Shown here in pieces: positions 1 through 64,000 of a stretch of 64,000 nt of DNA. The notes beneath the pieces are model-generated. The model did no database searches, was not told the DNA's origin, and was given only the letters and a program-made list of their open reading frames with translations. Position numbers and translations under genes: made by a program. The stretch's first letter is position 1; the number at the start of each line of letters is the position of its first letter. Source of the DNA: Pseudomonas oryzihabitans. Its GTDB lineage: Bacteria > Pseudomonadota > Gammaproteobacteria > Pseudomonadales > Pseudomonadaceae. The stretch lies in assembly GCF_001518815.1 (NCBI RefSeq), contig NZ_CP013987.1, positions 2,254,501 to 2,318,500 of the forward strand. The letters are read 5' to 3'.

Positions 1-180
1 TCGGTGGCATGGTTCGCGATGGGCGTTTGCGTGACATTGTCTGTATAAGGAGAGCGAGTAAAAAAGAGCATGGGAGTTCATGACCACTAGGGAGGTTGCC
101 AAAGTCTAGAAATACAACCTGGCGATCGACCAATGCTCAAAACTGCTAAGCATATGCACCGGCTTCGAATATCAATATCA

Positions 181-198
181 CTGTCCATTGCGCAACAG
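181..198. repeat. 18-bp duplicated motif, copy 1
   Basis: CTGTCCATTGCGCAACAG matches the copy at 296-313 at 16 of 18 bases. The ends CTGT and ACAG are inverted, so each copy is an imperfect dyad. The two copies are 115 bp apart (start to start) upstream of the desaturase gene and could be operator sites. Confidence 0.4.
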
Positions 199-295
199 CG
201 TCGAAACTGGAGAAATATTTATAATTTGAATAACTCTCTGATTTGGTGGTGATTTTTTACGTTAAAAATGAAGAGAAAAGCTGTTTCATTTATTA

Positions 296-313
296 CTGTC
301 CAATGGGCAACAG
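296..313. repeat. 18-bp duplicated motif, copy 2
   Basis: CTGTCCAATGGGCAACAG is the second copy of the imperfect dyad at 181-198. It lies about 90 bp before the first possible start codon of the desaturase. Confidence 0.4.
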
Positions 314-400
314 TGCGAAGCCTATCGGTCGTCAGCCAGCGCTGCTCTTTTCATGAGGTAATACCTAAATATTATTTGGCGTCGTTCTCGACCGTACCTA

Positions 401-1468
401 GTGTTGTCGCTCGATTGTCCTGGTTGGGATCTGGCGGTGACTGTCTATCTGGATGCGCGGCATCGCCGCCTGGTCAAAATGCTCTCGCGTACCTTTGCCG
501 CCCGCAGTGAGTGGCCTACCTGGGCGCTGGTCTTCGGCGTCTACGGCAGCTGGCTGACGCTCCTCTGTGGCTGGCAGTTGCTCGGCTATTGGACGCTGCC
601 GCCGCTGATACTGGTCGTCGTACTCCATCAGTCCCTGCAGCACGAGCTGATCCATGGCCATCCCACGCGCTGGCCGGGTGCGAACGCCATGCTTGCCTAT
701 CCGCCCCTCGGGCTCTGGTTTCCCTTTCCGCTCTATCGCGACAGTCATTTGGCTCACCACCATCGCGAGACGCTCACTGATCCACGACTCGATCCCGAGA
801 GCCGCTATGTCGATGCGGAGCTCTGGGAGCGGAGAGGGCAGGCCGGACGCGCGCTGCTCTGGCTGGACAAGACGCTGATCGGACGGATCCTGGTAGGTCC
901 GGCGCTGGCGCTGCACGGCATGCTCGATCATGAAGTCCGCCGCTGGCGACGCGGCGAGCCTGGCGTGCTGCGCGTCTGGCTGGTCCACTTGGTGCTAGGC
1001 GCTGGCCTGCTGGTGGCGGTTCAAGAACTGTCCGGAATGCCCGCGGCGGTCTATGCCCTGGGCATCGCCTGGCCCGGCCTGGCCGTGCCGCTGATCAGGT
1101 CCTTCTACGAACATCGGCCGGCACAGGATCCTGCCCAGCGCTGCGTACTCAATGAGAGCGGCGGGGCGCTGCGGTGGCTGTTTCTCAACAACACCCTGCA
1201 TCTGGTTCACCACGATCTGCCCGGCTTGCCCTGGTATCTCATCCCTCGGGTCTACCGTGCCAGACGCACGGCCTACAGGATGCGCAGCGGTGATTTCGTG
1301 TTCTCGGGTTATCGCGAACTAGGGCGACGTTTTGCCTGGCGGGCCGTGGATACGCCCATGCATCCCGGTTGGAAGGGTCCGGCGTGTCAACCAGCAGACC
1401 AGGATCGAACAAACACCTCATGCTTGTTTATTAATACCACCCCTATAGAGAAAAGATCCGTCGTCTAG
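401..1468 (+). CDS. fatty acid desaturase family protein
   Basis: This is a membrane di-iron desaturase/hydroxylase. All three histidine boxes are present: HELIHGH (residues 81-87), HLAHHH (116-121) and HLVHH (267-271). Hydrophobic segments flank them, around residues 42-75, 190-210 and 215-232. The start is uncertain: GTG at 401, GTG at 437 and ATG at 479 are in frame and none has a good ribosome-binding site. The last ~20 residues (from about NTSCLFINTT) are AT-rich in code and include a 17-bp sequence repeated inside the next gene, so the original C-terminus may have been replaced. The lipid substrate cannot be told from sequence. Confidence 0.75.
   Translation: MLSLDCPGWDLAVTVYLDARHRRLVKMLSRTFAARSEWPTWALVFGVYGSWLTLLCGWQLLGYWTLPPLILVVVLHQSLQHELIHGHPTRWPGANAMLAYPPLGLWFPFPLYRDSHLAHHHRETLTDPRLDPESRYVDAELWERRGQAGRALLWLDKTLIGRILVGPALALHGMLDHEVRRWRRGEPGVLRVWLVHLVLGAGLLVAVQELSGMPAAVYALGIAWPGLAVPLIRSFYEHRPAQDPAQRCVLNESGGALRWLFLNNTLHLVHHDLPGLPWYLIPRVYRARRTAYRMRSGDFVFSGYRELGRRFAWRAVDTPMHPGWKGPACQPADQDRTNTSCLFINTTPIEKRSVV
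1432..1448 (+). repeat. 17-bp repeat, copy 1
   Basis: TAATACCACCCCTATAG is identical to 2417-2433. A version with one extra base lies in reverse complement at 49717-49732, next to a REP-like palindrome. Here it encodes part of the desaturase C-terminal tail. Confidence 0.6.
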
Positions 1469-1565
1469 CCCGTACTACCGGCGAACAACAGGTAGGGCAA
1501 CGCTCCGGGGTACCTCGAGGGCTCTGATAGAGTGCCCGCTCCGTCAGGATTTCAAGGGGGAAAGC

Positions 1566-2735
1566 ATGTCGGAAACGACCTTCGACGTGATCGTGCTCGG
1601 GCTAGGCGCCATGGGCGCGGCCACGCTCTATCAGTTGGCCAAGCGTGGGGTGAGGGTCGCAGGTATTGATCGCTATTCACCGCCCCACGACCTGGGCTCA
1701 AGCCATGGGGCGACCCGGATCACCCGTCAGGCGGTGGGCGAGGGAGCGGCTTATGTCCCGCTCGCGATCCGCTCGCAGCAGCTCTGGCGCGAGCTGGAAG
1801 CGGAGCGGGGCGTCAATCTCTTCGAGCAGTGCGGCGTCTTGATCATGACGGCCACGACCACGGCCACCTCCCACCACGGCCGCCCGGACTTCACTCGGAC
1901 CACCCTGGAGCTGGCTCGCCAATACGGCATCCAGCACCAAGAGTGGGATGGCGCCACCATCCGCCAGCGCTTTCCCCAATTTCGCGTCGCGGACGACGCC
2001 CTGGGCTACTTCGAACCGGGTGGTGGCTACCTCTACCCGGAAGCCTGCATCCAGGCGCAGCTAAACGCGGCTCGGGAGCGGGGTGCGCAGATTCATATCG
2101 ATACCGTCATCGAGGGTCTTGAGCAAGACGAGGAGGGCGTGCGGCTGCATTCGGCGCAGGGCAGCTGGCGAGCCAAGCGGGTCATCGTCGCCGCTGGCAT
2201 GTGGAGCTCCGAGCTGCTGGGTGCGCCTTTCGACCGGCTGCTGCGCGTCTGCCGTCAGACCCTGCACTGGTTCGAAGTCGCCAATCCCACGCTGTTTCCG
2301 CCTGATTCACCCAGCTTCGTCCTGGCCCACGGCAGCGGCGACAGCGATCTCTTCTATGGCTTCCCACCCTTGCCGGGTGAAAACGCCATCAAGGTCGCCA
2401 CGGAACAGTATCAAGATAATACCACCCCTATAGGGATTGATAAATTTCCTCATCCTGATGAATCGAGCCAGCTGTTCAGTAATCAAGTCGGAAGGTGGAT
2501 TGGCGGTCTCTCTGCGCGGGCAGTGCGCAGTGCCGTCTGCGCCTACACCGTCACCCCGGATTTCGGCTTCATCATCGACGAACATCCGAGGCTGCCCGGC
2601 GTGACCGTGGTCAGCGCCTGTTCGGGACATGGCTTCAAGCACTCGGCGGCGCTGGGCGAGGCGCTCGCCCAGCGGGTGACCACCGGGCGCAGCGACATCG
2701 ATCTCGGCAGCTTCTCCCTCGCGCGATTCGGCTAG
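1566..2735 (+). CDS. solA: N-methyl-tryptophan/sarcosine oxidase family flavoenzyme
   Basis: At 389 residues this is a monomeric amine oxidase of the MTOX/MSOX family, which oxidises secondary N-methyl amino acids to an aldehyde, an amine and H2O2. The FAD-binding beta-alpha-beta motif begins near residue 5 (VIVLGLGAMGAA). Cys325 in the AVCAYT segment aligns with the cysteine that carries covalent FAD in E. coli SolA. The C-terminus (FIIDEHP, SGHGFKHSAALGE) is typical. An AGGGGG ribosome-binding site precedes ATG 1566. Codons for about residues 283-313 are markedly AT-rich and contain the 17-bp repeat, yet the frame stays open. The stop overlaps the convergent membrane gene by four bases. The natural substrate is unknown. 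Confidence 0.85.
   Translation: MSETTFDVIVLGLGAMGAATLYQLAKRGVRVAGIDRYSPPHDLGSSHGATRITRQAVGEGAAYVPLAIRSQQLWRELEAERGVNLFEQCGVLIMTATTTATSHHGRPDFTRTTLELARQYGIQHQEWDGATIRQRFPQFRVADDALGYFEPGGGYLYPEACIQAQLNAARERGAQIHIDTVIEGLEQDEEGVRLHSAQGSWRAKRVIVAAGMWSSELLGAPFDRLLRVCRQTLHWFEVANPTLFPPDSPSFVLAHGSGDSDLFYGFPPLPGENAIKVATEQYQDNTTPIGIDKFPHPDESSQLFSNQVGRWIGGLSARAVRSAVCAYTVTPDFGFIIDEHPRLPGVTVVSACSGHGFKHSAALGEALAQRVTTGRSDIDLGSFSLARFG
2417..2433 (+). repeat. 17-bp repeat, copy 2
   Basis: Identical to 1432-1448. It sits at the left part of an AT-rich patch (about 2410-2505) within the solA-like gene. Confidence 0.6.
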
Positions 2736-3388
2736 CGGTTGCGTACGGTGAGGGTCACCAGGCGGGTGACCACTAGCGCGATGTACATGACGCCGGAGAA
2801 CTGGCCCAGCATGACCAGCGAGCGCGCCATCGGCTTGACCGGATAGATATCGCTCAGGCCGACGCCTGAAAGGATGGCAAAGCTGACGTAGAGCAGCTCC
2901 GTCCAGGTCCTCGCGGCCATGGGGTCGTTGGCGGCGGTGAAGCTGTTCGGCTGGAGGATCTGGCAGGCCGAGTAGGCGTGGGCGAAGGCCCAGGCCAGCA
3001 GCGTGAAGGTCGCGCCTACCGCGAAGAGTTCATCGGTGGTCGCGCGCTGGTCTTCCATCATGTAGGCGATGAGACTGCCGGCGGCATAGAAATAGAAGAT
3101 CGCGTCGAGAATGGCCAGGGACACCACCAGGTGCCGATCGCCATGCCATTCCACCAGTACCGTGAGCACCAGGATGCAGCCGGCGAGGATGAAGCCCAGC
3201 CACTGGATGGTCGGGCTGCGGCGCACCATGCGCAGCGCCGTGGCCAGGACGATGATGCCGAAGGCACCGATGATGGCGCGCCCGTGCTCTTCCTGTTCCA
3301 CGAAGGGATAGAGGAGCAGACCGAGCAACTGGATGAACAGCAGGTTGGCGGAGGGGTAGCGGACCAGGTAGTGCAGCGGGCTCTTCAT
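2732..3388 (-). CDS. ion-channel-like integral membrane protein
   Basis: This 218-residue protein has about six hydrophobic segments. The C-terminal part (ELLYVSFAILSGVGLSDIYPV...) resembles the pore helix and filter of Ion_trans_2 potassium channels. The filter is degenerate, SGVGLSDI instead of TVGYGDI, so potassium selectivity is doubtful. The first four segments have no voltage-sensor arginine ladder that I can see. It is transcribed alone and convergently with the flavoenzyme gene. I assign the fold with fair confidence and the function not at all. Confidence 0.6.
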   Translation of the reverse strand: MKSPLHYLVRYPSANLLFIQLLGLLLYPFVEQEEHGRAIIGAFGIIVLATALRMVRRSPTIQWLGFILAGCILVLTVLVEWHGDRHLVVSLAILDAIFYFYAAGSLIAYMMEDQRATTDELFAVGATFTLLAWAFAHAYSACQILQPNSFTAANDPMAARTWTELLYVSFAILSGVGLSDIYPVKPMARSLVMLGQFSGVMYIALVVTRLVTLTVRNR

Positions 3389-3477
3389 CGCAACTCGGCG
3401 GATGGCTCAGGGGCGGCCAGCGTAGCGGGTGCCGAAGCGGTTAGCCACGGGAGCTTGGGCCTCCCGTGGCGCCGTCG

Positions 3478-4710
3478 TCAGCTGGCCTTGCGGCGAGTGG
3501 AGGGCAACAGGATGGTGAGCACGCCCAGCAGCGGCATGTAGGAGCACAGCTGATACACGTACTCGATGCCGCGATGGTCTGCCAGATTGCCCAGGCCCGC
3601 CGCGGCGATGGCACTGAAGCCGAACATCAGACCAAAGAAGATCCCGGCGATCATGCCCACGTTGCCTGGCACCAGTTCCTGGGCGTAGACCACGATGGCC
3701 GAAAACGCCGAGGCCAGGATGAAGCCGATGATGACGCTGAGCACACTGGTCCAGAACAGGTCGACGTAGGGTAGGGCGAGGGTGAAGGGCGCAGCCCCCA
3801 GAATCGAGAACCAGATGACCGCCTTGCGGCCGATACGATCACCAATGGGGCCGCCAAAAAAGGTGCCCGCCGCGACGGCGCCGAGAAACAGGAAGAGGTG
3901 CAGCTGGGAGCTGGCCACCGACAAGCCGAAGCGCTCGATCAGGTAGAAGGTGAAGTAGCTGGTGATGCTGGCCATGTAGATGTACTTGGAGAACACCAGC
4001 AGCGCCAGAATGATCAGCGCGAAGGTCACGCGCCGGCGTGACAGACCATGGCTGACAGGCGCTGCCTTGCGTCCCTTGGCGCTGCGCAGGTGGTTGCGGT
4101 ACCAGCGTGACAGCCCGTATTGCACACCGATGGCGAACAGGGCGAAGACCGCGAACCAGGCGACATGGGTCTGGCCGTAGGGAATGACGATGGCCGCCGC
4201 CAGCAGCGGTCCGATGGCCGTGCCGGCATTGCCACCCACCTGGAAGGTGGATTGTGCGAGGCCGAAGCGGCCTCCCGAGGCGAGGCGTGCCACCCGCGAT
4301 GTCTCGGGATGGAAGGTGGACGAGCCGACGCCGATCAGGGCCGAGGCGGCCAGGATGGCCGGAAAGCTGCCGACGAAAGCGAGCAGCAGCACGCCGATCA
4401 GAGTGCAGACCATGCCGGCGGGAAGCAGATAGGGCTTGGGATGGCGATCGGTGTGGAAACCTATCCAGGGCTGCAGCAGGGACGCGGTGATCTGAAAGGC
4501 CAGGGTGATGAGGCCGATCTGGGTAAAAGTCAGACCATAGCTGTCTTTGAGCATCGGGTAGATGGACGGCAGGACAGACTGGATCAGGTCGTTGATGAGG
4601 TGGGCAAGGGCACAGGAGGCCAGAATACCGGCCACCAGGGGCGAGGCGCCGGCCACGGCGGCGGTCGGGGTTTCGCCAGGCGACGCTGGCGCGGCAGAGG
4701 AAACGGCCAT
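3478..4710 (-). CDS. MFS efflux transporter, fosmidomycin-resistance (Fsr) type
   Basis: This 410-residue, 12-helix major facilitator protein follows the Fsr pattern throughout: HLINDLIQSVLPSIYPMLK in helix 1, GFHTDRHPKPYLLP in the 2-3 loop, GSSTFHPETSRVAR at helix 4 and a central basic loop near residues 210-225. Fsr proteins expel fosmidomycin and similar small molecules across the inner membrane. The N-terminal 25 residues are Ala/Pro/Thr-rich and probably disordered. The gene is divergent from an OhrR/MarR regulator with a 166-178-bp gap, the classic regulator-pump arrangement. Confidence 0.85.
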   Translation of the reverse strand: MAVSSAAPASPGETPTAAVAGASPLVAGILASCALAHLINDLIQSVLPSIYPMLKDSYGLTFTQIGLITLAFQITASLLQPWIGFHTDRHPKPYLLPAGMVCTLIGVLLLAFVGSFPAILAASALIGVGSSTFHPETSRVARLASGGRFGLAQSTFQVGGNAGTAIGPLLAAAIVIPYGQTHVAWFAVFALFAIGVQYGLSRWYRNHLRSAKGRKAAPVSHGLSRRRVTFALIILALLVFSKYIYMASITSYFTFYLIERFGLSVASSQLHLFLFLGAVAAGTFFGGPIGDRIGRKAVIWFSILGAAPFTLALPYVDLFWTSVLSVIIGFILASAFSAIVVYAQELVPGNVGMIAGIFFGLMFGFSAIAAAGLGNLADHRGIEYVYQLCSYMPLLGVLTILLPSTRRKAS

Positions 4711-4779
4711 GCAGGTATTACCCTTATTATTTATGTCCAGCCGCTCACTGTGGCATCCTGTGCTATCGGAATCCAGTGC

Positions 4780-4805
4780 CAGTTACCGAATGTTTCCGGT
4801 AGCTG
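4780..4805. promoter_or_regulatory. candidate MarR-type operator
   Basis: CAGTTACCG and CGGTAGCTG form an inverted repeat (8 of 9 pairs) around an 8-base spacer. It lies between the divergent MFS and ohrR-like genes, about 70 bp from the pump start. MarR-family proteins commonly bind such dyads in the shared promoter region. Confidence 0.4.
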
Positions 4806-4876
4806 ACGCCTAGTAACCACGGTCTTCACCCTGGTTTGGGTCGTTGGCACTGTCCATTCTTTTCACGCTTTTCGTA

Positions 4877-5341
4877 ATGGCAAATCCCATGACAGCCAAA
4901 GATCCACTGCTTCTTGACCAACAACTGTGCTTTTCCCTCTATTCGGCTTCGCTCGCGATGACGCAGCTCTACAAGCCTCTGCTCGAGAGCATGGGGCTGA
5001 CCTTTCCGCAGTACCTGATCATGCTGGTGCTCTGGGAGCACGACGGCCTCACGCTTAAGGAATTGTCCAACCGCCTGCGCCAGGACTCGGGTGCCTTGAC
5101 CCCGGTGGTCAAGCGCCTCGAAGCGGCCGGACTGGTCACGCGGCGCCGCAGCGCGGAAGACGAGCGCAACCTGTCGATCGAACTCACGCCCGCCGGACGC
5201 GCCCTGCGGGAGCAGGCCAGCGGCGTCAACAGCCAGGTCCGGGAAGTCTGCGCCCTGGGTGATGCCGGCCTGGATGATCTGCGGGAAACCTTGGTCATGC
5301 TGCGCAATCGCCTGGACGAAGAAGGCACGTCGAGCGCCTGA
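4877..5341 (+). CDS. ohrR: OhrR/MarR family transcriptional regulator
   Basis: This is a winged-helix dimeric regulator of about 150 residues. The segment QQLCFSLYSASLAMTQ contains the N-terminal cysteine that senses organic peroxides in OhrR. LKELSNRLRQDSGALTPVVKRLEAAGLV is the recognition helix region and RRRSAEDERNLSIELT the wing. ATG 4877 or ATG 4889 is the likely start; the family normally begins a few residues before LLLDQQLCF. No ohr peroxidase gene is adjacent, so the divergent MFS gene is the obvious target. The symbol rests on the cysteine and on overall similarity. Confidence 0.8.
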   Translation: MANPMTAKDPLLLDQQLCFSLYSASLAMTQLYKPLLESMGLTFPQYLIMLVLWEHDGLTLKELSNRLRQDSGALTPVVKRLEAAGLVTRRRSAEDERNLSIELTPAGRALREQASGVNSQVREVCALGDAGLDDLRETLVMLRNRLDEEGTSSA

Positions 5342-5390
5342 ACCATCGGCGGGTGAGCGGTTCCCATGGCTACAGCCGCCGGGAGTTTGT

Positions 5391-5654
5391 ATGACCTTCA
5401 CCTATCAGCCCGACCAAGATTATCTGCTCGTGGATCTCACCAGCGGGCGTACGGCGGGCAAGTTGCTGCGCGGCGAGCTGCATATCGCCGAGAGCTGCCA
5501 TGGCGAGGATCCACGGACCTACGCGTGCCTGTCGGATCAAACCCTGCGCAGTACCCTGGGCGACGAAGTCGGCCAGCGCGAGGGGGATATTCTGACTTTG
5601 CGCCGTACCGGCATCCGCTTGCGCCTGGTGCCTTTGGAGCTCGCCTGCGACTAG
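5391..5654 (+). CDS. small hypothetical protein
   Basis: This is an 87-residue soluble protein with no signal peptide or membrane helix. ATG 5391 is chosen because GGGAG stands just upstream and the longer frame would overlap the preceding regulator. It is mixed-charge, with a beta-rich look (YLLVDLTSG, ELHIAES, DILTLRRTGIRLRLV). It follows the ohrR-like gene by 49 bp and may be co-transcribed. I recognise no family. Confidence 0.55.
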   Translation: MTFTYQPDQDYLLVDLTSGRTAGKLLRGELHIAESCHGEDPRTYACLSDQTLRSTLGDEVGQREGDILTLRRTGIRLRLVPLELACD

Positions 5655-5661
5655 GGTCGTT

Positions 5662-6861
5662 TCAGCGTGGACGCTCGCGGTTGCCGAAGAGCCTCCTGAA
5701 CAGCCAGGCGACCAGCGCCACGTTGACCAGCGCCAGCAGGCAGAGCAGCCCCAGCACGGCCCGAGGGCCGTGGTGCTCCAGCAGGTAGCCGCACAGCAGG
5801 GGGGTAGCCGCCTGGCCGAGCAGCGCTGGGCGTGCCATCCGACCCAAGACGGTGGCATAGTCCGCGGGACTCCAGAGCACCAAAGGCAGGGCGCCGCGAA
5901 TGATGGCCCTGAGGCCATTGCCTGCGCCAAAGATCACCAGCCCCGTCACCGTGACCCAGACGACCCCCGGCCCCAGGGTTACCAGCAGCAGTCCGGCCGC
6001 CGTGCAGATCACCGAGGCCAGGGCCGTCCACAGGGGATGTCCGTTGCGGTTCAGCAGGTCGATGATCCGCGAAGCCACCTGGCTTGGGCCCAGGCAGGCA
6101 CTCAGGGCTACCGCGCTTGCCAGGCTGTAGCCAATGCCTTGCAACAGGGTGATCAATTGGATGGAGATCGCCGTCATCAGCACCGCACCCAGGGTGAACA
6201 ACGCCGTGAGCACCGTGTACAGCGCCTGGTTCACCGGGGTGGATGGCGCTGCCGTCTGGGTCGAACGTGCGACCGATCCCCTGGCTACCGGCGCGGGCAA
6301 GGCGCGACGGTAGAGCGGCCAGATGGTCAGCAGCAGGACCGCGGCATAGGCCAGGCAGGCGCCGCGCCAGCCAAGGTGGGTGACCAACAGCGCCGCGACG
6401 GGCCAGGTGATGGCTGTGCAGAAGCCGGATACCAGGGTGATGCCGCTGATCGCCGAGCGTGCCTGGGCGCCATAACAGGTCCCTAGGGTTGCGAACAGCG
6501 CATCGTACAGACCGGCGGCCATGCCGATGCCCATCACCACCCACGCCAGCAGGAACAGCGGCAGATGCTGGGCACTGGCCATCAGGATCAAACCAGCCGC
6601 CACGCCCAGGCCGCTCAGCGACAGCAGCGTGCGCCCGCCCTGGCGGGCGATCAGCCGCCCACAAGCCGGTGCCAGCAGCCCCGAGACCAGCACGCCAAGG
6701 GAGAGGCCGCCATAGACCCACTGGCGAGACCAGCCGGTTTCCTGCACCACCGGATCGGCGAGCACCGCGAGAATGAAGAAGGAGCCGCCCCAGACCAGAA
6801 TCTGGCCAATGCCGAGCAGCAGGATCTGGAAGGTCGAAGCCTTGGTTGGCGCAAGAGACAT
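5662..6861 (-). CDS. MFS transporter
   Basis: This 399-residue protein has twelve predicted helices in two halves separated by a central loop (about residues 185-215). The helix 2-3 loop reads GRLIARQGGRTLL, the usual MFS motif A region in degenerate form. The N-terminal QILVWGGSFFILAVLADPVVQETGWSR pattern recalls the oxalate/formate-antiporter-like and YbfB-like MFS groups. No substrate-defining neighbour is present. It is convergent with the small gene at 5391 and divergent from the chemoreceptor at 7024. Confidence 0.75.
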   Translation of the reverse strand: MSLAPTKASTFQILLLGIGQILVWGGSFFILAVLADPVVQETGWSRQWVYGGLSLGVLVSGLLAPACGRLIARQGGRTLLSLSGLGVAAGLILMASAQHLPLFLLAWVVMGIGMAAGLYDALFATLGTCYGAQARSAISGITLVSGFCTAITWPVAALLVTHLGWRGACLAYAAVLLLTIWPLYRRALPAPVARGSVARSTQTAAPSTPVNQALYTVLTALFTLGAVLMTAISIQLITLLQGIGYSLASAVALSACLGPSQVASRIIDLLNRNGHPLWTALASVICTAAGLLLVTLGPGVVWVTVTGLVIFGAGNGLRAIIRGALPLVLWSPADYATVLGRMARPALLGQAATPLLCGYLLEHHGPRAVLGLLCLLALVNVALVAWLFRRLFGNRERPR

Positions 6862-7023
6862 GGGTGCGGCGATAGGGGAAGCGAGTGGAGGTTGCGGACC
6901 TTAGCCCCAGTAGCCAAGGGCTGCAATCGTCAGATCTTTATTCGGGACGGCAGTTTGTAATCAATCCGACATCTCGCTTGCCTAGGCTCCTCCGCTCGAC
7001 CGTCTTTCTGCAGTGGCGCCTCC

Positions 7024-8694
7024 ATGGTTCGTTTCCTCGCACGCTTTCGTCGTCCGTCCCGCCGTTCCTGGCTGAGAGTCCTCAAGACCGGCCCGCGAAT
7101 GCTGTGCTCCTTTACCTTCGCGGCCGTACTGCTCGCCGGGCTCGGCAGCTTTTCCCTGTGGGAGATGCAGCAGTTACGCCGTCAGGCCCTGAGCATGGAG
7201 CAGGACTGGTTGCCGAGCATCGCCATCGCCGATTCCCTGGCGATCAATCTTGGCAAGCTGCGCAATCAGGCCTCGGTGGTCCTGCTCAACGCCGAGGATC
7301 CGGGCGCGGTGGCCATGAGCAGGATCACCCTGGAGCAGCTGGTCAACGAGACCAATCAGCTGTTTCGCGACTATGAGCCGGTGATCACCGATGCCACCGA
7401 GGGCGATTCGATCAAGGCGCTGCACGAGGCCTATCTGCCATTCGTGGACGGTCTGCGCGAGGAAGTACAGCTGATCGAGCAGCAGAAGATCCCGGCCGCG
7501 CGGATGCAGCTGGATACCGTGGTGGGCCTCAAGGGCGATCTGATGGACATGCAGGTGCAGCTCCTGCGCGAGCTGAACAAGCAGGGCGCCGCCCAAGCCA
7601 GGGAGGTGGCCAACGTCCAGTTCATCCAGGCTCGCGCCATCGTCTGGTCGGTGATCGGTGGCGCCATCGTGCTATTGCTGCTGCTGGCCTGGCGCCTGAC
7701 CCGTAGCGTGGTGCAACCGCTGCGCCAGGCGCTGGAGATCTCCAGTGGCATTGCCGCGGGTGACCTGCGCCAGACCATCCAGGCCAAGGGCCGTGACGAG
7801 GCGGCCCAGCTGCTGCTGACGCTAGAGCGCATGCAGGGCAATCTGCGCGAGGTACTGGCACACACCGGCAATGCCTCCGAGCAGCTGGCGTCGGCGTCGA
7901 CGCAGATGAGTGCGGTGATGGACGAAAGCTGCCGCAGTCTGGAGCAGCAGACCGCCGACATTCAGGATGCGGCCAATGCGGTCACCCAACTGAACCAGGC
8001 GGTTCAGGCCGTGTGCGAGCACGCGACGTCCACCTCTGCCGAATCACAACTCTGCGTCGAGCAGGCCCAGCAAGGCCAGGCGCAGGTCCAGCAGACCCTG
8101 GTGGCCATTACCCAGTTGGTGGGCAACGTGGATGAAGCCGCCGCCCAGGCCGATCACCTGGCCGAGCAATCCAAGGGCATCAGCAAGATGCTCGACGTGA
8201 TCCGCAACGTCGCCGAGCAGACCAATCTGCTGGCGCTCAACGCCGCCATCGAAGCCGCCCGTGCGGGTGATGCTGGGCGCGGCTTCGCCGTGGTGGCCGA
8301 CGAGGTGCGAGGCCTGGCGCGGCGTACCGGCGAGTCCACCCGGGAAATCGAAGGCCTGATCGACGGCGTGCAGCAGGTGAGCGAAAAGACCGTGATCGCG
8401 CTCGATCAGAGTCGCATCCAGGCCAGCCATACCCGCGAGCAGGCAGAGGCGACCTGGCAGGTGCTGGAGGGCATCACCCAGGCGATCACCGCGATCGGTC
8501 AGCGCAACGACGCCATCGCGGCCGCCACCGAAGAGCAGACCGCCACCACCGCGGCGGTCGACCGTAATCTGACGCTGATCCGGGATGCGGCGACCCAGAC
8601 CTCCGCCGGTGCCCAGCAGACCAGTGCCAGCAGCCAGCAGCTGTCGAGCCTGGCCGCCGATCTGCACGGCGCCCTGCAGCGTTTCGAGGTCTAG
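7024..8694 (+). CDS. methyl-accepting chemotaxis protein
   Basis: This 556-residue inner-membrane chemoreceptor has TM1 at residues 27-46, a periplasmic four-helix-bundle-type sensor of about 155 residues and TM2 at 206-223. A HAMP domain follows (about 224-276), then a long coiled-coil signalling domain. The highly conserved hairpin tip ([18 protein letters not shown], then [15 protein letters not shown]) falls at about 397-431. The protein ends in QRFEV without the CheR-tethering pentapeptide. A basic cytoplasmic N-terminus of 25 residues precedes TM1. The ligand is unknown. The gene is monocistronic and convergent with the diguanylate cyclase gene. Confidence 0.93.
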
Positions 8695-8712
8695 GGCGCG
8701 AGCGGCGTTGGT

Positions 8713-9744
8713 TCAGGCCGCCAGCATCACCCGGTCGCGGCCTTCCTGCTTGCCGCGATAGAGCGCTTGATCGGCGCGCTCCAGGGCGCTGGCGAAGGCT
8801 TCGCAGTCACGGATCTCGCAGACCGCCAGCGTCGCCGTGACCCGCGTGGGACCGCGTTCAAGGGACTGGGTGACCTCGCCTAGCCGCTGGCGAATCCGTT
8901 CCGCTACGCTCCAGGCCACTTCGGTCCGGGCCTGGGGTAGCAGCACCAGGAATTCCTCACCACCCCAGCGCGCAGCCAGATCCGTATGGCGGACCTCGCA
9001 GCGGATGACATCGGCGATCCGCTGCAGCACCAAGTCGCCGCAGTCGTGGCCGAAGCGATCATTGATGTGCTTGAAGTGATCCACATCGAACAGGATGAGG
9101 CTGCCGTTCACGCCGGCTTGCTGCTCCGCCTGGTGAAGAATGCGCCGACGGTTGTACAGGTTGGTGAGGCTGTCGTGGCTGGCGGAATGCAGGAGATCCA
9201 GCTGCATCTTGGTGCTGTGATGGAAAGAGGCACCGGTGCCATAGAGCAGCAGGACCAGGGCGCAAATGATGTTGACAGTGCCGAACAGCTTGATTGCCAG
9301 GGGCGCCAGGCTGGTGGCGGGATGCAGCAGGTAGCCACCCGCCAGGGTCACCAGGATGCCGATCACCAGCAGCAGGTGGCGTATGGGCGCGGTGCGGTAG
9401 TTGTAGATGACGATTGGCAGGATACACAGGACGTAGTAATGGAAGTTGCTGTCCCAGCCCAGCTGCCAGGTGGCGATCCAGGCGTGGGCGACTATCTCAC
9501 AGCTCATCGTCAGGCTGGCGACGCGATAGCGACGCTGACGCAGGGCCGCCAGGCAACCCACGTAGGCCGCCACGCTGCACACGTTGGCCCAGACCATCAG
9601 GGCCTGGTCGAGCAGGACGAAAACCACCAGCAGGGCGACGTGGATGCACATGGCCGCCTGGACCACGGGCTTGGCCACGTCCCAGAAACGTTCGAGCGAA
9701 TGCTCCAGGGCCTGGTTGCGATCGCGATGGGAAAGAGCACTCAT
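8713..9744 (-). CDS. membrane-bound diguanylate cyclase (GGDEF)
   Basis: This 343-residue protein joins an N-terminal half with about six hydrophobic helices (residues 27-170) to a C-terminal GGDEF domain. The active-site loop is GGEEF (261-265), a form compatible with c-di-GMP synthesis. The allosteric inhibitory motif RHTD (252-255) is five residues upstream, so product inhibition is expected. DSLTNLYNRR (191-200) marks the domain start. There is no EAL domain. The membrane half resembles small integral sensor modules, but I cannot assign its signal. Confidence 0.92.
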   Translation of the reverse strand: MSALSHRDRNQALEHSLERFWDVAKPVVQAAMCIHVALLVVFVLLDQALMVWANVCSVAAYVGCLAALRQRRYRVASLTMSCEIVAHAWIATWQLGWDSNFHYYVLCILPIVIYNYRTAPIRHLLLVIGILVTLAGGYLLHPATSLAPLAIKLFGTVNIICALVLLLYGTGASFHHSTKMQLDLLHSASHDSLTNLYNRRRILHQAEQQAGVNGSLILFDVDHFKHINDRFGHDCGDLVLQRIADVIRCEVRHTDLAARWGGEEFLVLLPQARTEVAWSVAERIRQRLGEVTQSLERGPTRVTATLAVCEIRDCEAFASALERADQALYRGKQEGRDRVMLAA

Positions 9745-9848
9745 GAAGGGTCACCAGAAAGCAGTGCGCCAATGATAAACGCGCTAAATAATAAGCTTAA
9801 TGGCAAACGGCCAGCCTGAGTAATCCTTTAGCCGAATGGAGTAGAGAA

Positions 9849-9875
9849 AGGGCTCAATGGAGCTTGCCGAGCCCT
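9849..9875 (-). terminator. candidate terminator of the IclR gene
   Basis: AGGGCTC and GAGCCCT form a perfect 7-bp stem around a 13-base loop. Read on the minus strand it is followed by TTTCTCT, about 20 bp beyond the regulator's stop codon. Confidence 0.5.
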
Positions 9876-9896
9876 CTGCTCACCGCGCAGGCCGGG

Positions 9897-10670
9897 CTAG
9901 CCGCCCAGGCGGGCGCTGATGGCCTGGGCAGCAGCTTCGAGGCGGGACGCGGCCTCACCTTCGGTGTCCGCGGTGAAACCAGGGGCCGCACCTACCACCG
10001 TCAATACTCCCGCGAGGCGACCGCCGACGCCCAGCAGCGGTGCGGAGAGCGCGTTGACGCCGGCCATCAGCAGGCCATGCACGGGCTGGAGGCGGGTCTC
10101 GCGCAGTCGGCGGGTGCTGTCGTCCAGGCTGGCAGGCGAGGGGGCTTGCGGCTGCCGAAGTTCTTCTTCCCGCAGCGCGGCGGTCTCGGCATCTGGCAGG
10201 AAGGCGTTGAACACCAGGCCCGTGGAGGAGCCGAGCAAGGGCAGCACCGAGCCGACCTGGGTGACCAGGGTAACGGCGCGGACGGCCTGCTCGACCAAAA
10301 CCACGGTCGGCCCCTTGTTGCCCCAGACCGCCAGGAAGCAGGTCTCGCCGACCTCGTCGCGCAACGCTGCCAGTACGGGCGCGGCCAGTTTCACCACGTC
10401 CAGGCGGCCCAATGCCGCGAGGCCGACGAACAGCGCGGCCTGGCCGAGACCGTAGTGGTTGGTCCGCGGATCTTGCTCGGCGAAGCCACTGGCGATCAGC
10501 GCTTGCAGATAGCGGTGGACCTTGCTCGCCGGCATGTCCAGGTGACTGGCCAGGCGTGACAGCGAGGTAGAGGGCGCCAACTCGGCGAGCGCCTTGAGGA
10601 TGTCGGTACCGACTTCCGCGGCCTGGACCTTTTGCCGCCGTGGCGGGGCTTCTTCGAAGGTATTCGTCAT
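9897..10670 (-). CDS. hmgR: IclR-family regulator of homogentisate catabolism (HmgR)
   Basis: This 257-residue protein has an N-terminal winged helix (about residues 20-80: LSRLASHLDMPASKVHRYLQALIASGFAEQ) and a C-terminal IclR ligand-binding domain. It is divergent from hmgA-fahA, as HmgR is in Pseudomonas, where it represses the hmg genes and is released by homogentisate. The palindromes at 10734-10756 and 17422-17444 are its expected operators. The ligand and the repressor role are inferred from position and family. Confidence 0.85.
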   Translation of the reverse strand: MTNTFEEAPPRRQKVQAAEVGTDILKALAELAPSTSLSRLASHLDMPASKVHRYLQALIASGFAEQDPRTNHYGLGQAALFVGLAALGRLDVVKLAAPVLAALRDEVGETCFLAVWGNKGPTVVLVEQAVRAVTLVTQVGSVLPLLGSSTGLVFNAFLPDAETAALREEELRQPQAPSPASLDDSTRRLRETRLQPVHGLLMAGVNALSAPLLGVGGRLAGVLTVVGAAPGFTADTEGEAASRLEAAAQAISARLGG

Positions 10671-10705
10671 CTGCTCGACCGAGTGGGTAAAGGCAGCGTT
10701 ATAGC

Positions 10706-10734
10706 TTGACGCTCTCCTGGGTTCAATTTACTTT
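10706..10734 (+). promoter_or_regulatory. hmgA promoter
   Basis: TTGACG (10706-10711) and TACTTT (10729-10734) are separated by 17 bp, a good sigma-70 arrangement. Transcription would begin about 10741, only some 20 bp before the GTG start of hmgA. Confidence 0.6.
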
Positions 10735-10756
10735 TTGCGTAAACCTGTTACGCAAA
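10734..10756. promoter_or_regulatory. HmgR operator at hmgA
   Basis: TTTGCGTAA and TTACGCAAA form a perfect 9-bp inverted repeat with a 5-base spacer, starting at the last base of the predicted -10 box. A near-identical dyad stands at the equivalent place before maiA (17422-17444). Binding here would block transcription initiation. Confidence 0.75.
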
Positions 10757-10759
10757 TAG

Positions 10760-12091
10760 GTGGTCCAGTTGAACGTACAACAAGAAGAAGACAGGTCGGC
10801 GACCTACCAGTCGGGCTTCGGCAACCATCTGAGCTCGGAAGCCTTGCCCGGCGCGCTGCCGATCGGGCAAAACTCACCACAGCAGGCACCTTTCGGCCTC
10901 TATGCCGAGCAGCTGTCCGGTACCGCCTTCACCGTGCCGCGTGCCGAGGCGCGTCGCTCCTGGCTGTATCGGCTGAGGCCCTCGGCGGCTCACGGCCGCT
11001 TCCTGCGTTCGACGAGGCAGCTGACCGGAGATGAACCGGGCGAGGCGACGCCGAATCGGCTGCGCTGGAATCCCTTGCCGTTGCCGACAGCCCCTACCGA
11101 TTTCCTGGACGGCCTGGAACGGCTCGTGGCGACCGCCGCGGGTGATCAGGCCGAAGGCGCGAGCATCTATCGCTATGCTGCCAACATTTCCATGACGCGG
11201 GTGTTCTACGACGCCGATGGTGAATTGCTGATCGTGCCGGAATTGGGCCGACTCGATCTGGTCACCGAACTCGGTCTGTTGCGCATCGAGCCGCTGCAGA
11301 TCGCGGTGATTCCGCGCGGGATGAAATTCCGCGTGGAGATCCCCGAGGGCGGACCGGTCCGCGGTTATGTCTGCGAGAACCACGGGCGCTGCCTGCGGCT
11401 GCCCGAGCTGGGGCCCATCGGCAGCAACGGCCTGGCCAATCCGCGGGATTTCCAGGCGCCCGTGGCACGTTTCGAAGATCGGGACGTGCCGACGCGCCTG
11501 GTACAGAAGTTTCTCGGCGAGTTCTGGGAAACCGAGCTGGACCACTCGCCCCTGGACGTGGTCGCCTGGCACGGCAACAACGTGCCCTACCGCTACGATC
11601 TGCGCCACTTCAATACCCTGGGCACGGTCAGCTTCGATCACCCGGACCCTTCGATCTTCACGGTGCTGACCGCTCCGGGCACCAGCGAAGGCATGGCCAA
11701 CATCGACTTCGTGATCTTTCCGCCACGCTGGATGGTGGCCGAGCACACCTTTCGCCCACCCTGGTTCCATCGCAACCTGATGAACGAATTCATGGGCCTG
11801 ATCCAGGGCGCCTACGACGCCAAGGCCGATGGCTTCGCGCCGGGCGGGGCGTCCCTGCATGGCTGCATGAGCGCCCATGGCCCGGATCACCTCTCGACGC
11901 AGAACGCCATCGCCGCGGAGCTGCGTCCGCACAAGATCGAGAACACCATGGCCTTCATGTTCGAAACCGGTCGCGTCCTGCGGCCAACCCGTCACGCGCT
12001 CGCCTCGCCGCAGTTGCAGCCTGACTATGACGCCTGCTGGGCCAATCTGGCCAAGTCCTTCGTGGCACCTTCCGGAGTACCGCAACCATGA
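10760..12091 (+). CDS. hmgA: homogentisate 1,2-dioxygenase
   Basis: This enzyme opens the ring of homogentisate to maleylacetoacetate. At 443 residues the length is standard. The iron-ligand region is intact: [17 protein letters not shown] from about residue 328 and [12 protein letters not shown] near 370. [19 protein letters not shown] close to the N-terminus is diagnostic. The start is GTG 10760 (TTG 10769 is an alternative); the usual protein begins about 10 residues before the YQSGFGN block. It overlaps fahA by the ATGA junction and is repressed by the divergent IclR regulator in the model above. Confidence 0.96.
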
Positions 12092-13386
12092 CCGCCGACG
12101 GACTCAGCTGGGTCGACTCGGCCAACGGCCATGCCGATTTTTCCCTGCACAACCTGCCCCTGGGCGTGTTCAGTCGCGGCCAGGAGACGCCGCGTGGCGG
12201 GATGGCCGTGGGTGATCTCATCCTCGATCTGCGCTTCGCTCTCGAAGCCGGGCTGTTCCAGGGCGAGGCGCAGCGGGCCGCGGAACTGGCCGGCGAGGAG
12301 ACGCTGAATGCCTTCTTCGCCGCAGGCAAGGCGACACGGATCGCCCTGCGCCAGGCGGTGCAGGCGCTGCTGCGGGCCGATCATCCGCAACGTGACCAGC
12401 TCCTGGAACTGGGTGAGCACTTGCTGCCCCCCCAGAGTGCCTGCCGGATGCACCTGCCGGCGCGCGTGGGCGACTACACCGATTTCTATGTCGGCATCCA
12501 TCATGCCACCCAGATCGGTCGGCTATTCCGCCCCGACAATCCGCTGTTGCCCAACTACAAGCACGTGCCCATCGCCTACCACGGGCGCGCCTCGACACTG
12601 GGCGTCTCCGGCGAAGCCTTCAAACGCCCCAGGGGCCAGACGCTGCCGCCCGGACAGGAGGCGCCCGTCTTCGGACCCTGTCGCCGGCTGGACTACGAGT
12701 TGGAACTGGGCATCTGGATCGGGCCGGGCAATGCCCAAGGCGAGCCCATCGCCATCGCCGATGCGGCGGAGCATATCGCTGGTTTCTGTCTGCTCAACGA
12801 CTGGTCGGCGCGGGATATCCAGGCCTGGGAATATCAACCTCTGGGTCCCTTCCTGTCGAAGAGCTTCGCCAGCACCCTGTCACCCTGGGTGGTGACCGCG
12901 GAAGCCCTGGCGCCTTATCGCACGGCGCAGCCGGCGCGACCGGCCGGTGATCCCCGGCCGTTGCCCTATCTGTTCGACGAGGCCGATCAGGCCGGGGGCG
13001 CCCTGGATATCGAGCTGGAGGTGCTGCTGCGCACACCGCTCATGGCGCAGCAGGGGCTGCCCGCCCAGCGTATCGCCCTGAGCAACACCCTGAACATGTA
13101 CTGGACCGTGGCGCAGATGGTGGCCCATCACACGGCCAATGGTTGCGCGCTGAATCCGGGGGACTTCTTCGGCTCCGGCACCCTGTCCGGTCCGGACGCG
13201 GGCAGCTGCGGCAGCCTGCTGGAAGTCACCCAGGGCGGCAAACAACCCCTGCAGCTGCCCGGCGGTGAAACCCGCACCTTTCTGGAGGACGGCGACGAGG
13301 TCATTCTCAGGGCACGCTGCCGCAAGCCCGGGCTGCCTGCGATCGGCTTCGGCGAGTGCCGCGGCCGGGTGCAGGCGGCGGACTAG
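12088..13386 (+). CDS. fahA: fumarylacetoacetase
   Basis: This enzyme hydrolyses fumarylacetoacetate to fumarate and acetoacetate, the last step of tyrosine breakdown. It has 432 residues with an N-terminal SH3-like domain and the C-terminal FAH catalytic fold. Visible family blocks are [18 protein letters not shown] (about residues 133-150), [20 protein letters not shown] and [24 protein letters not shown], which together hold the metal and catalytic His/Asp/Glu/Lys residues. The ATG overlaps the hmgA stop codon, so the two are translationally coupled. The following gene is convergent with a gap of only 3 bp. Confidence 0.96.
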
Positions 13387-13389
13387 GCG

Positions 13390-13872
13390 TCAGCCCAGCT
13401 GATCGAGGGGCAGGGGTGAGGGACGTTTGATCTCGCGCAACACCACGGCGGAACGGATCTCGCTCACCCCCGGCAACTTGAAGATGACGCTGTGCAGGAA
13501 GGCGTCGTAGCTGGCGATGTCGGCGGTGACCACCTTGAGCAGGTAGTCGGCCTGGCCAGTGGTGCTGAAGCATTCGATGATGGCGGGGCAGTCCTGCACC
13601 GCGCGCTCGAATTCCTCCACCACGTTTTCCACGTGGCGTGACAGGTTCACCTCGGCCAGCACACAGGTGGCCAGCCCGACACGGGTGCGGTCGACCACCG
13701 TGGTATAACCCTGGATGACGCCGTCCTTTTCCAGGGCCTTGAGCCGTTTCCAGGTGGGCGTGGTGGACAGGCCGATGCGCTGGGACAGGTCCTGGACCGA
13801 GAGGCGGCCGTCCTGCTGCAAGGCGGCGAGAATTTTCAGTGAATAGCTGTCGCGAGTAGATTCATTTTTCAT
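13390..13872 (-). CDS. Lrp/AsnC-family regulator
   Basis: This is a 160-residue Lrp-type protein. It has an N-terminal helix-turn-helix (LSVQDLSQRIGLSTTPTWKRLKALEKDGVI, about residues 24-53) and a C-terminal RAM effector domain. ATG 13872 is chosen because the family starts about 10 residues before the DNA-binding domain. It is divergent from the fused E1 gene, the same arrangement as bkdR and the branched-chain 2-oxoacid dehydrogenase genes in Pseudomonas. It probably activates or represses the E1-E2 genes in response to an amino acid. Confidence 0.85.
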   Translation of the reverse strand: MKNESTRDSYSLKILAALQQDGRLSVQDLSQRIGLSTTPTWKRLKALEKDGVIQGYTTVVDRTRVGLATCVLAEVNLSRHVENVVEEFERAVQDCPAIIECFSTTGQADYLLKVVTADIASYDAFLHSVIFKLPGVSEIRSAVVLREIKRPSPLPLDQLG

Positions 13873-13878
13873 TTGTTG

Positions 13879-13930
13879 TTTTCCGTACCTGCTCTTGCTC
13901 CGATTATGCGTTTTCCGAGAAAACGGAAAA
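13879..13930. promoter_or_regulatory. candidate Lrp-type binding region
   Basis: TTTTCCG occurs at 13879-13885 and 13911-13917, and its reverse complement CGGAAAA at 13924-13930. The last two form a 7-bp dyad with a 6-base spacer. This lies between the divergent Lrp-type and E1 genes, where multiple half-sites are typical for this family. Confidence 0.45.
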
Positions 13931-14020
13931 GCACTTTCTCCGCCCCGGCTCTTACCATCCTGTCCTAGGGATTCGGCGCGCCCGCCGCCGGCACCGCACT
14001 CACCACAGGACAAGAACAAG

Positions 14021-16117
14021 ATGACGGTGATTCAGAAGAAGCCTCGCCAGGCCGCGCCTGTACCGGCAGCGCCTGCTCCTCACGCCGCCTATGACTGGCA
14101 GCGGGTGGCCTACCTGATGCTGGTCTCGCGCGCCCTCGACGAACTGGAGGAAACGCGGCTGGTGCCCGAGCGCAAGGTGCTCTACCAGTTTTCCGCGCGC
14201 GGCCATGATCTGGCGCAGATTCTTTTGGGCCTGTCCCTCACCGATGTCCACGACGCGGCCTGCGGCTACTACCGCTCGCGGCCGATGCTGCTGGCGCTCG
14301 GGGTGGACCTGGCCGACGCCCTGGGGTCGTCCATGGCCCGCGCCGGGGGCTATTCCGACGGTCGCGACATCGGTGTGGTGTTCAATCATCCCAATGTGGG
14401 GGGTGCCACGGCGCTGCCCATGTGCGGCGGCGTCGGTGCCCAGTACACGCCCACCGCCGGCTGGGCCCAGGCTGTCGAGTACCGCGCCCGGGTGATGGGC
14501 GACGCGAGCTTTGCCCGCTCCATCAGCGTGGTGATGGGCGGCGATGGCTCGGTCGCCACCAACGGCTTCTGGTCCGCCCTGACCATCGCCACCACCCAGA
14601 AGCTGCCCATGTTGTTCTACATCGAGGACAACGGCTTCGGCATCTCCGTCCCCTCGACCTTCCAGACCCCGGGCGCGGATATCGCCCGGAACCTCGCCAG
14701 CTTTCAGGGTCTGCATGTGCTGTCTGGCGACGGTTGCGATCCCCAGCAGAGCGCGGCCCTGATCCAGCAGGCCATCGCCCACGTGCGCGACCGCCAGGGT
14801 CCCTGCCTGCTGCGGCTCAAGGTGCCTCGCCTGCAGGGGCATAGCTTCCAGGACACCCAGGCCTACAAGAGCGCGGCGACCGTGAAACGCGAGTGGTCGC
14901 GCGATCCCTTGCCGCGCCTGCGCGACTTCCTGGTGCCGGCGAGCCTGTCGGCGCATGCCTGGGAGGCGCTGGAGCGTTCCGCCCACGAGGCCGTCGAGGC
15001 GGCGCGGGAAGCGGCCGAGGCCAGACCGGTCAGCGATCCGCAGCAGGTGACCCGCCACGTGTTCTTCGAGGGTGAACCGCAGCTCCGGGGTGGCCAGCAT
15101 CCCGAAGGCTATGTGCCGCCACCGGTCAGCGAAACACCCACCCCCGCAGGCCAGCGACTGAACATGGTCGCCGCCATCCGCCGCACCCTTGATCACGAAT
15201 TGGCGGTGAACGAACGAGTCGCGCTGTTCGGAGAGGATGTCGGACCCAAGGGCGGTGTACATGCGGTGACCCTGGGGCTGCAGGAGAAGTACGGCGCCGA
15301 GCGCGTCTTCGACACTAGCCTGTCGGAGGAGGGCATCATCGGCCGGGCGGTGGGCATGGCCCTGGCGGGGCTGATGCCGGTGCCGGAGATCCAGTTCCGC
15401 AAGTATGCCGACCCGGCGATGGAGCAGATCAATGACTGCGGCACCATGCGCTGGCGTACTCATAACCGCTTCGCCGCGCCCATGGTGGTCCGCATTCCCG
15501 GCGGCTTCTTCAAGTGCGGCGATCCCTGGCACAGCCAGACCAACGAGGTCCAATTCGTGCACTCGCCCGGTTGGCGGGTCGCGGTGCCGTCCAATGCCGA
15601 GGATGCCGTCGGCCTGCTGCGTACGGCCCTGAGGGGCAATGACCCGGTAATCTTCTTCGAGCACCGCGCCATGCTCGACGCCGCTTCGGCGCGGCGGCCC
15701 TATCCCGGTGACGACTTCGTGCTCCCCTTCGGCAAGGCGCGCACGGTGGTAGCCGGCGACGCCCTGACGCTGGTGACCTGGGGAGCCATGGTCGAGCGCT
15801 GTGAGGCCGCCGCCGAGGGTCGCTCGGTAGAGGTCATCGACCTGCGCACCCTGATGCCCTGGGACCGCGAGGCGGTACTGGCCTCGGTCAACCGCACCCA
15901 TCGGTGCCTGATCGTCCATGAGGATCTGGGCACGGCCGGCTTCGGCGCTGAAATCGCCGCTGTGGTCGCCGAGCAGGCCTTTCTGCAACTGGACGCCCCC
16001 GTGGCCCGGCTGACCATGCCCGACATCCCCAGTCCGCATCATCCGACGCTGATGGAATTCGTCCTGCCTTCGGTAGCGCGGATCCAGGCCAAGATCGACG
16101 AACTGGTGGGGTTCTGA
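14021..16117 (+). CDS. 2-oxoacid dehydrogenase E1, alpha and beta subunits fused
   Basis: This 698-residue thiamin-diphosphate enzyme decarboxylates a 2-oxoacid and passes the acyl group to the E2 lipoyl arm. The alpha-like half (about residues 20-330) has the ThDP motif GDGSVATNGFWSALTI...FYIEDN near residues 173-205. The beta-like half (about 370-690) has VALFGEDVGPKGGVHAVT and FDTSLSEEGIIGRAVGMAL. Most Pseudomonas bkdA1/bkdA2 are separate genes, so the fusion is noteworthy. It is followed after one base by the E2 gene and divergent from an Lrp-type regulator. Branched-chain or aromatic 2-oxoacids are both possible substrates. Confidence 0.88.
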   Translation: MTVIQKKPRQAAPVPAAPAPHAAYDWQRVAYLMLVSRALDELEETRLVPERKVLYQFSARGHDLAQILLGLSLTDVHDAACGYYRSRPMLLALGVDLADALGSSMARAGGYSDGRDIGVVFNHPNVGGATALPMCGGVGAQYTPTAGWAQAVEYRARVMGDASFARSISVVMGGDGSVATNGFWSALTIATTQKLPMLFYIEDNGFGISVPSTFQTPGADIARNLASFQGLHVLSGDGCDPQQSAALIQQAIAHVRDRQGPCLLRLKVPRLQGHSFQDTQAYKSAATVKREWSRDPLPRLRDFLVPASLSAHAWEALERSAHEAVEAAREAAEARPVSDPQQVTRHVFFEGEPQLRGGQHPEGYVPPPVSETPTPAGQRLNMVAAIRRTLDHELAVNERVALFGEDVGPKGGVHAVTLGLQEKYGAERVFDTSLSEEGIIGRAVGMALAGLMPVPEIQFRKYADPAMEQINDCGTMRWRTHNRFAAPMVVRIPGGFFKCGDPWHSQTNEVQFVHSPGWRVAVPSNAEDAVGLLRTALRGNDPVIFFEHRAMLDAASARRPYPGDDFVLPFGKARTVVAGDALTLVTWGAMVERCEAAAEGRSVEVIDLRTLMPWDREAVLASVNRTHRCLIVHEDLGTAGFGAEIAAVVAEQAFLQLDAPVARLTMPDIPSPHHPTLMEFVLPSVARIQAKIDELVGF

Positions 16118-16118
16118 C

Positions 16119-17378
16119 ATGAACGATCTGACCGTGCAGAACCCGCCAACGGTGGAGATCCGCGCGCCGCTGGAGCGCGATGGCACCAGGGCCGAGGTCC
16201 GCCGCTGGTTGAAGGAGAGCGGCGAGCCAGTCGCCAAGGACGAGCCCGTGGTCGAGCTGGAGACCGACAAGGTGGTGGTGGAGGTCGCCGCACCGGCGGC
16301 CGGTATCCTGGAGATACTTCAGGCGGCGGGCGGCGACGTCGAACCGGGGGCCGTGCTCGGCCGTATCGGCGCAGGCGCAGGGCAGTCGCTCGAACCCCAG
16401 CCGGGGCCAAATGCGGAAGCCCCACCATCGTCAGAGAGCGAGCGGGTCCGTTTCGATCCCGCGTTGCGACTGTCGCCGGTGGTGCGCCGCCTGCTGGCGG
16501 AGCACGACCTGGACCCGGAGGCGCTGGCGGAGCAAGGTACCGGGCGCGACGGCCGCCTGACCCGCGAGGACGTGCTCAAGGTGATTGCCGAGCGCACGCA
16601 GCCGGCAGGAAAACAGCCGGTGCCAGCGGTCACCGAGGAAGCAGCACCGGAACGGCCGGCGCCGTCTGCGGGTCCCCGTGTGGCCTCCCAGGTCCCGCAC
16701 AGCACCCTGCGCCGGACCATCGCCCAGCGCCTGCAACAGTCGGTGACGGTCGCGCCCCATGTGACGACCGTCTTCGAAGCCGACTTTACCGCCGTCGAGG
16801 CGCACCGGCGCCGTCACAAGCCGCGGTTCGCGGAACAGGGCGTGCGGCTGACCCACACGGCCTACCTGGTCCTGGCCGCCGTGGCGGCCATGCGCCGGGT
16901 GCCGGAGGTGAACAGCCGCTGGCATGACGACTACCTGGAAGTCTTCGCCGATGTGAACCTGGGCATAGGCACCGCCCTGGGCGAGCAGGGGCTCATCGTG
17001 CCGGTCATCCACCAGGCGCAGGCGTTGTCGCTGCTGGGCATTGCCACCCGCCTGCAGGAGCTGACCAATGCCGCACGCGGCGGCTCCCTCCGGCCGGAAG
17101 AGGTCCGCGGCGGCACCTTCACCCTGTCCAATCACGGCGTCTCCGGTTCGCTGCTGGCCACGCCCATCATCATCAACCAGCCGCAATCCGCCATTCTGGG
17201 CGTGGGCGCCCTGGAAAAGCGCGTGGTAGTACGAGAGATCGAGGGTATCGACACCTTCCAGGCGCGGCTCAAGGCCTATGTATCCCTGACGATCGACCAT
17301 CGGGTGCTGGATGGCAGTCAGGCCAATGCCTGGTTGACGCGCTTCATCGAGGTGATCGAGAGCTGGCCGCTGGAGTAG
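16119..17378 (+). CDS. 2-oxoacid dehydrogenase E2 (dihydrolipoyl acyltransferase)
   Basis: This 419-residue protein forms the core of the complex. It has one N-terminal lipoyl domain with the lipoylated lysine in ELETDK (Lys51), a linker and a peripheral-subunit-binding domain (about residues 113-150: SPVVRRLLAEHDLDPEALAEQGTGRDGRLTREDVL). The C-terminal catalytic domain ends in TIDHRVLDGSQA, giving active-site His394 and Asp398. No E3 (lpd) gene follows, so a lipoamide dehydrogenase encoded elsewhere must serve the complex. The stop is followed directly by the predicted maiA promoter. Confidence 0.9.
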   Translation: MNDLTVQNPPTVEIRAPLERDGTRAEVRRWLKESGEPVAKDEPVVELETDKVVVEVAAPAAGILEILQAAGGDVEPGAVLGRIGAGAGQSLEPQPGPNAEAPPSSESERVRFDPALRLSPVVRRLLAEHDLDPEALAEQGTGRDGRLTREDVLKVIAERTQPAGKQPVPAVTEEAAPERPAPSAGPRVASQVPHSTLRRTIAQRLQQSVTVAPHVTTVFEADFTAVEAHRRRHKPRFAEQGVRLTHTAYLVLAAVAAMRRVPEVNSRWHDDYLEVFADVNLGIGTALGEQGLIVPVIHQAQALSLLGIATRLQELTNAARGGSLRPEEVRGGTFTLSNHGVSGSLLATPIIINQPQSAILGVGALEKRVVVREIEGIDTFQARLKAYVSLTIDHRVLDGSQANAWLTRFIEVIESWPLE

Positions 17379-17387
17379 CGACCAGCC

Positions 17388-17417
17388 TTGACAAGTCATA
17401 CGCGTCAGGAGCAAATT
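17388..17417 (+). promoter_or_regulatory. maiA-hpd promoter
   Basis: TTGACA (17388-17393) and CAAATT (17412-17417) are separated by 18 bp. The arrangement mirrors the hmgA promoter, with the operator just downstream of the -10 box. Confidence 0.5.
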
Positions 17418-17421
17418 CCAC

Positions 17422-17444
17422 TTAACGTAATTGAATTACGCAAA
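17422..17444. promoter_or_regulatory. HmgR operator at maiA
   Basis: TTAACGTAA, a 5-base spacer and TTACGCAAA repeat the hmgA operator, with the right arm identical and two mismatches in the left arm. It starts five bases after the predicted -10 box. Confidence 0.7.
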
Positions 17445-17480
17445 AATAAGAAATGGTAAGGCGATCGCGGGGCAGCCCTG

Positions 17481-18119
17481 ATGGACCTCTACACCTATTA
17501 CCGCTCGAGCTCGTCCTACCGGGTCCGCCTCGCGTTGGCCCTGAAGGGGCTCGACCATCGCGCCGTGCCGGTCAATTTGCTGAGCGACGAGCAGCGCCAG
17601 CCCGCCTACCGCGCGCTTAACCCCCAGGGGCGGCTGCCCAGCCTGCGCCTCGACGGCGGCGAAGTCCTGAACCAGTCACCCGCCATCATCGAATACCTGG
17701 AAGAACGCTATCCAGCGGTGCCGCTGCTGCCGCCGGATCCACTGCTGCGCGCCCGCCATCGCGGTATCGCGGCCCTGATCGGTTGCGATATCCACCCACT
17801 GCATAACGTCTCGGTGCTCAATCGCCTGCGCGGCCTGGGCCTGGATGAACCGGCGATTCTCGACTGGATCGCCCACTGGATAGGCGAGGGGCTGGCCGCG
17901 GTGGAGGCGCAGGTCGGCGATACCGGGTTCTGTTTCGGCGCACGGGGGCTGGCCGACGTCTATCTGCTGCCTCAGCTCTATGCCGCGCGGCGTTTCCAGG
18001 TGGACCTGTCGGTCTACCCGCGCCTGCTGCGCGTGGAGGCCTTGGCCGCAGCCGATCCCGCCTTTCAACAGGCCCACCCCGCGATGCAACCGGATAGCCC
18101 GAAACGGGTGGCCTCGTGA
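17481..18119 (+). CDS. maiA: maleylacetoacetate isomerase (zeta-class GST)
   Basis: This enzyme isomerises maleylacetoacetate to fumarylacetoacetate with glutathione as cofactor. It has 212 residues with an N-terminal thioredoxin-like domain and a C-terminal helical domain. The glutathione-site motif is SSSSYRVRLAL (residues 9-19). Zeta enzymes of animals and plants have SSCS here, so the cysteine is Ser in this protein; bacterial forms often lack it. NQSPAIIEYLEERYP binds the glutathione glutamyl part. It is likely transcribed with hpd from the promoter at 17388 under the IclR regulator. Confidence 0.93.
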   Translation: MDLYTYYRSSSSYRVRLALALKGLDHRAVPVNLLSDEQRQPAYRALNPQGRLPSLRLDGGEVLNQSPAIIEYLEERYPAVPLLPPDPLLRARHRGIAALIGCDIHPLHNVSVLNRLRGLGLDEPAILDWIAHWIGEGLAAVEAQVGDTGFCFGARGLADVYLLPQLYAARRFQVDLSVYPRLLRVEALAAADPAFQQAHPAMQPDSPKRVAS

Positions 18120-18256
18120 AATTCCTCGGTTGCCAGCTCCTCCTTGGTGACTTCCTCGCCCGCAGCGTGCGGGGCCTCTCCTGCGCGCCGCCCTTGACCT
18201 GGTGCTAGACCGCGTTACCGGCATCGTCCGTCCCGTCGCCAGTCAAGGAGCCAATC

Positions 18257-19336
18257 ATGGCCGATCTGTTTGAAAACCCCATGGGCCTCATGGGTTTCGA
18301 GTTCATCGAATTCGCCTCGCCCACCCCGAATGTCATCGAGCCGGTGCTGGAAAGCCTCGGCTTCAGTCACGTCGCCAACCACAGGTCCAAGGACGTGCTG
18401 CTGTTCCGTCAGGGCGACATCAACGCCGTCGTCAACCGCGAGAAGACCGGCCATGCAGCCTATTTCGCTACGGAGCACGGCCCATCCGTTTGCGGCATGG
18501 CCTTTCGTTGCCGCGATTCCCACCACGCCTACGCCAAGGCCCTCGAACTCGGCGCCCAGGCGGTGGACATGCCCACCGGCCCCATGGAATTGCGCCTGCC
18601 GGCGATCAAGGGCATCGGCGGCGCGCCGCTGTACCTCATCGACCGCTTCGAAGAAGGCAGCTCCATCTACGACATCGACTTCGTCTTTCTGGACGGGGTC
18701 GAGCGCAAGCCGGTGGGCGCCGGTCTCAAGGTCATCGACCACCTGACCCACAACGTCTATCGCGGACGCATGGCCTACTGGGCGGACTTCTACGAGCGGC
18801 TGTTCAACTTCCGCGAGCTGCGCTATTTCGACATCAAGGGCGAATACACCGGCCTTACCTCCAAGGCCATGACCGCGCCGGATGGCATGGTGCGCATTCC
18901 GCTCAACGAGGAATCCTCGCGCGGCGCCGGGCAGATCGAGGAATTCCTCATGCAGTTCAACGGCGAGGGCATCCAGCATGTGGCCTTCCTCACCGACGAC
19001 CTGATCGCCACCTGGGATCGCCTCAAGGCCTGCGGTACCCGCTTCATGACGGCACCGCCGGAGACCTATTACGAGATGCTCGAAGGTCGCCTGCCCAACC
19101 ACGGCGAGCCAGTGGAGGAGCTGAAGTCCCGCGGCATCCTGCTCGACGGCAGCGCCGAAGGTGGCGAGCGCCGGCTGTTGCTGCAGATCTTTTCCCAGAC
19201 CGTGCTGGGGCCGGTGTTCTTCGAGTTCATCCAGCGCAAGGGCGACACCGGTTTCGGCGAGGGCAACTTCAAGGCGCTGTTCGAATCCATCGAGCGCGAC
19301 CAGGTGCGCCGTGGGGTGCTGAGCACCGCGGAGTAG
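18257..19336 (+). CDS. hpd: 4-hydroxyphenylpyruvate dioxygenase
   Basis: This enzyme converts 4-hydroxyphenylpyruvate to homogentisate, the entry step of the pathway. It has 359 residues in two vicinal-oxygen-chelate domains. The iron ligands are His162 ([10 protein letters not shown]), His241 (GIQHVAF) and Glu323 (FFEFIQRKG), each one position later than in the P. fluorescens enzyme. [18 protein letters not shown] at the C-terminus is the gating-helix region. AAGGAG precedes ATG 18257. It follows maiA by 137 bp, and I see no convincing second promoter or HmgR-type dyad in the gap. Confidence 0.97.
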
Positions 19337-19426
19337 CGCCTGGCTCCCCGTCGGCTTGCCCAGCGGTGGGGAGGCCTCTAAGGTGACGGCGCGCCGTGCA
19401 GGCGCTCTTCAACTCTAGAGGTGGCC

Positions 19427-20515
19427 ATGGAACTGAGCCAGACCCTGGCGCAGGAAATCGTCGAGCGCGCCATGCGCATCCTGCCGGGCAACGTCAATGT
19501 CATGGATGCGTCCGGGCTGATCATCGGCTCGGGTGATCCCGCACGGTTGTTCACTCGTCATGCCGGGGCACGTCAGGTCATCGCCGAGGGGCGCGCGGTG
19601 GCCCTGGATCGGGCTGCCGCTGCCCGGCTGCCCGGCGCCCAGGCCGGGATCAACCTGCCGTTGTATCGCCAGGGCGAACTGGTTGGGGTGCTCGGGGTGA
19701 CAGGCGAGGACGCCGAGCAGCTGCGTCTGCCGGCCGAGCTCTTGCGCCTGACGGCCGAAATGCTCATCGAACAGGCAGCCGGGCAGCTGCCCAATACGCC
19801 CATCATGACTACGCCCCTGCTGCGTCAGCTGCTGGCACCGGGTGCGACAGTCGAGCTGGGTCGCCATGCCACTCTGCTCGGCCTGAAACCGGACCTGCCG
19901 CGGGACGTTCTGCTGCTGGCGTTCGCCGCGCCGGCGCCAGACTTTGGCGACTGGGCACAGCGGCGAGTGCCCGACAGCTGGTGCCTGCCGCGTGAGGACG
20001 GTCAGTGGCTCTGGTATCGCCCAGGGGCGGAGGCCCCTGAGGCGCTCCTGGAAGAATTGCCGACCCAGGGCTGGGCACTCGCACGCAGTGCCTGGATTCC
20101 CCAGGCACGGCCTTGGACAGGGCTGGCCGAGACGACCTTGCGCGCGTTGGATCTGCTGGCGGTGGCGAGGCGACTGCGACCGCAACGCCATCAGGTGCGT
20201 CTGGATGACCTGGCCTTGCCGACCTGGTTGCAGGGGCAGGTCTCCCGCACGGACGGCGCCTGGCTGCTGGAACCGCTACTGCGGCTTCGCCAGGCTGATC
20301 GAGAGGGTCAGCTGCTGGCGACGTTGCATAGCTGGTTCGCCCAGGATGCCAGCCCCCAGGCCTGCGCCGAGGCTCTGGGGCTACACCGCAACGGCCTGCG
20401 TCATCGACTCGACCGTATCCAGGCGCTGACGGGCCGGGATCCACGTCGCTTCGCCGACGCCGCCGAACTGTACTGCGCGCTGTTGCTGATGGATCATCAC
20501 TGGGCAGACGCCTAG
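19427..20515 (+). CDS. cdaR: CdaR-type sugar-diacid/glycerate regulator
   Basis: This 362-residue regulator has an N-terminal diacid-recognition domain (QTLAQEIVERAMRILPGNVNVMDASGLIIGSGDP) and a C-terminal PucR-type helix-turn-helix (CAEALGLHRNGLRHRLDRIQ, about residues 316-335). CdaR proteins activate genes for glucarate, galactarate and glycerate use. It is followed by a glycerate kinase gene on the same strand, 87 bp downstream, its probable target. ATG 19427 is preferred over GTG 19421 because AGAGG is then better placed. Confidence 0.88.
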   Translation: MELSQTLAQEIVERAMRILPGNVNVMDASGLIIGSGDPARLFTRHAGARQVIAEGRAVALDRAAAARLPGAQAGINLPLYRQGELVGVLGVTGEDAEQLRLPAELLRLTAEMLIEQAAGQLPNTPIMTTPLLRQLLAPGATVELGRHATLLGLKPDLPRDVLLLAFAAPAPDFGDWAQRRVPDSWCLPREDGQWLWYRPGAEAPEALLEELPTQGWALARSAWIPQARPWTGLAETTLRALDLLAVARRLRPQRHQVRLDDLALPTWLQGQVSRTDGAWLLEPLLRLRQADREGQLLATLHSWFAQDASPQACAEALGLHRNGLRHRLDRIQALTGRDPRRFADAAELYCALLLMDHHWADA

Positions 20516-20602
20516 TCATGATCCAGCTTTGCTGGGCATTCGTCCTGTTGTAGTGCCGCCTGATCCGGGAAACACTCGGCGCACAACAACGGAGAATCGC
20601 TC

Positions 20603-21739
20603 ATGAAGATCGTCATCGCCCCTGATTCCTTCAAGGAAAGTTTGTCGGCCGCCGGCGTCGCGCGCGCCCTGGCCCGAGGTCTGCGCCAGGCCCTGCCGGA
20701 GGCGGAGCTGATCGAGTGCCCGCTGGGCGATGGCGGTGAGGGCACCCTGGACGCGGTCCTCGCGGCTACTGACGGCGAGGTGCGCGAGGCGCAGGTGACC
20801 GGCCCCCTGGGCGAAGCGGTAACCGCCCGCTGGGGCTGGCTGGCCGAGCAGCGCACCGCCTTCGTCGAGATGGCCAGCGCCAGTGGCTTGGAGCTGGTAC
20901 CGAAGGCACGTCGCGATGTCCGGGTGGCGACCTCCCGAGGGACGGGTGAGCTCTTGCAGGCGGCACTGGATGCCGGGGCCGAGCGTCTGGTTCTGGCCAT
21001 CGGCGGCAGCGCCACCAACGACGGTGGCGCGGGGCTGCTGCAGGCCCTGGGCGCGCGGCTGCTGGATGCCCAAGGGCAAGCGCTGGCACCCGGTGGTGCG
21101 GCCCTGGCCAACCTGGCGAGCATCGATCTGGCGGCTCTGCACCCGCGTCTGGCTGAGGTGGCGGTGGTCATCGCCGCCGATGTCGACAATCCGCTCTGCG
21201 GCCCACAGGGGGCCAGCCATGTCTTCGGGCCGCAAAAGGGTGCCTCGCCCGAACAGGTACAGGAACTCGATGGCGCGCTGGCGCATTTCGCCACGATCAC
21301 CGCCGCCACGCTGGACCGCGATGTCCGCGAGCAGCCCGGTGCCGGCGCTGCCGGCGGTGTGGGCTTTGCCGCCCTGGCCTTTCTTGGGGCGACCTTCCGC
21401 CCCGGTATCGAGGTGGTAGCGGACCTGGTGGGGCTGGAGGAAGCGCTGGTGGGCGCTGATCTGGCGTTGACCGGGGAAGGGCGGCTCGATGGCCAGACCC
21501 TGAGGGGCAAGACGCCCGCCGGCGTACTGCGTCTGGCGCAGCGCCAGGGCGTACCCGTGGTGGCCGTGGCCGGCTCCCTGGGCGAGGGCTACGACGCCCT
21601 CTATGAGCAGGGCCTGGCAGCGGCCTTCAGCCTGGTCCCCGGGCCGCTCAGCCTGGACGAGGCGCTGGCCCAGGCCGAGGTACTGCTGGAGCGTACCGCC
21701 TGCGACATCGGCCGCCTCTGGCGGACCGCCAGAAGCTGA
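20603..21739 (+). CDS. glycerate kinase (type I)
   Basis: This enzyme phosphorylates D-glycerate with ATP. It has 378 residues, matching the GarK/GlxK family. Characteristic blocks are IVIAPDSFKESLSA at the N-terminus, CPLGDGGEGTLDAV, AIGGSATNDGGAGLLQALG and LTGEGRLDGQTLRGKTPAGV. It feeds glycerate from aldaric acid or glyoxylate metabolism into glycolysis and is probably controlled by the preceding CdaR-type gene. Confidence 0.95.
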   Translation: MKIVIAPDSFKESLSAAGVARALARGLRQALPEAELIECPLGDGGEGTLDAVLAATDGEVREAQVTGPLGEAVTARWGWLAEQRTAFVEMASASGLELVPKARRDVRVATSRGTGELLQAALDAGAERLVLAIGGSATNDGGAGLLQALGARLLDAQGQALAPGGAALANLASIDLAALHPRLAEVAVVIAADVDNPLCGPQGASHVFGPQKGASPEQVQELDGALAHFATITAATLDRDVREQPGAGAAGGVGFAALAFLGATFRPGIEVVADLVGLEEALVGADLALTGEGRLDGQTLRGKTPAGVLRLAQRQGVPVVAVAGSLGEGYDALYEQGLAAAFSLVPGPLSLDEALAQAEVLLERTACDIGRLWRTARS

Positions 21740-21819
21740 GGCCAGAGCCCTTCATGATGGCTGGCAGGGCGGCCGGATTTACCTCATGCTGGGCGTCCCG
21801 TTCTCGATCGATTGCCGTG

Positions 21820-22224
21820 ATGACCCCGACTGCGATCCTGCGTACCGGCCTGCTGTCCTTGGCGCTGGTGCTGCCGCTGCATTCCGCCCAGGCGGTGATT
21901 CCCAGCCTCAAGCCCGCCAATACCTGCGTGCGTAGCGCCTTCGTCCTGCGCTGCCAGGACGGGCAGGGCGGCTGGTACGGGGTGATGGTGCAGGGCAACG
22001 ACACCCTGATGCGCGGCTATGATCCGGTCTCGGGTCTGTCCTGGTCCCAGACCAGCACCCGCTTGGGGCGGCTGCAGTTCTTCAGCGGCCTGACCAGCGA
22101 CGGCAACCTCTGGCTAGGCCGTACCCATCAGCTGGGCTGGAACGTCATCAGTCGCTTTTCCACCTCACAGGGGGACCGCGCCCGCACCAGCTGTAATCGC
22201 GTGGCGGGGTGCGAGTGGCGCTAG
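21820..22224 (+). CDS. small secreted protein of unknown function
   Basis: This 134-residue protein begins MTPTAILRTGLLSLALVLPLHSAQA, a good Sec signal peptide with a cut after AQA, leaving about 109 mature residues. The mature part has four cysteines (near the N-terminus CVRSAFVLRC, near the C-terminus CNRVAGC), suggesting two disulfides. Many Gly, Trp and Ser residues occur in short beta-like stretches. ATG 21820 is chosen because earlier in-frame starts would spoil the signal peptide. I do not recognise the family. It follows the glycerate kinase by 80 bp, possibly in the same transcript. Confidence 0.6.
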   Translation: MTPTAILRTGLLSLALVLPLHSAQAVIPSLKPANTCVRSAFVLRCQDGQGGWYGVMVQGNDTLMRGYDPVSGLSWSQTSTRLGRLQFFSGLTSDGNLWLGRTHQLGWNVISRFSTSQGDRARTSCNRVAGCEWR

Positions 22225-22294
22225 GTGTCGAGTTGAATGGACCGGGCAGCTGGCCCGGGCAAGGTCTGAGCCGCGCTGCCAGGTAGGTTGCCCC

Positions 22295-23140
22295 TCAGCC
22301 CAACGCCTGGGTCAGCAGCGCGAACTGATCCACCCCGTCGCGGGACACCGGTGCCTCGCCCCTGGCCATCTGCTCGACTTCGTCGACCTGGGGGATACCC
22401 AGCTCGCTGAGCCAGGGATTGAGGCCGCTACGAGCTGTCACATCAAAGCGTACATAACGCCCTTCGGCGTGACGGAGCAGGGCAAGGATCAGCGCCCTGG
22501 CCTGGTCGGCGGATTCGGCGATCACCGGGCCGACCGACAGACCGCGACCGTAAGGGCGCAACAAGGCGAAGCCGCGCAGCTGGCCGTCACGTTCCAGGCC
22601 GACGATGCGCCCGGCCTGCGGTAGCAGCTCCTGTAGCAACGTGGTGCGGTCCAGGCCGGTAGCGGCCTGGGCGAGAAGCTGCAGCTGGGGGGCAGCGGCC
22701 AGGGTCAGCTCCAGAACCTGGCTTTCCAGCGGGTGTTGCTGTTCGTCCATGGCCGGCAGCGCCGCGACCTGGTGCTGATAGATGCGTTCGTAGGAGACGA
22801 AGCCCTGGCTGCGGTAGAGCGGGGCGCCACGCAGGGTAGCGACCAGCAGTGGTGTGCGGGTGCCGGCCAGTCCGATAAGACCGTCCATGAGGCGGCGGCC
22901 ATGCCCCTGGCCCTGGTGGCTGTCGGCGACGATCACCAGGCCGATGGTGGCGTAATCGCCCTGGGGGACGCAGAAGCCGGTACCGAACACCCCCTGGTCG
23001 TCCTCCAGCGCCAGGCCTTCTCCGGTATGGAACAGGCATTGCCAGTCTTCCAGCCGATGGGGCCAGTGCAGCGCCTGGGACAGGCGGTAGGCGGTAGCGA
23101 GGTCAGTTTCGCGCAGGGGTCTCAGGGTGGCGTGGGACAC
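22295..23140 (-). CDS. GNAT-family N-acetyltransferase
   Basis: This 281-residue protein has an N-terminal GNAT domain; the acetyl-CoA pyrophosphate loop is QGQGHGRRLM (about residues 76-85). A second, GNAT-like C-terminal domain of the YitH/HsdE type follows (LRGFALLRPYGRGLSVGPVIAESADQARALI). The acceptor is unknown. It is convergent with the secreted-protein gene. Confidence 0.8.
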   Translation of the reverse strand: MSHATLRPLRETDLATAYRLSQALHWPHRLEDWQCLFHTGEGLALEDDQGVFGTGFCVPQGDYATIGLVIVADSHQGQGHGRRLMDGLIGLAGTRTPLLVATLRGAPLYRSQGFVSYERIYQHQVAALPAMDEQQHPLESQVLELTLAAAPQLQLLAQAATGLDRTTLLQELLPQAGRIVGLERDGQLRGFALLRPYGRGLSVGPVIAESADQARALILALLRHAEGRYVRFDVTARSGLNPWLSELGIPQVDEVEQMARGEAPVSRDGVDQFALLTQALG

Positions 23141-23194
23141 GGCAGGGCTCCGGTTCGGGTCTGGCTGATGCAGACGTCAGCCTAGCAAGACGCG

Positions 23195-23208
23195 ACGGCA
23201 GATTCGGT
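23195..23208. promoter_or_regulatory. possible degenerate copy of the ACGG-N6-CTGT element
   Basis: ACGG-N6-CGGT differs by one base from the dyad found at 24835, 27411 and 38056. It lies 116 bp upstream of the aldehyde dehydrogenase gene. No -10 box is visible at the conserved distance, so this is weak. Confidence 0.25.
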
Positions 23209-23323
23209 TGCTGGTAGCAGGACGCAGCGGTGTGAGGCGCCGAAGGTCCGGCCCAGTTCGGCAAAAGATGGCGGCCGGCCGGCCTAGCATGGGGCCAAGC
23301 CCACAGCCCTAGCGGAGCGCGCC

Positions 23324-24799
23324 ATGGCCTCGTTCGACCCCAGAGAAATTGCGGTTCGTTGTGCCCATTTCATCGGCGGCCGCAGCCGCGATGCCCGTGC
23401 CGAACTGGAGGTGTTCCGGCCCTCCGATGGCGGCTTCCAGAGCGGACTACCGTGCGCCTCGGCGGATCTGGTGGATGAGGTGGTGGAAGGCACCTGGCGC
23501 GCCTGGAAGGCCAGCGACTGGGCCAGTCGTCCGCCGCGCGAACGCGCGCGGGTGATGCGTCGCTGGGCCGATCTGGTCGAAGCCGACGGTGAAATCCTCG
23601 GCCCGCTGGAGGCGGTGGGTTCGACCCGTCCGCTGCGTGAGGTGCTGGCCTGGGACATTCCCTATGTCGCCGAGGGCATCCGCTTCTTCGCCGAGTTCGC
23701 CGACAAGCACGGCGGCGAGGTGGCGGCCACCGCTACCAGTCACCTGGGTCTGCAGATCACCGAACCCTATGGGGTGGTGGGCGCCATCGCCCCGTGGAAT
23801 TTTCCGCTGAGCATGGCCGGTTGGAAGATCGCGCCGGCGCTCGCGGCCGGCAATGCGGTGGTGATCAAGCCGTCGGAGCTGACGCCGTTTTCCATCCTGC
23901 GCCTGGCCGAACTGGCCACCCTGGCCGGGCTGCCCGCTGGCATTCTCAGCGTGGTTCAGGGTGATGGCCGGGTGACCGGCGATGCCCTGTGCCGGCATCC
24001 GCGCATCGGCAAGGTCACCTTTACCGGCTCCACCGGTACCGGCACGGCCATCATGACCGCCTGCGCCGAAAGCGGCCCCAAGCCGGTGACCCTGGAGCTG
24101 GGCGGCAAGAGTCCGCAGCTGGTGTTCGCCGACGCCCCGGATCTGGCGCGGACCGCCCGCAGCGTGGCGGCCGCCATCACCGGCAACGCCGGCCAGGTCT
24201 GCGTGTCCGGTTCGCGGCTGCTGGTGCAGCGCGGCGCCCTGGAGCCGATGCTGGAAGGGATCCGCGCGGCCTTCGCCGACTTGCGTCCGGGGCCGACCTG
24301 GTCGGCAGAAGCGACGCTGTCGCCGATCATTTCCCAGCGCCAGGGCCAACGTATCCAGGACATCGTCACCCGCAGCCAGGCGGCCGGCGCGGAGATCCAG
24401 GTCGGTGGCGCGTTGGAGGAGGGACTGGGCGGCGCCTACTATCAGCCGACGCTGATCACCGGGGTTGGCGCGGACAATCCCGCCGTGCGCGAAGAGATCT
24501 TTGGCCCGGTGCTGACCGTGCAGGTGTTCGACGATGAAGCCGAGGCCCTGGCACTCGCCGACCACCCTACCTACGGCCTGGCGGCCGGCGTGCATACGGC
24601 CGACCTCGGCCGGGCACTGCGCCTGACCCGGGCGCTGGAAGCCGGTACCGTCTGGGTCAATCGCTATGGCCGTAGCCACGACTGGATCATTCCCACCGGT
24701 GGCTACAAGCGCTCTGGCATCGGCAAGGACCTGGGCCGCGCCGCCTATGAGGCCACGCTGCGCAGCAAGAGTGTGCTGATCGATCTGGAGCATTCCTGA
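23324..24799 (+). CDS. NAD(P)-dependent aldehyde dehydrogenase
   Basis: This 491-residue enzyme oxidises an aldehyde to the acid. The catalytic residues are Cys293 (GQVCVSG) and Glu258 (LELGGKS). GAIAPWNFPL holds the conserved Asn, and FTGSTGTGTAI is the cofactor loop. It resembles PuuC/BetB-like aldehyde dehydrogenases acting on aminoaldehydes. The next genes are a HAD protein and a PuuB-like amine oxidase, so it may oxidise the aldehyde made by that oxidase. Confidence 0.9.
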   Translation: MASFDPREIAVRCAHFIGGRSRDARAELEVFRPSDGGFQSGLPCASADLVDEVVEGTWRAWKASDWASRPPRERARVMRRWADLVEADGEILGPLEAVGSTRPLREVLAWDIPYVAEGIRFFAEFADKHGGEVAATATSHLGLQITEPYGVVGAIAPWNFPLSMAGWKIAPALAAGNAVVIKPSELTPFSILRLAELATLAGLPAGILSVVQGDGRVTGDALCRHPRIGKVTFTGSTGTGTAIMTACAESGPKPVTLELGGKSPQLVFADAPDLARTARSVAAAITGNAGQVCVSGSRLLVQRGALEPMLEGIRAAFADLRPGPTWSAEATLSPIISQRQGQRIQDIVTRSQAAGAEIQVGGALEEGLGGAYYQPTLITGVGADNPAVREEIFGPVLTVQVFDDEAEALALADHPTYGLAAGVHTADLGRALRLTRALEAGTVWVNRYGRSHDWIIPTGGYKRSGIGKDLGRAAYEATLRSKSVLIDLEHS

Positions 24800-24900
24800 G
24801 CACACCGCAAACAATGCTGGGCCCTACCGGTAAAACGGTTTTTTCTGTCTCCCATGACGCCTGAAAGCGGACAACTGTCAGGCCCGCCAATGCTGTAATG
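24800..24900 (+). promoter_or_regulatory. shared promoter element, copy 1 (HAD-oxidase operon)
   Basis: GCACACCGCAAACAATGCTG (24800-24819) is identical to 27376-27395. After 12 bp comes AAAACGG-N4-TTCTGT (24832-24848), and 59 bp from its start TGCTGTAATG (24891-24900), which reads as an extended -10 (TG-N-TGTAAT). All three blocks and both spacings recur at 27376-27476. The AAAACGG block would lie near -65, a position typical for an activator. Confidence 0.65.
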
Positions 24901-24963
24901 CTTGCCAGGGGCGCCACCGGCGTTCCGGCCTTCACCTACCATTCCCGTCAAAGGATCCTTGCC

Positions 24964-25635
24964 ATGACCGCCTTTCGGCCCAAGTACATCACCTTCGACT
25001 GCTACGGCACCCTGACCCGTTTCCGCATGTCCGACATGGCCCGCGAGATGTTCGCCGACCGCATCCCGGCCGAGGCGATGGATAGGTTCTGCAAGGACTT
25101 CAACGGCTATCGCTTCGACGAGGTGCTCGGCGCCTGGAAGCCCTATTCGGAGGTGCTGTACGCAGCGGTCGAGCGTACCTGCAAGCGCTGGGGCATTTCC
25201 TTCACCGACGCCGAGGCCAATGCCTACTACGAGGCGGTGCCGAGCTGGGGTCCGCATCCCGACGTGACCGCGGGCCTGGCCAAGATCGCCGACAAGATCC
25301 CGCTGGTGATCTATTCCAACGCCGCCGACGAGCAGATCATGTCCAACGTCGACAAGCTGGGCGTACCCTTCCACCGGGTGTTCACCGCCGAGCAGGGCCA
25401 GGCCTACAAGCCGCGCCTGCAGGCCTTCGAATACATGCTCGACACCCTTGGTTGTGGTCCGGAAGACGTCCTGCACGTGTCGTCGAGCTTCCGCTACGAC
25501 CTCATCCCGGCCGACTACATGAACATCAAGAACAAGGTGTTCGTGAATCGCGGTCACGAGCCGAGCACGCCGTTCTACAGCAACACCGAGATCAAGGACA
25601 TCGGCGGCCTGGCCGCTGTGGTCGGTCTCGAATAA
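24964..25635 (+). CDS. haloacid dehalogenase type II family hydrolase
   Basis: This is a 223-residue HAD protein. The nucleophile motif is ITFDCYGTL, giving Asp12. The second motif is VIYSNAAD, the conserved lysine is in QAYKPRLQAFEYML, and VSSSFRYDLIPADY is the acidic/loop region. Type II haloacid dehalogenases cleave C-halogen bonds, but many relatives act on other small acids. Its place before a PuuB-like oxidase and behind the shared promoter suggests a role in amine catabolism. ATG 24964 follows AAGGATCC. A paralogue at 39457 lacks the nucleophile. Confidence 0.85.
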   Translation: MTAFRPKYITFDCYGTLTRFRMSDMAREMFADRIPAEAMDRFCKDFNGYRFDEVLGAWKPYSEVLYAAVERTCKRWGISFTDAEANAYYEAVPSWGPHPDVTAGLAKIADKIPLVIYSNAADEQIMSNVDKLGVPFHRVFTAEQGQAYKPRLQAFEYMLDTLGCGPEDVLHVSSSFRYDLIPADYMNIKNKVFVNRGHEPSTPFYSNTEIKDIGGLAAVVGLE

Positions 25636-25662
25636 CACCCTGAGCCGCCGGAGCGCCTGCCC

Positions 25663-26955
25663 ATGAGTCTTGGCCCTGCATCGTCCGATTCCTACTGGCT
25701 CGCGACCGCGCCGGGCTTTACCGGGGCCACCCCGGGGCCGGTGGCGGGCGAGGTGGATGTCGTCGTCATCGGCGGCGGCTTCACCGGGCTCTCGGCCGCG
25801 GTGGCCCTGCGCCGGCGCGGTGCCAGCGTGGCCGTGCTGGAGGCCGGACGGGTGATCGGCGAAGCCTCCGGGCGCAACGGGGGACACTGCAACACCGGTG
25901 TCGCCCAGGATTACGCGACCCTGCATGCCAGCCTGGGTGCAGAGCGCGCGCGGGCCTTCTACCAGGCTTATGCCGATGCGGTGGCCAGCGTGGAGGCGGT
26001 GATCGCCGAGGAGGGTATCGGCTGCGATTTCCACAAGGCCGGCAAGCTCAAGCTGGCGGCCAAGCCACAGCACTATGACAACCTGGCGCGTACCTGCGAG
26101 CTGATCCGCCAGGAGGTGGACCCGGACGTGGAGCTGCTCAGCGCCGCCCAGGTGCGCGTCGAGGTGGCCTCCGACGGCTTCCACGGAGGACTCCTGCAGC
26201 GTAACGGCGCCCAGATGCATATGGGGCGCTTCGGCGTGGGGCTGGCGGAGGCGGCGGTCCGGCGTGGCGCCCAGGTGTACGAAGGTGCGGCGGTCAGTGA
26301 TCTGCAGCGGCTGCCCGATGGCAGCTTTCGCGTGGTCAGCGCCAAGGGCGAGTTGCGCGCCCGCCAGGTCCTGGTGGCCACCGGCAATGCGCGGGTTGGT
26401 CCCTTCCAGTGGTTTCGCCGGCGCATCGCCTCGGTGGGCAGCTTCATCATCGCCACCTCGCCGCTGCCCAGGGCGCAGCTGGACGAGCTCTTGCCTAATC
26501 GTCGGACCTATGTCACCAGCCGCATCATCGGCAACTACTTTCGTACCACCCCGGATCACCGTCTCATCTTTGGGGGACGGGCGCGTTTCGCCCTGTCCGA
26601 TCCACGCCAGGACGCCAAGAGCGGCGCCGTGCTGCGCGCTGCCCTGGGGCAACTGTTTCCCAGCCTGGCCCAGGCGCCCATCGACTATTGCTGGGGCGGG
26701 CTGGTGGACATGACCGCCGACCGCCTGCCGCGTGCCGGCGAGCAGGACGGCCTGTTCTATGCCATGGGCTATAGCGGTCACGGCGTGCAGATGGCGGTAC
26801 ACATGGGCCGGGTGATGGCCGAGGTGCTGGAAGGCCGCAGCCAGGCCAACCCCTGGCGGGTGCTGGACTGGCCGGCCATTCCTGGCCACTTCGGCAAGCC
26901 CTGGTTCCTGCCCCTGGTAGGGTTGTACTACCGGGTCCAGGATCGTCTGCACTAG
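25663..26955 (+). CDS. PuuB-like FAD-dependent amine oxidase
   Basis: This 430-residue enzyme is of the D-amino-acid-oxidase fold. The N-terminal dinucleotide motif is VVVIGGGFTGLSAAVALRRRGASVAVLEA (about residues 29-57), followed by GEASGRNGGHCNTG, the signature of gamma-glutamylputrescine oxidase and related enzymes. The C-terminal YAMGYSGHGVQMAVHMG closes the FAD site. It probably converts an N-substituted diamine to the aminoaldehyde with release of NH3 and H2O2. It follows the HAD gene by 27 bp. The TAG stop is part of the CTAG at the edge of a miniature transposable element. Confidence 0.87.
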   Translation: MSLGPASSDSYWLATAPGFTGATPGPVAGEVDVVVIGGGFTGLSAAVALRRRGASVAVLEAGRVIGEASGRNGGHCNTGVAQDYATLHASLGAERARAFYQAYADAVASVEAVIAEEGIGCDFHKAGKLKLAAKPQHYDNLARTCELIRQEVDPDVELLSAAQVRVEVASDGFHGGLLQRNGAQMHMGRFGVGLAEAAVRRGAQVYEGAAVSDLQRLPDGSFRVVSAKGELRARQVLVATGNARVGPFQWFRRRIASVGSFIIATSPLPRAQLDELLPNRRTYVTSRIIGNYFRTTPDHRLIFGGRARFALSDPRQDAKSGAVLRAALGQLFPSLAQAPIDYCWGGLVDMTADRLPRAGEQDGLFYAMGYSGHGVQMAVHMGRVMAEVLEGRSQANPWRVLDWPAIPGHFGKPWFLPLVGLYYRVQDRLH

Positions 26956-27114
26956 GTTCTGTACGAAAAGTGCCTGCGCTCGGTGATGCTTCGTTGAAAA
27001 AGGCCTGGATCGCCAGCCCGGTCGGAATGCTCATTTACCGCTCGTAAACTCCGCTTCCTCAGCCTTTTTCGCCTCGCCTGACCTTCGCTCGTCGACTTTT
27101 CGTACAGAACCTAG
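26952..27114. mobile_element. MITE family A, copy 1 (163 bp)
   Basis: The ends are perfect inverted repeats: CTAGGTTCTGTACGAAAAGT at 26952-26971 and its reverse complement at 27095-27114. CTAG at each edge is probably the 4-bp target duplication, as made by IS5-group transposases (YTAR). There is no coding sequence. The core contains the block TTCGTTGAAAAAGGCCTGG. A diverged copy in opposite orientation is at 47155-47347. Confidence 0.8.
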
Positions 27115-27127
27115 ATCCTGAGCAACG

Positions 27128-27174
27128 AACCGCCCGCCCGGACCCTGCCAATCGCAGTGTCCGGGCGGGCGGTT
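27128..27174 (+). terminator. strong hairpin terminator
   Basis: AACCGCCCGCCCGGAC (27128-27143) and GTCCGGGCGGGCGGTT (27159-27174) form a perfect 16-bp stem with a 15-base loop, followed by TTGTCGTTTC with few T residues. It would end the HAD-oxidase transcript, now separated from the oxidase stop by the MITE. Confidence 0.75.
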
Positions 27175-27375
27175 TGTCGTTTCTGCAGGTCAACGGGCAC
27201 CCTGGCATTTTCTTCTGTGTCTGGCAGGCGCGCGGCGTGGAAACTGCCGCGAGAGCCGGCCGTTCGCAGAGGGACGCGCCCTGCGCCTGGTCGGAAACGG
27301 CACCCCGCTGGCCAGCCAGACGTCCTGGCAGCGCGCCAAACCCGGGCATGGGCGGCCCCGCTGCGCTGTGGCGAC

Positions 27376-27476
27376 GCACACCGCAAACAATGCTGAGCGG
27401 CTTGGCCAAAACGGTCTTTTCTGTCTCGGCACCCGCCCAATTCGACGGTATTCGACGAGGGGCCGGTGCTGTAATG
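27376..27476 (+). promoter_or_regulatory. shared promoter element, copy 2 (ABC-dehydrogenase operon)
   Basis: The 20-bp upstream block (27376-27395), AAAACGG-N4-TTCTGT (27408-27424) and TGCTGTAATG (27467-27476) repeat 24800-24900 with the same 12-bp and 59-bp spacings, while the sequence between the blocks has diverged. This conservation of blocks and distances argues for a functional activator site plus extended -10. Confidence 0.7.
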
Positions 27477-27573
27477 AACCAGGCCGTGCGACACGGCGGC
27501 CACGAGGACAGCGCCGCAGGCCCGGGGAGGGGCACGCGGCCCTGGTGACAGAGCCCCTAACGAGCGAGCCGAC

Positions 27574-29211
27574 ATGACCGAGAAAAAGACTGGAAGTCCC
27601 CTGATAGGTGCTGCTGAAAGCGTGCGTGCCTTCGAGGCCCTGCATCGGGGTGTCTCGCGGCGCGATGCGCTCCGCCTGCTGGGCGCCGCCGGACTGCTGG
27701 CGAGTGGCGTGGGCAGTCTGCTCGGCCGCGATGGCCAGGTGTTCGCGGCCGAGGACGCGGTCAGCGGCACCCCGCGCCGGGGTGGTCGGGTACGCGCCGC
27801 GGCGGCGGGTTCGTCCACCGCCGATACCCTCGATCCGGCCCGTGGCGCCTTTTCCGGTGACTACACCCGCCAGTATTTCTTCTATAACGGCCTCACGGTG
27901 TTCGACAGCCATCTCGAACCCCAGATGGCCCTGGCCACCAGCCTGGAAAGCGCGGACGCCCTGACCTGGACGGTCAAGCTGCGCCAGGGCGTGCAATTCC
28001 ACAACGGCAAGACCTTCGACAGCGCCGATGTCGTCTACTCGCTACTGCGCCACAAGGATCCGGCGGTAGGCTCCAAGGTCAAGGCGCTGGCCGATCAATT
28101 CGCCGAGATCACCGCGGTCGCGCCCGATGAGGTACGGATCCGCCTGGTGTCGCCGAACTCCGAGCTGCCGGCGGTGCTGGCGATCTCGCCTTTCCTGATC
28201 ATCGCCGATGGCACCAAGGACTTCTCCACCGCCAACGGCACCGGACCCTTCAAGGTCAAGGAGTTCAAGCCGGGCGTGCGCACCGTGGGCGTGCGCAACG
28301 AAAATTACTGGAAATCCGGCAAGCCCTATCTGGACGAGATCGAGCTGATCGGCATCGGCGACGAACCCTCGCGGGTCAATGCGCTGCTGGCCGGTGACGT
28401 CCAGCTCACCGTCTCGGTGGATCCGCGCTCCGCCGAACGTCTCAAGCAGAGCGGCAAGCTCAAGGTGGTGGCCAACACCTCCGGCAGCTATACCGACCTG
28501 ATCATGCGCATTCCCAACCGGCCCTTCGACGATCCCAACGTGGTGGAGGGCATGAAGCTGCTGTTCGACCGCGAGCAGATCCTCAAGTCGGTGTTTCTGG
28601 GCTACGGCACCATCGGCAACGACCAGCCGATCATGCCCGGCACTCCCTATCATGCCGCGGACCTGCCGCAGCGGCCCTACGATCCGGACAAGGCCAAGTT
28701 CCTCTTCCAGAAGGCCGGCATCGCCGGGGCGAAGCTGCCGCTGGTGACCTCCACCGCCGCCGACAACGCCAACGAGATGGCCCTGGTGCTGCAGCAGTCG
28801 GCGCGCCAGGCGGGGCTCAACCTGATGGTCAACCGGGTCAGCGCCGATGGCTACTGGAACAGCCACTGGATGAAGGACCCGCTGGGTTTCGGCAACATCA
28901 ACGCCCGGCCTACCGCCAACATCCTGCTGTCGCAATTCTTCAAGTCCGATGCGCCCTTCAACGAGTCGGGCTGGAAGAACGAGCAGTTCGACCAGTTGCT
29001 GGTGGCCTCCCGCGGCGAAACCGACCTGGCCAAGCGCAAGCAGATGTACGCCGACATGCAGCTGCTGATCCACCAGCACTGCGGCATCGGCCTGCCCATC
29101 TTCACCAGTTCCATCGATGCCCATTCGCCCAAGCTCGGCGGTTACGGAATCATCCCCATCGGCGGCTTCATGGGCTACATGTTCGCCGAACACGTCTGGC
29201 TGGAGGCCTGA
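27574..29211 (+). CDS. ABC transporter substrate-binding protein, peptide/opine family
   Basis: This 545-residue periplasmic protein belongs to solute-binding family 5 (DppA/OppA type). The N-terminus carries a twin-arginine signal, SRRDALRLLGAAGLLASG (about residues 29-46), after a long 28-residue lead, so it appears to be exported folded. Family blocks are LESADALTWTVKLRQGVQFHNGKTFDSADVVYS and NGTGPFKVKEF. It heads an operon with two permeases, a double ATPase, a three-subunit dehydrogenase and a deacylase. That suggests a modified amino acid or opine-like ligand rather than plain peptides. Confidence 0.9.
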   Translation: MTEKKTGSPLIGAAESVRAFEALHRGVSRRDALRLLGAAGLLASGVGSLLGRDGQVFAAEDAVSGTPRRGGRVRAAAAGSSTADTLDPARGAFSGDYTRQYFFYNGLTVFDSHLEPQMALATSLESADALTWTVKLRQGVQFHNGKTFDSADVVYSLLRHKDPAVGSKVKALADQFAEITAVAPDEVRIRLVSPNSELPAVLAISPFLIIADGTKDFSTANGTGPFKVKEFKPGVRTVGVRNENYWKSGKPYLDEIELIGIGDEPSRVNALLAGDVQLTVSVDPRSAERLKQSGKLKVVANTSGSYTDLIMRIPNRPFDDPNVVEGMKLLFDREQILKSVFLGYGTIGNDQPIMPGTPYHAADLPQRPYDPDKAKFLFQKAGIAGAKLPLVTSTAADNANEMALVLQQSARQAGLNLMVNRVSADGYWNSHWMKDPLGFGNINARPTANILLSQFFKSDAPFNESGWKNEQFDQLLVASRGETDLAKRKQMYADMQLLIHQHCGIGLPIFTSSIDAHSPKLGGYGIIPIGGFMGYMFAEHVWLEA

Positions 29212-29273
29212 CGCTCGGTGCCTGACGGCGCGTGCGGTCCGCCGTGACCGCGCTCGCCGCTCCACGCTCAAGC

Positions 29274-29279
29274 AGGAGG
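29274..29279 (+). promoter_or_regulatory. ribosome-binding site deciding a TTG start
   Basis: AGGAGG lies five bases before TTG 29285. The next in-frame alternative, GTG 29279, overlaps the site and is unlikely. Confidence 0.6.
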
Positions 29280-29284
29280 TGGCT

Positions 29285-30241
29285 TTGGACCTTTCCGTGT
29301 TTTCCCTCATCACCCGGCGGGTCGGGGGCGGGTTGCTGACCCTGCTCATCGTCTCGCTGCTGGTGTTCTTCGTCTCGGCGCTGTTGCCGGGCGACGCCGC
29401 GCAGCAGGCTTTGGGCCAGTTCGCGCTGCCCGAGCAGGTCGCGGCGCTGCGCGCCCAGATGGGCCTCGACCAGCCAGCGCTGCTGCGCTACTTCCATTGG
29501 CTCGGCGGTCTGGCGCACGGTGATCTGGGCCAGTCCCTAGCCAGCCAGATGCCCATCACCACCATGATCGGCGACCGGCTCGGCGGTTCGCTGATGCTGG
29601 CCGGCGTGACGGCCCTGGTGTCGGTGCCCCTGGCGCTCGGGCTGGGCATCGTCTCGGCCATGAACGCCGGAGGCCGGTTGGACCGCGCGCTCAACGTCTT
29701 CACCCTGGGCATCGTCGCCGTGCCGGAATTTCTCGTGGCGACCCTGGCGGTACTGGTGTTTGCCGTCCACCTGCAATGGACCTCGGCGCTGACCTTCGCC
29801 CACGACATCGACGGCCCCCTGGACTTCCTGCGCGCCTACGCGTTGCCGGTGGGCACCCTGTGCTGCGTGATCGTGGCGCAGATGGCGCGCATGACCCGGG
29901 CGGCCCTGGTGGAGCAGCTGCAGAGTCCCTATGTGGAAATGGCCAGGCTCAAGGGTGTCGGCCCGGTGCGCGCCGTGTTGCGCCATGCCTTGCCCAATGC
30001 CGTGGGACCCATCGCCAACGCCGTGGCCCTGAGTCTTTCCTACCTCATGGGCGGGGTAGTGATCGTCGAGACCATCTTCAACTATCCAGGGATCGCCCAG
30101 CTGATGGTGGACGGCGTCGCCAGTCGCGACCTGCCCCTGATCCAGGCCTGCGCCATGCTGTTCTGCTGCGCCTACCTGGTCCTCATGACCCTGGCGGATC
30201 TCTGCGCCATCCTGTCCAATCCGAGGCTGAGAACGCTATGA
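29285..30241 (+). CDS. ABC transporter permease (DppB-like)
   Basis: This 318-residue permease has six predicted helices. It has the DppB pattern: VGGGLLTLLIVSLLVFFVSALLPGDAA at the N-terminus and the coupling loop EMARLKGVGPVRAVLRHALPNAVGPI (about residues 219-244), which docks on the ATPase. TTG 29285 is preferred on ribosome-binding-site grounds; longer forms would carry a basic, unconserved extension. Its stop overlaps the next ATG (ATGA). Confidence 0.88.
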   Translation: MDLSVFSLITRRVGGGLLTLLIVSLLVFFVSALLPGDAAQQALGQFALPEQVAALRAQMGLDQPALLRYFHWLGGLAHGDLGQSLASQMPITTMIGDRLGGSLMLAGVTALVSVPLALGLGIVSAMNAGGRLDRALNVFTLGIVAVPEFLVATLAVLVFAVHLQWTSALTFAHDIDGPLDFLRAYALPVGTLCCVIVAQMARMTRAALVEQLQSPYVEMARLKGVGPVRAVLRHALPNAVGPIANAVALSLSYLMGGVVIVETIFNYPGIAQLMVDGVASRDLPLIQACAMLFCCAYLVLMTLADLCAILSNPRLRTL

Positions 30242-31140
30242 CCCGACCCGTGACTTCCGTACGAGGCGCGTCCGTCCTGCCGGTGGATGGCAAGACGCTC
30301 GACACCCAGCTGTCGCCGCCCCGCACCCGTCGCCGCGCGCGCTGGTCCCTGACCGGATTGCTCGGTGGCATCCTGGTGGTCTTCTGGCTGTTCATCGCGG
30401 CCTTCGGCGTCTGGCTGGCGCCCTATGACCCAGGCGCCCTGGGTGACAGCGCGATACTCGCGAGCTACAGCGCCGCGCATCCGCTGGGCACCGATTACCT
30501 GGGCCGCGACGTGCTCAGCCGCATCCTCGATGGTGCCCGCTTCACCGTGGGCCTGGCGCTGGCGGCGGCGATGCTGGCCTGCGTGCTGGGGACCGGGCTC
30601 GGTCTCCTGGCGGCGTTGTCCGGGCGCTGGGTGGATGAGCCACTGTCGCGGCTTGTCGATGCGCTGATCTCGCTGCCGAGCAAGATGCTGGCGCTGGTCA
30701 TGGTGTCGGCCTTCGGCTCCTCGGTGCCGCTACTGATCGTCATGGCGGTAGTGGGCTACGCACCGGGCTGCTATCGCATCTCGCGCAGTCTGGCGATGAA
30801 TCTGACCGAGATGGAGTATGTCCAGGTCGCCCGCACCCGCGGCGAGGGCCGGCTGTACATTGCCCTGATGGAGCTCCTGCCCAACATGCGCCTGCCGCTG
30901 CTCACCGACCTGGGCCTGAGATTCGTCTACATCGTGCTGCTGCTCAGCGGCATGAGCTTTCTCGGCCTCGGCGTGCAACCGCCCAATGCCGACCTGGGCT
31001 CCCTGGTGCGGGAAAACATCGGTGGCCTGGCCGACGGCGCCCCAGCGGTGCTGATGCCGGCGCTGGCCATCGGCACCCTGACCGTGGGCGTCAACCTGCT
31101 CATCGACCGGTTCGGCGCCCGACGTCGGGGAGGGCGCTGA
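30238..31140 (+). CDS. ABC transporter permease (DppC-like)
   Basis: This 300-residue second permease has a hydrophilic N-terminus of about 35 residues, then TM1 (TGLLGGILVVFWLFIAAFGVWLAPYDP), the HPLGTDYLGRDVLSRILDGAR block typical of DppC/OppC, and the coupling loop EYVQVARTRGEGRLYIALMELLPNM. It pairs with the preceding DppB-like subunit. The ATPase gene follows after one base. Confidence 0.9.
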   Translation: MTRPVTSVRGASVLPVDGKTLDTQLSPPRTRRRARWSLTGLLGGILVVFWLFIAAFGVWLAPYDPGALGDSAILASYSAAHPLGTDYLGRDVLSRILDGARFTVGLALAAAMLACVLGTGLGLLAALSGRWVDEPLSRLVDALISLPSKMLALVMVSAFGSSVPLLIVMAVVGYAPGCYRISRSLAMNLTEMEYVQVARTRGEGRLYIALMELLPNMRLPLLTDLGLRFVYIVLLLSGMSFLGLGVQPPNADLGSLVRENIGGLADGAPAVLMPALAIGTLTVGVNLLIDRFGARRRGGR

Positions 31141-31141
31141 G

Positions 31142-32986
31142 ATGGTGCTCCTGGTAGAGGTCAAGGACCTCCGCGTGGTCGCGGAGAACGAGGACGGCAG
31201 CGAAACCCCCATCGTCAAGGACGTCGGCTTCAGCCTGGCCAAGGGCGAGGTGCTGGCGCTGATCGGCGAATCCGGGTCGGGCAAGACCACCATTGCCCTC
31301 TCGATGCTCGGCTATGCCCGGGCGGGATGCCGGTTGGCCGGCGGCTCGATCCGGGTGGGCGACACCCAGGTGCTGGAGCTGGACGCCGGCGGACTGCGCC
31401 ACCTGCGTGGCCGCACCGTGGCCTATATCGCCCAGAGCGCGGCGGCGGCCTTCAATCCGTCACGACGGCTGATGGCGCAGATCATCGAAAGCGCGTTGAT
31501 TCACGGCGTGCTGACCCGGCAGGAGGCCGAGGCGCGCGCCCTGCAACTGTTCAAGGAGCTGGCGCTGCCGGATCCGGAGCATATTGGCGAGCGCTATCCG
31601 CACCAGGTCTCGGGCGGTCAGTTGCAGCGGCTGATGGCGGCCATGGCGCTGATCACCGATCCGACCTTGGTGATCCTCGACGAACCCACCACGGCGCTGG
31701 ACGTGACCACCCAGATCGAGGTGCTGCGGGTGTTCAAGCAGGTGGTCCGCGAGCGTGGCGTGACCGCCATCTACGTCTCCCACGACCTGGCCGTGGTGGC
31801 CCAGATGGCCGACCGCATCCTGGTGCTCAACGGCGGCGAGGTCTATGAGAATCGCCGCACCGAACGATTGCTGGCCAGCGCCCGCCATCCCTATACCCGC
31901 AGCCTGCTGGCCGCGGCCCAGCCGGAACCCCTGGCGGAACGTGGCTTGCCGACCGTCGACAGCCAGGCGCCGGTGCTGGAGATCAAGGACCTGGTGGCCG
32001 GCTATGGCCCCATCGGCGCCGACGACCTGCCGCGTTATCGGGTGCTGGAGGGTATCGATCTGCGTATCGGCGCCGGCCAGGCGCTGGGGGTCATCGGCGA
32101 ATCCGGCTCCGGCAAGTCGACCCTGGCGCGGGTCATTGCCGGCTTGCTGCCGCCGGCCCAGGGCAGCGTGCGCCTGGGTGGCGAACTCCTGCCACCGGGC
32201 CTGGAAGGACGCACCCGCGAGCAGTTTCGCCGGGTGCAGTTGGTCTACCAGAATGCCGACACGGCGCTCAATCCAGCCCATAGCGTGGAGCGCATCCTCA
32301 CGCGTCCACTGGAGACCTATCACGCCTTCGACAAGGCCACCCGTCAGCGCAAGGTTCGCGAATTGCTCGACCGGGTGCAGCTGCCGGCCAGTCTGGCCAG
32401 CCGGCGACCGGGCGAGCTGTCCGGCGGCCAGAAGCAGCGGGTCAACCTGGCACGCGCCCTGGCCGCCGAACCCGAGCTGATCCTCTGTGACGAGGTGACC
32501 TCGGCGCTGGATACCGTGGTCGGCGCGGCCATTCTCGACCTGCTCGCCGAACTGCGCCGCGAGCTGGGGCTGGCCTATCTGTTCATCAGCCACGACATCT
32601 CCACGGTGCGCAGCCTTTGCGACGAGGTGCTGGTGCTCTATTCCGGGCAGCCCGTGGAACTCGGCACCCCCGCCACACTGCAGCATCCGCCGCTGCACCC
32701 CTACACCGAATTGCTCACTGCCTCGGTGCCCGCGCTGCGCCAGGGCTGGCTGGAAGAACAACCGGTCCGCACGCTGCTGCCCATGGCCTCGTCGGCTCCT
32801 GCCAACGGACGCCTCTGCAGCTTCCTGCAGCGTTGCCCGGTACGGCTGGAAGGGCGCTGCGACCGGGTGCCGCCACGACCCCAGACGCTGGCCGGCGGCA
32901 ACCGCATCCTCTGTCACCATGATGGCGAGACCCTGCAACGTCTGCAGGGTGGCGCCGTGCTGCATTCCCAAGGAGTTCGCGCATGA
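31142..32986 (+). CDS. dipeptide/opine-type ABC ATPase with two nucleotide-binding domains
   Basis: This 614-residue protein fuses DppD-like and DppF-like ATPases. Walker A motifs are GESGSGKTTIAL (about residue 41) and GESGSGKSTLAR (about residue 319). The signatures are VSGGQLQRLM and LSGGQKQRVN. Walker B motifs are LVILDEPTTALD and LILCDEVTSALD; the second has Val for Pro after the catalytic Glu. The C-terminal CSFLQRCPVRLEGRC resembles the cysteine-rich end of DppD/OppD. The stop overlaps the ferredoxin-like gene by ATGA. Confidence 0.92.
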   Translation: MVLLVEVKDLRVVAENEDGSETPIVKDVGFSLAKGEVLALIGESGSGKTTIALSMLGYARAGCRLAGGSIRVGDTQVLELDAGGLRHLRGRTVAYIAQSAAAAFNPSRRLMAQIIESALIHGVLTRQEAEARALQLFKELALPDPEHIGERYPHQVSGGQLQRLMAAMALITDPTLVILDEPTTALDVTTQIEVLRVFKQVVRERGVTAIYVSHDLAVVAQMADRILVLNGGEVYENRRTERLLASARHPYTRSLLAAAQPEPLAERGLPTVDSQAPVLEIKDLVAGYGPIGADDLPRYRVLEGIDLRIGAGQALGVIGESGSGKSTLARVIAGLLPPAQGSVRLGGELLPPGLEGRTREQFRRVQLVYQNADTALNPAHSVERILTRPLETYHAFDKATRQRKVRELLDRVQLPASLASRRPGELSGGQKQRVNLARALAAEPELILCDEVTSALDTVVGAAILDLLAELRRELGLAYLFISHDISTVRSLCDEVLVLYSGQPVELGTPATLQHPPLHPYTELLTASVPALRQGWLEEQPVRTLLPMASSAPANGRLCSFLQRCPVRLEGRCDRVPPRPQTLAGGNRILCHHDGETLQRLQGGAVLHSQGVRA

Positions 32987-33288
32987 CTTCCCGCTTCCAG
33001 CGACTCGCCGAAACCGGCCGGCCGCAGGTCAGTCTCACCGTCGATGGCCTGCCGGTCACGGCACTGGCCGGCGATACCCTGATGGTCGCCTTGCTCGCCA
33101 ACGGTCCAGCACTGCGGCGTTCCGAATTCGGTGACGAGCGCCGTGCCGGCTTCTGCCTGATGGGCGCCTGTCAGGATTGCTGGGTGTGGACCGCCGAGGG
33201 CGAGCGCCTGCGTGCCTGCGGCACCGAGGTCCGCGAAGGACTGCAGATCCTCACCGCGCAACCGGAGGCCATATGGAATCTGGCCTAG
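32983..33288 (+). CDS. [2Fe-2S] subunit of an HcnABC-like dehydrogenase
   Basis: This 101-residue small subunit matches HcnA and the iron-sulfur domain of heteromeric sarcosine or hydroxyproline dehydrogenases. Cys58, Cys63, Cys66 and Cys79 (FCLMGACQDC...RACG) form the cluster site. It would pass electrons between the two flavin subunits encoded next. Its start overlaps the ATPase gene and its end overlaps the next gene by 16 bases, indicating tight coupling. HCN synthesis itself is not implied. Confidence 0.85.
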   Translation: MTSRFQRLAETGRPQVSLTVDGLPVTALAGDTLMVALLANGPALRRSEFGDERRAGFCLMGACQDCWVWTAEGERLRACGTEVREGLQILTAQPEAIWNLA

Positions 33289-34688
33289 CCCAACCGGGCA
33301 AGAGCACTCCCCGGGTGGTTATCGTCGGCGCCGGTCCGGCCGGCGTGCGTTGTGCCGAGACCCTGCTGGGCGCCGGCATCACCCCGGTGGTGATCGACGA
33401 GAATCGGCGCGACGGGGGTCAGATCTATCGTCGCCAGCCCGAGGGCTTCCAGCGGGCCTATGCCACCCTCTATGGCAGCGAGGCGAACAAGGCCGAGGAC
33501 CTGCACCGCACCTTCGACGCCCTGCGCGGACGCCTCGATTACCGCCCCGACACCCTGGCCTGGCACCTCCACGAGCGCACCCTCTACACGGTGCAGGGCA
33601 ATCGCCAGCGTACCCTGGACTTCGACGCCCTGGTGCTCTGTACCGGCGCGAGCGACCGCCTGCTACCGGTACCGGGCTGGAACCTGGCCGGCACCTATAC
33701 CCTGGGCGGCGCGCAGATCGCCCTCAAAGCCCAGGCGGTGTCCATCGGCCGGCGGGTGATCTTCGTGGGCAGCGGTCCCTTGCTCTATCTGGTCGCCAGC
33801 CAGTATCAGCAGGCCGGGGCCACGGTGGCGGCGGTGCTCGATACCGCGCCCCTGCGCCTGCGCGCCCTCGCCACCCCCAAGCTGCTGGCCCGGCCGGGTG
33901 TGGCCTGGAAGGGCGTGCAGCTCATGGCCTCGCTCAAGCGCGCCGGGGTGCCCTTACACCTGGGCGTCACCCCGCTGGAGATCCTGGGCGATGCCGAGCA
34001 GGGCGTGCGTGGCGTGGCCTTCGCCGATGCCCGCGGACTGCGTCAGGAGGTGGTCGGCGACGCCGTGGGGCTGGGCTATCACCTGCGCCCGGAAACCCAG
34101 CTGGCCGACCTGGCCCGGTGCGCCTTCGAGTTCGAGCGGGCCACTGGCCAATGGGTGCTGCAACTGGATGGGGAGGGGCGAACCTCCACGCCGGGCGTCT
34201 ATGCCGCTGGCGATGGTGCCCGGGTGCGCGGCGCCGACGGTGCCGAACTGGCCGGCCAACTGGCCGCCTGCGCGGTGCTGGCGGACCTCCAGTTCACGCC
34301 GCCCACTGGGCTCGCCGAGCGCTGCCGCGAGGGCCTGGCTGTGCAGGAGCGCTTTCGCCTGGGCCTCGCGGAAGCTTTTCCCTGGCCGGCCAGGCAGATG
34401 GCGAGCCTGCCGGACACGGCGGTGGTCTGCCGCTGCGAAGGCATCACCGCCGGCGAGTTGCGCGCCGTGGTCCGCGAAAAGGGCGCTCGCGAGGCCAATC
34501 GCGCCAAGGCCTTCAGCCGCGTCGGCATGGGTCGCTGCCAGGGTCGCTATTGCGCCCAGGCCGGAGCGGAGATCATCGCCGCCGAATCCGGGGTGCCGGT
34601 CGAGACCGTCGGCCGCCTGCGTGGCCAGGCGCCGGTCCGGCCATTGCCGCTGGGGATCATTACCAGCGAAGAGGAGGTTTCATCATGA
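33273..34688 (+). CDS. FAD/NAD(P) subunit of an HcnABC-like dehydrogenase
   Basis: This 471-residue protein is of the HcnB/OoxA type. FAD motif VVIVGAGPAGVRCAETLLGAG (about residues 15-35), a second dinucleotide motif RRVIFVGSGPLLYLVA (near 160) and FAD-closing GVYAAGDGARV are present. A C-terminal BFD-like [2Fe-2S] domain has CRCEG and RCQGRYC. ATG 33273 is chosen; the longer frame upstream is the shadow of the small subunit. Opine oxidases, D-hydroxyproline dehydrogenase and HCN synthase share this architecture. Confidence 0.85.
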   Translation: MESGLAQPGKSTPRVVIVGAGPAGVRCAETLLGAGITPVVIDENRRDGGQIYRRQPEGFQRAYATLYGSEANKAEDLHRTFDALRGRLDYRPDTLAWHLHERTLYTVQGNRQRTLDFDALVLCTGASDRLLPVPGWNLAGTYTLGGAQIALKAQAVSIGRRVIFVGSGPLLYLVASQYQQAGATVAAVLDTAPLRLRALATPKLLARPGVAWKGVQLMASLKRAGVPLHLGVTPLEILGDAEQGVRGVAFADARGLRQEVVGDAVGLGYHLRPETQLADLARCAFEFERATGQWVLQLDGEGRTSTPGVYAAGDGARVRGADGAELAGQLAACAVLADLQFTPPTGLAERCREGLAVQERFRLGLAEAFPWPARQMASLPDTAVVCRCEGITAGELRAVVREKGAREANRAKAFSRVGMGRCQGRYCAQAGAEIIAAESGVPVETVGRLRGQAPVRPLPLGIITSEEEVSS

Positions 34689-35845
34689 GCCAGAATGCCG
34701 CCAACCAGGCCGACGTCATCATCGTCGGCGCCGGCATCATGGGCAGCGCCAGCGCCTTTTTCCTGCGTCGCCGGGGCTTGTCGGTGCTCCTGCTGGAGCG
34801 TGACCAGGTCGGGCGCTTCGCCAGTGGCACCAATTTCGGCAATGTCCGCCGTCAGGGGCGCTACCTGAGTCAGGTAGCGCTCGCCACGCGCTCGCGGGGG
34901 GTCTGGGGTCGGCTACCGGAGCTTATCGGAGATGATCTGGAGTTCATTCCAGGCGGTCATCTGCGGGTGGTCTACGATCCGTCGCGCATCGCCATGCTGC
35001 ACGAGTATGCACGGGCGCCGGAGACCGCCGCCCTGGAGCTGCAGGTGCTCGAAGGCGCGGCGCTGCACGAGAAGTTTCCCTACCTGGGCCCCGAGGTGGT
35101 GGCGGGTTCCTATGCGCCCCACGATGGCCATGCCAATCCGCGGCTGGCCGCCCCGGCGTTCGCCCGCGCTGCGGTGCGTGAAGGCGTCAATCTCCAGGAA
35201 GGGGTCGAGATCACCCAGGTCACCAAGCCGGGCGGTGACTTCCTGGTGCAGGCCGCCGATGGCCGCCGTTATCAGGCGCCACGGCTGCTGATCACCGCCG
35301 GTGCCTGGGGCAACCGGCTGTCGAGCCAGTTCGGCGAGCCGGTGCCCATCGAGACCCATGGCCCGCAAATGGGGGTCACCGAGCCTTTGCCCTATGTCTT
35401 CAGGGAGGCGGTGGGCGTGTCTTCGCCGCTGGTGAGCGAGACCATCTACTTCCGCCAGATCCCGCGCGGCAACGTGATCTTCGGCGGCTGCTTCCGCACC
35501 CGGCCGGATCTGGACACCCGTCTGGCCCGCGCCGAACCCCACGGCCTGCTCAATCAGCTCACTCAGCTGCGCCGCCTGGCGCCGGCCCTGGGGCGGATCA
35601 ACGTGATCCGTACCTGGAGCGGGGTCGAGGGCTACATCGCTGACGACCTACCGATCATGGGCCCCAGCAGCCAGGTGGAGGGTCTCTACTACGCCTTCGG
35701 CTTCTGTGGCGCCGGCTTCCAGCTCGGCCCGGGGGTAGGGGACACCATGGCCGAGCTGATCGCCACCGGCCGTACCGACACCCCCCTGGCGGCCTTCGAT
35801 GTGGCCCGTTTCGCGCAACCGCGCCAGGAGAGCCTTGCCGGATGA
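34685..35845 (+). CDS. substrate-oxidising FAD subunit of an HcnABC-like dehydrogenase
   Basis: This 386-residue D-amino-acid-oxidase-fold protein is of the HcnC/OoxB type. It has VIIVGAGIMGSASAFFLRRRGLSVLLLERD (about residues 11-40), a central substrate domain and the C-terminal GLYYAFGFCGAGFQLGPGVGDTMAELI. It should carry out the C-N bond oxidation on the imported amine, feeding electrons through the two preceding subunits to the respiratory chain. The frame is open far upstream, but everything before ATG 34685 is shadow of the previous gene. Confidence 0.87.
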   Translation: MSQNAANQADVIIVGAGIMGSASAFFLRRRGLSVLLLERDQVGRFASGTNFGNVRRQGRYLSQVALATRSRGVWGRLPELIGDDLEFIPGGHLRVVYDPSRIAMLHEYARAPETAALELQVLEGAALHEKFPYLGPEVVAGSYAPHDGHANPRLAAPAFARAAVREGVNLQEGVEITQVTKPGGDFLVQAADGRRYQAPRLLITAGAWGNRLSSQFGEPVPIETHGPQMGVTEPLPYVFREAVGVSSPLVSETIYFRQIPRGNVIFGGCFRTRPDLDTRLARAEPHGLLNQLTQLRRLAPALGRINVIRTWSGVEGYIADDLPIMGPSSQVEGLYYAFGFCGAGFQLGPGVGDTMAELIATGRTDTPLAAFDVARFAQPRQESLAG

Positions 35846-36993
35846 ACAGCCAGGATCTGCTGCGCACCCTGATCGGCTTCCCCACCGTTTCCGCCGACTC
35901 CAACTTGGCGTTGATCAGGCATGTGCAGGGGCTGCTGGAAGCGGCCGATATCGCCTGCCGGCTGGTGCTGGACGAGAGCGGCCGCAAGGCCAATCTCTAC
36001 GCCAGCGTGGGGCCTGCCGACGTCCCCGGGGTGCTGTTGTCCGGGCATACCGATGTGGTGCCGGTGGAAGGCCAGGCCTGGACCTTGCCACCCTTCGCCG
36101 GCACCCTGCAGGACGGTCGGATCTACGGGCGCGGCGCCTGCGACATGAAGGGTTTCGTCGCCTGCGCGGTGGTCGCCCTGCTGGAGGCCGCTCGTGGTGA
36201 ACCGCTGAAACGACCCCTGCAGTTGGCGCTCTCCCACGACGAGGAGATCGGCTGCGTCGGCGTACGGCGACTGCTGGAGGTGCTGGAACTGGCACCCGTG
36301 CGGCCTTTCCTCTGCATCGTCGGCGAACCCACCCAATTGCAGGTCGCCCTTGGCCACAAGGGTAAGGCGGCGCTGCGGGCTCACTGCCATGGCCAGGAAG
36401 GGCACTCTTCGCGAGCCCCGCAGCACGTCAACGCCATCCACCTGGCCAGCGATCTGGTCACGGCCCTGCGCACCAGCCAGCGGCGCCTGGCGGAAGAGGG
36501 CGCCCGTGACGCGGCCTACGACATTCCCTACACCACCCTGCATGTCGGCCGGATCGACGGCGGCAAGGCGCTGAACATCGTGCCCAATCTCTGCACCCTG
36601 GATTTCGAGATCCGCCACCTGCCGGCGGACGATCCCGCGAGCCTGGTGGCCATGCTGCAGGACACGGCGGACGCCCTGGTCGCCCAGGCGCGGCAGCTGT
36701 CGCCCAAGGCTGCCATCGAGATCGAGACGGTCAACGCCTATCCCGGACTGGATACCCATCCCAGCGTCGAGGCCGTGCGCTTTCTGCAGACCCTGGTCGA
36801 GCCGGGGACGGCGCAGCTCAAGGTGGCCTTCGGCACCGAGGGCGGCCTCTTCGCCAATCGGCTGGACACCCCGGTGGTGGTCTGCGGGCCCGGCAGCATC
36901 GAACAGGCGCACAAGCCCGATGAATACGTCGAGATCAGCCAGCTGGAGGCCTGCGATGCCTTGCTCGGACGGTTGCGAGTGGCCTTGGGCTAA
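35842..36993 (+). CDS. M20 metallodeacylase, ArgE-like
   Basis: This 383-residue zinc amidohydrolase is close in pattern to acetylornithine deacetylase. Metal and catalytic residues are seen in SGHTDVVPVEGQ (His), GRGACDMKGFVA (bridging Asp), SHDEEIGCVG (Glu-Glu), VGEPTQ and the late His in QAHKPDEYVE. GHSSRAP marks the dimerisation domain. ATGA overlap places it last in the ABC-dehydrogenase operon, so it probably removes an N-acyl group from the imported or oxidised compound rather than serving arginine synthesis. A paralogue is at 47344. Confidence 0.88.
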   Translation: MNSQDLLRTLIGFPTVSADSNLALIRHVQGLLEAADIACRLVLDESGRKANLYASVGPADVPGVLLSGHTDVVPVEGQAWTLPPFAGTLQDGRIYGRGACDMKGFVACAVVALLEAARGEPLKRPLQLALSHDEEIGCVGVRRLLEVLELAPVRPFLCIVGEPTQLQVALGHKGKAALRAHCHGQEGHSSRAPQHVNAIHLASDLVTALRTSQRRLAEEGARDAAYDIPYTTLHVGRIDGGKALNIVPNLCTLDFEIRHLPADDPASLVAMLQDTADALVAQARQLSPKAAIEIETVNAYPGLDTHPSVEAVRFLQTLVEPGTAQLKVAFGTEGGLFANRLDTPVVVCGPGSIEQAHKPDEYVEISQLEACDALLGRLRVALG

Positions 36994-37011
36994 GGCCACT
37001 CCGAGCCTCGG

Positions 37012-37938
37012 CTAATACCCCCGCTGCCGATCCACCAAACCCTGCATCGGCTCACCGCGCTGGTGACGGCGGATGTTCTCCAGCAAGACCGTGAAGGCCG
37101 TTTCCGGCACCGTCATGGCGCCCACGTGGGGCGTCAGCCAGATGCGCGGGTGCTGCCAGAAGGGATGGTCGGCCGCGGGCGGTTCCGGCTCCACCACATC
37201 CAGTACCGCCTGGCTCAATTGACCGCTGTCCAGGGCCGCCAGCAGATCGGCCTCCACCAGCTGGGCGCCACGCCCCAGGTTGATCAGGCTGGCGCCACTG
37301 GGCAGGGCGGCGAACAGTTCGGCATCGAGAATTCCACGCGTCTCCCGGGTCAGCGGCAGCAAACAGATGAGAATCTCGCAGTCGGCGAGAAACGCCGGCA
37401 GCTGCTCGGCGCCGGCATGACAGCGTACCCCTTGCAGCTCATGGGGCGATCGTGACCAGCCCGACAGCGCGAAGCCAAAGCTCGTCAGGCGCTCCAGCAC
37501 CGCCTGGCCGATCTGGCCAAGGCCGAGCACCCCGACGCGTCTGTTCTCCGCCGTCACCAGGGCATGTTCCTGCCAGCGCCCCGCACCTTGCTGGTCGAGG
37601 TAGCGCGGCAGCTGGCGATGCAGGGCCAGGACCATGAGCGTCGCGTACTCCACCATGCCGGCGACGATGCCGGGATCGAGCATGCGCACCACCGGCAGGT
37701 CGGCAGGCAGCAGGCTCAGGTCGAACTGATCGACCCCGGCCGAGGTGGCGAACAACACTTCCAGGTTGGGAAAGCGGCTGGCGAGGTCTTCTGGTGGTTG
37801 CCAGCAGGCCAGGTAGCGGACCTCGTCGGCGTTGCCCACCTCCGGCCACTGGCGAAATTCGATATCGGGCGCGCGTTCCTGGAACAGGCGGCGCCAGGCC
37901 TGGCCGCGTTCGGGATCGGCCTTGTAGAGCAGCGTCAT
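37012..37938 (-). CDS. D-2-hydroxyacid dehydrogenase (GhrA-like)
   Basis: This 308-residue NAD(P)H-dependent enzyme reduces glyoxylate, hydroxypyruvate or similar 2-oxoacids. The cofactor motif is VGVLGLGQIGQAVLERL. Catalytic Arg is in NLGRGAQLVE, Glu in VVEPEPPAADHP and His in WLTPHVGA. ATG 37938 is chosen; the longer frame extends without family similarity across the promoter region. It is convergent with the deacylase gene (18-bp gap) and divergent from the bicupin gene. It could detoxify a 2-oxoacid such as glyoxylate or pyruvate released by opine cleavage. Confidence 0.87.
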   Translation of the reverse strand: MTLLYKADPERGQAWRRLFQERAPDIEFRQWPEVGNADEVRYLACWQPPEDLASRFPNLEVLFATSAGVDQFDLSLLPADLPVVRMLDPGIVAGMVEYATLMVLALHRQLPRYLDQQGAGRWQEHALVTAENRRVGVLGLGQIGQAVLERLTSFGFALSGWSRSPHELQGVRCHAGAEQLPAFLADCEILICLLPLTRETRGILDAELFAALPSGASLINLGRGAQLVEADLLAALDSGQLSQAVLDVVEPEPPAADHPFWQHPRIWLTPHVGAMTVPETAFTVLLENIRRHQRGEPMQGLVDRQRGY

Positions 37939-38024
37939 GGGAAGGTCTCCGGCAAAGCTCAAGGATGGCGCAAGGGGGCGGTAGTTTGTCCTGAAATCCC
38001 AGGCGTCGCCGTCATGATCGGTGG

Positions 38025-38045
38025 TGCGGCGGAAACTGCGCCGCA
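38025..38045. promoter_or_regulatory. perfect dyad in the ghrA-cupin intergenic region
   Basis: TGCGGCG and CGCCGCA form a 7-bp inverted repeat around GAAACTG. It occupies the position, relative to the AAAACGG block, where the other two shared promoters carry the 20-bp block. Confidence 0.4.
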
Positions 38046-38052
38046 TCTGGGA

Positions 38053-38120
38053 AAAACGGCAGCTTCTGTGCTGCGTCGCGACGGAAACGCCATATCCCGG
38101 CCGTCTTGGCGGTCGATACT
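38053..38120 (+). promoter_or_regulatory. shared promoter element, copy 3 (bicupin gene)
   Basis: AAAACGG-N4-TTCTGT occupies 38053-38069. At the same 59-bp offset as in the other two copies begins GTCGATACTG, whose GATACT (38115-38120) is a fair -10. The 20-bp upstream block is replaced by the dyad at 38025-38045. The region could also act on the divergent dehydrogenase gene. Confidence 0.55.
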
Positions 38121-38169
38121 GACCCTGTTCGCGGCATGCCCGCCGCGCCTCTGGTCGTGAGGATTCGCC

Positions 38170-38883
38170 ATGCCCCTGTTGCACTACTGCCAACCGCCCA
38201 ATGACCGCCAGTTGCCGCGCGCGCTGCAACCCCTGCACGATGATCCCCTGGCCGCTGGCCGGGAACTGCACCTGCACGACGGCCGCCTGGGCTATGTCAT
38301 GGGCAGCGCCACCAGCCACTCCGCCGATTGCCAGCTGGATGACTTTCCCTGGGTGGAAGTGAGCATTCTCGAAGCGGGCGAGTTGCAGCTGGAGTGGGCC
38401 GGTGGCGCCCTGCAGCTCAAGGCCGGCGATGCTTTCATCCTGCCGCGCGGCTTGAGTTGTCGCTGGCGTCACAGTGGAGAGCTACGCCGCCTGTTCATGG
38501 CCTTTCCCGGCCGCGCCAGCGAAGGCCCGATGCCGTCGGCGCCGTTGCTGCTGGACCCGGCCGCCGTGCGTGAGCCTTCGCCGCCACCGGCCGCCAGCGT
38601 GCTGCTCAGCCCGGCGCCCACTGCCACGGGCTGCGACCTGTTCGAAAGCGGCGGCGGCGCCCTGCGGGTAGGGATGTGGGAATGCACCGGCTACGTGCGC
38701 AAGGCAGTGACCAATCCCCATTGCGAACTTATGCTGCTTTATGCCGGCTCGGTGACCCTGGCCGTCGAAGGTGAAGCGCCCTGCAGCATCAGGGCGGGCG
38801 AGGCGGTGCTGGTACCCGCTGAGACCCCCATGGCCTGGGAAAGCCAGGAGACGGTGCGCAAGCTCTATTGCATCCTGCGCTAG
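38170..38883 (+). CDS. bicupin protein
   Basis: This 237-residue protein contains two cupin folds. Domain 1 (about residues 45-110) shows EVSILEAGELQLEWAGGALQLKAGDAFILPRG. Domain 2 (about 165-235) shows CELMLLYAGSVTLAVEGEAPCSIRAGEAVLVPAETP. Metal-binding histidines usual in cupin enzymes are sparse, so a ligand-sensing or structural role is possible. Members of this DUF861/cupin_3-like group often accompany amino acid or opine catabolic genes. The catalytic role is unknown. Confidence 0.7.
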   Translation: MPLLHYCQPPNDRQLPRALQPLHDDPLAAGRELHLHDGRLGYVMGSATSHSADCQLDDFPWVEVSILEAGELQLEWAGGALQLKAGDAFILPRGLSCRWRHSGELRRLFMAFPGRASEGPMPSAPLLLDPAAVREPSPPPAASVLLSPAPTATGCDLFESGGGALRVGMWECTGYVRKAVTNPHCELMLLYAGSVTLAVEGEAPCSIRAGEAVLVPAETPMAWESQETVRKLYCILR

Positions 38884-38892
38884 GCACGGAGC

Positions 38893-38919
38893 GCTCCGGC
38901 AGCGGGGTGCTGGCGGAGC
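38893..38919. terminator. bidirectional hairpin between convergent genes
   Basis: GCTCCGGCAGC and GCTGGCGGAGC pair at 10 of 11 positions around a GGGGT loop. It lies in the 52-bp gap between the bicupin and the Lrp-type genes. No T-run is evident. Confidence 0.45.
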
Positions 38920-38935
38920 GTCGAGGTGCGAAATA

Positions 38936-39427
38936 CTAGCCCGCCTTGATCAGGCTGCGCAGCGGCAGGGCGTTCTTGACCACCGGCGACTTGATGACGA
39001 TGTAGCTGAAGTACTTCTCGATCCCGACGTTGCGGTCGAGGATGGATTCCATCAATTCCTGGTAGTGACCGATGCTGCTGCACATGAACCGCAGCAGGTA
39101 GTCGTAGCCCCCACTGATGAGGTGGCATTCGAGGATCTCATCGACCCCGCGGATGAAGGACTCGAACTTCACGAAGTCGGCGCGCTTGTGGTCGGAGAGG
39201 GTGACTTCGGTGAACACCGTCACCGAGTTGGCGATCTTGGCGAGGTTGACGTGGGCCTCGTAGCCACTGATGTAGCCGGCCGCCTCCAGGCGCTTGACCC
39301 GTTGCAGGCAGGGGCTGGGGGAAAGACCCACGGCTTCGGCGAGACTGACATTGGTCATCCGGCCATCCTTCTGCAGCTGCACCAGGATGTTGATGTCGAT
39401 GCGATCCAGTTTTGTTGCGGCGTCCAT
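38936..39427 (-). CDS. Lrp/AsnC-family regulator
   Basis: This 163-residue regulator has an N-terminal helix-turn-helix (NVSLAEAVGLSPSPCLQRVKRLEAAGYI) and a C-terminal RAM domain (GGYDYLLRFMCSS). ATG 39427 is used because LDRIDINILVQLQKDGRM is the normal N-terminal block. It sits inside the amine-catabolism region with a HAD gene 29 bp upstream on the same strand. It is a candidate binder of the shared ACGG-N6-CTGT element. Confidence 0.87.
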   Translation of the reverse strand: MDAATKLDRIDINILVQLQKDGRMTNVSLAEAVGLSPSPCLQRVKRLEAAGYISGYEAHVNLAKIANSVTVFTEVTLSDHKRADFVKFESFIRGVDEILECHLISGGYDYLLRFMCSSIGHYQELMESILDRNVGIEKYFSYIVIKSPVVKNALPLRSLIKAG

Positions 39428-39456
39428 CGTCGTTCCTCGCAATCGTGAACGGCAGG

Positions 39457-40146
39457 CTAGGCACGCAGGGCGGTCTGGTGGGCGTGTACCAGATCGGCGA
39501 GACTTGCGTACTCGCACCGCGTGCCATCCAGGGCCTGCCGCGAAAGGTTCCAGGGCCGCGAGCGATCACGGCGCAGGGTACACAGCGGAAAATCCACCAG
39601 GGGGTTCCAGGGATCGTCCGGTTCGCTGCCTCTTACCGGCAGCAAGTCCCCACGCACCAGGCCAAGTTCTTCCAGGGTGTCATCCAGCGCCAGGCGCAGA
39701 TCGCCACCCCGGTTGGGTATGACGGCGGCGAACACCTCAGGCAACCGCGCCGTGATCGCTGCCGCCTCGCCGTCATCGGGCGAGGCCAGCAACACCAATC
39801 GATAGAACTTGCTCAGGTACTGCAGCGCGCCCGGAGCATCCTCGAACACCGGCCAGCACGCCGTGGCGTTTCCAAAAGCCACGCTGGCATCCAGGTCTGC
39901 TTCCTGTTGCAACTCCTGCGCCAGTCGCTGGTGAATGCGCAGATGCAGACTGATCTGACTGGCAGTGGGTGCTGTCTGGCGCAGTTCGCGGGCCAGGCGG
40001 TGATAGCTGCCGAGCAGCCAGTCGGGATGGGTGCTCAGCCCCGCCTGCGCCACGAGGGGGCGCAGGGCTTCGAGGATGCCCCCTTCACGGTCGACGAGGG
40101 TGCCGTAGCAGGAAAAGCCTATGGCCTGGTAACGCGTGATTCTCAT
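39457..40146 (-). CDS. HAD type II-like protein lacking the nucleophile
   Basis: This 229-residue protein starts MRITRYQAIGFSCYGTLVD. It aligns with the active HAD protein at 24964, where position 12 is Asp, but here position 12 is Ser. Motif 2 reads VLLASPDD and the lysine segment is also weak, so the usual phospho- or ester-enzyme chemistry should not occur. The rest of the fold appears intact (PTASQISLHLRIHQRL cap helices, GDLLPVRGSEPDDPW). It may be a regulatory pseudoenzyme, or the gene may be decaying. A MITE-like element lies 63 bp upstream of the start. Confidence 0.75.
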   Translation of the reverse strand: MRITRYQAIGFSCYGTLVDREGGILEALRPLVAQAGLSTHPDWLLGSYHRLARELRQTAPTASQISLHLRIHQRLAQELQQEADLDASVAFGNATACWPVFEDAPGALQYLSKFYRLVLLASPDDGEAAAITARLPEVFAAVIPNRGGDLRLALDDTLEELGLVRGDLLPVRGSEPDDPWNPLVDFPLCTLRRDRSRPWNLSRQALDGTRCEYASLADLVHAHQTALRA

Positions 40147-40208
40147 GGTCGGATTCCCCTTTGCCGCGACAGTGGGGCCGGGCGGCGTTACGTTCGACCT
40201 CAGAAGCC

Positions 40209-40336
40209 GCTCACGATCTGCTGCGCGTCGGCCAAACTTCGTTGAAAACGCCTTCGAAATGCTCATTTACCACTTGTAAACTGCGCTTTCTCAGGCCTTT
40301 TCGCCTTGTTTGGCTCTAGCTCGCGAGATCGTGAGC
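40209..40336. mobile_element. MITE family B (128 bp)
   Basis: The ends are 11-bp inverted repeats, GCTCACGATCT (40209-40219) and AGATCGTGAGC (40326-40336). The core shares several blocks with family A, such as CTTCGTTGAAAA, AATGCTCATTTACC and TTGTAAACT (the A copy has CGTAAACT). It has no coding capacity. It lies between the HAD-like gene and the 3' end of the GABA transaminase gene. Confidence 0.65.
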
Positions 40337-40342
40337 AACTTC

Positions 40343-41631
40343 TCAGGCACTGGCCTGGGCGAGGGCCTGGCCGAACATCTGCAAGGCTTCGGCCAGTTGT
40401 GCTTCTGTAGTGACCAGAGGCGCCAGGAAGCGGATGACGTTGCGCTCCACCCCGCACTTGATCACCAGCAATCCGGCCTGACGGGCGCCCTCGATGACCT
40501 GCTGAGCGAGGGCGGCGTCCGGGCTCTTGCCATCCGCGCCGACCATCTCCACCGCCAGCATGAAGCCGCGGCCGCGGACCTCGCCGATACGCGGATGGCG
40601 GCGCTGCAGGTCGAGCAGACCTCTGCGCAGCTGCTCGCCCAAGGTGACCCCACGGGCGACCAGGTCCTCCTCTTCAAAGATGTCCAGGACTGCCAGCGCT
40701 GCGGCGCAGGCCAGGGCGTTGCCACCGTAGGTACCGCCCAAGCCGCCGGCAGGGGCGCGTCCATGATGGCGGCGCGACCGACCACCCCGGAGAGCGGCAG
40801 GCCGCCGGCCAGGCTCTTGGCCACCGTCACCAGGTCGGGCTGGATGCCGGTCTGCTGGAAGGCGAAGAGGCTGCCGGTACGGCCGAAGCCGGTCTGGATC
40901 TCGTCAGCGATGAGGACGATACCGTGCTGGTCGCACAGCGCGCGCAACCCCTGGAGGAATTCCACCGGCGCCGGACGGAAGCCGCCGTCGCCCTGTACCG
41001 GTTCGATCAGGATGGCGGCCACCTGGTCGGGGGAGATCTGGGTGGCGAGCACTTCGCGCAGGCCGGCCAGGGCCTGCTGGGTGTCCACGCCGTGGAAGGG
41101 ATCGGGGTAGGGCGCGTGATAGATGTCGCCGGGGAAGGGGCCGAAGTTCTGCTTGTAGGGCTGGGCGAAGCCGGTCAGGGTCACGCCCAGCAGCGTGCGG
41201 CCATGGAAGCCGCCGCGGAAGGCGATCACCCCCGGCCGCTTGGTATGGGCACGGGCGATCTTGATGGCGTTCTCCACCGCTTCGGCCCCGGAGGTCAGCA
41301 GCAGCGTCTTGTAGGCCTCCCCATTGCCGATCAGGGTGTTGAGGCGGCTGGCCAGTTCCAGGTAGGGCTCGTAGGCCATCACCTGGAAACTGGCGTGAGA
41401 GATCTCCCCGACCTGGCGGCGGACGGCCTCCACCACCCGCGGGTGATTGTGGCCGACGTTGAGCACGCCGATGCCGCCGACGAAATCGAGGTAGCGGCGA
41501 CCATCCACGTCCCAGACTTCGCTGCCCTGGGCGCGGGCCACCACGACGGGGTGGGCGGTGATGATGCCGCGGGGAACGCCTTGTTCGCGATAACCCAACA
41601 GACGTTCGGTGGCTTTGGCAGCGGAATTCAT
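40343..41631 (-). pseudogene. gabT: 4-aminobutyrate transaminase, frameshifted
   Basis: A class III PLP aminotransferase is encoded in two frames. From ATG 41631 the protein (MNSAAKATERLLGYREQG...) includes LLLTSGAEAVENAIKIAR, FRGGFHGRTLLG, IADEIQTGFGRTG and the PLP lysine in TVAKSLAGG, up to MDAPLPA. There the frame shifts, and GGTYGGNALACAAALAVLD to ALAQASA continues in the next frame from about 40741. One base is missing in the run near 40743-40750 (GCGGC where GCGGGC is expected, coding strand). If real, the enzyme is truncated before its C-terminal domain; a sequencing error is equally possible. The intact enzyme makes succinate semialdehyde from GABA. Confidence 0.85.
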
Positions 41632-41741
41632 GCAGCGATACTCCAGGCAGGGGCGAGAGTTCCAGCCTACGCAGGCCGTGGGGTCGGTAACGCTGAAGTT
41701 GCCGGCCCCCGCATCGCGATCGGCTGTTTTGATCACGGGTG

Positions 41742-41755
41742 GCGGCATTTTCGGT
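41742..41755. promoter_or_regulatory. possible degenerate copy of the ACGG-N6-CTGT element
   Basis: GCGG-N6-CGGT lies between the aldehyde dehydrogenase stop and the gabT start, and its flank matches the element at 23195 (CGGTTGCT). Two of the eight core bases differ from the strong copies. Confidence 0.25.
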
Positions 41756-41774
41756 TGCTCGCCGCCGTGGGATT

Positions 41775-43238
41775 TCAGTCGAGCCCGCCCAGGTGCCAGG
41801 CCTTGACCTCCAGGTACTCGTCCAATCCCAGGTGCGAACCCTCGCGGCCCAGTCCGGACTGCTTCACGCCGCCGAAGGGGGCGACTTCCATCGACAGGGT
41901 GCCGGTGTTGAGCGCCACCATGCCGAAATCCAGCTGTTCGCCCACCCGCCAGGCGCGGCGCAGATCCTGGGTGTAGTAGTAGGCGGCCAGGCCGTAGGGC
42001 GTGGCATTGGCCAGGGTCAGGGCCTCGGCCTCGTCGCGGAAGCGAAACAGCGGCGCCACCGGGCCGAAGGTCTCCTCGCTGGCCAGCAGCATGTCCGCCG
42101 TGGCGCCGGTCAGCACCGTGGGGGCGACGAACTGGTCGCGGCCGCCGGGCAGGCCACCGAACAGGGCCTTGGCGCCCTGGGTTAGGGCGTCGTCGACGTG
42201 GCGGGCCACCTTGTCCACCGCCTGGCGATTGATCAGCGGACCCAGCGCCACCCCGGCCTCCAGGCCGTTGCCCACCTTAAACTTGGCGACCTCGGCAGCC
42301 AGGCGCTCGGCGAAGCGATCATGGATGCCGTCCTGTACCAGGATGCGGTTGGCGCAGACGCAGGTCTGGCCAGCGTTGCGGAATTTGCTCTGCAACACCC
42401 CCGCGACGGCCAGGTCCAGGTCGGCATCGTCGAAGATGATGAAGGGGGCGTTACCGCCCAGTTCCATGCTGGTGCGCTTTACCGTGGCCGCGCACTGCGC
42501 CAGCAGCAGCTGGCCGATGCGGGTGGAGCCGGTGAAGGACAGCTTGCGCACCGCTGGATTGCGGGTCAGTTCGCCGCCGATGCCGGCGGGCATCCCGGTG
42601 AGCACATTGAATACGCCGGGCGGAAAGCCGGCGCGGTCGGCCAGTTCGGCGAGCGCCAGGGCCGAGAGCGGGGTGAGGTCCGAGGGCTTGATCACCACCG
42701 GGCAGCCGGCCGCGAGGGCCGGCGCGGCCTTGCGGGTGATCATGGCGTTCGGGAAGTTCCACGGGGTAATGGCGGCGGCGACACCTACCGGCTGCCTGAG
42801 CACCAGCACACGGCGATCGCGCGCCGGGGCGGGCAGGATATCGCCATAGGCCCGCCGGGCTTCTTCGGCGAACCATTTGACGAAGCTGGCGCCATAGGCG
42901 ATCTCGCCACGGGCCTCGCCCAACGGCTTGCCCTGTTCCAGGGTCATCAGCAGGGCCAGATCGTTCTGGTGTTCCAGCATCAGGGCGTACCAGCGCTCCA
43001 GCAACGCCGCGCGCTCGGCCGCCGGACGCTCGCGCCAGGCTGGCCAGGCCGCTTCCGCCGCGGCGATGGCCCGGGCGGTTTCCGTAGCCTCCAGGGCCGC
43101 TACCTGGGCGATGGTCTCGCCGGTGGCAGGGTTTTCCACGGCGAAGGTGGCGCCGCTGTCGGCGGTTATCCAGTGGCCGTCGACATAGGCGGATTCCTTG
43201 AACAGGCGGGGGTCTTGCAGATCGAGGTGCAGCGGCAT
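41775..43238 (-). CDS. gabD: succinate-semialdehyde dehydrogenase family enzyme
   Basis: This 487-residue aldehyde dehydrogenase has catalytic Glu259 (SMELGGNAPF) and Cys293 (GQTCVCANR). The ELGGNAPFIIFDDADLD and TCVCANRILVQ patterns are those of GabD. It oxidises succinate semialdehyde to succinate with NAD(P). It lies upstream of the gabT gene on the same strand with a 143-bp gap, so the pair probably forms the last two steps of GABA use. Confidence 0.87.
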   Translation of the reverse strand: MPLHLDLQDPRLFKESAYVDGHWITADSGATFAVENPATGETIAQVAALEATETARAIAAAEAAWPAWRERPAAERAALLERWYALMLEHQNDLALLMTLEQGKPLGEARGEIAYGASFVKWFAEEARRAYGDILPAPARDRRVLVLRQPVGVAAAITPWNFPNAMITRKAAPALAAGCPVVIKPSDLTPLSALALAELADRAGFPPGVFNVLTGMPAGIGGELTRNPAVRKLSFTGSTRIGQLLLAQCAATVKRTSMELGGNAPFIIFDDADLDLAVAGVLQSKFRNAGQTCVCANRILVQDGIHDRFAERLAAEVAKFKVGNGLEAGVALGPLINRQAVDKVARHVDDALTQGAKALFGGLPGGRDQFVAPTVLTGATADMLLASEETFGPVAPLFRFRDEAEALTLANATPYGLAAYYYTQDLRRAWRVGEQLDFGMVALNTGTLSMEVAPFGGVKQSGLGREGSHLGLDEYLEVKAWHLGGLD

Positions 43239-43348
43239 GGTGGCGCTCCCAATGGCAGGTCAGGCCCTGAGTCTAGGGAGCGGCGGCGGCGGCGGATGCC
43301 GAATTGGCCCCATGCGAGCGGCGGGAGAACGCGTTCGGCGCGCCCTGG

Positions 43349-43363
43349 CCGCAGTTTGTGCGG
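43349..43363. promoter_or_regulatory. palindrome between gabD-like and lysR genes
   Basis: CCGCA-GTTTG-TGCGG is a perfect 5-bp dyad, about 110 bp upstream of the aldehyde dehydrogenase start and close to the regulator's stop. It could be a LysR-type binding site. Confidence 0.35.
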
Positions 43364-43379
43364 TGGCCGTCCGGCTTGG

Positions 43380-44282
43380 TCAACCGGGCATTTCGCCAAA
43401 CAGCGGATCGGCACGCAGCGCGGCCGCCGCCAGCGCAACGAAGAGTCTGACCTTGGCCGCCGCCTGACGGCCTTGCGGATAGACCAGATGCACCGGCAGA
43501 GGCGCCTCTTCATGGGCTTCGAGCACCAGGCGCAAGGAGCCGTCGGCCAGCGCCGGGGCGATCTGGTAGTGCAGCACCCGGGTAAGGCCCCATCCAGCCC
43601 GGGCAGCGGCGATGGCGGCCTCGTTGGTGTTGCACAGCAGCAGCGGATCCACCACTACCCGTTGACCCTGGGCGAAACGCCATTCCGGCGACGCCCAGGC
43701 CCCCTGGCAGGCGAGGATGCGGTGCTCGCGCAGCGCGGCCGGCGTGGTGGGAATGCCCTGGGCGTCCAGATAGGCAGGGGCGGCGCACACCACCCGCCGC
43801 ACGCGGCCGACCTGGACGGCGGTGAAACCCGAGTCCGGCAGCTGGCCGATGCGCAAGGCGACGTCCATGCCTTCGTCCAGCAGATTGACCTGGCGATCGA
43901 CGAAGAAGGTACGGACACGCATCTCCGGATAGCGAGCGAGAAAGTCCAGCACCAGGGGCAGCACGTGCAGTTGCCCGAACAACATGGGCGCGGTGATCGC
44001 CAGGGTTCCCGAGGGCCTGGCCTGGTGTCCCGCGGCCGCCAGCTCCGCCTCGGCGATCTCGCCGAGGATGCGCCGACAATCCTGCAGATAGCGGGCGCCG
44101 GCCTCGGTGGGCTTCACGGAACGGGTGGTGCGCACCAGCAGCTGGGCGCCGACCAGCGCCTCCAGGCCGGCCACCAGGCGCGTCACCGCCGGGGCGCTCA
44201 GGTGCAGTTCCCGGGCCGCACGGGCGAAACTCTCGGTTTCGGCCACCTTCACGAACACGCGCATCGCCTGCCAACGATCCAT
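43380..44282 (-). CDS. LysR-family transcriptional regulator
   Basis: This 300-residue regulator has an N-terminal helix-turn-helix (SFARAARELHLSAPAVTRLVAGLEALVGAQLLVRTTRS) and a periplasmic-binding-protein-like effector domain. The MDRWQAMRVFVKVAETES start is typical of the subgroup that has 'W-AMRVF' and acts on oxidoreductase genes. ATG 44282 fits; an upstream ATG at 44330 is less likely. It reads in the same direction as the gabD-like gene downstream and the reductase-fusion gene upstream. Confidence 0.88.
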   Translation of the reverse strand: MDRWQAMRVFVKVAETESFARAARELHLSAPAVTRLVAGLEALVGAQLLVRTTRSVKPTEAGARYLQDCRRILGEIAEAELAAAGHQARPSGTLAITAPMLFGQLHVLPLVLDFLARYPEMRVRTFFVDRQVNLLDEGMDVALRIGQLPDSGFTAVQVGRVRRVVCAAPAYLDAQGIPTTPAALREHRILACQGAWASPEWRFAQGQRVVVDPLLLCNTNEAAIAAARAGWGLTRVLHYQIAPALADGSLRLVLEAHEEAPLPVHLVYPQGRQAAAKVRLFVALAAAALRADPLFGEMPG

Positions 44283-44358
44283 CTGCGGGGTCTTCCTCAG
44301 GGCGCCGGAGCGGCCCGGCAAGACGTCCATGGTAGTCGACCCGGCCAGGCAGGCCAGC

Positions 44359-46386
44359 CTAGAGATCCAGTTCCAGTGGCGCGGACCCGGCAGCGGGCCG
44401 CGCGCAACAGAGCAGGGCCTGGTCGGCAGCGACCGCCGCGGCGGGTTCCTTGGCATAGGTGACCGCGCCCTGGAGCAGTCCCGTGCGACAGCTGCCACAG
44501 TGCCCCTCGCGACAGCTGAAGGCGGGCTCCAGGCCCTGGGCTTCGGCTAGTTCCAGCAGGCTGCCGGAGGCGGGCGTCCACTGCGCTTGCTGGCCGGACG
44601 CCGCGAAGCGCACCCGGACGGCCTCGGTGGCCGCGGCAGGCCGCACGGTCGCCGCCGTCGCCGCACCGCTGCGCACCAGGCCGGCCGGACCGAAGGCTTC
44701 GGCACGGATACGGCCATCCTCGATGCCAAAACCGCGCAAGCCGTCATATAGCCCCTGGGTGAAGGCCGCGGGGCCGCAGAGGTAGAAGTCATAGTCACCG
44801 AAGGGCAGCTGGCGGCCCAGCAGCGCCATGTCGATGCGCCCGGCGACGTCATAGTCCACCCCGGGAAGGGCAGCAGCGGGATCGCTCAGCAGCCTGATCA
44901 CCCGTAGCGTTTCCGGAGCCCTGGCCATCAGCTCGCTCAGCTCCCGGTCGAAGGCCCGTTCCGCCTGGGTCCGGGCGCCATAGAACAGCGTGACTGGCCG
45001 CCGACCCTGATGGACCGCCTGGCGCAGCATGGCCAGCAACGGAGTGATGCCGATCCCGGCGGCGAGGAACACCAGGGGGCGCTCCGCCGAGGCCGCCAGG
45101 GTGAAGTCGCCGGCGGGCGCCTGGGCCTCGATCAGGTCGCCTTCGCGCAGCTGGTCGTGCAGCAGTCGCGAGACCAGGCCGTCGCGCTTGACGCTGATGC
45201 GGTAATAGCCGTCGGCGGGGAGGGAGGTCAGGGTGTAGGTTCGCACCAGGGAGGGTTGCCCTGCCTCGACTGTCACCCGGATCGGCAGGAATTGACCGGC
45301 CTGGTAGGGGGGCAGGGCTGCGCCGTCCACTGATTCGAGGTGGAAGGAGCGGATGGTGGCGCTCTCCTGGACGATCCGGGTGATGCGCAGCGGACGCCAG
45401 CGGCGGTCCTGGGCCCTGGCCTGCAGGCGCCGTTTGGCTTCCGCCCAGCTGCCGGTCAGCCGACTGCTCTCCGACTCGCCGCCGGGCTGCGCCTGCCAGC
45501 GCAACGCCAGGGCGCCGCGGCGACGGACGATACGCTGGGGGCGAAAGGTCCAGAGGCGTTCGGCGCCTTCGAAGGCGGCGATCTCGGGCGAGTCGAACAG
45601 GACCTCGGCGGTCCCGCTCAGCTGCAGCAGATCGCCGCGCTCCAGGTCCGCGAACAGCAGTCCGGCCCGGCCATTGGCGACGACATTGCCCAGGGTGTTG
45701 AAGAACAGATTGCCGTTGAAGTCGGGAATGGTCAGCAGGCCCTCGGCGTCTGCCCGGACGAAGCCCGGCTTGCCGCCCCGGTGGGAGACATCGACCCGTC
45801 GCTGGCCCTGCTGGTCGGCGTAGGAGGCGACGAAAAAGGCATCGGCACTGGTGATTAGCGCGCGGGCCGCCACATCCAGGCTGGCGAGCTGCTCCCCGGG
45901 CGTGACCGGGACGGCGCCCGGTTCGTGAGCGAAGCTCAGGTCACGCAGCTGGATATAGCGCGGGCAGTTGCCAAAGCTCTGGTCCACCGTCACGCGCAGT
46001 CCCTGGGCCGTGGGGCTGAGGATGCCGTTCATGCGATTGCGGCGGCGGGTGTGCCACTCGATGCCCAGCAGGCCCACGGCCGCGTCTGCGCCCAGTCCAG
46101 GCGCTGCTGGATCCTCGCTGGCGGGGCGGGCGGCGATATCCAGGGTGGTGGACGTGGGCGAGGCGAGAAAGCCCGGCTGGCCTTCCAGGATCGTCGCCCA
46201 GGCGTCGCCCGCGGCATCCACGCTGCCCAGTACCACGAAGGGCAGCTGGGCGAAGAACTGCCGATGCTGGTCGGGCATGAACGGCCGGATCACCCGCGGC
46301 CCCAGGGCCTCCAGGCGTTCACGAACGCCTAGCTGTTCCTGGATGAAGGTTTCCCCGGCGTGCCAGGAGGGTAGGGGCTCATGCAT
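44359..46386 (-). CDS. PNPOx-like / flavin reductase / ferredoxin fusion protein
   Basis: This 675-residue protein joins three modules. Residues about 40-290 resemble pyridoxamine-phosphate-oxidase-like flavin-binding domains (FFAQLPFVVLGSVDAAGDAWATILEG, DFNGNLFFNTLGNVVANGRAGLLF). About 335-570 is a ferredoxin-NADP reductase module with RTYTLTS (FAD), GIGITPLLAML (NAD(P)H) and YLCGPAAF. About 590-675 is a plant-type [2Fe-2S] domain with Cys625, Cys630, Cys633 and Cys660. It follows the GST gene by 31 bp. Electrons could flow from NAD(P)H to an unidentified acceptor. No oxygenase partner is adjacent. Confidence 0.85.
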   Translation of the reverse strand: MHEPLPSWHAGETFIQEQLGVRERLEALGPRVIRPFMPDQHRQFFAQLPFVVLGSVDAAGDAWATILEGQPGFLASPTSTTLDIAARPASEDPAAPGLGADAAVGLLGIEWHTRRRNRMNGILSPTAQGLRVTVDQSFGNCPRYIQLRDLSFAHEPGAVPVTPGEQLASLDVAARALITSADAFFVASYADQQGQRRVDVSHRGGKPGFVRADAEGLLTIPDFNGNLFFNTLGNVVANGRAGLLFADLERGDLLQLSGTAEVLFDSPEIAAFEGAERLWTFRPQRIVRRRGALALRWQAQPGGESESSRLTGSWAEAKRRLQARAQDRRWRPLRITRIVQESATIRSFHLESVDGAALPPYQAGQFLPIRVTVEAGQPSLVRTYTLTSLPADGYYRISVKRDGLVSRLLHDQLREGDLIEAQAPAGDFTLAASAERPLVFLAAGIGITPLLAMLRQAVHQGRRPVTLFYGARTQAERAFDRELSELMARAPETLRVIRLLSDPAAALPGVDYDVAGRIDMALLGRQLPFGDYDFYLCGPAAFTQGLYDGLRGFGIEDGRIRAEAFGPAGLVRSGAATAATVRPAAATEAVRVRFAASGQQAQWTPASGSLLELAEAQGLEPAFSCREGHCGSCRTGLLQGAVTYAKEPAAAVAADQALLCCARPAAGSAPLELDL

Positions 46387-46417
46387 GACCTTGACCTCCA
46401 GCAGGGTGAGGGCTCGA

Positions 46418-47029
46418 TCAGGCCCGGAGGCCGGCCACGGTCTCGGGAAAGGGCACGAAGCCGGGCAGGGCCTCCACCCGCTGCAGGAAGGCGCGCACCG
46501 CCGTATAGGGCGCCAGCTCCACATTGCCTTCCGGCGCTCCAGCCAGGTAGCTGTAGAGGGCGATGTCGGCGATGGTCGGGTGATCGGCAGCCAACCACTC
46601 GCGCGTGGTCAGGTGCGCCTCCAGGCGTTCGAGCAGGACATGGGCGCGGGCGATGACTTCTTCCGGATTCAGGCGGGCACCGAACACCGTGATCAGTCGC
46701 GCCGATGCCGGGCCATAGGCCAGTTCGCCTGCAGCCACCGATAGCCAGCGCTGCACCGCGGCCGCGCCAGCGGGGTCTTCCGGTAGCCAATCGGTACGCC
46801 CGGCCTTTTTCGCCAGGTAGACGAGGATGGCATTGGAATCGGCGACCACCGTCGCGCCGTCCGCCAGCACCGGCACTTGGCCGAAGGGATTGAGGGCGAG
46901 GAATTCCGCCGTGCGATTGGCGCCGCCCGGAATATCGATGTCGATCAGCTCGACCTCGATCCTCAGCAGCGAGGCGAAGAGTACGGCGCGATGGGCATGA
47001 CCGGACAGCGGGGTGTGATAGAGCTTCAT
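46418..47029 (-). CDS. glutathione S-transferase
   Basis: This 203-residue two-domain GST has the N-terminal thioredoxin-like domain [22 protein letters not shown], cis-proline GQVPVLADG and [11 protein letters not shown], and the C-terminal helical domain with the N-cap box [13 protein letters not shown]. It probably conjugates or reduces an electrophile. It is the first gene of an operon with the PNPOx-reductase fusion. An IclR-like palindrome at 47130-47148 lies 101 bp upstream. Confidence 0.9.
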
Positions 47030-47129
47030 GATCCGACTCCTGGCAGGCAGCGGGCCGAGGGGGCCCGATAGGTGCTACCAGCTTGGGATCAGCGCGCTTT
47101 CGAGGGAATGGGTCTTCTGGTCAGTTCAG

Positions 47130-47148
47130 CATTCCGCAAAATGGAATG
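47130..47148. promoter_or_regulatory. IclR-like operator upstream of the GST gene
   Basis: CATTCC-GCAAAAT-GGAATG is a perfect 6-bp dyad. Operators with ATTCCG...GGAAT arms are familiar from IclR-family regulators. It is intact next to the left edge of the MITE at 47155. Confidence 0.45.
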
Positions 47149-47154
47149 ATCGGG

Positions 47155-47347
47155 CTAGGTCCTGTATGAAAAGTCGCCGAGCGAAAGTCAGGCGAGGCCT
47201 AGGCGGCCCCACGAAAAAGGCTGAGGAAGCGGACCGGGCTCGCGCACGAGTTTTAGACTGGTAAATAAGCATTGCGGCCGGGCTGGCGATCCAGGCCTTT
47301 TTCAACGCAGCATCACCGAGCGCAGGCAGTTTTCGTACAGGATCTAG
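47155..47347. mobile_element. MITE family A, copy 2 (193 bp)
   Basis: This copy is inverted relative to 26952-27114. Its ends are CTAGGTCCTGTATGAAAAGT and the complement-type TTTTCGTACAGGATCTAG, each with a few substitutions from copy 1. It is 30 bp longer than copy 1; one extra stretch includes CTAGGCGGCCCCACG. CTAG again marks both edges, and the right CTAG supplies the TAG stop of the M20 peptidase gene. Confidence 0.75.
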
Positions 47348-48495
47348 CGGCAGGCGAAGGCCAACACCCGCCCCAGCATGGCATCGCAATCATCCAGCTG
47401 CGCCTGGCTGATGAATTCGTCCGGCTTGTGACCCTGTGCCATGCTGCCGGGGCCGCAGACCACGGTGGGGATGCCCGCCGCCGCGAACAGCCCCCCTTCG
47501 GTGCCGAAGGCCACCGTGCCGAAGTCGCGCGAGCCACAGAACTGCGCGATCCAGTCGGCCGCCTCGCTTTCGATGGCGGTATCCAGGCCGGGATAGCTCG
47601 ACAGCTCGGTGAAGCGGATGGCGCTCCGACCGCTGATGGCGCGCATGGCCGGGAGCAATGCCGCTTCGGCATAGGCCTGCAGCTGATGGATCACCTGGTA
47701 GGGGTCCTGGGCGGGCAGGGCGCGGATCTCGAAATCGAAGGTGCAGTCCTGGGGCACGATGTTCAGTGCCTGGCCGCCACCGATGAGGCCGGTCTGCACC
47801 GTGGAGAAGGGCGGATCGAAGCGGGGGTCCTGGCTTTCCGCTGCCTTGAGCGCCTCACCGAGCCGGCCGAGTTCCACGACCAGGCGCGCGGCGTATTCGA
47901 CGGCGTTGACGCCCTGGAGCGCATAGGCCGAATGACAGGCCGCGCCGTGCACCTGGCAGCGCATGGCTACCTTGCCCTTGTGGCCGAGCACGGGTTTCAG
48001 CTCCGTGGGCTCACCGATCAGGCACAGCAGCGGCTTGACCGGATGCAGGGTCAACTGGTCGAGCAGGCTGCGCACGCCGAGGCAGCCGACTTCCTCGTCG
48101 TAGGACAGTGCCAGGTGCAGCGGGCGGCGCAGGGCCGCACGGCTGGCCGCGGGCACCAGTGCCAGCAGGCAGGCCAGAAAGCCCTTCATGTCGGCGGTAC
48201 CGCGACCGTAGAGCTTGCCGGCGCTTTCGCTGAGGACAAAGGGGGGACGGGTCCAGGCCTGGCCGTCTACCGGCACCACGTCGGTATGCCCCGAGAGCAC
48301 GATGCCCGGCACGTCCGCCGGTCCCAGGGTGGCGAACAGATTGGCCTTGGTGCCTTCGCCGTTGTGGATCAGCTCGTAGGGTACGCCGAAGCCCTCTAGG
48401 TAGCCGGCGACAAAGTCGATCAGCGCCAGGTTGGATTCGCGGCTGGTGGTGTCGAAGGCCACCAGCCGTGCCAGTAGTTCACCGCTGGCGCTCAT
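47344..48495 (-). CDS. M20 metallodeacylase, ArgE-like (second paralogue)
   Basis: This 383-residue zinc amidohydrolase has the same length and motif order as the protein at 35842: SGHTDVVPVDGQ, GRGTADMKGFLA, SYDEEVGCLG, GEPTELK and QGHKPDEFI. The residue before DEE is Tyr here and His in the paralogue. The start overlaps the DUF1028 gene by ATGA. It ends the eight-gene operon and would release an N-acyl group from the pathway's intermediate. The stop codon is formed by the CTAG edge of a MITE. Confidence 0.88.
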   Translation of the reverse strand: MSASGELLARLVAFDTTSRESNLALIDFVAGYLEGFGVPYELIHNGEGTKANLFATLGPADVPGIVLSGHTDVVPVDGQAWTRPPFVLSESAGKLYGRGTADMKGFLACLLALVPAASRAALRRPLHLALSYDEEVGCLGVRSLLDQLTLHPVKPLLCLIGEPTELKPVLGHKGKVAMRCQVHGAACHSAYALQGVNAVEYAARLVVELGRLGEALKAAESQDPRFDPPFSTVQTGLIGGGQALNIVPQDCTFDFEIRALPAQDPYQVIHQLQAYAEAALLPAMRAISGRSAIRFTELSSYPGLDTAIESEAADWIAQFCGSRDFGTVAFGTEGGLFAAAGIPTVVCGPGSMAQGHKPDEFISQAQLDDCDAMLGRVLAFACR

Positions 48496-49169
48496 CGGTC
48501 GTCTCCCGGGACGCCGTAGCCGGGGGCGAGATCCGGGCGCACCGCCCGGTCGAGATAGTCCTGCAACTGGGGTTCATAGGCGCGCCACAGCGCCGTCAGC
48601 TCACCGATGGGGTCCGTCTCGGCCCAGTCGACCCGCAGATTGACGATGGGCCAGCTGGCGTCGCCCACCACCAGCAGCGCCGCCGAATGCACCGGACCGG
48701 CCTCGCCACCGGCGGCCATGGCCGCCTGCATGGCCCGCAGCAGGCGCTGGGCAAGAGCGCCCTGGCTGGCTTCGAAGCTCTCCACCAGCGCCTCCACAAC
48801 CGCGGGGCTCGCCAGCATGTTGCCAGCGCCCACGCAATCCCGGCCGCTGCGCGCCTGGTGCACGCCCAGGGTATAGGCACCGCTGTGGTGGGCACTGCGG
48901 CCCTGGGCGTCGATGACGGTTACCTGGCGATACTCGGCGTAGCCGTCGTCGGCCAGGCTCTCGGCCAGGGCCACGGTGGGAGCCAGTCCCGCGGCCAGTC
49001 GCTCCAGGGTGCGCGGCCCTAGGGCCGGCAGGGTGATGTTCTGCGAGCTGACCGCGCCGATCCCGGGTTGCAGCCAAGGACAACGGGCGCCCACGGCGAT
49101 GCTCGATGAACTGATGGCGATGCCGAACTGACCGGTCGTGGCGCAGCGGGCGGTGAGGGAAAAGGTCAT
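48492..49169 (-). CDS. DUF1028 family Ntn-type hydrolase-like protein
   Basis: This 225-residue protein fits the whole DUF1028 pattern: MTFSLTARCATTGQFGIAISSSSIAVGARCPW at the N-terminus, AVSSQNITLPALGP, YTLGVHQARSGRDCVGAGNMLAS and LLVVGDA. The family has an Ntn-hydrolase-like fold and often travels with RidA and M20 peptidases in amino-acid-derivative catabolism, but its chemistry is not settled. ATGA overlap with the M20 gene suggests that the two act together. Confidence 0.85.
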   Translation of the reverse strand: MTFSLTARCATTGQFGIAISSSSIAVGARCPWLQPGIGAVSSQNITLPALGPRTLERLAAGLAPTVALAESLADDGYAEYRQVTVIDAQGRSAHHSGAYTLGVHQARSGRDCVGAGNMLASPAVVEALVESFEASQGALAQRLLRAMQAAMAAGGEAGPVHSAALLVVGDASWPIVNLRVDWAETDPIGELTALWRAYEPQLQDYLDRAVRPDLAPGYGVPGDDR

Positions 49170-49178
49170 GGGGCGGCC

Positions 49179-49595
49179 TCAGTCGGGGATCACGGCGATG
49201 ACATCGATCTCCATCAGCCACTGGGGCTGGCCCAAGGCCGCCACTACCAGGCCGGTGGAAATGGGGAAAACCCCCTTGAGCCACTTGCCGACCTCCTGGT
49301 ACACCGGTTCGCGATAGCGCGGATCGATCAGGTAGGTGGTGGTCTTGACGATATGACTGAGGTCGCTGCCCGCTTCTTCCAGCAGCTGCTTGACGTTCTT
49401 CATGGCCTGCTCGGCCTGGGCCCGGGGATCGCCCAACCCCACCAGATTGCCGTCGAAGTCGGTGCCCACCTGGCCGCGCACATAGACGGTGTTGCCGGCC
49501 CGCACGGCCTGGCAAAGGTCGTTGTCCAGGGTCTGGTTGGGGTAGGTGTCCTTGGTGTTGAACATGCGGATACGGGTGTGGGTCGGCGCGGCCAT
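49179..49595 (-). CDS. RidA/YjgF family imine deaminase
   Basis: This 138-residue RidA-type protein has the blocks RAGNTVYVRGQVGTD, AMKNVKQLLEEAGSDLSHIVKTTTYLID and the C-terminal LMEIDVIAVIPD. RidA enzymes hydrolyse reactive enamine/imine intermediates to ketones and ammonia. The substrate-binding Arg that precedes the YLID strand region in RidA seems replaced here, so the protein may belong to a Rid subgroup other than RidA itself. ATG 49595 has GGGGA before it. An imine could come from the flavin monooxygenase encoded upstream. Confidence 0.85.
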   Translation of the reverse strand: MAAPTHTRIRMFNTKDTYPNQTLDNDLCQAVRAGNTVYVRGQVGTDFDGNLVGLGDPRAQAEQAMKNVKQLLEEAGSDLSHIVKTTTYLIDPRYREPVYQEVGKWLKGVFPISTGLVVAALGQPQWLMEIDVIAVIPD

Positions 49596-49616
49596 GGGGA
49601 TGCTCCTTTTTTCGAA

Positions 49617-49711
49617 GTAGGTTGGGCTGAGATGGCTCCATCGTCGAAGCCCAACACGGTGGATTTTGATCTCGATCATGTTGGGCTTCGCTGGCGCTCA
49701 ACCCAACCTAC
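49617..49711. repeat. REP-like nested palindrome
   Basis: The outer arms GTAGGTTGGGCTGAG (49617-49631) and CTCAACCCAACCTAC (49697-49711) pair at 14 of 15 positions. The inner arms CGAAGCCCAACA (49645-49656) and TGTTGGGCTTCG (49679-49690) pair perfectly. The element fills the gap between the flavin monooxygenase and RidA genes inside an operon. GTTGGGTTGAGC-type repeats are common intergenic elements in Pseudomonas and other proteobacteria. Confidence 0.75.
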
Positions 49712-49716
49712 GCGCC

Positions 49717-49732
49717 CTATAGGGGTGGGTAT
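49717..49732 (-). repeat. third, variant copy of the 17-bp repeat
   Basis: CTATAGGGGTGGGTAT is the reverse complement of the repeat at 1432 and 2417 with one extra G. It adjoins the REP-like palindrome, and its end overlaps the TGA stop of the flavin monooxygenase gene. Confidence 0.5.
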
Positions 49733-51024
49733 CAGGCGCTGCGTGAGTGCTGCATCGGCGCACCGGCGGTTTCGCTCGGGCGGTAGTCCTGGTAGCGGCG
49801 CTGGATGGCGATCTGGTCGGCCACATGGCGGGCGTCGTGCCAGCAGCCCCAGATGAAGGCCGAGCCGCGGCGACTGAGCCAGGGCAGCCCGACGAAATAG
49901 ATGCCCGGCTCGGCGCCGACCCCGCGCTGGTGCCTGGGCTTGCCGTTCTCGCCGAAGGTGTCCACCTGCAGCCAGCTGAAGTCGGTGGCATAGCCGGTTG
50001 CCCAGATCACCGCGCTGACGCCCGCGGCCTTCAGGTCCAGCTCCTTGAGCGGTTCGCGGATGCAGGCGGCGTCCGCCACTCGTTCGCGGGCCGCGGGCTC
50101 TTCGGGCAGGTCCAGGCCATGGCGCGCGGCATAGGCGTCAGCGGCGTCGAGCAGGGCCAGGTAGTTGGCGTCGCCGGCGTCGAGATTCCTGTTGAGGTCC
50201 GGGCGGAAGCGCACCACGTCGTCGACGAAGACGTCGGTGAGGCCCACCAGGGTCATGCCGGCCTGGGCCAGGCGGCGGAAGTCCACGGTATGGCCGCCGC
50301 GGGCGCCGCTCACGGCGATGGTCACGTGCTCGCGACCCGGCTGCATGGTCTCGGTGTCCCACAGGCCGAGCACGCCCAGCCACCAGCAGAAGTCGCGGCC
50401 GCGATAGGCCCGCGGCGGCCGGTCATGGGGGCCTACGGAGAGATAGACGCGCTTGCCGGCGCGCAGCAATTCCTCGGCGATCTGCACCCCGGAGGAGCCG
50501 GCGCCCACCACCAGCACCGCGCCCTCGGGCAATTGTTGCGGATTGAAATAATGGGCGGAGTGGATCTGGTAGAGGCTCTCGTTTGTTGGTGCGATGGCCG
50601 GGATCACCGGCTTCTGGAAGGGACCGGTGGCCACCACCACACGCTGGGCGTTCAGGCTGCCGGTTGAGGTTTCCACCAGAAAGCCAGCCTGGCCGGCCTG
50701 GCGGGTCACCCGGGTGACGGCGACACCGGTGCGGATGGGCGCGTCGATCTGCCGGGCATAGGTCTCGAAGTAGGCGGCGATTTCGTCCTTGCCAGGAAAA
50801 CCATCCGGCGGCGTGTCGAATTCCAGGCCGGGGAAGCGGTCATGCCAGGCCGGGCCGTTGGCCACCAGGGAGTCCCAGCGGCCGGTGCGCCAGGCTTCGG
50901 CGATGCGGTTCTTTTCCAGCACCAGGTGCTCGATGCCGAGCCGCCCCAGGTGTTCGCTCATGGCGATCCCGGCTTGGCCGGCGCCTATCACCAGGGTGTC
51001 GATCGTGGTCGGTAATGTGGACAT
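49732..51024 (-). CDS. flavin-dependent monooxygenase
   Basis: This 430-residue class B flavoprotein monooxygenase-like enzyme has FAD motif TLVIGAGQAGIAMSEHLG (residues 11-28), NADPH motif VLVVGAGSSGVQIAEELL (about 170-187) and ATG motif VIWATGYATDFSW (near 350). It lacks an obvious full FxGxxxHxxxW/Baeyer-Villiger fingerprint (IHSAHYFNPQQL takes that position), which fits N-hydroxylating or YUC-like flavin monooxygenases. In this operon it may N-oxidise an amine, giving an imine for the RidA protein. Confidence 0.85.
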   Translation of the reverse strand: MSTLPTTIDTLVIGAGQAGIAMSEHLGRLGIEHLVLEKNRIAEAWRTGRWDSLVANGPAWHDRFPGLEFDTPPDGFPGKDEIAAYFETYARQIDAPIRTGVAVTRVTRQAGQAGFLVETSTGSLNAQRVVVATGPFQKPVIPAIAPTNESLYQIHSAHYFNPQQLPEGAVLVVGAGSSGVQIAEELLRAGKRVYLSVGPHDRPPRAYRGRDFCWWLGVLGLWDTETMQPGREHVTIAVSGARGGHTVDFRRLAQAGMTLVGLTDVFVDDVVRFRPDLNRNLDAGDANYLALLDAADAYAARHGLDLPEEPAARERVADAACIREPLKELDLKAAGVSAVIWATGYATDFSWLQVDTFGENGKPRHQRGVGAEPGIYFVGLPWLSRRGSAFIWGCWHDARHVADQIAIQRRYQDYRPSETAGAPMQHSRSA

Positions 51025-51102
51025 GAGGGTACCCTTCGGCCGCTCCGCAGGGTGCGGCCGTCATCTAAGCAGTAGGAAGGCGGAGCGGAGGCTCCGCGGC
51101 GA

Positions 51103-51834
51103 TCAATCCAGCACGGATGGGTCCTGCTGGACCATCAGTTCTTTCATCTCGGCGAAGTGCTGCTCGGAGAAGTCGGTGATGCCTTCCCAGGCCCGCGCGG
51201 TCTTCTCGGCGACCGCATCGGAGAGCACCTTGAGCGGCTGACCGGTGGACCAGGCGGTGACCAGGATCTGGCAGGCCCGCTCCAGGGTCCAGATGTCGTC
51301 GAAGGCCTGGCCGATGGTGGGGGCGATCACCATGACGCCGTGGTTGCCCATCAACAGCCGCTGCTTGCCGTCGAGCAGACCGGCTAGGCGCGCGCCCTCG
51401 GCCTCGGTGTCGGCCATGCCGCCATAGAGCTCGTCCACCGCCAGGCGGTTGAAGTAGCGTGCGGTGTTCTGGTCGATGGGCGGCACCTCAGGCTTGGCCA
51501 GGCAGGCCACCGCCGTGGTGTAGACCGGGTGCAGGTGTAGCACCACCCGGGCCTCCGGCAGTCGTCGATGGATCTGCCCATGGATCGACCAGGCCGTGGT
51601 GTCCACGTCAGGCCGCTCGGCGCCCTGCGGATCGTCCGCGTCGAGCAGCAGCAGGTCACTGGCGCGGATGCGCGAGAAGTGCTTCCACTTGGGGTTGATC
51701 AGGAACTGCTTGCCATCTGGCGAGACGGCCGCGCTGAAGTGGTTGGCGACGGCCTCGTGCATGCCGAGGTGGGCGATGACGCGAAAGGTCGCGGCCAGAT
51801 CGATACGCAGCCGTTCCTCGTGAGAAAGTGCCAT
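51103..51834 (-). CDS. class II aldolase/adducin family protein
   Basis: This 243-residue zinc lyase-fold protein has metal ligands apparent in VVLHLHPVYTTAVACL (His pair) and LLMGNHGVMVIAP (His). NHFSAAVSPDGKQFLINP is the substrate/phosphate loop region, without the strong phosphate pocket of fuculose-phosphate aldolase. It may cleave or decarboxylate a hydroxylated intermediate made by the PhyH-type oxygenase in the same operon. The ribosome-binding site CGGAG precedes ATG 51834. Confidence 0.85.
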   Translation of the reverse strand: MALSHEERLRIDLAATFRVIAHLGMHEAVANHFSAAVSPDGKQFLINPKWKHFSRIRASDLLLLDADDPQGAERPDVDTTAWSIHGQIHRRLPEARVVLHLHPVYTTAVACLAKPEVPPIDQNTARYFNRLAVDELYGGMADTEAEGARLAGLLDGKQRLLMGNHGVMVIAPTIGQAFDDIWTLERACQILVTAWSTGQPLKVLSDAVAEKTARAWEGITDFSEQHFAEMKELMVQQDPSVLD

Positions 51835-51853
51835 GGTGGTGACTCCGTAAGGC

Positions 51854-52687
51854 TCAGGGCTTGGGCATCAGGGTGGCGATATCCGCCTCGGTGGGCGCCT
51901 GGAAGTTGTATTTCTCCAGCAGCGCGGCGTATTCGGGAGTGGCGCTGTATTGCTTGAGCGCGTCCACCAGGGCGGTCCTGACCTCGTCGTTGCCCTTCTT
52001 CACGCCGAAGCCGTTGAGCACTGGGTAGATCAGGGTGTCCGAGGAGATCACCACGCGATTGCCGAGTTTTTCCACCAGGCCACGGGCCACGGCGGCGTCG
52101 GTGATCTGCGCCTCCACGGCCTTGGACAGCAGCGCCTGGGTGGTCTGGGGATCGGTGCCGTACTCGCTCACCGCGATGGGCTTAAGGCCGTTCTTCACGC
52201 AGTACTCGTCCGACAGCTTGTGCAACTGCTGCAGCCAGGAGGTGGCGCCCATGGAGCCGATCTTGTGGCCACAGAAGTCCTCCGGCTTCTTGGGCTGATA
52301 GCTGCTGCCCTTTAGCGAGATGATCGATTCTCCGCTCTTGAGGTAGGGGATCATGTCGATCACCTTCAAGCGCTCCGCAGTGATGTACATCGAGGAGTTG
52401 GTGATGTCGAAGCGTCCCCCCTGCAGTCCGGTGATGAGGTTGGGGAAGCGGGTGTCGAGCGTCTCCACGGAGCGGCCCATGACCTTGGCCAATCCCTCGA
52501 CGAATTCGATGTCGAAGCCTGCCGGCTTGTTGTCCTGCACGTATTCGTAGGGGAAGAAGGTCAGGTCGGAACCGGCGATGAGCTTGCCTGGCTGTTGGAA
52601 GGCCCCGGCGGCGGTCGAGGCCAGGGCGATGGCAGCGCCCAGCAGGGTGGCGGCGAGAGGGCGAATCGAGACGCTGAAGCTGTGCAT
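51854..52687 (-). CDS. amino-acid-type ABC transporter substrate-binding protein
   Basis: This 277-residue periplasmic protein of solute-binding family 3 has a Sec signal peptide (SIRPLAATLLGAAIALASTAAGA, cut about residue 29). The two-lobed domain follows, with GSDLTFFPYEYVQDNKPAGFDIEFVEGLAKVMG and ALLSKAVEAQITDAAVA. FCGHKIG is the inter-lobe segment. It delivers ligand to the fused permease-ATPase at 53617. ATG 52687 is chosen because the signal peptide starts there. Confidence 0.92.
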   Translation of the reverse strand: MHSFSVSIRPLAATLLGAAIALASTAAGAFQQPGKLIAGSDLTFFPYEYVQDNKPAGFDIEFVEGLAKVMGRSVETLDTRFPNLITGLQGGRFDITNSSMYITAERLKVIDMIPYLKSGESIISLKGSSYQPKKPEDFCGHKIGSMGATSWLQQLHKLSDEYCVKNGLKPIAVSEYGTDPQTTQALLSKAVEAQITDAAVARGLVEKLGNRVVISSDTLIYPVLNGFGVKKGNDEVRTALVDALKQYSATPEYAALLEKYNFQAPTEADIATLMPKP

Positions 52688-52715
52688 GGCGATGCTCCGT
52701 GACGGATAGGAAGGA

Positions 52716-53588
52716 TCAACCGGCGGCCTGGTCGAGCCCGGCCTGCTGGACGAAGAAGGAGGCGCCGCGCGGCTTCTGTGGCAGGCGCACGCTGTTGGCC
52801 ACGCTGCGCACCAGACCGCTTTCCTGACCGGCCACCAGGACGCCGGCGTGTTCGCTGGGCAGCGGGTTCTCGCCGAAGGGCAGGGCGTCCTCGGCGGCAT
52901 AGACGCTGATGAACAGGGTGCGCGGCAGTTCGGTTTGGTTGGGGCTGGAGGCATGCAGCAGGCGGGTGTGCATGAAGCACACCGAACCGGCCGGCCCGAA
53001 GCAGGCGGTCGGCTGGCCGCAGTGCTCGGCGACCACCCCGTCATCGACGGCGCCGCTGAAGCGACCGTCCTGCCAGTGCGACCACAGCGGACCCTGGTGG
53101 CTGCCGGGAATGACGGTAAGCGGGCCATTCTCCGGCGTGACCTCGCTCACCATCAGCAGCGCGGTGACCACGTCGTCGTTGCTGTGCGGGGTGAACAGAA
53201 AGTCCTGGTGCCATTTCACTTGGGTGGCGGTATGGGGCAACTTCGAATTGATCTTGCTGTGGTGAAAGCGGGTGCCGTTGCCGCCGATCAGTTGGGCGGC
53301 GACCTGCGCCATCCGCGAGGAAAGAGCGACCTGGCGATAGGTCGCGGAGATTTCTGTGGGCGAGCTGACCCGGCGCAGGGATGGGTGGTCGGGCCGATGG
53401 TCCAGCTCCACGTCGAAGCGAGCCCGACCATCCTGGGTCTCGCCCCAGGCCTCGGCATGGCTGCGGCTGTCTTCGACCCAGAGATCGAAGTCGGCCTGCA
53501 GGGCGGCGATCTCCTCGGCCGACAGCAGGTTCTCGACCACCAGGTAGCCGTCTCTGTGGAACTGGTCCAGTTGCGCTTGTTCGATCAT
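52716..53588 (-). CDS. phytanoyl-CoA dioxygenase (PhyH) family oxygenase
   Basis: This 290-residue Fe(II)/2-oxoglutarate oxygenase has a likely iron triad of His127, Asp129 (VKWHQDFLF) and His212 (RLLHASSPN; His207 is an alternative). Arg223 (LPRTLFISVY) should hold 2-oxoglutarate. LTVIPGSHQGPLWSH is the usual strand before the second histidine. PhyH relatives hydroxylate free amino acids and small acids as well as CoA esters. Between an amino-acid importer and its binding protein, it probably hydroxylates the imported compound first. GGAGA precedes ATG 53588. Confidence 0.88.
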   Translation of the reverse strand: MIEQAQLDQFHRDGYLVVENLLSAEEIAALQADFDLWVEDSRSHAEAWGETQDGRARFDVELDHRPDHPSLRRVSSPTEISATYRQVALSSRMAQVAAQLIGGNGTRFHHSKINSKLPHTATQVKWHQDFLFTPHSNDDVVTALLMVSEVTPENGPLTVIPGSHQGPLWSHWQDGRFSGAVDDGVVAEHCGQPTACFGPAGSVCFMHTRLLHASSPNQTELPRTLFISVYAAEDALPFGENPLPSEHAGVLVAGQESGLVRSVANSVRLPQKPRGASFFVQQAGLDQAAG

Positions 53589-53616
53589 GTCGTTTCTCCG
53601 AAAGCCAGGGGTGGGG

Positions 53617-55158
53617 TCAAGCCAGGGACACGTCCTTGAGGAAGGCCTCGACGCGCGGGTGCTGGCCGTTACGTAGTACCTCGGGCGCGTCGTCGCAGAC
53701 CACGCGGCCCTTTTCCATGAACACGATGCGATCCGAGACCTTGAAGGCGAAGTTCATCTCGTGGGTGACGATCACCATGGTGATGCCCTCCTGGGCCAGG
53801 GCCTCGATCACCTGCAACACCTCGTTGACCTTTTCCGGGTCCAGCGCCGAGGTGGGCTCGTCGAAGAGCATGATCTGCGGCCGCATCATCAGCGCCCGGG
53901 CGATGGCCACCCGCTGCTGCTGACCGCCAGAGAGCTGGTGCGGATACTTCCAGGCGTGGTCGAGCATCCCGACCTTGTGCAGCAGGGCGTAGGCCTGCTG
54001 CCGCAGGGCAGCTACGGTATCCAGGCGGTGATAGCGCGGTGCGAGCAGCAGGTTGTCCAGCACCGTCAGGTGGGGAAAGAGGTTGAAGCTCTGGAACACC
54101 ATGCCGATGTCCAGGCGATGCTCGCTGTTCTCAATGAAGCGCGGTTTCTGGGCGCCGTCCTTGTGCAGGTGAAGAAAGGGCTGGCCGTTGATGCGGATCT
54201 CACCGTTATCCAGTTGCTCCAATCCATTGAGCAAGCGGATCAGCGTGGTCTTCCCCGAACCCGAGGGGCCGATCACCGAGACCACCTCGCCTGGGTGGAT
54301 GCGCAGATTGACCGAGCCCAACACCTCGACGTCGTTATAGGCCTTGTGCAGGCGCGCGGCCTGCAGCGCCGGGGTGGTGGCGTCCCATTGCGGCTTGGCG
54401 CTGGCGGTCGAGGCCTGGGTGGCCAGGGCAAGCACCTGGGCGTCGGGGGTACGCACCACCTTGCGCTGGGTAACGTCGAGGAAGCGCTCCAGGCGTTTGA
54501 GCAGGAAGTCGAACAGGGTGACGATCAGCACGTAGTAGAAGGCCACCGCCACCATGGTTTCCATGACCAGGAAATTCTGCGAATAGAGGCGCTGGCCGAC
54601 CATGAGGATCTCGGTGAGGGAGATCACCGACACCAGGGAGCTGAGCTTGACGATGGAGATGTATTCGTTGGCCAGCGAGGGCAGGGCCACCCGCAGTGCC
54701 TGGGGGATGACGATGCGCCACTGGGTGCCAAGAAAACGCAGACCCAGGGCTCGCGCCGCCTCACCCTGGCCCTTGGGAATCGACAACAGGCCGCCACGGT
54801 GGATCTCGGCGACATAGGCCGTCTCGCTGATCACCAGGCCGATGAGCCCGGCCCAGAAAGGGTCGGCCAGTACCACCGAGGTGGCCGGCAGCGCCTGGGG
54901 CAGGTTGTAGATGAAGATCAGCAGCACCAGCAGCGGCACGCTGCGAAAGAACCAGATGTAGCCCCGCGCTGGCAGGCTGAGTGCGGGCAGCCGGGATTGC
55001 TTGGCCAGGGCGATGAAGAAGCCCAGCGCGATGCTGATGATCCAGGTGAGAGTGCTGAGCTTGATGACCGTCCAGGTTGCCAGCCAGAATTGAGTGTCGC
55101 CGATAAGGCCGAACATGTAGTTCCAGTCAAAAGTCATCGTCGAAAGACCCGTTGCCAT
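53617..55158 (-). CDS. amino acid ABC transporter, permease-ATPase fusion
   Basis: This 513-residue protein fuses a His/Glu/Gln-type permease to its ATPase. Residues 1-225 carry about five helices and the coupling loop KGQGEAARALGLRFLGTQWRIVIPQALRVALP. Residues 263-513 form the ATPase with Walker A GPSGSGKT (297-304), signature LSGGQQQRVAIARAL and Walker B IMLFDEPTSALD. Such fusions are uncommon; separate genes are usual. The start may be ATG 55158 or ATG 55137 (MTFDWNY); neither has a clear ribosome-binding site. It is the first gene of the minus-strand operon. Confidence 0.9.
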   Translation of the reverse strand: MATGLSTMTFDWNYMFGLIGDTQFWLATWTVIKLSTLTWIISIALGFFIALAKQSRLPALSLPARGYIWFFRSVPLLVLLIFIYNLPQALPATSVVLADPFWAGLIGLVISETAYVAEIHRGGLLSIPKGQGEAARALGLRFLGTQWRIVIPQALRVALPSLANEYISIVKLSSLVSVISLTEILMVGQRLYSQNFLVMETMVAVAFYYVLIVTLFDFLLKRLERFLDVTQRKVVRTPDAQVLALATQASTASAKPQWDATTPALQAARLHKAYNDVEVLGSVNLRIHPGEVVSVIGPSGSGKTTLIRLLNGLEQLDNGEIRINGQPFLHLHKDGAQKPRFIENSEHRLDIGMVFQSFNLFPHLTVLDNLLLAPRYHRLDTVAALRQQAYALLHKVGMLDHAWKYPHQLSGGQQQRVAIARALMMRPQIMLFDEPTSALDPEKVNEVLQVIEALAQEGITMVIVTHEMNFAFKVSDRIVFMEKGRVVCDDAPEVLRNGQHPRVEAFLKDVSLA

Positions 55159-55527
55159 TCATTGAAAGTGCGTGCCCGAAGAGGCGCGCTGTAGCGGTAA
55201 TTACAGAATTGGCAGTCAGTGGACTTATCGTCAATTAACAAATTACGGGCCTTTGTATAGGACTTGCCTATACAGAAAAACCGCTTTTTTAAGCCTCTGA
55301 TTCATATGCCCCGATACAGGGCAAGGCGCCGTCATTCAGGGCGCTAATGCGGGATTTTGGTGCAGTCTTGCGGAAGGGTCGGGAGTTAATAGCGGGCAGG
55401 ATTCGCTGGCTATACAGGCATTTGGCCGTTGTTTGAGCAGAATGTCGGATGGCTGGCACAGCTTTCGCTTCAAGGGTAGAGGCTATGCAGAACCATTCTC
55501 TGCACTGTTTTTTCCTATAGGCGATAT
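55159..55527. other. 369-bp divergent promoter region
   Basis: This gap between the operon and its divergent LysR gene holds no gene. It contains the dyad at 55254-55274, a further CTATACAGG near 55410 and CCTATAGG near 55514, so CTATA-type half-sites recur. Composition is AT-richer near 55220-55300, as expected for promoters. Confidence 0.6.
55254..55274. promoter_or_regulatory. LysR-type operator candidate
   Basis: TGTATAGG and CCTATACA form a perfect 8-bp dyad with a 5-base spacer, about 96 bp upstream of the operon's first gene. The size and site suit the recognition element of the divergent LysR protein. Confidence 0.6.
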
Positions 55528-56460
55528 GTGACGCATTTTACGCTGAGACAACTTCGTTACTTCGTGGCAGTGGTCGAGGAAGACAGCATTGTCGAGGCGG
55601 CGCGGCAACTCCATATATCGCAGCCGTCGATATCCGTGGCCATCAAGAATCTCGAAGAAAGTTTCGAGCAGAAGTTATTCATTCGCCATCACGCTCAGGG
55701 TGTTTCCCTGACGGCCAGCGGGCGTCGGCTCTATGAGAAGGCCAAGCAATTGTTGCGGCTTTCCCAGGAACTGGAGCAGAACGCCCGGGCAGAAAACGAG
55801 ATGGTCTCGGGCACGGTGGCCATCGGTTGTTTCGAATCCGCAGCGCCGCTCTATCTGCCCAGGCTGGTCGCCGGCTTCAAGCGGCTCTATCCGGAAATCA
55901 CCATCCAGCTGCAGGACGGCGAACAGCACGAGCTGATGCATGGGGTACATCGCGGCCGTTTCGACCTGGTGTTTCTGTATGACCTGGAGCTGGGCGACTC
56001 CATCACCAAGGAAAAGCTCAACGCGCCGCACAAGCCCTACGCCTTGCTGCCCATTGCCCACCCGCTGGCACACAAGAAGGCGGTGACGCTCAAGGAGCTG
56101 AGTCGTGAGCCCATGATCCTGCTGGACGTGGTACCCAGCCGCAATTACTTCATCGACATCTTCAAGGAGAAGGGCTACCACCCCACAGTGGCCTACAGTT
56201 CACCCTCCATCGAGATGGTGCGCTGCATGGTGGGGCAGGGCCTGGGCTTCTCGGTGCTGGTCACTCGGCCGACCACTGACCTTACCTACGACGGCAAGCG
56301 CCTGGCGCAGGTGAACATCCATGACGACATGCCGGCCTCGACCTTCATCATGGCCTACCTGCGCAACAACGAGCCTACCAAGGCGACCCGGCTGTTCATG
56401 GACTATTGCCGGTCCGTGGACCTCTCGCCGCTGGCGCCCGAGCCCGCGGCACGAGACTAA
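55528..56460 (+). CDS. LysR-family regulator of the divergent operon
   Basis: This 310-residue regulator starts with GTG 55528 (MTHFTLRQLRYFVAVVEEDS). The helix-turn-helix is SIVEAARQLHISQPSISVAIKNLEESFEQKLFIRH. The effector domain includes VSGTVAIGCFESAAPLYLPRL and HELMHGVHRGRFDLVFLYD. It resembles LysR proteins of the CysB/AllS-like amino-acid-use type. It is divergent from the transporter-led operon, which it probably activates when the substrate is present. Confidence 0.88.
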   Translation: MTHFTLRQLRYFVAVVEEDSIVEAARQLHISQPSISVAIKNLEESFEQKLFIRHHAQGVSLTASGRRLYEKAKQLLRLSQELEQNARAENEMVSGTVAIGCFESAAPLYLPRLVAGFKRLYPEITIQLQDGEQHELMHGVHRGRFDLVFLYDLELGDSITKEKLNAPHKPYALLPIAHPLAHKKAVTLKELSREPMILLDVVPSRNYFIDIFKEKGYHPTVAYSSPSIEMVRCMVGQGLGFSVLVTRPTTDLTYDGKRLAQVNIHDDMPASTFIMAYLRNNEPTKATRLFMDYCRSVDLSPLAPEPAARD

Positions 56461-56540
56461 CCCTCGCCGTTCGAGCCTTTTACCTGAGCCCGTGCGCACG
56501 ATAGAGCGCCCGGGACTGGTCGATGCCAGTGCCTGTAAAG

Positions 56541-56559
56541 TAGAATCAATATCATCTAG
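56541..56559 (+). promoter_or_regulatory. possible Fur box
   Basis: TAGAATCAATATCATCTAG matches the 19-bp Fur consensus at about 10 positions and lies 22 bp before the ECF sigma factor gene. Iron control is expected for such genes. Confidence 0.4.
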
Positions 56560-56581
56560 GCATCATCAGGTAGCAGCCGGC

Positions 56582-57094
56582 ATGAGTGATATGGCTCTCG
56601 AGTCCTCGCGCACCCTCCAGGCGTTCTATCGCGACCACAGCGGTTGGCTGCAGGCCTGGTTGCGTCGGCGGCTGGGCAGTGAGTGGGATGCCGCCGACCT
56701 CAGCCAGGAAGCCTTCCTGCGGCTGCTGCGCAATCCCCAGGTAGTGGCCGAGCTGCAAGAACCCCGTGCCTATCTGCTGACCATTGGCAAACGCCTGCTG
56801 ATCAATTTCCAGCGTCGGCGCAGCCTGGAGCAGGCCTATCTCAATGCCCTGGCGGAATTGCCCGAGGCCTGCGCCCCGTCACCCGAGCAGCGCTGGGTGT
56901 TGCTGGAGACCCTGCAAGCCCTGGACGAACTGCTCGACGGCCTGCCATCCGCGGTGCGCCAGGCCTTTCTGCTCAGCCAGCTCGAAGGCCTGACCTATCG
57001 CGAGATCGCCGACCAACTGCAGGTCTCCGAGCGCACCATCAAGAGATACATGGCGCAGGCCTACGAGCACTGCCTGCTGGCCGAATTGTGCTGA
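56582..57094 (+). CDS. FecI-type ECF RNA polymerase sigma factor
   Basis: This 170-residue extracytoplasmic-function sigma factor has region 2 with YRDHSGWLQAWLRRRLGSEWDAADLSQEAFLRLLR (DLSQEAF is typical) and PRAYLLTIGKRLLINFQRRR. Region 4 is QLEGLTYREIADQLQVSERTIKRYMAQAYEHC. The order sigma factor, FecR, TonB receptor matches cell-surface signalling systems in which iron-siderophore binding activates transcription of the receptor. ATG 56582 is chosen because it gives the normal family N-terminus. The stop overlaps the FecR start. Confidence 0.93.
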   Translation: MSDMALESSRTLQAFYRDHSGWLQAWLRRRLGSEWDAADLSQEAFLRLLRNPQVVAELQEPRAYLLTIGKRLLINFQRRRSLEQAYLNALAELPEACAPSPEQRWVLLETLQALDELLDGLPSAVRQAFLLSQLEGLTYREIADQLQVSERTIKRYMAQAYEHCLLAELC

Positions 57095-58035
57095 GCGACC
57101 CCCAGGACCGCCGGCGGACGGCCATCCGCGAAGCGGCTGGTTGGTTGGCGCTGCTGGAGTCGGGTGAAGCCACTGCGCGGGAACAGGAGCTCTTGCAGGA
57201 GTGGCGCGAAGCCGATGCCGAGCACGAGCGCGCCTGGCAGGCGGCGCTGACGCTGCAACAACGCTTCGCCACGGTGCCCTCGCGGCTGGCCATGGCCAGT
57301 CTGCGGCCAGCCGATCGCGGTCGCCGCACGGCCTTGCGTCAGCTGCTTGGCCTGGCGGTGGTGATCCCGACCGGATGGTGGCTGATGCGCGAGCTGCCGC
57401 TGGACGCCTGGACCGCCGCCGTCAGCACCGCTACCGGTGAACACCGCAGCCTGACCCTGGCCGACGGTAGCCTGCTGCAACTCAATACCGCGACCGCCGT
57501 CGACTTGGATGAGACACGCCGCTACCTGCGGCTGATCCGCGGCGAAGCCTCGTTGCAGGTGCCCGGCGCCCTCCCCATGACCCTGGATACCGGCTTCGGC
57601 GCGGTGACGCTGCGCCAGGCCGAGGTCTGCGTGCAGCGGCATGACGAGGGGTGCGACGTGCGCGTCGTCAGCGGCAGCGTGGATATCCAGCCGCTGGCGG
57701 GGCCTCGCCTGGAGCTGGGAGAGGGCCGGCAGCTGCGTCTGAGCGCCCTGGGCGTCGGTGCCATCGAGCCCTTCGCCGCGACCGTGCTGAGCTGGCGCCA
57801 GGGCGTGCTGATCGCCCAGGACCAGCCGCTCGGTGAGTTCCTGGAGGAATTCAGCCGTTATCGCTTCGGCCTGCTGCGCTGGGACCCGGCGGTAGCCGAT
57901 CTGCGAGTGACCGGCAGTTTCCAGCTCGCCGATACCGACCGCGTCCTGGCGCTGCTGGCCGCCACCCTGCCGGTGGACGTGCAGTGGCGGACCCGCTTCT
58001 GGGTCACCCTAGTGCCGCGCTCGACCACCGCCTGA
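57088..58035 (+). CDS. FecR-type anti-sigma/sigma regulator
   Basis: This 315-residue inner-membrane signal relay starts at GTG 57088, overlapping the sigma gene. The N-terminal cytoplasmic FecR domain has EAAGWLALLESGEATAREQELLQEWREADAEHERAW. One helix (about residues 82-97, LLGLAVVIPTGWWLM) crosses the membrane. The periplasmic part has STATGEHRSLTLADGSLLQLNTATAV, the FecR signature. It should receive the signal from the receptor's N-terminal domain and release the sigma factor. Confidence 0.93.
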   Translation: MLSDPQDRRRTAIREAAGWLALLESGEATAREQELLQEWREADAEHERAWQAALTLQQRFATVPSRLAMASLRPADRGRRTALRQLLGLAVVIPTGWWLMRELPLDAWTAAVSTATGEHRSLTLADGSLLQLNTATAVDLDETRRYLRLIRGEASLQVPGALPMTLDTGFGAVTLRQAEVCVQRHDEGCDVRVVSGSVDIQPLAGPRLELGEGRQLRLSALGVGAIEPFAATVLSWRQGVLIAQDQPLGEFLEEFSRYRFGLLRWDPAVADLRVTGSFQLADTDRVLALLAATLPVDVQWRTRFWVTLVPRSTTA

Positions 58036-58106
58036 AAAAAGCCTGTCCCCTTTTACGCGCTCGTCGGTCATTACCGGCATAGGACAAACAACAGGAGGGG
58101 GATTCG

Positions 58107-60503
58107 ATGGTGGCGTTGGTATGGCGTCCGTTGCTGCGCACGGGCTTGCTGGTAGCGTTGAGCGGTACCCCCTGGTGGGCCGGGTCGGTCTGGGCGCAAG
58201 AGGCTGCCCGGCGCCACTATGAGATACCGGCGGGCAGCCTCGCCCAGGCGCTGACGCGCTTCGCCGCGGAGTCCGGCGTCAACCTGGCCGTGGATCCGGG
58301 GCTGGTGAGCAATCGCGCCAGCGCCGGCCTCGATGGCAACTACGGCGTGGAGGAGGGCTTCAGCCGCCTGCTCGCCGGCTCGGGGCTGCGGCTGCAGCCG
58401 CTGGGCGAGCGGGACTTCACCCTGGCGCCGGCGCCGCCGGAGAGTGGCGTCCAGGAGCTGGCCAGCACTTCCATCGTCGCCACCAGCCTCCAAGCCGACG
58501 AAGCCCCCTACGCCGGCGGCCAGGTCTCACGCCAAGGCTCCCAGGGGTTGCTGGGCAAGCGCGATTTCATGGACACGCCCTTCAGCCAGACGGCCTACAC
58601 CACCCAGACCGTACAGAATCAGCAGGCGCGCACCCTTACCGATCTGATCGCCAGCGATCCCTCGGTACGTTCCACCAATCCTTCCGGTGGGCGCTTCGAG
58701 CAATTCACGATCCGCGGTCTCAGCCTCTACAACAGCGACGTGGCCTACAACGGCCTCTATGGCGTGCTGCCGACCTATTCCATCGACCTGGAGATGGCCG
58801 AGCGGGTCGACATCCTCAAGGGGCCGAGCCAGCTGCTCTATGGCATCTCCCCCCGCGGCAGTGTCGGCGGCGGCATCAACGTGGTGCCCAAGCGCGCCAC
58901 CGACCAGCCCATCACCGAATTCACCGGCAGCTATGCCTCCGATAGCCAGGTGGGTGGGGCCGTGGACATCGGCCGTCGCTTCGGCGAGGACAATCGCTTC
59001 GGGATGCGCTTCAACGGCGTCAAGCAGGCCGGCGACACCACCTGGGATCACCAGCACGTCGACCGCCAGATGGGTGTGCTCGGCCTGGATTACCGCGTGG
59101 AACGCCTGCGCCTGGGGCTGGACCTGGGCCACACCGAACGTGATACCGACGCGCCCCAGGAACGGGTGCTGGTAGGCGCCAATGCCCGGGTGCCCGATGC
59201 CGACGACGTGCGCCACAACTATGCCCAGCGCTGGACCCGCGCCCAGACCAAGGACACCTTCGGTGCCTTGCGCGGCGAATTCGACGTGGACGAGTCGCTG
59301 ATGGTCTACGGCGCCGTGGGGGCGCGCCGCAGCGATCATGATTTCCTGCGCCACAACGTCTCCCTCACCAACGATGCCGGCGACTTCACCGTCCAGCCGC
59401 GCGACTTCACCCGCGACGAGAATGTACGTACGGCCAACATCGGTGCGCGCAAGTGGCTGCAGACCGGACCGGTCAGCCACGAGCTCAACGTCAGCGCCGA
59501 CTACTTCTACATGGACTTCGAGAACGGCGGCGGACGCTATGCCACGGGCACGAGCAACCTCTACAGCCCCCGCGACCTGCCGCCGCCAGGCGTGCAGACC
59601 CGCTCCGATGGTGAGGACTACACCGAGAACCGTTTCAGCGGTGTGGCCCTGGCCGATACCCTGGGCTTCTTCGATGATCGTTTGCTAGTCACCGTCGGCG
59701 CTCGTTGGCAGCGGGTGAAGGTGGACGACTGGTCCGACGGCGTGAAGCAGGACACCGCCTACGACGAGGAAAAGGTCTCGCCCTCGGCCGGCGTGCTGTT
59801 CAAAGCCACCGAGAAACTGTCGCTCTATGCCAACTACATGGAAGGCCTGAGTCAGGGCAAGATCGCTCCCTCGAGCTCGATCAACGAGGACGAGATCTTC
59901 CCGCCCTTCATCAGCCGCCAGGCGGAAGTGGGCGCCAAGTATGACTTCGGCGCCGTCGCCGTCACGGCCAGCGCCTTCCGCATCAAGCAGCCCGCCTACG
60001 AGACCAACGCCACCAGCCGGGTCTTCGGCCCCAATGGCAAGCGAATCAACGATGGGGCGGAGCTGAGCGTGTTCGGCGAGCCGCTGCAGGGCTTCCGCGT
60101 GCTTGGCGGCCTGATGTACATCGACAGCGAACTGAAGGGCACCGTGGGTGGCACCTTCGACGGCAATCGCGCCCCGGCCACGCCCAAGCTCAATGCCAAC
60201 CTCGGCGCCGAACTGGATATCCCGGCGGTGCCCGGCTTGACCCTGACCGGTCGCGGGATCTACACCAGCTCCCAGTACCTGGACCAGGCCAACAGCAAGG
60301 AAATCGATGCCTGGCACCGCTTCGACGTGGGCGCACGTTATGCCTTCAAGGTCGACGCTACCCGCGTCACCCTGCGCGCCTCGGTGGAGAACGTGATGAA
60401 CGAGCGCTACTGGGCCTCGGCGGGTGCCCCGGACGATGCCGAGCCGGGCCTGACGATTTCCACGCCACGCACGCTGGTGTTCTCGACCAGCCTGGCGTTC
60501 TGA
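58107..60503 (+). CDS. TonB-dependent siderophore receptor with signalling domain
   Basis: This is a 798-residue outer-membrane receptor. The signal peptide ends about residue 30 (GSVWA). Residues about 38-110 form the STN signalling domain (YEIPAGSLAQALTRFAAESGVNLAVD). The plug contains YTTQTVQNQQARTLTDLIASDPSVRS and ERVDILKGPSQLLYGISPRGSVGGGINVV. The 22-strand barrel ends in the aromatic LVFSTSLAF. FhuA/FpvA-type hydroxamate or catecholate siderophores are likely; the exact ligand cannot be read. GGAGGGGG precedes ATG 58107. Confidence 0.94.
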   Translation: MVALVWRPLLRTGLLVALSGTPWWAGSVWAQEAARRHYEIPAGSLAQALTRFAAESGVNLAVDPGLVSNRASAGLDGNYGVEEGFSRLLAGSGLRLQPLGERDFTLAPAPPESGVQELASTSIVATSLQADEAPYAGGQVSRQGSQGLLGKRDFMDTPFSQTAYTTQTVQNQQARTLTDLIASDPSVRSTNPSGGRFEQFTIRGLSLYNSDVAYNGLYGVLPTYSIDLEMAERVDILKGPSQLLYGISPRGSVGGGINVVPKRATDQPITEFTGSYASDSQVGGAVDIGRRFGEDNRFGMRFNGVKQAGDTTWDHQHVDRQMGVLGLDYRVERLRLGLDLGHTERDTDAPQERVLVGANARVPDADDVRHNYAQRWTRAQTKDTFGALRGEFDVDESLMVYGAVGARRSDHDFLRHNVSLTNDAGDFTVQPRDFTRDENVRTANIGARKWLQTGPVSHELNVSADYFYMDFENGGGRYATGTSNLYSPRDLPPPGVQTRSDGEDYTENRFSGVALADTLGFFDDRLLVTVGARWQRVKVDDWSDGVKQDTAYDEEKVSPSAGVLFKATEKLSLYANYMEGLSQGKIAPSSSINEDEIFPPFISRQAEVGAKYDFGAVAVTASAFRIKQPAYETNATSRVFGPNGKRINDGAELSVFGEPLQGFRVLGGLMYIDSELKGTVGGTFDGNRAPATPKLNANLGAELDIPAVPGLTLTGRGIYTSSQYLDQANSKEIDAWHRFDVGARYAFKVDATRVTLRASVENVMNERYWASAGAPDDAEPGLTISTPRTLVFSTSLAF

Positions 60504-60508
60504 CGGCC

Positions 60509-61429
60509 TTGGCGTTGCGCATTCCTGGCGGCTCCGGTCTGACCCGTCGCCACCTGCTCAGGTGCTGGGGTGGGCTCGTCGCCGGCGCCGCCTTGGGCCC
60601 AGCCATGGCGGCTACCCAGCCGGCTCGCGTGGCGACGCTGTTCCAGGGCGCCACCGACAGCACCGTGGCCCTGGGGCTCAGGCCCTGCGGGGTGGTCGAG
60701 TCCTGGAGCGAGAAACCCGTCTATCGCTACCTGCGCCCGGCGCTGGCCGGTGTGCCCTCGCTGGGCCTCGAAACCCAGCCGAGCCTGGAGGACCTGGCGC
60801 TGCTGGCGCCGGATCTGATCATCGCCTCGCGCTTTCGCCATGGCCGGATCGCGCCGCTGCTGCAGCGGCTCTGTCCGGTGGTGATGCTGGAGGAAGTCTT
60901 CGAGTTCAAGCAGACGCTGCTGGCCCTGGGCACGGCCGTGGGGCGCGAGCCGGCCGCCACGGCCTTGCTGCACGCCTGGCAGGCGCGCATCGCCAGCCTG
61001 CGCGGCGCGCTGCAGCGGCACTACGAGGCTCAGTGGCCGCCAACGGTGGCGGTGCTGGACGTGCGCGCCGATCACTTGCGCAGCTACCTGCCCGACAGCT
61101 TCGCTGGACGGGTACTCAGTGAGCTGGGCTTTGCCTGGCCGGCAGCCAGCCAGGGCAGCGCCGCGCCCTCGATCAAGCTGACCTCCCGGGAAAGCCTGCC
61201 GGTGGTGGAGGCCGACGTCTTCTTCGTCTTCCTGCGTGCGGACCAGGCGTCACAGCGCAACTATGCGAGCCTGATCGAGCACCCACTCTGGCAGCGTCTG
61301 AGCGCGCCCCGGCGCGGGCAGGTCTGGCGGGTCGATGGCGTCGCCTGGAGCCTGGGCGGCGGTATCCTCGCGGCCAATCTACTGCTGGACGACATCGAGC
61401 GCGTGCTGGCTTCCAAGGAGGCCGCATGA
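60509..61429 (+). CDS. siderophore ABC transporter binding protein (FhuD-like)
   Basis: This 306-residue periplasmic protein of the FhuD/FecB helical-backbone class begins near TTG 60509 (TTG 60515 also possible). It has a twin-arginine leader, [20 protein letters not shown], as FhuD proteins often do. [16 protein letters not shown] and [27 protein letters not shown] are family blocks. It starts five bases after the receptor stop, with ATGA overlap to the permease gene. Confidence 0.87.
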
Positions 61430-62427
61430 CCGCGCCTTTGCGACTGCTGTTGCTGGCGCTGGCACTGGTGCTTACCGCCTGGCTGAGCCTCTCGGTCGGC
61501 GCCCGCTGGATCGCGCCCGGCAGCGTGGTGGCGGCCGTGGTGCAGGATGCGTCGTTCGCGCTGGACGCCACCCTGGTCAACACCACGCGCCTGACGCGGC
61601 TGCTGATCGCCCTGGTAGTGGGCGCCAACCTGGCGGTGGCCGGGGCCCTGATGCAGGCCATGACGCGCAATCCCCTGGCCTCGCCGGGACTGTTCGGCAT
61701 CAACGCCGGTGCCACCTTTGCGTTGGTGTTGGGGATCACCGTGCTGGGGCTGTCCAGCGCCGAAAGCTGGATGCTCAGCGCACTGCTGGGCGCGACGTTG
61801 GCGGGAACGCTGGTGTGGACGCTGGGCAACAGGGGCCAGGCACGCCTGACGCCGCTGCGCATCGTGCTGGCTGGCGCGGCCCTGGCGGCGCTGTTCACCG
61901 CCTTCAGCCAGGCACTGCTGGTGATCAACCAGGAGGGGTTGGACAGCGTCCTGTTCTGGCTGGCCGGCTCGGTGGGCGAGCGCAATCTCGCCGCCGCCAC
62001 ACCGTTGCTGGTGTTCGGCCTGCTGGCCCTGGTCGCTGCGTGGACACTTGCCGGCCAGCTCGATGTGCTGGTCGCCGGCGACGACCTGGCCCGAGGCCTG
62101 GGGCAGCCCATCGGCCTGATCCGGCTGCTGGCCGGGGTGCTGGTGATCTGCCTGGCCGGAAGCGCCGTGGCCCTGGCCGGCAATATCGGCTTCATCGGCC
62201 TGATGGTGCCGCATCTGGTACGCGGTCTGTTGGCGCGATCGCGCCATGAGCATCGCTGGCTGATCCCGGGCTGTGCCCTGGGCGGGGCTCTGTTGCTGGT
62301 GCTGGCCGACAGTCTGGCGCGGGTGGTAATCCTGCCTCAGGAGGTGCCCGTGGGCATCATGACCGCCCTGTTCGGCGGGCCCTTCTTTATCCATCTCGCC
62401 CGCCAGGGAGGTCGCCATGGCCGCTGA
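61426..62427 (+). CDS. FecCD-family iron-siderophore permease, first subunit
   Basis: This 333-residue, about ten-helix permease has [31 protein letters not shown], the signature of the BtuC/FecCD family, and near the end [25 protein letters not shown] with the ATPase-contact loop. It forms a heterodimer with the following subunit, which overlaps it by 11 bases. Confidence 0.94.
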
Positions 62428-63448
62428 ACGCGTCTGGCGGCTCGGCCATTTTTCCCGGCGCCTGGCCCCGGCCATCCTGGGACGGCTAGCCGCTGCACTG
62501 TCGGTGGCTCTGGTCGTGTTGCTGCTGTGCCTGTGCCTGGGCAAGGTCTGGCTGGCGCCGACTCAGGTGTTCGCCGCGTTGAGCGACGCACACCACGGTG
62601 GCCTGGGCTTTATCGTCACCCAGCTACGCCTGCCGCGTGCGCTGCTGGCAGCCCTGGTCGGAAGCGCCCTGGCGCTGTCCGGCCTGCTGCTGCAGGGCCA
62701 GGTACGCAATCCCCTGGCCTCACCGGACCTGCTGGGCATCACCAGCGGCGCCAGTGCCGGGGCGGTGTGCTATCTGGCCCTGCTGGCGGGTAGCTCCGGG
62801 CCCACGGGCCTGCCACTGGCGGCCATGCTCGGCGCGGGCCTTGCGGCGCTGCTGGTCTACGGCCTGGCCTGGAATCATGGCGCCTCACCGCTACGCCTGG
62901 TGCTGGTGGGGGTAGGGGTGTCGACCATGCTCGCCGCGGCCACTACCTTCCTGCTGGTATTCAGTCCGCTGACCACCACGCTGTCCGCCTACGTCTGGCT
63001 GACCGGCAGTGTCTATGGCGCCAGCTGGCCAGAGGTCCGCGCCCTGGCGCTCTGGTGGCTGGCCCTGCTGCTGCCACTGGCTGCCCTGGCACGGCACGCC
63101 ATGCTGGCGCAGCTCGACGACGACCTGGCCCGCGGCCTCGGCGCACGCCTGCAGCGGCAACGTGCAGCCTTGCTGGCGCTGGCCGTGGCCCTGGCCGGGG
63201 TGGCCATCGCCTGGGGCGGTGCCATCGCCTTCGTCGGCCTCATCGCGCCTCACATCGCACGCCGCCTGGTCCCGGGTGGCTTCGCCGGTCAGGCCTGCAT
63301 GGCGACCCTGGTGGGCGCCGTGCTGGTCATGCTCGCCGACCTGCTGGGTCGTACCCTGTTCCTGCCTCTGGATCTGCCGGCTGGCATCTTCGTCGCCGCC
63401 CTGGGGGCGCCCTTTTTCCTCTACCTGCTGATCCGGCAGCGTCCCTGA
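62417..63448 (+). CDS. FecCD-family iron-siderophore permease, second subunit
   Basis: This 343-residue permease has [35 protein letters not shown] and [26 protein letters not shown], matching FecD/FhuB halves. AGGGAGG precedes ATG 62417 within the end of the first permease gene. Ten bases separate its stop from the ATPase start. Confidence 0.94.
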
Positions 63449-63458
63449 AGGAGTCCTC

Positions 63459-64000
63459 ATGGCAACCCTGGCCAGCCGTGCCCTGACCCTCGGCTATGGC
63501 ACCCAGACCATCATCGAGGATCTCGACCTCGAACTACCGCCGGGACGCGTCTCGGTCCTGATCGGCAGCAACGGGTCCGGCAAGAGCACCTTGCTCAAGG
63601 CCTGCGCCCGCCTGCTGGAGCCGCGCCGGGGCCAGGTCCTGCTCGATGGCCAGGACATTCATCGGCAGTCCACCGCGGCGCTGGCTCGGCAACTGGCGGT
63701 CCTGCCGCAGATCCCGGTGGCTCCCGAGGGCATCAGCGTGCGGCAGCTGGTCAGCCTGGGCCGCTATCCGTACCAGAATTGGATGCGCCAATGGTCGGCG
63801 GAGGATGCCGCGGCGGTGGACAAGGCGCTGCGCCTCACCGACCTGCTGGACCTGGCGGAACGGCCGGTGGACGATCTCTCCGGCGGTCAGCGCCAGCGCG
63901 CCTGGATTGCCCTGACCCTGGCCCAGGACACTGACTGCCTGTTGCTGGACGAGCCCACCACCTACCTGGACCTGGCGCACCAGATCGAGGTGCTGGATCT
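63459..64000 (+). CDS. iron-siderophore ABC ATPase (FecE/FhuC-like), cut by window end
   Basis: The first 180 residues are present. Walker A is GSNGSGKST (about residues 36-44), Q-loop LAVLPQIP, signature [10 protein letters not shown] and Walker [19 protein letters not shown]. The [19 protein letters not shown] segment is typical of FecE/FhuC. AAGGAG precedes ATG 63459. The C-terminal third lies beyond the window. Confidence 0.95.

Follow-up and report, generated by a model that had tools for sequence, protein, structure and literature searches.

The eight minus-strand genes at 47344–55158 of the window, as we call the whole 64,000-nucleotide stretch of DNA analysed here, may form an aerobic catabolic operon in which a new upper half feeds imidazole propionate into the known hin route represented by the lower half; we would give this reading an even chance. 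According to Pfam, the eight genes belong to the families named in the original prediction, which had also correctly noted a divergent LysR gene with a perfect dyad in between. The features are listed below, where L211 denotes a locus with the same order of the lower four genes in the P. aeruginosa-type genome G470.

53617..55158, minus strand: fused PAAT-type permease-ATPase (ABC importer); Pfam BPD_transp_1 at 43–227, ABC_tran at 282–437
52716..53588, minus strand: PhyH-family Fe(II)/2-oxoglutarate oxygenase, predicted imidazole propionate alpha-hydroxylase; Pfam PhyH, 1.9e-30
51854..52687, minus strand: family 3 periplasmic solute-binding protein; Pfam SBP_bac_3
51103..51834, minus strand: ALD2, class II aldolase-fold protein, predicted non-haem iron oxygenase; Pfam Aldolase_II
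49732..51024, minus strand: FAD monooxygenase (FMO), flavin-type oxidoreductase; HinF orthologue by identity to L211 and by the FMO tree
49179..49595, minus strand: RidA-family protein (Ribonuc_L-PSP); HinL orthologue by 98% identity to L211
48492..49169, minus strand: DUF1028 protein (Pfam DUF1028, 2e-66); HinH orthologue by 67% identity to L211
47344..48495, minus strand: M20/ArgE-type amidohydrolase (Pfam Peptidase_M20; NCBIfam PRK07522 subfamily), HinG orthologue
55528..56460, plus strand: LysR regulator divergent from the operon, HinK homologue
55254..55274, no strand: perfect dyad TGTATAGG-N5-CCTATACA, probable LysR operator

The start of RidA at 49595 was picked by homology, the longest open reading frame beginning at 49679. 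From the ABC gene to the M20 gene, the intergenic gaps are 28, 28, 19, 78, 136, 9, and −4 nt, and a palindromic repeat lies inside the 136-nt gap. Such short gaps make a single transcript of all eight genes plausible. The GST and reductase genes farther downstream were considered as operon members and rejected, as they accompany only 6 of 80 PhyH loci, all from the window's genus.

Recurrence of the gene set and its regulator

The gene set is widely conserved. The gene-neighbourhood search for co-occurrence, proposed along with the original prediction as a check, recovered it across families and in various orders. Among the best 80 of the 496 loci drawn with PhyH (weaker relatives lie outside this count), ALD2 is present in all 80, the ABC protein (BPD_transp_1 fused to ABC_tran) and the binding protein in 79 each, and FMO and RidA in 70 each, while gene order varies. 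Since the set recurs in several families (it has been found in Pseudomonadaceae, Enterobacterales, Marinomonas, Granulosicoccaceae, and Burkholderiaceae) and in differing orders, it is not a chance assembly. The complete set of eight genes lies within one locus in 67 of 143 cases, duplicates included. When 398 genomes were sampled, PhyH was detected at 1e-60 in seven, all of them among the 37 with RidA at 1e-40. In three distant genomes, the neighbours of PhyH were uninformative. The names HpaB-like, AroQ-like, quinone reductase, second-kind GST, and chemotaxis protein were assigned in relatives by reading the sequences.

The upper module co-occurs with hinF. Ten of the best 80 of 496 PhyH loci have no FMO gene nearby, and eight of these ten contain none of the four core genes; a hinF homologue is nonetheless held by all ten genomes. 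It is interrupted in one of the ten, internal stops being confined to G456, as the TGA in the hinF match of G454, G455, and G457 sits at the end of the match. Of the separate hinF clusters fetched from these genomes, 5/7 (L217–L221) include hinC- and hinD-like genes.

The window LysR is, by its sequence, a HinK homologue. It scores 364 bits against PDB 3fzv/6m5f, which we take to be HinK, and is 55% identical to the LysR adjoining hinD- and hinC-like genes in another locus (L227), whose neighbours agree with that identification. One LysR of G470 passes 1e-60. The HinK-like LysR of this genome equals PDB 3fzv in 295/295 residues, and its gene lies beside hinD- and hinC-like genes.

The dyad at 55254–55274 is the probable operator of this regulator. 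In 31 of 52 loci with a HinK-like LysR (several genomes being counted twice), a related dyad with at most 5 mismatches of 16 was found upstream of the ABC gene, in 29 cases at a distance of 111–151 nt. The 21 loci without it belong to Enterobacterales (20) and Marinomonas (1); the position is kept in Pseudomonadaceae loci but not in Enterobacterales. Taken singly, hits with 3–5 mismatches are within chance (best of 60 shuffles per locus, 3–5), and the related dyad is credible because of its constant position and not because of individual match scores. Upstream of FMO, no dyad was found in the 12 loci examined (6–8 mismatches of 16).

The lower genes and the histamine pathway

It was originally stated that no described pathway contains this set, but the lower four genes are shown, by gene order and identity, to be orthologues of the already described hinFLHG. 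The order FMO-RidA-DUF1028-M20 matches hinF-L-H-G, and the identities to the proteins of L211, which we take to be the PA5390–PA5393 region from the LysR identity to 3fzv and the neighbouring genes, are 75%, 98%, 67%, and 70%, respectively. According to excerpts of a review (PMC8231116), for which the primary work is that of de la Torre et al., hinF-L-H-G (PA5393–PA5390) turn imidazole-4-acetate into aspartate in histamine catabolism.

In the FMO tree, built on 98 of 117 loci after removal of near copies, the window protein falls into a supported group of 25 (97/92) together with HinF of G470 and a HinF from a hinC/hinD cluster. The N-oxidation of an amino acid derivative first suggested for this protein is not supported: it is an orthologue of HinF, and the substrate of the HinF operon is imidazole-4-acetate. 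Linkage to PhyH takes 7 changes on this tree, at least 5 of which are forced by supported branches. The P. fluorescens-type FMOs, only 57–60% identical, form a deep separate group, and related RidA-DUF1028 sets carry an HpaB-like oxygenase instead of FMO. Such divergence would suit another heteroaryl carboxylic acid, from whose side chain PhyH and ALD2 would remove one carbon before an altered HinF paralogue opened a non-imidazole ring. We consider this quite unlikely in view of the supported grouping of the window FMO with P. aeruginosa-type and hinC/hinD-cluster HinF, the HinF encoded elsewhere in genomes with FMO-less PhyH loci (beside hinC/hinD-like genes in five of the seven fetched), and the HinK homology of the regulator.

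The same lower genes and regulator might suggest a plain operon for histamine, with only accessory roles for PhyH, ALD2, and the importer, e.g., in the uptake of histamine or imidazole-4-acetate. However, neither the aminotransferase HinC nor the aldehyde dehydrogenase HinD is among the eight genes, so that the window locus holds no complete histamine pathway. Nor was a hinC-like (at least 70%) or hinD-like (at least 60%) gene found in any of the 80 loci with PhyH, FMO, and RidA (the window, 10 further loci, and 69 of the best 80 of 496; 8 repeat a genome, leaving 72 distinct). Genome-wide, the best HinC match reaches only 53–55% in 13/13 genomes of the genus, whereas this query shares 81% identity with the HinC-like gene of L227. 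With PhyH and ALD2 occurring together in 80/80 of the best 80 of 496 loci, an accessory role for them is extremely improbable.

The RidA homologues share 92% mean all-versus-all identity, and the position of E. coli Arg105, the catalytic residue of the canonical RidA imine deaminase, is Ser in 104/104 homologues aligned (FPISTG in 97, YPISTG in 4, FPVSTG in 3), which speaks against the imine hydrolysis initially attributed to this protein. DUF1028 homologues begin with Met-Thr in 116/117 cases, Thr2 being conserved, and may belong to the N-terminal nucleophile hydrolase class, in which a nucleophilic residue directly follows the initiator Met; a search of the open-licence literature returned no paper naming the family. 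The deacylation foreseen for the M20 protein fits HinG in outline only, as a deformylase, a role that we assume from the parallel with histidine breakdown.

Two other routes, one for pyrimidines of the Rut-like kind and one for the breakdown of thiamine pyrimidine, were also considered and then dropped because the hin genes account for the core. They had been suggested by permeases of the cytosine type encoded close to the core in Klebsiella and Burkholderia.

The upper genes and the predicted substrate

The sequence of PhyH retains an intact set of Fe/2-oxoglutarate residues: His127, Asp129, and His212, presumably the iron triad, and Arg223, which from family knowledge we take to bind 2-oxoglutarate, are invariant in 81 rows. 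Its closest PDB sequence is ectoine hydroxylase.

ALD2, to which lyase cleavage had been ascribed, is shown by alignment to have lost the aldolase catalytic residue. The three His metal ligands are kept, but Glu73 of FucA is replaced by Ala and Tyr113 by Gln, and the phosphate-site residues of FucA are absent as well; this is not the residue set of a FucA-type class II aldolase. The Glu73 equivalent is Ala in NovR and Gly in TqaM, and the Tyr113 equivalent is Gln in both. A Foldseek search with the predicted ALD2 model (pLDDT 89) returned NovR first (TM 0.85–0.88), the uncharacterised 3ocr second, and TqaM next (0.83–0.87), compared with 0.67–0.71 for E. coli FucA. Though only about 25% identical to ALD2, NovR and TqaM are its nearest characterised relatives, and ALD2 looks like an iron oxygenase of their type. 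As far as excerpts of the respective papers go, TqaM oxidatively decarboxylates alpha-hydroxy acids (PMC11880133), as do CloR/NovR, which accept alpha-keto acids too (PMC13111500). TqaM has been crystallised with an aryl analogue of imidazole lactate, D-3-phenyllactate (PDB 9m0a).

Together, the traits of PhyH and ALD2 predict an alpha-oxidation, R-CH2-COOH -> R-CHOH-COOH -> R-COOH, and if its product is imidazole-4-acetate, the substrate can be deduced to be imidazole propionate. The family names of the eight genes had originally suggested another scheme, in which an amino acid derivative would be imported, hydroxylated, split by an aldol (lyase) reaction, N-oxidised, subjected to imine hydrolysis, and deacylated. 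Such a scheme appears highly improbable with an ALD2 devoid of the aldolase acid-base Glu and phosphate-site residues, a RidA devoid of the deaminase Arg, and hinFLHG as the lower four genes.

We infer the upper reactions, the substrate, and the assignment of the Hin proteins to the lower steps as follows. The ABC importer with its binding protein would take up imidazole propionate (deamino-histidine), which PhyH would hydroxylate at the alpha-carbon with O2 and 2-oxoglutarate to imidazole lactate. ALD2, as a three-His iron oxygenase, would convert the latter to imidazole-4-acetate and CO2 by oxidative decarboxylation. The classical imidazole-4-acetate route leads through imidazolone acetate, formimino-aspartate, and formyl-aspartate; here HinF, HinL, HinH, and HinG would open the ring and release aspartate. 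The HinK-like LysR would activate the operon, probably on sensing imidazole-4-acetate, as HinK does.

The amino-acid-type pocket of the binding protein counts against imidazole propionate. In the alignment with HisJ, whose residue numbering we assume, the equivalents of D11, S69, S70, R77, and D161 are kept, including the Arg for the alpha-carboxylate and the Asp for the alpha-ammonium group typical of amino-acid-type family 3 proteins, while Tyr14, Ser72, and Gln122 are replaced by Phe, Tyr, and Trp; all these positions are invariant in 78 rows. This alignment rules out a loss of the Asp that binds the ammonium group, and the AlphaFold model of the protein (pLDDT 52) is too poor for use. The retained Arg77 and Asp161 equivalents and the invariant Tyr and Trp gained would accord with import of an alpha-amino imidazole acid (histidine betaine, D-histidine, or similar): PhyH would alpha-hydroxylate it with departure of the amino group, ALD2 would decarboxylate the resulting imidazole pyruvate or lactate, in keeping with the use of alpha-keto acids by CloR/NovR, and the route would end via imidazole-4-acetate and HinFLHG. 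Nevertheless, histidine already has a route of its own, the operon has no aminotransferase, and alpha-hydroxylation with amino-group loss is unusual for the PhyH family, which makes an alpha-amino substrate rather unlikely.

The original suggestion of an undescribed catabolic system therefore stands in part: the genes form one catabolic unit, complete with an importer and a regulator, and no description of the upper half (ABC, PhyH, ALD2) was found in open-licence papers, but the lower half is hinFLHG.

Significance and relation to known systems

Imidazole propionate is a gut-bacterial product of histidine associated with type 2 diabetes and cardiovascular disease, and a 2025 review, in the excerpts available, terms it non-metabolizable (PMC11872695). 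No paper on a pathway for its degradation was among the matches listed in the open-licence literature, outside which most subscription journals lie. Use of imidazolylpropionate by Pseudomonas testosteroni was reportedly studied in the Biochemical Journal in 1973, so bacterial growth on the compound may have been known before. As a tentative proposal, to which we assign somewhat less than an even chance, the operon would be the first bacterial route for imidazole propionate to be defined genetically. In it, a free carboxylic acid would undergo CoA-free alpha-oxidation by PhyH and an iron oxygenase of the class II aldolase fold, and the product would enter the histamine pathway; many Pseudomonas as well as Klebsiella, Kluyvera, Raoultella, and Pantoea would possess this route.

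If the proposal is true, enzymes removing imidazole propionate could serve directly in assays and help to find out which bacteria consume the compound. Iron oxygenases with the class II aldolase fold, known from the synthesis of antibiotics and alkaloids, would then also act in catabolism, such genes annotated as "aldolase" would need re-reading, and DUF1028 and the Arg-less RidA would gain a place in a defined pathway.

With the hin histamine pathway (hinDAC and hinFLHG, HinK), the operon has in common the four lower genes in order, the HinK-type LysR, and imidazole-4-acetate as a predicted intermediate, whereas the entry genes hinD, hinA, and hinC are absent and replaced by the ABC importer, PhyH, and ALD2 in a single cluster. 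ALD2 shares with NovR/CloR and TqaM the class II aldolase fold, the three His, the loss of Glu73, and Gln at the Tyr113 position; those enzymes serve antibiotic or alkaloid synthesis, while ALD2 is encoded in a catabolic cluster with a partner hydroxylase. Alpha-oxidation of phytanic acid proceeds by PhyH and a 2-hydroxyacyl lyase. Common to it and the present route would be a PhyH step that adds the 2-hydroxyl group and the subsequent loss of the carboxyl carbon, but the present route would involve neither a CoA ester nor a thiamine lyase, and the predicted O2-dependent iron enzyme would give the acid directly. Finally, in histidine utilisation (hut), the imidazole ring is likewise opened to yield an amino acid; in contrast, no hut-type enzyme is found among the eight genes, and the product would be aspartate, formed via an oxygenase route.

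Operon layout and conservation of the gene set

The operon and its regulator are placed as follows:

47344-55158, minus strand: eight-gene operon (gene calls and family matches)
55528-56460, divergent from the operon: LysR gene

The arrangement of eight genes on one strand with a divergent LysR gene is thus as stated in the original prediction, and the perfect dyad claimed between them is also present, with 8-bp arms around a 5-bp spacer between LysR and the permease-ATPase gene (ABC). A related dyad with at most 5 mismatches of 16 occurs in 31 of the 52 loci having a HinK-like LysR, in 29 of them 111-151 nt upstream, single weak matches being within the range of shuffled sequences. Where a HinK-like LysR is present, the dyad holds its position in Pseudomonadaceae; in Enterobacterales it does not. 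The intergenic gaps are short except for one of 136 nt between the genes for the flavin monooxygenase (FMO) and RidA, which holds a nested palindromic repeat (49617-49711). The repeat may be a mobile insertion, since the gap length varies among genus relatives (29-33 nt in five of eight, 108-138 nt in three).

A GST gene (46418-47029) lies 3′ of the operon on the same strand, as does a large reductase gene (44359-46524) with, in our reading, pyridoxamine-oxidase-like and ferredoxin-reductase parts; both stand behind the operon in 6 of the best 80 of 496 PhyH loci, all six from the window's genus. Adjoining the LysR gene are sigma-factor-like, FecR-like, and TonB-receptor-like genes (56321-60503, our reading), probably an iron-uptake set unrelated to the operon.

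The gene set is a real, conserved functional unit. All nine genes are present in the eight genus relatives examined, and DUF1028 and PhyH are both present in 9 of 13 genus genomes and both absent from the other four. A PhyH-alignment scan with one genome per species gave 496 relatives, and the set recurs within about 10 kb of PhyH in the best 80: PhyH and the class II aldolase homologue ALD2 in 80, ABC, the binding protein, and LysR in 79 each, RidA and FMO in 70 each, DUF1028 in 62, and M20 in 61. Three layouts occur: the P. oryzihabitans and P. syringae groups have a single run of genes, FMO-RidA-DUF1028-M20 points away from ABC-PhyH-binding protein-ALD2 in Klebsiella, Kluyvera, and Pantoea, and the P. 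fluorescens group differs from both. Among 398 genomes sampled across the phylum, all seven with PhyH (1e-60) fall among the 37 with RidA (1e-40); only four count as instances of the module because the other three PhyHs are distant and stand alone.

The lower half and the histamine-type clusters

According to a review (PMC8231116), hinFLHG (PA5393 to PA5390) convert imidazole-4-acetate to aspartate, hinCD convert histamine to imidazole-4-acetate, and HinK is a LysR regulator responsive to imidazole-4-acetate, with a measured affinity of 1.56 mM noted as low. The FMO-RidA-DUF1028-M20 half of the operon is this described module. The M20-DUF1028-RidA-FMO cluster of genome G470 shares 70, 67, 98, and 75% identity with the window genes, and the G470 LysR is identical to PDB 3fzv (295/295 residues). 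PDB 3fzv and 6m5f are P. aeruginosa HinK; the genes flanking the G470 cluster agree with the PA5389-PA5398 region. The HinK-like gene of G470 is followed by HinD-like (82%) and HinC-like (81%) genes, compared with references from the histamine-type cluster L030, with a gap that would fit a permease. G470 HinK and the window LysR share 55% identity, and no second LysR of G470 was found at 1e-60. In L030, a methyl-accepting-chemotaxis-like gene (11677-13284, our reading) lies directly behind hinG.

The four-gene set also recurs without PhyH. In 36 clustered loci, two of which have the PhyH module (not counting the genus relative), the families named from record annotations are cytosine-type permease (12 loci), aldehyde dehydrogenase (10), and aminotransferase (6). 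A HinF match was found in all 14 genomes searched, 10 with FMO-less loci (among the best 80 of 496) and four with FMO; in eight of the ten FMO-less loci all four core genes are missing, which places HinF elsewhere in those genomes. Among the seven HinF clusters examined there (all but G451), hinC- and hinD-like genes accompany HinF in five; of the other two, one belongs to the AroQ type and one has neither gene in the stretch examined. No hinC- or hinD-like gene was found in the 80 loci (72 distinct) with PhyH, FMO, and RidA. This absence and the HinF matches of genomes with FMO-less loci count, with the FMO tree and the phylum-wide sample, as support for the predicted route from imidazole propionate through imidazole-4-acetate. 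The sole hinF match of Pseudomonas sp. KNUC1026 (G456, locus L195) is interrupted by stops, just outside the PhyH locus.

In a 98-row FMO tree, the PhyH-linked label changes seven times, at least five of them forced. The window FMO falls in a supported 25-row group with G470 HinF and the HinF of a hinC/hinD cluster, and 25 PhyH-linked P. fluorescens-type FMOs form a deep separate group; two AroQ-type clusters also fall there, and none of the histamine HinFs does.

Pseudomonadaceae also have a hin-like cluster of another type (L029, L108, L147, L222), in which we read an AroQ-like protein, quinone reductase, and GST; some of these clusters further include a polyamine-type ABC importer and a 2-hydroxyacid dehydrogenase. 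Loci L093, L095, and L224 have RidA (61-65%) and DUF1028, two of the three also M20, with an HpaB-like oxygenase (our reading) replacing FMO, a pattern that suggests a related pathway acting on a different ring. Plasmids also bear hinFLHG-like genes (L070, CP107226.1, Klebsiella pneumoniae; L072; L075), adjoining a cytosine-type permease in L070 and L075; the L070 plasmid has a GMC oxidoreductase and an aldehyde dehydrogenase as well. Plasmid records with a RidA match number 248 (147 at at least 80% identity; 105 Klebsiella).

RidA and DUF1028

49179-49595 (window): RidA-family protein
L211:10728-11132 (G470 hinFLHG cluster): RidA-family protein

Across 104 beta- and gammaproteobacterial loci, RidA has a mean all-vs-all identity of 92%, against 70, 67, and 67% for its cluster neighbours, and exceeds them all in 5347 of 5356 pairs. 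At four-fold sites it has diverged almost as much as they have (0.55 vs. 0.48-0.53, 800 random pairs); therefore, the constraint acts on the protein. Serine occupies the position of the E. coli RidA catalytic Arg105 in all 104 rows, so this homologue is not a canonical imine deaminase, contrary to the imine hydrolysis originally assigned to it. DUF1028 begins with Met-Thr in 116 of 117 sequences, a start that would suit an N-terminal nucleophile.

The entry module and its proposed substrate

Hydroxylation of an acid, predicted for PhyH, and decarboxylation of the resulting alpha-hydroxy acid, predicted for ALD2, would together remove one carbon. If imidazole-4-acetate has to be the product, imidazole lactate would be the intermediate and imidazole propionate the substrate, the route running from imidazole propionate through imidazole lactate to imidazole-4-acetate and then into hinFLHG. 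Imidazole propionate is our best guess, about as likely to be right as wrong. Against it, the binding protein retains the HisJ-type Arg and Asp for an amino acid head group; of the 12 pocket positions checked, 11 do not vary in 78 rows. Either imidazole occupies the place of the ammonium, or an alpha-amino acid is the real ligand. Also counted against imidazole propionate are ALD2-like proteins near 50% identity, which occur without RidA in 17 of the 33 ALD2-bearing genomes, an AroQ-like gene that accompanies PhyH in 27 loci, and an additional PhyH-family gene, with the dioxygenase MysH as its closest PDB relative, in 14 Enterobacteriaceae loci with the module:

L142:2490-3314, L133:5879-6697, and 12 other Enterobacteriaceae loci (Klebsiella, Kluyvera, Raoultella, and relatives): second PhyH-family gene

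Imidazole propionate remains the favoured candidate for the substrate. The ABC-PhyH-binding protein-ALD2 half is the entry module, with no description found in the literature searched, and to this extent the claim of an undescribed system stands; the FMO-RidA-DUF1028-M20 half is the hinFLHG module already described in PMC8231116.
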